Assembly (NCBI GenBank): GCA_013416795.1
Contig: RQSC01000486.1
Coordinates: 1 to 30,643 of the forward strand
DNA length: 30,643 nucleotides
Direction: 5' to 3'
Source of the DNA: Prasinococcaceae sp. CCMP 1430
Lineage: Eukaryota; Prasinodermophyta; Palmophyllophyceae; Prasinococcales; Prasinococcaceae
Shown here: positions 1 through 30,643 of the stretch, piece after piece
How positions within the stretch are numbered: the stretch's first letter is position 1
Layout: every line of letters starts with the position of its first letter
The notes under the pieces: model-generated
Told to the model about the DNA's origin: nothing
What the model saw: the letters and a program-made list of their open reading frames with translations, nothing else
The model's database searches: none
Made by a program: the position numbers and the translations under genes

Positions 1-4
1 GCCG

Positions 5-862
5 ATGCGCGGCGGCGGTGACGTTGCGCCCGGGCGCGGACTCGAGGCGGCGCTCGCCCGCGAGCGGCGCCAGCACCGGGCGTTCGACCGGTCGCTCGCA
101 GACCTGCTCGAACGTGGGCAGCCGCACCTGCGCGCGCCGCAGCGCAGCGGGAGGTGGTTCACCGCGCGCCGAGGCAGGCTCACGGCGTCGCACTTCGGCG
201 CCGCGGCGGGACTGTGCAACGTGGCGAGCCCGCGAGACCTGCACAGGCACCTGGAGGCCGCGCTGTGCGACGACGTCGCGTACGACAGCGACGCCGGTGA
301 AGCAGGCGGACCCGACGCAGACTGGGACGACGGTGCGCACGAGAACGAAAACCTGTCTCGCGGCGTGCGCCTGGAGCCGCTTGCGCGCGACGCGTACAGC
401 GCGTCGCTGTGCTCGGACGTCGAGGAGACGGGCCTGTGGGTGTGCACGGAGCCCAGCTGGCTCGGAGCCTCGCCCGACGGGCTGGTCGGCGACGACGGGC
501 TGATTGAGATCAAGGCCCCGCGCGTGCTGCGCGCGGACGCGGGGGTTGCGCGCGGCGCCCCCGTGGAGTACGTGCACCCTCGCGTGCTCGCGCAGATCCA
601 GGGGCAGCTCTTCGTCACCGGGCGCGCGTGGTGCGACCTGGTCGAGGCCGTCGAGCTCGACGGCGGCAAGGCGGTCTCCATCCGCGTGACGCGCGTGCCA
701 TTCGACGAGGCGTATTGGGCGTGGCTGCGCTCGCGCCTCGAGGACTTCTGGGGCGGGCTTGTCGCCGGCATCGAGCCCGACGCGTGCGCGCCGCGCGCGC
801 AGCCGCCCCGCGTCGCCGGCATGCGGCGGGTGGGCACATTCAGCCACCGACTGCCCGCGTAG
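5..862 (+). CDS. YqaJ-type PD-(D/E)XK exonuclease-like protein
   Basis: Reads as a single 285-residue frame without introns. It matches the YqaJ/lambda-exonuclease branch of PD-(D/E)XK nucleases. W51 sits in the segment WFTARRGRLTAS, followed by FG. E124 is in RLEPLA. The catalytic Asp is D158 in ASPDG. The E-x-K pair is E168/K170 in GLIEIKAP. The Q-rich helix is AQIQGQLF (197-201). This is the order expected for a metal-dependent DNA exonuclease that trims duplex ends. The family is common in phages and large DNA viruses and also occurs in algal and animal nuclear genomes. The ATG lies only four bases from the window edge and the frame is open upstream, so the true N-terminus may be further 5'. 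The substrate is not inferable. It could act in organelle or nuclear recombination, or be a captured viral gene. Confidence 0.75.
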   Translation: MRGGGDVAPGRGLEAALARERRQHRAFDRSLADLLERGQPHLRAPQRSGRWFTARRGRLTASHFGAAAGLCNVASPRDLHRHLEAALCDDVAYDSDAGEAGGPDADWDDGAHENENLSRGVRLEPLARDAYSASLCSDVEETGLWVCTEPSWLGASPDGLVGDDGLIEIKAPRVLRADAGVARGAPVEYVHPRVLAQIQGQLFVTGRAWCDLVEAVELDGGKAVSIRVTRVPFDEAYWAWLRSRLEDFWGGLVAGIEPDACAPRAQPPRVAGMRRVGTFSHRLPA

Positions 863-960
863 CCCCGCCGCCCCGCTGTTGTACCGAGCATTGTACGTGC
901 GCACGCGCACTCCACAAGCCCGCGCAGGCGGCGTGCGCGCCACGCGTGCCTATCTGCCCG

Positions 961-988
961 CCTGCCTGCCTGCCTGCCTGCCTGCCTG
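961..988. repeat. (CCTG)7 tetranucleotide microsatellite
   Basis: Seven perfect CCTG units in the spacer between the nuclease and the prenol kinase gene. No coding meaning is apparent. Confidence 0.9.
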
Positions 989-1020
989 CGCGTGTGTGCC
1001 TGCGTGTGGGAGCTCGCGCA

Positions 1021-1149
1021 CGAATTCGTATTGGATTAGGGTTGCAATCGGTATTGGGTAAATAATAGGGTTAACTAATCCGAAAACATCCCACGTGGAT
1101 TGTGACGTGGAATCGGATGTGTGTATGTGTGTGTGTGTGTGTGTGTGTG
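1021..1149 (+). promoter_or_regulatory. AT-richer promoter island with two AGGGTT boxes and a GT tract
   Basis: An AT-rich block (1021-1100) stands out in a very GC-rich window just upstream of the kinase ATG at 1235. It holds TTAGGGTT at 1036-1043 and TAGGGTTA at 1066-1073. Both resemble the plant telo-box core on its reverse strand, a promoter element known in land plants. A GT-rich dinucleotide tract follows at 1118-1149. The promoter role is inferred from position and base composition. No TATA box is evident. Confidence 0.35.
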
Positions 1150-1234
1150 AGCGAGGTGGCGGCGAAGGAGGAGGAGGAGGACCTGTCACACCTGTCGCTG
1201 GAGGAGTGGCGGAGGGGACGCGGGCGGTGGCGGC

Positions 1235-2023
1235 ATGAGCGCCAACAGCGGCGACAGCGAGGGCGGCGGCGGGCAGGCTGGTGCCCTGGGAGCGCTCTCG
1301 CTGTCCGCGAGGTCGCTGTTCAAGGACGAATGTTTTGGGATCACCGTGAAGGCCGCCGCGGTGGCGCTCGCGTGGCTCGCGCTCGTTAAGTCCTCCAAGG
1401 CGCTCAAGGTGCTCCCCAGCACGGACGCGCGCAAGCTCCTCCACGTGGGCATCGGTCTGCTCTTTTGCCTCACGTGGGCGTGGTACCCCGCCGCGGCGCC
1501 CGCGGCGCGCCTGTGGGCGTCAGCGATCCCCGCGAGCATCACCGCGGCAGTGGGCGCCGCAGGCGCAGGGCTCTACTCGGACAGGCACCTCGTCGAGGCG
1601 ATGAGCCGCAGCGGCGACCCCGCCGAGCTGCTCACGGGCCCGCTCGTGTACGGTGCGGTGCACTGGCTCGCGGCTGCGGCGTTCTGGCTCGACTCGCCGG
1701 TGGGCGTCGTCGCCATCGCGGCGCTCTGCGCAGGGGACGGCTTCGCTGACATCGTCGGGCGCAGGCTCGGGAGGAGCGCCAGCGCCAAGCTGCCGTGGAA
1801 TGCGGACAAGAGCTACGCGGGGACGGCCGCGTTCGTGCTCTTCTCGTTCGTTGCGGCGAGTGGGCTGCTGGCGTGGCACGGCATGCTCGCCGCCGTGCCG
1901 GCACCCGCGCTGCTCGCGGTGTGCGCGGGCAGCGCGGCCGTGGAGAGCCTCCCCTACTTCGGAGAGTACGACAACGCCGCAGTCTTCGCCACGGCCGTCG
2001 CGCTCGGCTCAACGCTGCTCTGA
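1235..2023 (+). CDS. VTE5: Phytol/farnesol kinase family (VTE5/FOLK-like)
   Basis: A polytopic membrane protein of 262 aa in one exon starting at an ATG. It matches the CTP-dependent polyprenol kinase family, which phosphorylates free phytol from chlorophyll breakdown (or farnesol) for re-use in tocopherol and chlorophyll synthesis, normally at the plastid envelope. Visible family motifs are DARKLLHVGIGLLF (about 64-77), SRSGDPAELLTGPL (about 124-137), LCAGDGFADIVGRRLG (about 165-180), KLPWNADKSYAGT (about 186-198), and AAVESLPYFGEYDNAA near the C-terminus. The last carries the conserved VESLP and DN. Six or seven hydrophobic stretches alternate with these motifs. The N-terminus (about 30 aa, Ser/Gly/Ala-rich) could act as a short plastid targeting region. 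VTE5, VTE6 and farnesol kinase cannot be separated by eye. Family assignment is firm, substrate is not. Confidence 0.85.
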   Translation: MSANSGDSEGGGGQAGALGALSLSARSLFKDECFGITVKAAAVALAWLALVKSSKALKVLPSTDARKLLHVGIGLLFCLTWAWYPAAAPAARLWASAIPASITAAVGAAGAGLYSDRHLVEAMSRSGDPAELLTGPLVYGAVHWLAAAAFWLDSPVGVVAIAALCAGDGFADIVGRRLGRSASAKLPWNADKSYAGTAAFVLFSFVAASGLLAWHGMLAAVPAPALLAVCAGSAAVESLPYFGEYDNAAVFATAVALGSTLL

Positions 2024-2415
2024 CGCGCGCCGAACGGAGTGGGCACCCTCAGTCCCCGCCAGGCCAGCAGTGCGTGTCTGCGCGCGCGCGCGCGAGCGCG
2101 CGCGCGCACACACTATGAGCGCGGGCCATACCGCACTGCTCATTCACGTATCTGTAAAGACGAGGTCCCCTACGTGTCGCGCACGTGCAGGGCAGCCAGA
2201 GTCGCGCCGGCTGCGCGGCGCGTGCTCCCGCGCACGCGGGGTCAGGCGCATCGGTGATCGACGCATTTACACCGCGTGGCGCACGCCGCCCAGGACGCGT
2301 ATGCTGAGGGCCGAACCGCCCCCGATCGAGCGTGAGGCCCTCGCGCCCACTGTCCGGTCACGGCGCGCGCGGCACGCCGCGCGTCGACGCGATGCCAGCC
2401 ACGTGCGCGCCACGC
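2024..2415. other. Convergent intergenic spacer
   Basis: Spacer between the 3' ends of the kinase (+) and the cytochrome b5 reductase (-). It contains an alternating CG/GCGC run around 2080-2110, and nothing else recognisable. No clear AATAAA-type signal was found. Confidence 0.6.
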
Positions 2416-3438
2416 TCAAAAGGCAAACATCTGCTCCGCCTCGTAGCCCAGCTTCTCGAGGTTGGGCTCGCACGCGAACTTGATCATGGGCGGCGGGCCG
2501 CACATGAGGATGAGCGTGTCGGAGGACGGCGGGGGCATAGCCTCGCGCAGCATCGCCTCGTTGATGAAGCCCGTGTGCCCGGTCCAATCCTTGGGCGGCC
2601 TGTCCAGGGTGTAGCGCAGCGTCTTGAAGCCCGCGTTGTTGCGCTTGCAAGCCTCGAGCTCGTCGCGCAGGAGGATGTCCTCCTCGGTTTGATTGGCGAA
2701 GAGCAGCGAAACCTCCGTGGCATCGGCCGAGTCCTTGAACATGGCGCGCATGACCTGCAGCATGGGCGTGATGCCCGTGCCGCCGGCGATCATGCCCACC
2801 CGGCGGTACGTCTTGATGGACATGCCACCGCCCTTCGAGCGCGGCAGCTGCACCGCGAAGCGCCCGCGCCCCTTGTACTCGAGCCTGCCCTTGGGGCCGC
2901 GCGCTGCGATTGTGTCACCCAGCGTGAGCCCCTCGAGGTGCTGGCTCAGCTTGCCACCGTCTGGAAACTTCGGGTGCACGCCCTTGAAGTACACCTTCAC
3001 GACGAAGTCGACGAAGCCCACGTCGTCGTCCGAGCTCACCGGCGTGTAGCTGCGCGAGACTATCTTGCCCGCGGCATCGGTGTAGCTCAGCGAGATGTGC
3101 TGGCCGATCGGCAGGCCCAGGACGTGGTTGGGGCTCTGCAGCGCGAATCGGAAGCGCCGCGTGTCGTGAGAGATCTCCTCGCGCTCAACCAGCTTCAAAT
3201 CGACCGTCTTCTCGGGGTTGAGCGCGCGCGGCGCGCGGCTGCGCGCCGACGAGAGCAGCCAGTGCAGCAGCAGGCCGAGCACGCCCGCGATCGCCGCAGC
3301 GAGCGCGCCCGGCGGGAGCCCCGCGGCGACGGCGGCCGCGTCCTCGGGAAGCTCATGCACCAGCTTCTCCTCCACGCGGCCCACCAACGCCGACACCTCG
3401 AACAGGGCGCTACGCACCGCGTCCATCACCTCGGCCAT
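2416..3438 (-). CDS. CBR1: NADH-cytochrome b5 reductase
   Basis: A 340-aa FAD enzyme in one exon. It transfers electrons from NADH to cytochrome b5 for fatty-acid desaturation and sterol/lipid oxidation, on the ER or outer mitochondrial membrane. An N-terminal hydrophobic anchor (about 44-63) follows an acidic leader. The FAD-binding motif RSYTPVS is at 129-135. A second flavin motif, GGKLSQHL, is at 161-168. The NADH-binding motifs are GGTGITPM (219-226) and CGPPPM (313-318). The C-terminus, GYEAEQMFAF, ends with the family's typical F-x-F. An extra loop of about 15 residues with SKGGGM (about 193-207) sits between the FAD and NAD domains. The ATG chosen (3438-3436) is the first in frame that precedes the membrane anchor. 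It lies back-to-back with the ATG of cpSRP43, and the two share CATG at 3436-3439. The next ATG, at 3426, is an alternative. Confidence 0.93.
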   Translation of the reverse strand: MAEVMDAVRSALFEVSALVGRVEEKLVHELPEDAAAVAAGLPPGALAAAIAGVLGLLLHWLLSSARSRAPRALNPEKTVDLKLVEREEISHDTRRFRFALQSPNHVLGLPIGQHISLSYTDAAGKIVSRSYTPVSSDDDVGFVDFVVKVYFKGVHPKFPDGGKLSQHLEGLTLGDTIAARGPKGRLEYKGRGRFAVQLPRSKGGGMSIKTYRRVGMIAGGTGITPMLQVMRAMFKDSADATEVSLLFANQTEEDILLRDELEACKRNNAGFKTLRYTLDRPPKDWTGHTGFINEAMLREAMPPPSSDTLILMCGPPPMIKFACEPNLEKLGYEAEQMFAF

Positions 3439-5224
3439 GCCCGCCACGCACTGCTCCCTGCACGGCGCGGCCGCGCGCGCGATCGACTTCCCGTTCGGCG
3501 GCGGCAAGGACGGCAAGGACGGCGGCGCCAAGAAGACGGCGCGGCGCTCGGGCGACGCGGGCGGCGGCGAGGGCAACCTCTTCGAGCAGATCACCGAGGG
3601 CATGAAGGCGTCGCTCGAGGGCGCCGCCGAGGTGGAGCGCGTGCTCGCGACGCGCCGCGTGAACCGCGAGACCGAGTACCTCATCAAGTGGATGGACGGC
3701 GGGGAGGACACGTGGGAGCCCGCGGCCAACGTCTCCGAGGACGTGCGGCGCGAGTTCGAGGGCAAGTGGTGGGACGCCTGCAGGGAGGGCGACGAGGACG
3801 GTGCGTGTGGGAGCGCGCGCGTGTGCGCGCGCGTGTGTGTGTGTGCGTGTGCGTGCGCGCGCGCGCGAAGAGGGACGTGCGGCGCCGCGCCTTTGGGCGT
3901 TCGGCGCGCTGAGGGCGCGTCCGGGGGTACGAGGGGTAAGGGGGGAATAAAGGGACGAAGAGGAGCCGCGGGGCGCGCTGGCGCGCTCGAGCACCGCTCT
4001 GACGCCGGCTGCGCCCTTCGCGCCACACACACACACGCCCGTGCTCACACACACACACGCGCGCGACGCACACGCACACGCTCGCACACGCAAACGCAAA
4101 ACGCACACGCAAAACGCACAGCCGTCCTGCAGATGCTCGCCGAGGAGCAGCGCAACCCCCGCAAGCGCGACAAGGACGGCCGCACGGGCCTGCACTACGT
4201 GTGCGGCCGCGGCAAGGCCCGCGCGATCAACGGCCTCATCAACTACGGCGCGCGCATCAACGCGCAGGACGCCGACGGCTACACGCCGCTGCACATCGCC
4301 GCGGGCTACCAGTACGTCGAGACGGTGGCGCAGCTGCTCGAGGCGGGCGCCGACCCGGACCTCGAGGACGGCAGCGGGCGCACGCCGCTGCAGCTCATCC
4401 AGGTGCGCGCGCGCGCGACGGCGCGCGTGCGGTAGCGTGTTGGTGCGATGTGTGTGTGTGTGGTTGCTGTTGTGATGGACGGAGGAGGCCTCCTCGTGCG
4501 TGTGTGGCGCGCGCGTGCGTGTCTGCGTGCGGAAGTGCGCGCGTGCCTTCGAGGCGCCTGCCGTGCGCCCGACACGCGCGCGCGCGCGCGCGCCCGGGAG
4601 CGCGCGTGCCGCACGTGTGCGCGCGCATCGGTCCCTCCTCGACCTCGCGGTCGCGCGCGCGCGCTGACGCGCGCGCCCGCGCCCGCGCCCGCGCACCTCT
4701 CGGCCCTCCCGCAGTACCTCAAGGACGCCCAGCCGCAGGACATGACGGGCCTGGCCAACCGCATGTCGCTGGTGGAGATCGAGCGCTCGATGAACCGCTA
4801 CATGTGGGAGGACGTGCCCGTGACGAGCGTGGTGGACGAGCGCATGGACGGCGAGCGCGTGCTGTACCAGGTGGAGTGGGCGGACGGCGGCGAGATGCAG
4901 TGGCTCCCCGCCGACCAGCTGCACCCGGGCTTGATCGAGGACTTCGAGGCGGGCCTCGAGAGCGCCGAGTTCGAGGCCATCGTCGACGCGCGCGAGAACG
5001 TGGACGGCGCCGAGTACCTCGTGAAGTGGGCCGACGGCGAGACCAGCTGGGAGCCCGCGGGCAACCTCGACGAGGAGGACATCGCGGAGTTCCTCGCCAA
5101 GGCCGAGGGCGCGGACGCCGAGGGCGCCGAGGGCGCCGAGGAGGCCGAGGAGGCAGGCGCCGAGGGCGAGGGTGCCAAGGCGGAGGGCGAGGCCGCGAGC
5201 GCGGAGGCCGTGGCGTCCAAGTAA
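3437..5224 (+). CDS. CAO: Chloroplast signal recognition particle 43 (chromodomain/ankyrin protein)
   Basis: cpSRP43 works in the plastid stroma as an ATP-independent chaperone that, with cpSRP54, delivers light-harvesting chlorophyll proteins to the Alb3 translocase. Three exons are supported: 3437-3800, 4122-4402 and 4715-5224. The introns are phase 1 and phase 0, both GT-AG, and the protein is 384 aa. Chromodomain 1 is near residues 65-112 (EYLIKWMDGGEDTWEP). Ankyrin repeats are at about 123-220 and include GRTGLHYVCGRGKA and YTPLHIAAGYQY, keeping the AAGY tyrosine used for cargo. Chromodomain 2 is VLYQVEWADGGEMQWLP. Chromodomain 3 is EYLVKWADGETSWEP. The tail is a run of Ala/Glu/Gly. The N-terminus is the doubtful part: only about 60 residues precede chromodomain 1. 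The open frame continues upstream to an ATG at 3218, which would give a Ser/Ala/Arg-rich, transit-peptide-like leader antisense to the reductase. Both introns contain CTGAC. Confidence 0.9.
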
Positions 5225-5623
5225 GGCAGGGCGGCGGCCCCGCTGCAAACGTTTTTTGCGCGCGCTGAGAGAGACGAGAGCGTCCGCGCGCGGGCGCGCG
5301 GGCGTGCGACGAGTGCGCGCGAGAGAGAGGGAGAGAGCAAGAGCGCGCGAGCGCACGCACGCACGGAGGCGCGCGCGCTCCTGCACGCGCGCATGGCCGG
5401 CCGCGCGACCGTGCACGCGCACGCACCCTGCGCGCCAGTGCGGCCGAGGCGAGCCCCTCTTGCGCGCCGCGCGCTCCCTCCGGCCTCGGCTCTCGCCGAG
5501 CGCGCGCCACAGAGCGCGCGCTGCACGCCGCCTCACCCCTTCCCCCACCCCACCGCACGACGCGGCGAGCGACGCGGCGGGCGCGGGCGCGCCGGCGCGC
5601 CCGTGAGGGAGCACGCCGGGCAC
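5225..5623. other. Spacer after cpSRP43, possible downstream exons of the minus-strand gene
   Basis: GC-rich, with GA/CG repeats at about 5262-5350. On the minus strand it should hold the 3' end of the pseudo-receiver gene, because that frame is still open at 5624. Acceptor-like pyrimidine tracts ending in CAG (minus strand, near 5265 and 5245) are present. No exon can be assigned with confidence. Confidence 0.4.
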
Positions 5624-6139
5624 CGCCTGCGTGCGGCGCTTCACCATGGCGCGCACCGCGTGGTGCCACAGCTTGGCCACCTGGAACGTCTGCAGCGGGC
5701 GCGTGAGCACCTGCGCGGCGCCGAGCTTGATGCCCTTCACCACGAAGGTGTCGTCGTCGGGCTCGCCGATGAGCACCACGGGGATCTGTTTCGCGCGCGC
5801 CGCGTCCATCACCTTCTGCCCCTGCGACGTGTCGGCGCCCTTGCCCGAGATGAGCGCCACGTCGAAGTCGTCCACCGACGACGCGCGCAGCACGCGCAGC
5901 GCGTCGGCGCGCGACGTCGCCGTGCGCACGTCGTAGTGGCACTCGTCCAGCAGCGCCTTGTTGCGGTCCAGCAGCTCGCGGTCCTCCTCCATCAGCAGCA
6001 CCTGAGGGGTCGTCGGGTGGGGTGTTGGTGGGTGGGTGGGTGGGGCATTGGCGATCGGTTCGGTCCGGCGCTCTCGGGGGTCAGCTGCAAGCTGGGGCGA
6101 CGCGGCGGCCGACGGCGGCGACGGCTCGGGCGCGACCAT
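5624..6139 (-). CDS. Pseudo-response regulator (receiver domain lacking phosphorylation residues), 3' end unresolved
   Basis: From the ATG at 6139 the frame gives a 46-residue Pro-rich leader and then a receiver fold of about 120 residues. Strand 1 and the acidic pair are VLLMEED (47-53). Strand 3 is DFDVALIS (91-98). Strand 4 is PVVLIGE. Strand 5 is QVLTRPLQ, and the last helix is LWHHAVRAMVKRR. The closest style is the plant pseudo-receivers (APRR2, PRR/TOC1, type-B ARR), where the last helix reads LWQHV. Key residues are missing: the phospho-Asp position is Ser98, the Ser/Thr switch is Gly125, and the invariant Lys is Arg147. It therefore cannot run a normal phosphorelay. Such proteins usually carry a DNA-binding GARP or CCT domain downstream. 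None is visible, and the exon probably ends at a GT donor at about 5623. A CAG acceptor at 6004-6002 offers an alternative upstream exon. Confidence 0.65.
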
Positions 6140-6743
6140 CCACGCGCGCACGACGTTCTACCGCGCGGCGTCGGCGCTGAGCGTGTCGCTCATCCCGCCG
6201 ACGCTCGACACGCGCGTGAGCGTGGAGACGGGCGCGCCGTACCGCGTGGTGACGCGGCTGGGCACGGTGCTGCTGGAGATGGCGCCCGCCGAGGGCGACG
6301 CGCAGGGCGGGGACTTCGGGCGGCTGGCGAGCGTGGGCGGCGGGGCGCCCGACGGCGCGCGGCGGTACGACTGGCAGAACCGCCGCGTCACCTTCGCGCT
6401 GTCGGCGCTCGAGGTGGGCACGCTCCTCGCACGCTCCGAGCCCGCCGTCGCCGCGGCGTACGAGGCGGGCGCCGAGCTGGGCAGGTTCTACCACCAGACG
6501 GGCGGGCCCGAGCGCCGCGGCGAGCTCCCCTCCAAGTCGCTGGACGTCACCGCGCTCGCGGGCGGCGGCGCGAGGCTGTCGCTGTACGTGCGCGACCCCG
6601 ACGGCGAGCGGGGCACCTCGGTTTCCATCTCGCTCGCCGACGGCGACCTCGCCGTGCTCAGGGAGCTCTGCCGCTGGGCGCTGCCGCGCCTCACGGGCGC
6701 GGCGCAGGCCTTCGAGTCCAGGGCGGGCAGGGACGTGCCCTAG
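6085..6743 (+). CDS. WHY: Whirly-family ssDNA-binding protein, 5' end unresolved
   Basis: About 215 residues of a Whirly domain. These plant proteins bind single-stranded DNA as tetramers and guard plastid or mitochondrial genomes against illegitimate recombination. One also acts as a nuclear transcription factor. Matching segments in order are: FYRAASALSV at the KGKAAL position (the binding loop, here degenerate), LGTVLLEMAP, the highly typical RRYDWQNRRVTFALSALEVG, GRFYHQTGG, LDVTALAGGGARLSLYV, and LADGDLAVLRELCRWALPRLTGAAQAF. The stop is TAG at 6741-6743. No in-frame ATG precedes the domain, so a first exon with the targeting peptide must lie upstream, interleaved with the opposite-strand pseudo-receiver gene. 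A CAG at 6082-6084 is a workable acceptor. The canonical KGKAALS motif is only loosely kept, so DNA binding could be altered. Confidence 0.78.
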
Positions 6744-6979
6744 CCAGGAAGGCGGGGCGTACGGGCGTGCGGCTCGCACGCACGCAAGGGCGCGCGCGCA
6801 CACACGCGCACGCACACAGTCACAGACGGTCGTACTGCTCGCGACGGTGCGACGCTGCGACCTGCGCCCGTGGGGAGCGAAGCACACACAAAAATGAATA
6901 CCGAACAGCACCGACCTGGCGGCCCTCTCCGCCCGCGCCGCTCATGGCGCCCGCCCGCTGCTCGCACCCGCCCGCCGCC

Positions 6980-8988
6980 CTACCTGGCCGCGCGCTTGCG
7001 CTTGGACGGGTCGAGCAGGCGCTTGCGCAGCCGCACCGCGCCGGCCGCGCACTCGATGAGCTCGTCCGCCGCGACGTACCCCATGGCGTCCTCGAGCGTC
7101 AGCCGGCGCGGGGGCTGGAGGCGCACCTTTTCGTCCTTGCTCTGCGTCCGCATGTTGTCGAGCTTCTTGGCGCGGACGGGGTTGACGTCGAGGTCGCCCT
7201 CGCGCGCGTTCTCGCCGATGATCATCCCGGCGTAGCAGGCGTCCCCGGGCTCGATGAAGAGCGTGCCGCGCTGCTCGAGCGCCCCGAGCGCGTGCAGCGT
7301 GGCCGCGCCGTCCGCCATGGACACCATCACGCCGCTCCGCAGCCCGCCCAGCGCGCCGCGCTTGCGCTCGTAGCCCAGCACTCGGCGCGTGGCCACGCCC
7401 GTGCCGCGCGTGATGCCCACGAACTGCGCGCGGAAGCCCACCAGGCCCCGCGTGGGCGCGCGGAAGGACAGCCGCGTGCGGCCGCCAGGGAGGCCGCTGG
7501 ACATGTCCTGCAACTCGCCGAGGCGCTGGGTGAGCGCCTCGATGATCGCCCCGGCGTGCTCGTCCGCGACGTCGGCCATCACCTCCTCCACGGGCTCCGC
7601 GAGCTCGCCGTCCTCGCCCTCGCGGTAGAGCACGGCGGGCGGCGACACGCTCAGCTCGTAGCCCTCGCGCGTGAGCGTCTCCAGCAGCACGCCCAGGTGG
7701 AGCTCGCCGCGCCCCTGCACCTCGAAGGCCTCGCCCGCGCCCTCGGCGGGGCGCACGCGCAGGCTGACGTTGGTCTCGGCCTCGGCCGCCAGGCGCTCGC
7801 CCAACTTGGCCGCGGTGAGCACGGCGCCGCCCTTGCGCGGGCTGCCGTCGGCCTCCTTGCCCGCCAGCGGCGAGTCGTTCACGGAGAACGTCATGGCGAG
7901 CGTCGGCGCGTCGATGGGCGTCGCCGGCAGTGCCTCGCCGACCTCCGGGGCACACACCGTGTCGGTGACCGACGCGCCGCCCACGCCCGCCAGGCTGACG
8001 ATGTCGCCGGCCACCGCGCGCTCGATCTCCACCGACTCGGTGCCGCGCCGCTTGAGCACCTTGGCGACGCGCGCCAGGCCGTCCGCCGAGGCGCCCACGC
8101 CCGCGGGCTTGGGCTCGCCGCCCGCGCCCAGCGCCTTGAGCCTGTCGCCCACGCCCGCACTGCCCGCCATCACGCGGCCCGTCACGATCCTGCCGAGGTA
8201 GGGGTCCCGGCTCACCATCGACACCAGCATGGCGAAGGGCGCCTCCGGCGCGACCGCGGGCGCCGGCATGGCCTCCAGCAGCGCGTCGAGCAGCGGCGCC
8301 ATCGCCGCCGACTCCTCGCCGGGCGGCGTGCCGCCGCCGCGCAGCGCGCGTGCGGCGCGCGGGAGGCCGGCGAGCGAGCGCGTGCGCGCGCGCACGGCGC
8401 GAGAACGCTGCCATCGCCACGCACCTGGCGTACACGGTGGTGAACTCGAGCTGCTCGTCGGAGGCACCCATGGCGGCGAGCAGGTCGAAGACGTCCGACT
8501 CGGCGGCGGCGCAGCGCTCCTCGGTGGCGCCGTCGCGGTCGACCTTGTTGAGGCACAGCAGGATCGGCAAGCCCTTGGCCACGGCCTTCTGCACGACGAA
8601 CTTGGTCTGCGCCATCGGCCCCTCGGAGGCGTCCACCACCAGCACGGCGGCGTCCACCATGTCGAGGACGCGCTCCACCTCGCCTCCGAAGTCGGCGTGG
8701 CCGGGCGTGTCCACAGCGCTCACCGCGACGCCGCGCCACGACAGGCTCGTCACCTTGGACGCGATCGTGATGCCGCGCTCGCGCTCCAGCGACAGCGCGT
8801 CCATCACGCGCTCGGCTCCCCCGCTGCCGCCCAGCGCATCGGCGGCGCCCAGCAGCGCGTCCATCAGCGTCGTCTTGCCGTGGTCGACGTGCGCGATCAC
8901 CGCCGCGGAGCGCGGCGGCGCGGCGCGCGACGACGACGACGCGAAGGCGGCCAGAGCGTGCGGCAACGCCGCGCCCAGCGGCGCCGAC
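6980..8988 (-). CDS. typA: TypA/BipA translational GTPase, plastid or mitochondrial type
   Basis: TypA is a ribosome-associated GTPase of the EF-G family, needed for ribosome function under stress. The plant copy is in the chloroplast. Exon 8988-8425 carries the G domain: G1 AHVDHGKT, G2 RERGITIASK, G3 DTPGHADF, G4 NKVDRDGA. A second exon, from about 8340 to the TAG at 6982-6980, carries domain 2 (FAMLVSMVSRDPYLGRIVTGRV), then GRGELHLGVLLETLTREGYELSVSPP, PVEEVMADV, GLVGFRAQFVGITRGTG, and a basic C-terminus ending KRKRAAR. The intron after VYA starts with a good donor (8424), but no AG downstream gives the right phase before the domain 2 frame. The family's SAKEGW segment is missing, so this junction is unresolved or holds a sequencing error. 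The frame has no ATG before the G domain. A CAG acceptor at 8991-8989 joins it to the upstream OXNAD1-like exon. Confidence 0.88.
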
Positions 8989-9041
8989 CTGCGCGCAGCA
9001 CCAGGCGGCGTAGTGTGGTCGAGAGCGTCGCCGCGGCTCAC

Positions 9042-9488
9042 CACCACCGCTCGGTGAGCACGGCAGTTGGCGTTGGGCGCAGCTCGGCAAGCGCGCGCGC
9101 CCAGGCGTCTGTGGCAGCCGGCGGTCCGCACGCTACGGTCGTGGGACCCTCCCCCTCGGTCGTGTTCCCGCGCCTTTGCAGCCGCGCCGCGAGCTCATCG
9201 AACGCCTCTTGGAGTGCCTGCGGCGTCACCCTGCCGCTGCGGACCTCCCATCGCCTCGAGAGAGAGGGCTCGCCACCGTCACCGCCTCGGTCGCCAGTGA
9301 CGTGCGCGACGAGTCGCAGGCGTCCGCCGGCGGCCTCGGCGGCCTCGGCGGCATTTTCCAGTCTGTCGACGAGCGCGAAGTCCGCCGCGCGGCGGCATGA
9401 ATACAGAAGCGTGAGTGCGGGCGCCGGGGCGCGCGGAAGAGCTTGGTCGCCGCCTGCGGCAGTCGTAGTAGCGCACTCGGCTGCGTTG
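9042..9488 (-). CDS. OXNAD1: OXNAD1-like oxidoreductase NAD-binding domain, C-terminal exon (5' truncated at N)
   Basis: Minus-strand coding that matches the C-terminal half of an NAD(P)/FAD oxidoreductase of the ferredoxin-reductase superfamily. TLLYSCRRAADFALVDRLE is the strand and helix after the pyrophosphate site. WEVRSGRVTPQALQEAF follows, then VACGPPAATDAWARAL (the CGPP nicotinamide-binding motif), and TAVLTERWW at the end. OXNAD1 proteins end in just such an E-x-WW, and here TGA follows at 9040-9038. The segment upstream of TLLYSC is low in information and stops at the N at 9489, so the FAD domain is not in the window. The same GGTGAGC that makes the stop is also a strong donor (intron 9041-8989, 53 nt) that continues in frame into TypA. 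Whether this protein ends at WW or is fused is open. Confidence 0.65.
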
Positions 9489-9489
9489 N
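9489..9489. other. Single ambiguous base, probable assembly join
   Basis: One N lies exactly where a 5'-truncated minus-strand oxidoreductase and a 5'-truncated plus-strand SET gene meet. Both reading frames lose their family match at this base. This suggests a scaffold join with an unmeasured gap and not a simple base-call failure. Confidence 0.6.
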
Positions 9490-9770
9490 GCCTGGGCGTC
9501 GTCGTGAACGCCGCGCGCGCGGGCAACGAGGCGCGCTTCGTCAACGACTACCGCGGGACCGGGCGGCCGCGCAACGCGGCCATCGGCGAGTACCTGCAGG
9601 GGGGCGACCCCGCCAGGCCGCGCGTGGCCTTCGTGGCGGCCGCGCCCATCGCGCGCGGCGACGAGATATTGGTGAGCTATGGGAAGGGCTTCTGGCAGCA
9701 GCGCGAGGCCGAGGCGGAGGAGGCGGAGGCGCGGGACGGGCCTGCGAGCGCAGTGGATGGCGTGTTGTAA
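9490..9770 (+). CDS. SET-domain protein, C-terminal fragment
   Basis: About 93 residues of the end of a SET methyltransferase domain. The segment NAARAGNEARFVNDYRG is the family's N-x-x-R-F-x-N pseudoknot motif, with NDY in place of the usual NHS. VAFVAAAPIARGDEILVSYGKGFW is the closing strand with the catalytic-site Tyr, followed by an acidic Glu/Ala tail and TAA at 9768-9770. SET enzymes transfer methyl from S-adenosylmethionine to lysine in histones or other proteins. No post-SET cysteines are seen, which fits non-histone or plastid-type families as well as some algal histone enzymes. The N-terminal part is absent because of the break at 9489, so substrate class cannot be judged. The 3' end faces the next minus-strand gene across 160 bases. 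Confidence 0.72.
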
Positions 9771-9930
9771 CATATGTTCGCGTGCACGAGCGTGGCACGC
9801 ATCTGATGCCGAGCCTCCGCGCGTGCGCGCGCGTATCATTCGTGTATGTGTGGCGCGCTCGCGTACCCGTCGCCGTGACAGGCATGTGCGTGGCGTCAGG
9901 TGTGGACTGATGAACCCCAGCACGTAGCAT

Positions 9931-12014
9931 CTAGCGTCGACCGACGATGGGCGCGGTAAGCCGTTCGGACGCTCGCTTCGGCGCGCGCGGCATGGCTGTG
10001 GGCGCCGGGGCGGCTTGAAGGGCGTCGACATTCGTGGCGTCCGCCAGTGCCACGTGGTGCTGTGGCACGTTGCCGTCCGCGGCGCTTCCGTCGCCACAGC
10101 TTTCGTCCGGATCCTCGCGGCCGGGCGCCGGCTCCGCCGACTCGTACGTCGGGCCCCCGCCACTGCAGCCGTGCGAGTCCGAGGGCGCATTGGCGGGCGT
10201 CGAGGCGCCGGACGAAGATTCACGCTCGCTGCTCCCGCCCTTGCTGCTTCCAGAGGCGGGCACCACGTCGCCCACGTCGTCGGTGCCACCACTGGCACTG
10301 GCAGAAGCGCTTGCAGCGACAGCGACGGTAGCGTCGACGCCAGCCCTGGTGGGCGCATCGAAGCGAGACGCAGCGGCAGTCAGGGAGGCCGGCGCGTCGC
10401 ATCCCTCACCGCCATAGCTCATGCCTGTGGTGACACCAGCAGTCTCAGCGGCGGCGGGGCTCGTGACGGTTTGCGCCCCGCTGTCTTGCGTGGCGAGTAT
10501 CTGCATGAGCGCGCCTTGGGTGGCCTCGAGTGCTTGCAGATGCGCGACCTCCATGACCGCCCAGGCCTGTGTGGACTCGCACCGACGCGCGAAAGGGGGC
10601 ACGCAGTAAGCGGCGCGGCCCGGCCCTGTCAGCGGTGCGCATGACGTCACGCGAACTGTCGATGCACGAAACGGGCGCGCGACCGCCAAAACAGCACGCC
10701 GCGCCGCAGGCACGCGAGGACACGCCGAAGCCCTGACAGGTCGGTCGACGTGGCCGCAGCAGGGATGCGCGTGATTGGGGCGAACAGGGCGAGGCGCTTG
10801 CGGCGGAGCGGCGCGAATGACGCACCTCGTTGGAGCGCCGCAGGCCGTCGCTGAGCAGCTTGAGCTCGGACCGAAGGTTGCCGACGTGGTCGCAGAGCAC
10901 GTCGAGCTCCGCGCGATGGGTGGAGATCTCGGCGACGAGCTGGGCGTAGTCCGAGGTCGGTAGGCGGATCGCATCCTCCTCGACGTCCTTCGCGCTGACG
11001 TTGGCGCCAGCCTGAGACTTGGTAAGGGGCGGGGCGCGCGCTGGCACGTCCTCGTCTTCGGTCTCCGCGAGTCTGTCTCCAGTGGCGGTGTCGATGGCGC
11101 CCACGGCGGCGTTGAAGCGCTCGACGATCCTCGCGACTTTGGTCGGCGTCGGCCTGCGAAGGCTGCCGCGACGACGACGCTCGGATGCCGCAGGCGCAGC
11201 ACCGGTGGGTGCCGCAAGCGCCTGACCCTCGCGGCCGCCGCCACTGGCATCGGCGGCGTCCGTTCGTTCGAAGGCCGCGCGCGCCTCGGCCGCGCGGGCC
11301 AGCGCCTTGGCGAGGGCGCCCTGCGCGCGCGTCTTCTCGGCGGACGGGGTCCTGGCGGGCGCGGCGGGCGCGACGTCCCCGACGCCACGACGGTCGCGGT
11401 CGACAGCGCGCCGTGCGCACGTGGTTGGAAAAATACGTACTGTCAGTCAGTGGCAGCGGCATGCCAAGGTTGTGCACGCGACAGAGCATGCACACGCACA
11501 CGCGAGGGCGAGGGCGGACGCGCGCTGGCGCGCACACGCGGACGCGACGGAGCAGCGCACGCGCGCGCAGGCACGGCACACTCAAACGTTTCAAACACGT
11601 CAAGCGCACGCGACACACAATGCCTCGTCGACGGCGTCAGGTCCGTCGACCACGGACCTGTCCGCGCTGCCAACGCCTTGCGAGTCGCGCCCGCCGCCCG
11701 CCACCGTCGAGGACGTCGCCTCGGCAGCTGGCTCGAGCTTCGAAAGAGCGGCCGGCAGCGACTCCGCCTCGCCTTCGTCGACGTATGCCCCGCGCGCATC
11801 GCTATTGGCGCCTGCGCTAACAGGCACCTCGGACTCGGCGGTGTCGCCGACAGGCGCGACGGCAGCGGCGGCAGCGATGGAGACGAACGAGGAGCTCTCG
11901 CCCGCGTTGGGGTTGGTCGCCCGGGCCGCCGCGTCGGCCGCGGCGCGCCGGCGCCTCCTCGCGCGCCTCCCCGCGGTCCTCAGCCGGCGGCGCGCGAGGC
12001 CCAGGCCGAGCAGC
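9931..12014 (-). CDS. Unrecognised Ser/Ala-rich protein with a short coiled coil, 5' end in the N gap
   Basis: No family was recognised. The last exon, 10566-9931, begins after a CAG acceptor (AWAVMEVAHLQALEATQGAL) and is then mostly low-complexity Ser/Ala/Gly/Asp to the stop TAG at 9933-9931. The exon before it ends at 10826 (phase 0; intron 10825-10567, containing CTGAC). It holds a basic patch (RRRRGSLRRPTPTKVARIVE), VERFNAAVGAIDTATGDRLAE, and a heptad-like stretch, AELDVLCDHVGNLRSELKLL. That exon may start after ACAG near 11440. A further open segment at about 12000-11625 (minus, including VPVSAGANSDARGAYVDEGE) has the same composition and is probably an upstream exon. The start is lost in the gap. 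The coiled coil suggests self-association. No targeting signal or enzyme motif is visible. Confidence 0.5.
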
Positions 12015-12184
12015 NNNNNNNNNNNNNNNNNNNNNNNNNNNNNNNNNNNNNNNNNNNNNNNNNNNNNNNNNNNNNNNNNNNNNNNNNNNNNNNNNNNNNN
12101 NNNNNNNNNNNNNNNNNNNNNNNNNNNNNNNNNNNNNNNNNNNNNNNNNNNNNNNNNNNNNNNNNNNNNNNNNNNNNNNNNNNN
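12015..12184. other. Assembly gap of 170 N
   Basis: A run of N that cuts the 5' part of the minus-strand coiled-coil gene. GC-rich sequence borders it on both sides. Confidence 1.
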
Positions 12185-12262
12185 GCCCCGGCGGGCGGCG
12201 GTGTGGCGCGGCGCCGACAGCGCCGCCGCGCAACGCCGCCCTCGCGTTTGAATTTCTGGCGC

Positions 12263-12391
12263 TGTGTGTGTGTGTGTGTGTGTCTGTGTGTGTCTGTGTG
12301 TGTGTGTGTGTCTGTGTGCGTGTGCGTGTGTGTGTCAGTGTGTGTGTGTGTTGTGCGTGTGTGTGTGTGTGTGTGTGCGTGTGTGTGTGTG
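12263..12391. repeat. (GT)n microsatellite with interruptions
   Basis: About 130 bases of nearly pure TG with scattered TC, CG and TT interruptions. The GT-rich tracts elsewhere in the window lie mostly inside introns on the sense strand. Here no gene was assigned, though an intron of a gene lost in the gap is possible. Confidence 0.9.
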
Positions 12392-12460
12392 AAGCTACAC
12401 GCCTCGACGATCTGTGCAAGGGCCCAAAAAAAAAATACAGGACATGCGCGCAAATGCGCC

Positions 12461-12672
12461 AACCCCAACCTCGCGCTTAGGGCGTTTTGAATGCCAACTG
12501 ATGTAGTCCATAGACCCGCGTCTGGATCAACCACATACAAATATATAGTACAAAGGTTCATAACCCCAAACTCGCGCCGCGGGCGTGTCGAATACATGGC
12601 GACTGACGAAGCACACAGACCCTCTGTTTGTATGAACCTTAATTAGTTCGTAACCTCAACCTCGCGCGGGCG
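12461..12672. repeat. Degenerate tandem repeat, about 100-bp unit, 2+ copies
   Basis: Three starts align: AACCCCAACCTCGCGC at 12461, AACCCCAAACTCGCGC at 12562, and AACCTCAACCTCGCGC at 12652. Downstream of the first two, GGCGTTTTGAAT pairs with GGCGTGTCGAAT, and both units later contain CAGACC or TAGACC. The third copy is cut after about 20 bases. The 3' part of each full unit carries GGTTCATAAC or AGTTCGTAAC before the next copy. The region is AT-richer than its surroundings. No coding potential is seen. Confidence 0.6.
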
Positions 12673-12739
12673 AGAAAAGATCGGCGCTGAGCTGGCGCCG
12701 GCGCGCACGCGGGCGACGCCCGTTTCCGCGCCCGCCGAA

Positions 12740-12772
12740 ATTCCATCCAAACTATTCACACACGGATGGAAT
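12740..12772. repeat. Perfect 9-bp inverted repeat
   Basis: ATTCCATCC (12740-12748) and GGATGGAAT (12764-12772) are exact reverse complements around a 15-base loop, inside an AT-rich stretch. It is too short to identify as a transposon end. It may be a protein-binding palindrome or chance. Confidence 0.5.
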
Positions 12773-13320
12773 AATTCGTACAAATCCGCGTTTTAGTAGG
12801 ACATATGACATTAATAAACAGCGGGGAATGCGTATTATGTTTGCGTGAAAGCGTTCAATAACCGCGAAGGCGCGCGGCGAAATTGGGACCGTCTGCGGGT
12901 TTTCGTGGCGCCGCGCAGCGCCATCGCCCGCGGGGGGGTGGGGTGTGTGTGTGGGGGGGAAGGCCTCCCTCCCTCCCTCCCTCCCTCCCTCCTTGCCTCT
13001 CTTTCCGCGGCCCCGGCGCTCTCCCGCCCTTCCTCCTTCCCATCGCCCGCGTGTCCTCGCTCGCATCCTCCTTCCCCCCTGCTAGCAGCCCCTGCTGCTG
13101 CTCCTGCTCCGCCCGCGCGCTCCCGTCGGACGCGCGAGGCGGAGCGCGGCGGAGGGGGGATGCGGCGCGGCGCGGCGCCACAACGCGCGCGCGGCACTCG
13201 CTCACTCACTCGCACTCACTCACACGCCCGCCCGCCCGCCCGCTCGCACGCAGGCGCGCGCGCGTGCCCACACCGCCTTCCCCCCCCCTCGCCTTCCTCG
13301 CACGCTCTACGGGGATTCCC
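12773..13320 (+). promoter_or_regulatory. Upstream region and probable 5' leader of the armadillo gene
   Basis: No gene is seen in these 550 bases. An AT-rich part (12773-12870) gives way to G-runs (about 12930-12960), a CCTC/CCCT pyrimidine tract (12965-12992), and further C-rich and CACT-rich sequence up to the ATG at 13321. The G-run and C-run tracts could form quadruplex or i-motif structures. The promoter role is inferred from position only. Confidence 0.35.
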
Positions 13321-14617
13321 ATGGCGTCTAAAGTCGCGGCGGCCCACGACCGCGACCCCGCGGACCTCGTGGGCCTCATCTCCGACCACGCCGGCGAGAC
13401 GGGCGCCGAGGCGGCGCTCGCGCTCGCGTCGCTGACGGGATCCGACAGCGGCTGCGAGGCCGCAGAGGACGCCGGCGCCGTCCCCGCGCTGCTCGCGTAC
13501 GGTCCGTGCATGCGCGCCCACGCGCGTGCGCGCGCGTGCAGGGAGCGTGCGTGTGTGCGTGCGCGTGAATGCACATGTGCTTGTGTGTGACGCGAGATGC
13601 GTGCGTGCGCGTGCGTTTCTATGTTGTGCGCGTGCGCGCCTGCGTGTAGGTGCGCGTTCATCGCGTGCGCATGTACGTGCGCGCGCGTCCTTGCGCCCCC
13701 GTGCCTGACAACGGACCGATCGGCACGTCACACATGCACACGACGCGCGCGCACTCGCACGCACACGCACACGCACACGCACCCGCACGCACGCGCAGTG
13801 AGCGACGCCTCCGGTGACGCCGAGGGCCGCCGCAACTGCGCGCGCGCCGTAGGCCACATCGCGCGCCACTCCGAGGGCGCGCGCGCCCGCCTGTGCGCCG
13901 CCGGTGCCATCGACGTGCTGGCGGCGTGCCTCGCCGACGCCGACGCGCCCATGGACACCCGCGCCGCCGCCGCCGAGGCGCTCGACAACCTCGCCCGCGG
14001 CGCCGCGCCGCAGGGCGACGAGGTGCGTGGTGTGCGCGCGTGTGTAGGCGTGGGAGCGCGTGGGTGGAGGTTCGGGTGCGCGCGCATTGCCTATGTGTCT
14101 CTGCGTCTGACAAAAGATCGATCGGCACATCACACACCCGCGCACACACACACACACACACACACAACAACACACGCGTGCGCACACACACTAACAAAAA
14201 AGTCGCGCATGCGCGCCATCGCCGCGACGGGCGTCGCCCTGCCCGCCCTCGTCGACCTCCTCGGCTCCGACTCGCGCCACGTGCGCGAGGTGGCCGCGGC
14301 GGCCACGTACGCGCTCACCCTCGCCGACGGCACCGAGCGCCGCGGATCGCTCTCCGCGGCAGGCGCAGTCGGGGCGCTCAAGGTGCGCGCAAGCGCGCGC
14401 GTTCGCGTCTGCGTGTGAGCGCGCGTGTGAGCGTGTGTGCGTGTTTCTCGCGCGAGTCTTCGTGGCGTCTTGCTCTCTGCTTGCCCCCTCTGACAAAGGA
14501 TCCGTCGGCGCGGCGCACGCGCACAAGACGGTCGCCGGCAAGGGCGGCTCCGCCGCGTGGTGGTCCAGGCAGAGCCTCGAGCACATCGAGGGCGCGGGCG
14601 CCGCGCGCGCCGCGTGA
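13321..14617 (+). CDS. Small armadillo-repeat protein
   Basis: Four exons: 13321-13501, 13799-14022, 14203-14382 and 14528-14617. The introns are GT-AG with phases 1, 0 and 0, and the product is 224 aa. The protein is a stack of armadillo-type helices: DLVGLISDHAGETGAEAALA with GAVPALLAYG, then RRNCARAVGHIARHSEGA with AGAIDVLAACLAD, then AAEALDNLARGAA with RMRAIAATGVALPALVDLLG, then VREVAAAATYALT with AAGAVGAL. Such repeats make a curved surface for protein binding. No enzyme domain, membrane segment or clear targeting signal is present, so the partner is unknown. The C-terminus from the last exon (VAGKGGSAAWW onwards) is not repeat-like, and its acceptor is the least certain one. Each of the three introns contains a related motif beginning CTGACAA. 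Confidence 0.75.
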
Positions 14618-14906
14618 GCGCGCTGCGCGAGGGCGTGTGCGCGCGCACACGCGCGTGTGTGGCACGACGAGGCGCCGCTGTGCGGCGCGAACGTAAGGTG
14701 GCATCATCCAAAAGATCCTACGGTATTGGGCTGTGCCACTCTGCTACCACGGCGCCCGCGTACGCGCGCACGCGTCTAGGTGTGTGTGTGTGTGTGTGTG
14801 TGCGTGCGTGCGCGCGCGCGGATGCGCGTGTGCCTGCATGCACGCGTGTGGTAAGTGTTGAAGTATGTGTGTGTGTGTGCGTGCAGGTTTTCTCCTCTCG
14901 GGAGGT

Positions 14907-15439
14907 TCACGCCGTGAGCGAGTCCCAGTCGAACTCGCGACTGGCCTCCGCCGCCTCAACGGCGGCGTTCATCGCGCGGCTCGGGTCGGCGCCTGGTCGT
15001 GTGCATGTTTGCGTGTGTATGCGTGTGTGAGGGCAAGGCGGCGCGCGCGCGAACGGGCGCGTGTAGTAAGGCTCCCGTCAGCGAAATACGCAAATGCGCC
15101 TCCATCCCGCAACAAAAGTCCATGCAGGATGCCAAACACACACACACACACACATCCACACGCACACACACAAATATGCACACACGCGCGCGCGCACAAA
15201 CACGCCATACGCGCTCAACCGCACCCACACGCACGCTCGCACGCGCACACGCGTGCGCGCGCGCGCGCGCGTTCGCACCCGGCTGGCCCTTCTGCAGCAT
15301 GGGCGGGACCAGCCACGCCGTCTCCGGCATGTCTCCGAGCGCCGCGCGCACGATGGCGGGGAGGGAGCGCTCGCTCTGCCCCTCGGTGTTCCCCTTCGCG
15401 TCGCCGTCGCCCTCCTGAGATGTGCGTGCGTGTGTGTGT

Positions 15440-15501
<62 letters not shown>

Positions 15502-15944
15502 ATAAAGAGCTGTCAGCGCGCTGAGCGAATGCTCATGCGTCCTTCCTCACACGCACGTACGCACGCGCCGCGCACACAACACACACGCCCACGCCCACGC
15601 CCACACACGTGCTCACACGGGCCCACTCACACACGCGAGCGAGCGAGCGCCCGCGCGCGCGCCTGTGCCCGCACCTCCCCCTCCGGCGCCTCGTCCGCCA
15701 GCGCGGCGGCGCGCAGCTCGAGCGCCGACAGCCACACGGCGACGCCGTCCACCATCGCGCGCATGGAGTCGATGGCCGCGCGCACGCCTTCGACCTCCTC
15801 CTCGCCGCCGCGGTTGCCGTAGAGGGCGTCGTCGACGTCGATGCTCACAGCCCTGCGCGGCGCGGCGCGGATGAGCGTCGCTGTGTGGTCAGAGGGCGGC
15901 GCGCGTGGGCGCCGGAGGTCGCAATCGCACGCACACGTGCGGAC

Positions 15945-15981
<37 letters not shown>

Positions 15982-16306
15982 AGGCACACGCGCAAACGCA
16001 CGCGCACATACACACACGGAGGGCGAACCCTCTCTCTCTCTCTCTCTCACGCACACACACACACACATGCAACACGCACGCAGACACACACACACACACG
16101 TGCGACACACACACGCACACACACGCACAGCGAAAGACAGAGACACTCACCTTCCGGACATGTTCATGAATCCCCTTGGCCCGAACTCGCCCAGCCTGCG
16201 CACGCGGCTGGAGAGCGCGTCCCTCTCGACGATGTCGTATACGCAAATCTGCGGGAAGGCGTGGTCAGCGCGCGGCGCATTGCGAGCACACGCATGCACG
16301 CACACA

Positions 16307-16338
<32 letters not shown>

Positions 16339-16340
16339 TG

Positions 16341-16397
<57 letters not shown>

Positions 16398-16469
16398 TAC
16401 GTACAATCGGTTGCGTACGAGTGGTCGGAAGCGCCGCCCGTTGAAAATGATGGTGGGAATGCGTTGCAT
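14907..16469 (-). CDS. Conserved-looking 188-aa protein of unknown function, five exons
   Basis: I do not recognise the family. Exons on the minus strand are 16469-16401, 16248-16151, 15852-15675, 15414-15279 and 14992-14907. All intron phases agree (0, 2, 0, 1), which strongly supports the model. The first exon reads MQRIPTIIFNGRRFRPLVRN. The second reads CVYDIVERDALSSRVRRLGE and then FGPRGFMNMSGR. The third is acidic and helical (EEVEGVRAAIDSMRAMVDGV, then WLSALELRAAALADEAPEGE). The fourth holds LGDMPETAWLVPPMLQKGQP. The fifth ends SREFDWDSLTA with TGA at 14909-14907. The protein is soluble, with no signal peptide or membrane segment. The first donor (GTACTC after Y23) is weaker, and a donor six codons earlier is possible. 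All four introns hold CTGAC on the sense strand. The ATG is the first in that frame near the family-like start. Confidence 0.6.
15421..15497. repeat. (GT)n microsatellite in an intron
   Basis: A nearly uninterrupted TG tract. On the minus, sense strand of the unknown five-exon gene it is an AC-rich run just upstream of the exon 4 acceptor at 15417-15415. Confidence 0.95.
16301..16394. repeat. (CA)n-ATGC-(TG)n dinucleotide palindrome
   Basis: A CA tract (to about 16338) runs directly into a TG tract (about 16341-16394) with only ATGC between. The two arms can pair over more than 20 bases, so the DNA could form a cruciform and the transcript a long hairpin. It lies in the first intron of the unknown five-exon gene on the minus strand. 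Confidence 0.9.
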
Positions 16470-16725
16470 TTGTGCCGTGTGACTGCACGCGCGCGCGCGC
16501 GGGTGTTGAGCGGGCCCGACTCGGAGGGCGGCGCAAGGGGGGGAGGGGGCGGGAGGCGTGTCACACTGCGCATGCGCGGCGGTGGTGGCGGGGGGGGGGG
16601 AGGGCGCGGTCGCGGGGGGAGCTCGCGCGGCGCGCGCTCTCGCGCCTGCGACGGGACGGGGCGCGGGCAGGATCGCCGCGCTACGACATAGATAGTACTC
16701 CGTTCGTCGCTGTTGGCCATCGATC
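16470..16725. promoter_or_regulatory. Bidirectional promoter region between divergent genes
   Basis: A 256-base interval between the ATG of the unknown five-exon gene (-) and the ATG of EHD (+). It contains G-runs (16538-16550 and 16589-16600), GCGC repeats, and an AT-richer patch just before the EHD start (16681-16700). The promoter function is inferred from the divergent arrangement. Confidence 0.5.
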
Positions 16726-19506
16726 ATGCCTCCGAAGTACTACCGCCCAGGCACCGACTCGGCGCCCCCGGCCTACTACGACGCTGGGAGGGAAGAGGAG
16801 GAGGCCGAGGAGCAGGCCCGCAAGGAAGAAAGCGGCAACCCGTTCGAAGAGGCAAGCTCCAGGGGGTGCGTGAGCGACGGCGCCGGGCGTGCGGCGTAAA
16901 AGTCATGCCGCGCACTGCCATTTTTGACGCGCTCGCGCGCTGACGCGGCAGGCGCACCCACCCATGACTGGCGCGACAAATCGACACGCTGCGCGCACGC
17001 CGTACTCGCGGCACGCGCACCGCGCGCTGCGAACCACCACACGCGTGCTTTGTGGACGGCAGGTATGCAAGCGGCTCGTCGTCTGCCCACGGCGGGGGCG
17101 GGGCGTACTACAGCGCCCGAGGCGCCACGTCCGTACGTGGCGTGACGTCGCGGATGGCCTCCGCGGGGCTTGCGGGGGACCGCGAAGAGGTGGCGGGCGC
17201 CGCGAGTGAAAGGTTCGCCGGGGTGACAGACGACGCTGCCGGGAGCCCGCCGCTCTTCGAGAGCGCGTCGGTGGGCGTCAGCGGCGGCCACGGCGGCGTG
17301 GGGGCGGCCGCGCAGCGCATGCGCGCGGCGTCAGCCGCGACGTCTGCGGCGGGGATGTCCTCCGCCCCCGCCGGCGACTACGCGCGCAACACTTCGCCAA
17401 GCGCCGCCGCCGCGTACGCGAGCTACGCCTCGGGTGCCTCGGGCAGTGGCAGCGGCGGCGGCGGCGGCGGCGGCCCCCCGGTGACGGCGGCCGAGCTGCC
17501 TCGCCCGGAGTCGTTCGAGGAGTGCTTCGCGCTGGCTGACGCCAACGGCGACGGCCGCGTGGACGGCGGCGAGGCGCGCGCCTTCTTCGCGCAGAGCCGC
17601 CTGCCGCAGGCGGCGCTCGCGCGCGTATGGGTAGCCGCGGACCAGTACAAGCAGGGATCGCTCGACCCCGCAGGCTTCGGACTCATGCTGTGGCTGGTGG
17701 GACTCGCGCAGGCGGGCGAGCCGCCCACGATGGATGCACTGGGCGAGGCATTGGCAAGTGGGCGCGGTCTGCCGTTACCCGACCTACCCGAGCTCGACTC
17801 CTGGCGCGAGCGCGGCAAGGCGCGCGTGGCGAAGGCGCGCAGCGCCGCAGCGGACAGGGAGAGTTCCGAGGGCGCCTTTAAGCCCAGCGGCAAGAAGAGC
17901 GGCTGGTTCGGCATGGGGCGCAAGCGCAGTGTGCCCAAGGCGAAGATCTCGGCCAAGAATGTCAACTCGATGGTCGAGGCGCTCAAGGTGCTCTACCGCA
18001 CGAAGGTGCGCCCCCTGCTCCTCCTCTGGCCGAAGCGCGTGAAAATGAGCGGGCGGGAGTTCCTGCGGCTGAAGCTGCGGTTCGGGTGGCAGGACGACGA
18101 TCCCCAGTACTCGGTGGGCAAGACCTCGTTCATAAGGTACATACTTGGACGCGACTACCCGACTGCGCAGATCGGACCAGAGCCCACCACCGACAGATTC
18201 GTGGCGGTGATGCACTCATACGATGAGGGCGTCACACCCGGCAACACGCTCGCAGTGCAGACAGACAAGCCCTTCACGGCCCTGCAAAAGTTTGGCACAG
18301 CGTTCCTGAACAAGTTCGTCGCCTCCAACTGCCCCGCGGAGCTGCTGGAGCACGTGACCCTCATCGACACGCCCGGCGTGCTCAGCGGCGAGAAGCAGCG
18401 CATCGAGCGCAGCTACGATTTCTCCGCAGCGGTTGAGTGGTTCGCAGAACGCTCCGATCTCATATTGTTGCTGTTCGACCCGCACAAGCTAGACATCTCT
18501 GATGAGTTCAAGCGGGCGATAGGCGCGGTGCGCATGGCGAGCGACGACAAGGTGCGCGTGGTGCTCAACAAGGCCGACCAGGTGAGCACGCAGCAGCTCA
18601 TGAGAGTGTATGGGGCCCTCATGTGGTCCCTCTCTCGCGTGGTCCGCACGCCCGAAGTGCTCCGCGTATACATCGGCAACTTCAGGGACGCAGAGTACAT
18701 GGTGAAGGACAACGCCGACTTACTCGATCGCGAGGTGCGTACGACGCCACGTTAGCTCTACCAGTGGCCGAGAGGCGAATGGCTCTATTTGCACGTGCGC
18801 CCCCGCCGCTGCGCGCAGCAACTTGTTGAACTTGAATATTGAACGCGCGCGCAAAAGGGCGGAAAGGCGCCGCGGGTCGTCTGTCACTCGACAGGCCTTT
18901 GCCGCTCGGCGGCTCTGCGGGGTGCCAGCCTCCGCCAGCCTCCGCCAGCCCGCTTTCGTGCGTGATTGCATGTGTGATGATTTGCATGCGTAAATATCTA
19001 ACGCGCCGATCAAACGACGAAACTACGCACGGACGGGTGGCGCGGGCGTGCCCTCCGATCCAACTGATCCCATCGACCATCGGCGGCGCGCACTGGCACC
19101 GTCACAGCGCGATGACCTCCTGAACGATCTGTACGACCTTCCGCGTCGCAACGTCGCGCGCAAGATCAACGAATTCGTGAAACGCACTCGAGCGACGAAA
19201 ATCCACGCATACATCATGGCGTACCTGCGGGCGAAGGTGCCAACGTTCGGCAAGGAAAAGTGGCACGCCCGCCAGCTGGAGAAAATGGAGGAGACGTTCC
19301 AAAAGGTGGCCGCGCAGCACGCGCTCGCCCCAGGGGACTTCCCACCGGTGGAGTATTTTCGCGAGAAGATGCAAGGCTTCAAGGTCCACAAGATCCCCAG
19401 CATCAGCAAGAGAGCCATAGAAAGACTCGACGAGGTCCTCTCGGAGGACCTGCCGCGCATGATGCAGCAGTACGGCAATCCGTTTGCCGAGGCGGCCTCG
19501 TACTGA
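16726..19506 (+). CDS. EHD1: EHD-family dynamin-like ATPase (EH domain at N-terminus, plant type)
   Basis: EHD proteins are membrane-remodelling ATPases of endocytic recycling that act at endosomes and the plasma membrane. Three exons: 16726-16865, 17063-18734 and 19108-19506 (phases 2 and 0), giving 736 aa. Residues 1-47 are acidic and hold an NPF motif (38-40). A Gly/Ser/Ala-rich linker follows. The EH domain is at about 190-285 with a calcium-loop sequence, DANGDGRVDGGEA. The G domain has the P-loop YSVGKTS (about 397), DTPGVLSGEKQR (about 482) and NKAD (about 549). The last exon reads RDDLLNDLYDLPRRNVARKI, then FVKRTRATKIHAYIMAYLR, and ends NPFAEAASY. This order, with the EH domain first, is that of plants and algae; animals have it last. 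The segment just before the P-loop (about 362-395) has the usual length but none of the usual DFDAKPMVLLLG sequence. Confidence 0.92.
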
Positions 19507-19571
19507 ACCTTCGCCACTTCCAGGAAGGACCGGAAGGCAGGGCCTGGAGCGCCTAGCAAGCCGGCGCGCAT

Positions 19572-19584
19572 CCCCCCCCCCCCC
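19572..19584. repeat. C13 homopolymer
   Basis: Thirteen C in the 117-base spacer between the convergent 3' ends of EHD and the polycystin gene. Confidence 0.9.
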
Positions 19585-19623
19585 TAGTGTGTTGTTCAAT
19601 ATTTCATTATCTTTACTGCTATG

Positions 19624-22600
19624 TTACATCCAGCGCTCTTTGTCTGCTGCGGTCTGGTACGAGTCATCCGAGCCAGCGGGGGTTTGGAAGGGCGCCGTGG
19701 CATCCTCGTCGCCCTGGCTGAGCCTCTCGGTCACCTCGGAGGAAGCCTCGTCGACGTCGGTGGCGCCCGTCTGCTGGGGCGCGCCAACCTCCTCGGGCGA
19801 CTCCTCAATCTCGCTTTCCTCCTCCGTCTCATCGCTAGCCTTAGAGGATGATGACCAAGCCGAGGCTGGTCGCTCTGGCTGGGACGCTGCTGCGCCACCA
19901 GACGCCTCAATGGCGCTGCCGCCTGCCTGCGCGCGAACGATCATGCTCCTCACCATTCTGCGCGCCTTCCAGCCGCGCGCAAACGCTTGGATGGTAAGCG
20001 CCGCCGCCATGCGCACTGACTCGATCTGGTGCACGTTCTGCAAGACGGCGTGCTGTGCCTCGACGATGTTCTGCAGCGCCTCGATCTGCGCTTCGACGAC
20101 CATCTCTTTCGAGGCGAGCCATTTCATCTCCTGGCGCTTTTCCTCCTCGTATTCGGGCACCTCCACGCCCACCCTGTCGAGCACCTTTTCAGCGATCAAC
20201 TCGGCGAGCTCGCGCGGGGACATCGAGCCCAGCGGGGACTCGCGGGCGCCATGATCAAGCGCGCTATGGAGCGGATGGCTCGTGAACCCGCCACCCTCGT
20301 CCTCGCTCGAGTCGCCCGAACCGGACACGATCGCTCGCAGCTGCTGCGCCTGCAGCGTGCAGAGGCACGCGACAATCTCGCGGCGCGATACCCACGAGGA
20401 ACCGTCACTCATGGGCATGCGCAAGTGCGCGTCGACGAAGGCGCGGCGCTCCGCCAGCTCCTCCTCGTCGTCCGAGTCGAGGCCCATTTGGTCCACCAGC
20501 CCGCTGAGCTCAGCCTGGACGCAGCCCATCACGGCGCCCACGGCGCGGTCGGCGACGCCGAGGCAGCCCCCGCGGTCGGCCTTGATCTCACCGCGAGCGA
20601 TAGCGTCTGCCTTGGCCTGAGCGCGCTTGGAAGCCGTGCGCGAATTCTTCATCTTGTCCAGTCGCGCCTTGCGCTGCGCCAGGCGCTTGTGCAGCATCCC
20701 AAGATACACGAATGGGGGCACCTCGACGCCCGTGTCCTCTACCGCCATCTCGGCGTCCATCGTGGCGGCCTCATCCGAGGAGCTTTCGAGCAGCTTGCGC
20801 TTTGTCCTCTTCTTCGTATACCATTCACCAAGCAGGCCCATCGCCTCGCCGCCTACGCTCACCTTGTCGTCGGGGCGCGTGCTCGCATCGAACTCGGAGC
20901 GCACCTCGACGAACGCGTCTCCAAGCTCGGCGAGCAGGAAGTTGGCAACGATGAAAAGCTCCAGCACGGCGTAGACGACGACCATGATGAACCCCACCCA
21001 GTACTCGGTTGAAGTGACGGCGCCGTTGTTGGAAAGCCTCGTGAGCTCGTAAGCGACACTGATCTCTCCAAGAATGATGGTGAAGAAGTACATCACGCTG
21101 TCCTGGAAGGTGCGGAAGTAGATGATCTTGTCACCGAATACGATGACGGCGGTGGCGGCAAACATGGACATGACAAGCATCAATATTCCGACAACGTACG
21201 CCACGTCCGACGCGCTGCGAATGAGCGTGAGCGTCGTGCGCTTGAACTGCGGCTGGAAGTGCACGAGCATGAGCAGGCGGACCATCAATATTAGCAGCAC
21301 GATTCCACACAACGTGAAGTACAACGTGAGCAGATTTGACATGGTGTCCAGCGTGCTGACCATCTTCTCGAACAGTATGAGGTCCTCGGCGTCGAGCGGC
21401 TTGTCCCACCTCGACTCGCCCCTCGGCGTGCCCTCGCGGTTGTGCAGCAGGTAGCGAGCGGCGGCAGCCAGGTCGTCGTACACGCTGTACCTGGGCTCAA
21501 CTTCGAGGGGCAGGAGGTACGAGAACACGTACGACCACCACACGAGCAGCGACATTACCAGCAGGATGACGATCACGTCGTCCACGAGCGCCCTGCCGTT
21601 CAATAGGCGCCTCATGATGCCACCAGTGAGGGAACCTGCTTCCCTGATGTCCGCGAGGAGGGCGATCACTCGGCTCGCAGCTGCATACGCAATTATGAGG
21701 GCGACGATGCCCTCGAGGGCCGCGCGCACCCAGTTCTGCGTGGTGCTGTAAAGGTTGACCGGCAGCGCCTGCACGTTCTCATTCACAAGAATGTACCCAC
21801 CGGGCACGAAGTCGAAGTCCACGCTGTAGGTGATGAACGTTGAGGCCTCGGCGTTGTAGAAGTAGAACGCCGTGGTCAGCGCGCGCGTGCTCGAGTCGAT
21901 GAATCCGCCCTCGTCGAGGTAGAGCACCATCTCGAAGAAGCGCGTGCGAGTGAACGACGTATCGAACAGTACCCAGAAGCCGTCGCGGTAGCCCTTGAGC
22001 GGATGCGTCGCGAAGCCGAAGGGCGTCTGCGCCTTGCCGAAAGTCTCGCTACTGTTTGCGCTGAGGTCATAGAAGAGCTCCTTGAAAGACTGCAGCGAGG
22101 GCTCGTACAGCTGCGTGCCCTTGAGGAAGACGGGGTCCACACCGAACGTCTCACCTGAGAGAACAGAGCCATCGCGGCAGGTCACGCCCAGGTGGTCGAA
22201 GCGGCGGCTCCCACAAACCTCGACGCCAGATGCGGCGCGCGTCTGGTGCACCACCATGCCAGCGAGGAGGCGATTCGTTCGCCCGGCACTGCGTTTGAAG
22301 ATGGGCTCCTCGGGACCGACGCCCAGGTTGATGTAGCCGGATTCTTCGAGCTCGCGCAGCTCCGCGATGGTGATATTGAAGCGCTTGCCGTCGGCGGTAT
22401 TGACGCGCGCGAGCCCTCCGTCCTCCACGGTGCGGCCCGCGCCACCCGCGCCACCCGCACGCAGCAGTCTGCGGCGGCTCTCAGTCGCATTGCTCGCGGC
22501 AACGCCGCTGCTGGCATCGCTGACCGCGCCAGAAAGTGCCTCAACGAGGTCGTCCGCGTCGCTGGCGCCTTCCGCCGCGGCGTCAGTGGCCCCGCCGACG

Positions 22601-25600
22601 AGCTGCAGGTAGCGCTCGAGCAGGCTATCGGCGCCACTGTCGGTCGATGGGTCATACACGTAGTCCACAGTGACCACGTCGTAGTCGTACAGCTCGTACG
22701 AGCTCACGTTGAAGTCGATCGACAGGTCGGAAGCATCGTGCCGCGAACAGAAGAGCTCTTCCGCATCTTCGCCGACGAAGGATGCGGCGAGGGCCGCCGT
22801 GCGGACGGAGCGAAGCTCGTCCTGGAGGCGCACGCTCTCCTGCACGATCGCCGTGATGGCGCTTGCGTCGCTGGGGCCTGCAGCCAGCGTGACCAGGACC
22901 GCCTGCAGCTCGTCGAGCATATCGATGAGCTCATCGGCAGTCTTGATGTGCTCCGACGTAGTGTCAGTGGTACGCTTGAGGCTGTCAACGTACGAGTCCG
23001 ACACTGCGCGCTGGAACTTGGGCGCGTTGAGCGATGCCGATCGGTACTCGAGCGTCGCCTTGCTCGCGCTGCGGGCGGTCTTCGTGTTGTCGAGCTGGGT
23101 CTGATACGAATTGTAGGCCACCATGAGCCCCTGCGACCACTTCACCAAGTCAAAGTCCACTTCCTGCACTTCGGTCTCAACCTCCACGTTTGGCGACACC
23201 TCAGGGATCTCCACGTCGAGGCCCTTCTCGCGCGCGAAGGCCGCCATGTTCTCCGTAAGGTTGCCCGAGCCGACAGAGGCCGCAATCGACGAGCCGAGGC
23301 CCGCCGCTTCGTCATCAAGCTCACCCCCCGTGTCGGCGCTACGGAGGGTGAGCTCGAAGTCGAAGTCGATGCTGAAGCCCGACTCGAGCAGCGCGCGCCC
23401 GCCGGCGCCGGTGGCACGTGCGTGACGCAGCGAGCGACCGCGGCTGCGGCGCCGGCGCGCAGACTGTCCCGCGGTCACTCCGGTCACGGCACATTCGGTG
23501 CCCGGCGGCGCCGTCTGAAGCATCGCATCGCATAAGAGCGTCAGGTAGTCGTCGTCCTGCGCAAGCCTCACCGCCTCGGCCTCGGCCTCCTCGACCATGG
23601 TCGCTGTCGACGCTGTCTCGATGGCGCCGCCAACGACCGCCTTCTTTACGATGGTGACCGTGCGAACCTCGCTGGTGGTAGTCAGACCCGCAGAGTCGGT
23701 GACGCGGTACGAGTATAGGTACGTGCCTGGCGGGCACGTCCCGGCGGTCGCCGTCTCGATAGGACATGCCTCCAGGCCTTCGTCATTCTTGGTGCCAGTC
23801 ACCTCGACGAGCGCGCTCAGGTCGCCATCCACAGCGTCGACGGCCGAAACGCCACAGAAGATCACGGTCGCGTCTTCCGCGGGCGCCTCCCCATCCGAAC
23901 AGAGGTCAAGGTACAGGCCCTCCTCGTCGGCATAGTTGCGCTGGTAGTCAAAGGTGTAGTTCATTGAGCCGTACAGGGTGATATTGGGAGGCACAGTGTC
24001 GCCGGCCTCGACGTCGTCATCGCCGCCGAGGGCGGCCGCCTGCTCGCGCACGGCGTCGCGCTCTGCGCACGTTGAGAAACCTGTCGAGCACTCGCCATCA
24101 TCGCAGTACTCCTCGTTGAGCTCGGTGCAGGGGTTCGAGATGGTGATCGTGCGAGTCACCGTCGCCTGCTGCGGCGGCTGCGCCAGGTCGTACACGACGA
24201 AAGTCACAGCGAACTCCGTACCGAAAGGCGCGTCGGGATTGACGCAGCCGGTGACGCCCTTGTTGATATCGCCAGTCTTGGTGTAGTACTCGTGGCCGGA
24301 GCAACCGATGCCCTCATTAATGCACGAGTCCGGTGGGCACGACAATATGGTATTGGTCAGGTCGCCGTTCTCCTCGTCGCTTGCGTCGACGCCCAGCTCG
24401 CACAGCACCTCCTCTGATGGGACCGCGCCGTCGCACACACTGTAGCCCGCCTCGAGCTGTTTGACGCTCTTGTACAGTTTAGCGTACTCGCCAAGGACAC
24501 CGTCGCTGCTGGTGCGAAGAGTGATGGTCGGAGGCTGGTCGACGACCACCTCCTCTTCTTCCTGCGGCGCGGACGCGGTGAGTTCGCTCTCGCAGATGAG
24601 CTCGAAGTCGGAGCAGGTGATGCCGTCGGCGCACTGACGCGTGCCCTCGGGGCATCCGCCCTTGGGTACCACTTTGACGTTGCGGTAGGTGCTCACGCAC
24701 ATCCCTGCCGAGTTGCACGCCTCGAAATCGATCACGTAAGGCTCCGTGCGAGGCTCTGGCGAGCGCGAGACTTCACAGTTGGTGACGCCGTTGCGCACGA
24801 AGTTGGACCCGCACGCGCGCAACACGCTGGCGAGGCTCCCTTCCTGCGGGTCGGTCACGTTGATTCCCGGCTCGCAGATCTGCGTCTTGGGCGTGTCGGG
24901 CGTGCACATCACGTACGGGCTGCCCTCTTCAATCTCCACCGGCGGGAGGCCGTCGGGGGGAGGCTCGGGGGTGATGTAAGGCGGCAGAATCTCGACCTCC
25001 TCCTCCTCGTCGAAAGAAATCGCTTGTACGCCACACACGCCACCCGCGCCGGGGCACATGTTGTCGTCGAAGTCGTCGCCCTTGCAGCGCTCGACCTGGT
25101 TGCCGTTTTCGTCACGGCACACGACGTAGATACGACGGCGGGCGACCATGGCCGCGTTTCCGGCGCTGTCGCTCACAGAGTAGGTGACCACATACGGCAG
25201 GTCGATAGTCAGCTGGCTCACGTCGACCTCAAGAATGCCGACGCTCGAGACGAGCGCCGTGACGTCGCCGTCTTCGGCATCGTAGGCCGTGGCACCAGCG
25301 TCGACGTACGGCACGCCCTGGGTCCAGTTGGTACTCATGACGAGCAGTCCCGCAACGTTGCGTTCCGCCCCCGTGGAGTACTCGTCCTGGGTGAGCGACA
25401 GCACGGGTGGGTCCGTGTCTTGGATCGCCACGAAGACCTCAGCAGGCGCACTCTCGGCCTGCACCTCGACGAAAGCCGCGCCGCACACGCCGAAGCGCGA
25501 GCACTGCGGGTCTTCGGGGGTGCTCGAGTCGGCGCACACATATTCGCCATCCTCGCACGGGCTGGTGACTGTGATCACTCGCGTCTCCTCGGTGGAACAC

Positions 25601-28600
25601 ACGCCCGAGTTGTCGGGCGTACCGTCGCAGCTCTCGTCAGTGGCGATGTACGTAATGACGTACTCGCCAACGCGCGTGACGTCCACGTCGCCGAAGCCGA
25701 GCACGCGCACGCTCACGACCCCGTCGATGGCATCCAGCGCGGTCGCTCCAGCATCGGTGTAGCCGGCGGTGGTGTTGCCAACGATAAAAATCTCGCGGTC
25801 GCCGAGCACTGTGATCACGGGTGGGTCGTAGTCGCACTTGAGCTCGTCCGAGTTGTCCGGGCAGTCGTAATCGACGCGGTCACAAACGGCGGAGTTCGAC
25901 ACGCAGCCGCTGAGGTCCGCGCAGCGGAACTGGCCGTCGTCGCACTGGAGCTCCAGCTCCGAGTCATCTTCCTCGTAGTCGTAGTTGATATCGAGCGAGG
26001 CCGCGGTGGGAAGGGGCGCAGGGGGCGGAGGCACTGGCGGCATCGGCGGCTCGGGCACCACGACGACGAAGTCTAGCGAGGTGCACCCGGCAGCCTCGTC
26101 CTCCGCGGTCGGGCAGTTGATGTTGCCATCACAGATGTCGAACAGGTCGATGCACGTGCCGTCGTCGCACGCGGTCTTGCCTAACCCGCACCCCGTTCCG
26201 ACGTAGCTGTGGTCGATCTCGACGAAGGAGTCCACCTCAAAGGTGATTGTGCTCACGCTCGAGTAAACCACCGACTGAGCGCTCGGTATGAGGGCATTCG
26301 TCAGCACGCTGCTGCTCGCAAAGACGACTTGTGGCTCACGCAGCAGCGTCTCGACCGCCAAGCTGCTGTCGCCCCCAGGGAAATAGTACGTCAGTGTCAC
26401 GCGCGTGCCGGTGAGCAATTCCGACTCCGACGGCGAGATTTCCACCTCGAAGTGCTCCTGCTTGTGGCCGAGAGCATCGGTGGCAGCAACGAGCACCTCC
26501 TCGACGAATGGCGCCGCGAACATCTCCATGTAGCCGGCGCTGCCTTCGTCAAATAGCGAGTACGCAAGCGCCGCAAAAGTTGCCTCCAAAGTCACAGCGG
26601 TGCCAAGCACGGCGGCCGGCGGGGGCAGCGGGGGCGGCGAGGGCGGCGGGCTCGGCGGCGGGCTCGGAGGCGGTGAAGGAGGAGGGCTTGGAGGAGGGCT
26701 TGGAGGAGGGCTCGGGGGCGTGTGTGTGCACGTGTGAGTGTGCGCGCTCGCTCACCAGCAGCAAGGCGGTGGGCTCGGCGGCGGTGGGCTCGGCGGCGGT
26801 GGGCTCGGCGGCGGTGGGCTCGGCGGCGGTGGGCTCGGCGGCGGTGGGCTCGGCGGCGGTGGGCTTGGCGGCAGGCTCGGCGGAGGCGGGCTCGGTGGAG
26901 GTGGGCTTGAGTCGGCCTGGACTGCGACGACCACACTGAAGGACGTCACGTTGACGTATGCGTACGCGTATGAGGCATTCACATACGAGATAGTGTGCGG
27001 CTCGAGTACTTCGGCCCATTCGGTGGAATTGATGCTGTCGGCCTTCAGAATGTACACGCCACCCTCGCCATATGGCTCGTACGGAACCTGCAGCGTCACA
27101 GGCTGGTCGAACGCCATACCGTGCGGCGTGAGCGATACATAGTCTGAACGGGCGCCCTTGCCGAACGCGCCAGACGACAACTTCTGCGAAAGCGTCGGCA
27201 CGTCGTTCGAGCTGAGCGCTACCATGCCGAGTGACATGCTGCCAGAGAACGCCCCGGCAGGCACGCGCATCTGGTGGCCTGTGCCCGCGATCTCCATCGT
27301 GCCTCCCCGGTCGCCCTCGAACTCTTGCGCTCCGGAGCGGTGGGCGCGCACGGCATCGCACGCATCCCCGCCGCCTTGAGACCCGCAATACTCCCTCATC
27401 ACGAGCAGGCACCTAGGCGTGGCGGTGGTGGGATCGAAGGCGTAGGACGCCCCTCTCCCGGGGGCGGCGCACTCCTGGCGGGTGCAGGGACACTCGTACG
27501 CGATGCCTCGGATGCCGCTGTCGCACTCGAAGGGGCATTCGAGCGAGTACCCATCGGCGAACTTCGGCGGCCCGCCCACGAAGTGTCCGTTGAAGCTGTA
27601 AATGTGGTCGACCAAGAGGACATCCGTCATGTCGTTGAAGTCAGTGAAATCGGTCTGTGACAAGCCTGCCTCAAGCAGAAGCTCCAACGGTGTCAATTCC
27701 CTGGCGGACGAGCTGAGGTGCCTCTTTCGCCGTCTGTCGTCGTCGTCGCCACCGGTGTCAGGGAAGTCAAAGCGGGTGCGCGCGGATTCGTCCGCCTCTT
27801 CGTAGTCCAACTCAACGAGGTAGGTTGTCGTGCCATCGCCGGCCCGGCCCTTCAAGATCTCCCCAGCCGCGCGCAGGGCCTTGTGAAACTTGATCGCCGC
27901 GGCGCGGTCGAATAGACCGACGCGGAAGATCGCCACGCGCGTCTGGTTGTCGGTGCCCGTTGCTGTGGTCTCCCCAAGGCTGTGCCAGACCTCCGCGTCG
28001 CGGAAGAATGTCTGGCGCGTCGGGCAGCACGGATCGCACTTGAACGACGCCACTGCGAGCGAACCCTGCCTCTCGCCGCACGTGCTGTACGCGGCGCCCA
28101 CTTTCTTGTTGGGGTCCGACTGGACGGGGACGCACGACGCGACAGCTTCCTTGCACGACTCGTCAACCTCTGAGTAGCAAGGGTACTCGTCGTAGCAAGA
28201 GTTGGTCGTGTCAACGACCTCGCCGAGGGCGCACGTCTCGCCTGAGGTAAATTCTTGCTCCGCGGCTCCCTCAAACGAGTAGTAGGGCTGGGATTCGCAC
28301 TCGAGCGCGTCCGTGGCGTTGGCCGGGCGCTCGGGCGTCACGCACAGGCGCTCGTCACGCTCATAGTACTCCTGCGGCTGTAAGGTCAGCGAGATCGTGT
28401 AGTCCTCGTACCGGTGGTTGTGCCCCGAATAGTCGTAGTCTCGGTTGTTGATCGCGTAGTCGTACTCGTGGTTGTGGTAGTCACTGTACTCTTGGTTGTG
28501 GTAGTAGTCACTGTGCTCTTGGTTGTAGTAGTCACTGTGCTCTTGGGCGTTCATCGCGTCGTCGTAGTAGTACTGTCGGTTGTAGTGCTGACTATATTCT

Positions 28601-30615
28601 TGGTTGTGGTACTCACTGTACTCTTGGTTGTCGTAGTACTCACTGTACTCTTGGTTGTCGTAGTAGTCACTGTAGTCTTGGTTGTTGATGCGCGCGGCGG
28701 CCGAGGCAACAAGGTCCAACGCGTCGTACACCGCCTCGAAGAGGTCACCGTCGGGGGCGTCGTGCGTGGGAAAGACGATGCGCACGGCGCCATCCACGAC
28801 GTACTCCGGTGTGTCCAGGGAGACTGTGTCGCCGCCCACCACCGTGTCGGGAAGAACGGCTGCCTTGATCTGCTCCGTACTCATCGCCCCGAGCTTGTGA
28901 CCGGTGAGCGCCACCTCGCTTATCCCGCGCAGCGTGCGCAGGCCTTCGGGCGAGAAGGCTGCGAGCTGCTCGGGGCTCATCAGCTCGAGCGCGCTCACGC
29001 TCAGGCCGCCTACGGCCGAGGGCGAAAGGTTGGCGAGCTCGCTCGCCGAGTACGCCGCGGAGAACACGCCCGCGTACTCGGCGTCTTCGGTGGACCAGTC
29101 ACCGGTTGCACCCATCACCTCCCGCACGAGGTCGGGGAAGCCGCTGTCCTCATCGCGAAGGGCTTCCAGCCGGCCCGTGAAGCTCAGCTGCCTGTCGAGC
29201 AGCGGCAAGGTCCCCGCAAACTCCTCCGCGAGGTCCGCCAGGGGGTAGTCATAGTCGCGGCCGCCCTCGAGCAAGAAGTGCGCGCACGTGGTATTGTGCA
29301 ACATGTGATACTTGAGCATGTACTCAGAATACTCGAAGAAGTCGCAAACCGCGTCGGGGTGCGAGCAGTCCACCTCCGGCTCCCAATCGTCCTGTGAGGA
29401 AAGCAAGGCGCGCCGGGTGCGCATGCGCCCGGAGGAGTCTGCCGGGGCGCCGGAGGCGGGGCGGTCTTCGACCGCCGCCGCCGCGCCGCCGCGCGCCTCC
29501 GCGAGCGCGCGCCCGTCACGCAGCACGCGATCGATGCGCGAGTTGAACGCCCGCAGCCTGCGCGAGGCCTCGCCACCCGCAAGCAACCCCGTCTTGCGGT
29601 CGACCACCACCGCGAGCGGCGTCTTGGGCAGCGGGCACGACGCCAAGGAGCTCACGACCTGCGGATCGGTACTGTTGGAGATGTCGATGACCTTGGCCGA
29701 CACACGCCCGAACGTGTCCCCGCGCACACGCAGGTAGTACTGGCCGTCGGGCAAATTGACCGGCAGCGTGGCTGTCGAGCGGTCGGGCCTGTTGAATGTG
29801 CGGTCCTGCTCGTACCAGCAGACCTCTTCGGATTGCTTGAGGCACAGGTTCCACGTCGCCTCGGTCATCAGCTCGGCGGCCGAGCGCGGCGGCGCCTCGA
29901 AGCCCGGCGGAGCAAAGAAGCTCGCCGAGACGCGCAGCAGCATCGTGGTCGTGCGCTCCTCGAGGCCGCAGTCGAGGAAGCAGCCGAAACGGCCGTAGCC
30001 CGGCACCTCGAAGGGCGACTCGCAGACTCCGTCGCCGCACACCGGGTCGGTCCACAGCGGCCACACGTTGCCCTCCATCCACGCATACACGCTATCCTTG
30101 CCCTTCATCACCGTGCCCGACTCGCCCGGCGAGAGGACGCTGCGCACGGGGTCCACCACCGTGCTCATCTCGTAGCTGTTGCGCTGCTGCAGCAGCATCG
30201 CGACGAAGAGCCCCACGGCGACGAAGAATACCAGCAGGCCCCGGTGGCCGTCCACTCGCGCCCCCCGCCGCTCGACCACCCCACCCACCACGTCAAGCGA
30301 GCGCTGCACGCCCTGCGGGAGCCGGAAGCGCGCGCTCATGCTGCCCGCGTCCCACTTGCCCGACTGGAGCGCGCGCAGCAGGCGCGGGTCGCGATCGGGG
30401 TTCGCGAACGTGACGGCGGGTGCCCGCTGCTGCACCATCTCCTCGGAGATCTCCGACTCCGTGGCGTCCTCCTCCTCGGCTTCCGCGCCGCCCGACACGG
30501 GAGCGTCCGCCGCGGCGCCGCCCGCAAGCGCCGCCTGGCGCCGCTCCTCGCTCGGCGGGGGCGGGAGCGGCCACAGTGCCCGCCCCGCGCTCGTGCTGGC
30601 GGCGCCGCCGCTCAT
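19624..30615 (-). CDS. PKD2: Giant polycystin-2-like cation channel with modular ectodomain
   Basis: Two exons, 30615-26756 and 26710-19624, joined by a 45-nt intron, give about 3,648 aa. An acidic cytosolic start (1-125) is followed by one membrane segment (GLLVFFVAVGLFVAM, about 127-141), then a Cys-rich stretch (VYAWMEGNVWPLWTDPVCGD, FGRFGC-type). Next come a Tyr/Asn-rich repeat (about 643-735), a ZU5-like unit (GGTMEIAGTGHQMRVPAGAF and LTPHGMAFDQPVTL, about 1101-1186), SPPPP tracts (about 1242-1318), two LDL-receptor class A modules (about 1460 and 1545), and five HYR/DUF5011-like Ig folds with small Cys modules between them (about 1580-2310). The polycystin (TOP) domain resumes at about 2780. 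S2-S6 lie at about 2946-3222, with the pore at TIILGEISVAYEL. The tail holds coiled coil and an IQ motif (ALTIQAFARGWKARR, about 3523), a likely calmodulin site. Related channels work in cilia and mechanosensing. Ligand and location here are unknown. The ATG is at 30615-30613. Confidence 0.88.
26641..26905 (-). repeat. SPPPP and SPPP codon repeats flanking a 45-nt intron
   Basis: A 15-nt unit coding SPPPP is repeated at about 26764-26905. After the intron a 12-nt unit coding SPPP is repeated at about 26641-26712. Such tracts in green algae are usually hydroxyproline-rich, rod-like wall segments (as in pherophorins). Here they form a stiff spacer inside the channel ectodomain. Confidence 0.9.
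28415..28690 (-). repeat. Tyr/Asn/Asp/Glu/His-rich tandem repeat in the channel ectodomain
   Basis: About 90 residues made of variants of DNQEYSEYY and NQEYSDYHN, coded by imperfect 24-30-nt units of TAC/TAT, AAC, GAG and CAG codons. The stretch is strikingly poorer in GC than the rest of the gene. It has no resemblance to a folded module and looks like a disordered, polyampholyte or prion-like spacer. Confidence 0.9.
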
Positions 30616-30643
30616 GATGCGCTCGCAAGGGGCCCGAGCCCCC

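Follow-up and report, generated by a model that had tools for sequence, protein, structure and literature searches.

A polycystin gene of a green alga that may show how the split MST3:SIP channel arose

An open question for the polycystins is how a channel acquires a huge external lever. In Chlamydomonas one membrane fold is split over two genes, so that one of them can bear a filament. According to the published description, MST3 forms the axis of the mastigonemes, hairs anchored on the cilia, and joins an extracellular array to a polycystin devoid of S1, two TOP helices and an Ig-like domain, which come from a separate protein, SIP (Dai et al., 2024). MST3 further includes 42 poly-proline repeats and is credited with a probable signal peptide and a putative lectin domain; a 3:1 stoichiometry has been proposed for PKD2 and MST3:SIP, as has an order of events in which the split came first and the ectodomain grew afterwards (Dai et al., 2024). 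The window analyzed here, a stretch of 30,643 nucleotides from Prasinococcaceae sp. CCMP 1430, raises the question of whether such an arm can be borne by an undivided gene. The initial annotation read this locus as a polycystin with some 2,800 residues inserted between S1 and S2.

A predicted single frame from S1 to the pore

The gene lies on the minus strand, as do all features below, and comprises two ORFs (30642-26752 and 26751-19624) in the same frame, separated by a single TGA. In a scan of GT sites up to 120 nt upstream of this stop, allowing introns of 30-250 nt, the GTGAGC at base 26755 is the sole GT permitting a frame-keeping GT-AG excision of the stop. Six acceptors are compatible with this donor, and the shortest resulting intron (45 nt, phase 2, 26711..26755) is the predicted one, containing the only in-frame TGA. 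Its removal leaves 3,657 codons without a stop, counted from the contig edge; the start Met lies only 28 bases in from that edge. Given this short predicted intron, the two ORFs encode one continuous frame. Residue numbers are those of the read-through translation (P0003, with TGA as X); counting from the first Met (base 30615) subtracts 9, and past the intron 15 more.

The N-terminus, with the start Met at residue 10 (30241..30615), is charged and is taken as cytosolic from its composition; residues 1-134 contain no sequons, 19 Asp/Glu and 17 Lys/Arg, and inspection by eye reveals no signal peptide at this end. S1 (residues 135-153; 30184..30240) is the sole span of at least 1.6 ahead of S2 by hydropathy (KD 2.21), and is modeled as a helix (block pLDDT 82-90). 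The initial annotation had placed only one hydrophobic span ahead of S2, which is borne out by hydropathy: apart from S1, none occurs before residue 2780, and between residues 155 and 2978 there is no second helix, the best KD being 1.56. The first TOP part (29608..30183), delimited by structure model and BLAST, contains two helices, a Cys knot (CGDGVCESPFE-GYGRFGC-DCG, 30039-29965) and a β-sandwich. The model of this S1 module, of moderate confidence (pLDDT 69), places helices at 55-69 and 81-96 and strands at 130-219 in the numbering of the piece; S1 helix, two helices and β-sandwich resemble the part described for SIP (Dai et al., 2024). Pfam does not recognize the module, and no PDB chain matches it by fold (best E 0.07). 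It does match the equivalent place in the PKD2 of the same genome (BLAST 4e-26; 32-35% identity over about 150-230 residues).

The S1-S2 loop is about 2,800 residues long, and the TOP domain returns near residue 2782, at the distance from S1 originally claimed. The second TOP part (residues 2776-2975; 21718..22317) is defined by alignment to MST3: residues 2782-2966 align with MST3 6314-6510 (i-E 5e-12), and a second comparison with MST3 gives 9e-12 for the TOP segment. The match to the TOP domain of human PKD2 is weak (i-E 0.044), and Pfam Polycystin_dom (PF20519) is sub-threshold (E 0.013, 15.4 bits against a cut-off of 23.6). The S2-S6 channel (20932..21708) is recognized by Pfam, hydropathy, alignment and Foldseek. 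PKD_channel is over its Pfam cut-off (2.4e-11), the stretch from the S3-S4 linker to S5 matches MST3 (i-E 6e-9), and spans at 2979, 3023, 3109, 3150 and 3219 bring the total, with S1, to six. Confidence in the model of the channel is low (pLDDT 52); the best Foldseek match is PKD2, with E 1.3e-11 but a TM of 0.21 by query. The pore filter, ILGEIS (21075-21058), includes an acidic LG[D/E] motif, which is LGE here, as in the genome's own PKD2, and LGD in the human protein. The acidic C-terminus (19627..20877), taken as cytosolic, includes an IQ motif under the Pfam cut-off (20004-19954; 0.0047). With its PKD_channel domain, S1-S6 and acidic filter, the protein belongs with the polycystin (TRPP) channels, and the observation of a polycystin with a giant S1-S2 arm is confirmed.

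The extracellular arm and its relatives

The arm begins with a low-complexity, Cys-containing linker (27316..29607, by sequence inspection) that includes Asn/Tyr/Asp-rich repeats (28686-28399); other Tyr/Pro repeats occupy the corresponding place in Bathycoccus. A ZU5-like domain follows (27079..27315; Pfam 3.3e-6, over cut-off, and 9.2e-8 when searched as a piece). The autoproteolysis site of the PIDD ZU5 domain has a His; the domain here ends in TSFS without it, and autoproteolysis was rejected. Ser-Pro rod 1 (SPPPP repeats; 26756..26910) ends exon 1 and rod 2 (26611..26710) follows the intron, with 63 Pro in residues 1246-1345, counting the 15 intron-coded residues. Two LDLa stretches are over the Pfam cut-off (3e-5): module 2 (25834..25944), the best and the only one placed by Pfam, and module 1 (26083..26190), picked by eye. 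The ZU5-like and LDLa assignments of the initial annotation thus hold at the level of Pfam.

Next comes an array of five Ig-like (DUF5011/HYR-type) modules, D1-D5 (23623..25845). BLAST aligns each of the five with modules of homologous proteins, whereas Pfam recovers the five folds of the initial annotation only in part: modules 1 and 2, searched as pieces, pass the PF16403 cut-off; module 5 is under it (0.0021), and modules 3 and 4 give no Pfam match as pieces. The two PF16403 matches listed for this genome are both in this array. The modules match proteins of Cymbomonas and Astrephomene by BLAST. D4-D5 match MST3 4947-5222 (i-E 8e-20). The stalk ahead of the TOP return (22318..23622), whose last part is modeled as partly helical at low confidence, contains a candidate processing site, RRRLLR (22476-22459), aligned with ARRLLR of Bathycoccus. 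The candidate cleavage motif RR[LIV]L occurs once in the window's loop (shuffle p 0.08) and in six of 10 proteins, and is a lead only.

Comparison with other green-algal polycystins gives a predicted protein of Bathycoccus prasinos (P0008; 3,656 residues) with the same layout end to end: S1 module, Tyr-rich repeats, Pro rods, five modules, TOP and S2-S6. It differs in showing about 26% identity from TOP to S6, in having lost the acidic filter, and in giving no ZU5 or LDLa match by Pfam. Bathycoccus, a close relative of Micromonas, is non-flagellate; taken with the lost filter, this means that conduction need not be a general property, and nor need a role in cilia. The same layout is present in metagenomic proteins of 3,053 and 3,024 aa. 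Metagenomic near-copies exist of both halves: P0016 is 97% identical over 75% of a 361-residue query and diverges afterwards, and P0004 is a 99% near-copy of the second half. In six of six other array-bearing relatives (P0009-P0014) the S1 module is undetected (best E 0.14), P0009, which is without its own N-terminus, not counting as an absence and the other five starts being gene models. LGE is retained in the window protein and P0005; Bathycoccus and the six S1-less array proteins are without LG[D/E].

Within this genome, searches for a free S1- or SIP-like copy (E up to 10 twice and 0.1 once; 2, 2 and 5 candidates scored) returned only the window gene and PKD2 (C89:359115-364043, named by its S1 module and channel), and at both places the module is joined to a channel in cis. 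Protein searches with the S1 module gave 4 and 23 matches, most unnamed by organism and none named SIP or Chlamydomonas; the former search was confined to the 7,996 candidates with the most words in common, and the homologue search likewise to 2,136. Further PKD_channel matches, on C73 (3 of 12), C85 and C117, are in ORFs that have 11-17 hydrophobic spans each, and were taken as multi-domain voltage-type channels. Among cilium genes, IFT57 is over its cut-off and there are five DHC_N1 matches, a domain not confined to axonemal dyneins.

The deep order of the channel trees (15 and 11 rows, the smaller set leaving out three distant paralogues and human PKD2) and of the array tree (9 rows) is not resolved. 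The best channel trees do not unite the fused genes in a clade, although constraining them to one is not rejected (AU p 0.133), and the window protein and P0005 are placed nearer the genome's own PKD2 (86/83). Long rows are P0009, P0014 and human PKD2 in the 15-row channel tree, P0009, P0014 and P0008 in the 11-row tree, and P0014, P0008 and P0012 in the array tree. P0006, P0007, P0004 and the genome's C64 and C69 are outside all three trees, and MST3 is outside the array tree.

A probably undivided gene and the competing readings

MST3-type proteins, which in Chlamydomonas leave their S1 half to the separate SIP, are matched by the array, the TOP return and the channel, so the key contrast is between unsplit and split, and not a mere long insertion. 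The term "inserted" is itself weakened: the loop is large, but large S1-S2 loops also occur in the genome's own PKD2 (about 1,004 residues) and, as described, in Chlamydomonas PKD2 (Das et al., 2024). The gene is probably an unsplit MST3-related polycystin, which carries SIP-like and MST3-like halves in cis as a six-helix channel with an MST3-type arm in its S1-S2 loop; the array may be older than the split. The SIP-like half would comprise S1 with two TOP helices and the Ig-like domain; the Ser-Pro rods, LDLa, five Ig-like modules, TOP sheet and S2-S6 would make up the MST3-like half. The chain would exit the membrane after S1, extend along the arm and come back to complete the TOP domain atop the channel. 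Cation channels may be built from this subunit by itself or together with the genome's PKD2, and the arm could connect the channel with external material beyond the membrane of the cilium or cell, such that pulling on it, or mere anchoring by it, would act on the TOP domain. A wall- or matrix-linked mechanosensor had been suggested; this is weakened, as the nearest functional precedent for the putative surface tether is that of ciliary filaments, where mechanosensing is also unproven. The earlier interpretation as a whole is partly supported.

With somewhat less than even confidence, we suggest that the undivided ancestor of the MST3:SIP pair is preserved here: the array would have grown within the loop between S1 and S2 of a polycystin that conducts, an arm-tethered cation channel, and the gene would have been cut there later, S1 splitting off as SIP in the Chlamydomonas line. 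The loop of Chlamydomonas PKD2 undergoes cleavage, and such cleavage could have prefigured the genetic split. The array may predate the split, the opposite of the published order (Dai et al., 2024). In the titles and abstract openings surveyed, with subscription papers mostly outside, no report on an unsplit S1-plus-array polycystin in prasinophytes was found.

One competitor concerns function only, is compatible with an unsplit history, and is on balance doubtful: the arm-bearing chain would be a non-conducting, PKD1-like accessory that assembles with PKD2 in a 1:3 ratio, like the one put forward for MST3. The 3:1 proposal (Dai et al., 2024), a PKD2 in this genome, and the absence of LG[D/E] from Bathycoccus and the S1-less array proteins favor it, whereas the LGE kept in the window protein and P0005, and all six spans in the former, speak against it.

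Rather unlikely, and bearing on history only, is a re-fusion in which SIP and an S1-less array channel were already separate in the common ancestor and prasinophyte lineages joined them again. SIP genes are reported in Micromonas sp. and other green algae (Das et al., 2024); a free SIP may thus exist beside the unsplit form, and the report slightly lowers the probability that the array came first and slightly raises that of re-fusion. The deep branches and the unproven clade of fused genes leave room for such an event. Against it, the native order of S1 module, array and TOP return is kept, the genome's S1 module is in cis with a channel in both places where it was detected, with no free copy found, and the same fusion would be needed in two lineages, or one shared.

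Two genes, the first for a SIP-like membrane protein with a rod that stops at TGA 26752 and the second for an S1-less channel, are improbable. The in-frame TGA, the separate Chlamydomonas counterparts (Dai et al., 2024) and the predicted proteins P0004 and P0005, which begin in the second part, favor this arrangement; the donor-like GTGAGC at the stop, the frame-keeping 45-nt intron and the single predicted protein in Bathycoccus oppose it. In addition, inspection by eye shows nothing like a signal peptide after the first Met of the second ORF (MEMFAAPF), so that the array could not get outside. It is very improbable that the first hydrophobic span serves as a signal anchor alone, with the true S1 missing, as its distance from S2 and the silence of Pfam might suggest, since the identity to the same place in the genome's PKD2, there in cis, speaks against it. 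An assembly chimera, hinted at by the nearby contig edge, is hardly credible beside the near-copies of both halves and the Bathycoccus layout.

If the gene is indeed unsplit, it opens the order of events to testing, and structural and electrophysiological work gains a single-chain subject; here and in Bathycoccus, an arm can be borne without splitting the fold.

Comparison with known polycystins

The MST3 used for comparison is Cre06.g309951 (8,572 aa), taken as PDB 9b4h chain X by length; a second mastigoneme study reportedly called the axis protein Mstax. Both proteins place Ig-like modules D4-D5 and then a TOP part ahead of a polycystin channel, in the same order, and carry poly-proline rods outside the membrane. 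Unlike MST3, which is part of a complex with MST1, SIP and PKD2, the window protein has its S1 and first TOP part joined in cis; it carries only two short rods, against 42 poly-proline repeats along the whole filament in MST3, and gives no Pfam lectin match. SIP (Small Interactor of PKD2, A8JFQ9, 361 aa), judged from its published description and the model here, would share one S1-like helix and part of TOP; it is a free single-pass protein, whereas the module in the window is continuous with the channel frame, given the predicted intron. The genome's own PKD2 shares the S1 module with its CGDG-C / GRFGC-DCG knot, an enlarged S1-S2 loop and the LGE filter, but its loop is shorter and gives no DUF5011 array by Pfam in the first 1,495 residues (P0015). 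Mammalian PKD1 likewise bears a big ectodomain on a polycystin channel; it has 11 helices, GPS/GAIN and PLAT, whereas the window protein has six hydrophobic spans and no Pfam match to GAIN/GPS or PLAT up to E 1.

Architecture of the polycystin and its S1-S2 loop

The polycystin is read on the minus strand from two long ORFs (30642-26752 and 26751-19624) that share one frame and are parted by a single TGA. A candidate intron of 45 bases runs from a GTGAGC (first base 26755) to an AG that preserves the frame (last base 26711); it is CA-rich and different from the rods that flank it on either side, and its excision, which we infer from sequence, leaves 3,657 codons counted from the contig edge; residue numbers throughout refer to the read-through translation, P0003. 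A 19-residue hydropathy scan places the hydrophobic spans at residues 135-153 and then, five in number, from 2979 onward, confirming the initial annotation of a polycystin with about 2,800 residues separating S1 from S2. The same scan finds no further span in residues 155-2978, where the top hydropathy is only 1.56, and therefore the second helix near residue 2780 that would speak against such a loop was not seen. By the identical scan, the PKD2 of this genome (C89:359115-364043, so named from its S1 module and channel) has S1 at 179 and S2 at 1202, with about 1,004 loop residues between them, and the loop of Chlamydomonas PKD2 is also termed large (Das et al., 2024; PMC10846610). This gene is thus not alone in having a large loop, and the interpretation first given to the loop is supported in part. 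With 2,800 residues here and about 2,770 in Bathycoccus prasinos P0008, the loop is extreme among the S1-module proteins measured.

PKD_channel, ZU5, LDLa and PF16403 exceed the Pfam cut-off in the protein. The five HYR/DUF5011 folds first proposed (D1-D5) are borne out in part, since as single pieces D1 and D2 pass for PF16403, but D5 falls under the cut-off and D3 and D4 give no PF16403 match. Across the genome (24.5 Mb in 145 contigs, the window being one entire contig, C95), PF16403 has two matches, both in this gene, with none elsewhere among the matches listed (four candidates scored). Module-by-module BLAST covered four proteins, P0008-P0011. The best matches of D1-D5 are in order for all five in Cymbomonas P0009 and for four of five in P0008, where the best match of D3 is short and lies in the next module, the in-order match ranking second. 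In Astrephomene P0010 and P0011, D2-D5 are matched in order and D1 lands on the module matched by D2 (in P0011 tied with another). Because modules match in order across relatives, the array is best read as an inherited block rather than a chance collection of Ig-like folds. Elsewhere in the loop, Asn/Tyr/Asp-rich repeats occupy 28399-28686 (minus strand), with different Tyr/Pro repeats at the corresponding place in Bathycoccus, and 28858-29058 (minus strand; residues 529-595 of the translation P0001) matches the designed protein HeliScrew4 in the PDB, and within this match the ALTTAQ repeat scores below threshold.

The alternative that two separate genes meet here is argued against by the presence of the whole layout within single predicted proteins. 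P0008 (3,656 residues, predicted) aligns with the window protein end to end and contains S1 (258-276), the knot (at 326), proline rods, five modules, TOP and S2-S6. S1 module, array and channel also occur together in two relatives from metagenomes, of 3,053 and 3,024 aa.

Pore, phylogeny and genomic context

The aligned filters read ILGE in the window protein, VLGE in the predicted protein P0005, LLGE in the genome's own PKD2 and ILGD in human; LG[D/E] is absent at this position in Bathycoccus and in the array-bearing proteins P0009-P0014, the alignment covering these proteins and not MST3, the Chlamydomonas mastigoneme axis protein. The window protein thus possesses the parts of a conducting subunit, and the S1-less array proteins look like accessory subunits. 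In a 15-row channel tree, MST3 groups with the five S1-less proteins P0010-P0014 in a supported six-row clade (99/98) and the window protein and P0005 make up a second (100/100), with no resolved placement for Bathycoccus, the own PKD2, human PKD2 or Cymbomonas. In an 11-row tree, the window protein and P0005 adjoin the own PKD2 (86/83); the fused genes, P0005 being classed among them from kinship alone as its record starts past the S1 half, do not group as a single clade in the best topology, and such a clade is not rejected (AU p 0.133). The array tree is likewise without resolved order, so the judgement that the unsplit genes are likely to share an ancestor comes from layout rather than trees.

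Judged from its nearest proteins and its GC content, the genome is probably that of a green alga of prasinophyte grade. PKD_channel has 12 matches in the genome, one being the window gene and one PKD2. Five further matches lie on C64, C92, C134, C126 and C69; those of C134, C126 and C92 form a clade remote from the other rows of the 15-row tree, and an S1-like span occurs for four of the five, in the same ORF (C134, C126) or the neighbouring upstream ORF (C92, C69). The remaining five matches fall on four ORFs, which we interpret as multi-domain channels. Two polycystin ORFs, C64:42276-44717 and C92:22026-24824, have identical membrane spans and may be a recent copy or haplotypes. In the window, an EHD-type gene (16968-19506, plus strand; EH, Dynamin_N and DUF5600 across two ORFs) lies tail to tail with the polycystin, and separate minus-strand ORFs at 2416-9194 encode FAD/NAD reductase domains, an EF-Tu-type GTPase domain and a sub-threshold response-regulator receiver.

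Proposed mechanism and location

Beyond the order of parts, the spans, the shared modules and the filter, which are directly observed, the loop would depart from S1, stretch out as a rod-and-bead arm and come back to complete the TOP domain. Through this arm the channel would be tied to extracellular material, and the arm's force or position may act on TOP. An IFT57 match over the cut-off (1.1e-116; three control archaea score below it) and five DHC_N1 matches point to genes for cilia in this genome, so a ciliary location is possible. Bathycoccus is not known to have flagella, so a cell-surface role for this type of protein, for example with scales, is also possible. Chlamydomonas PKD2 is cleaved inside its S1-S2 loop and the fragments remain together (Das et al., 2024; PMC10846610); RRRLLR at residues 2723-2728, aligned with ARRLLR in Bathycoccus, is a candidate site for similar cleavage.

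Relation to SIP and MST3

The model of residues 102-345 (20 homologues; mean pLDDT 69, S1 helix block 82-90) comprises a long helix including S1, two helices and then a beta-sandwich, which fits the published description of the corresponding part of SIP, the separate Small Interactor of PKD2. Its assignment as the SIP counterpart rests on this fold and description rather than direct alignment. SIP resembles the N-terminal region of PKD2, and SIP genes are reported from a range of green algae, Micromonas sp. among them; the homologues described are from green algae only (Das et al., 2024; PMC10846610). The Micromonas gene may be free-standing or a module like the one in the window protein. Two protein searches returned 4 and 23 algal proteins with the S1 module, most without an organism name; those with a name include two Cymbomonas proteins and P0036 of Hanusia phi, a cryptophyte and so outside the green algae. 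The metagenomic P0030 (394 aa) continues from an S1 module into a Cys-rich stretch and then a rod of poly-proline, which may represent the same loop type in a different lineage. The two copies found in the window's genome, in the window gene and PKD2 (4e-26 to each other), are both joined to a channel. A search of the six array proteins P0009-P0014 did not detect the module (best E 0.14), P0009 being without its own start and the other starts being gene models; P0010 and P0014 have signal-peptide-like starts by eye.

Compared by sequence with the PDB, the second ORF matches 9b4h chain X best (8e-35). This "C-type lectin domain-containing protein" has 8,572 residues and, from its length, is taken to be the MST3 protein described by Dai et al. 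(2024; PMC11015965). D4-D5 match MST3 4947-5222 (i-E 8e-20), the second TOP part 6314-6509 (9e-12) and the stretch from the S3-S4 linker to S5 6670-6799 (i-E 6e-9). As described by these authors, MST3 is without S1, two TOP helices and an Ig-like domain, exactly the region encoded by the separate protein SIP, and they propose that a PKD2-like gene was fragmented first and acquired its ectodomain later (Dai et al., 2024; PMC11015965). The window gene encodes a polycystin that is related to MST3 and undivided from its SIP-like half.
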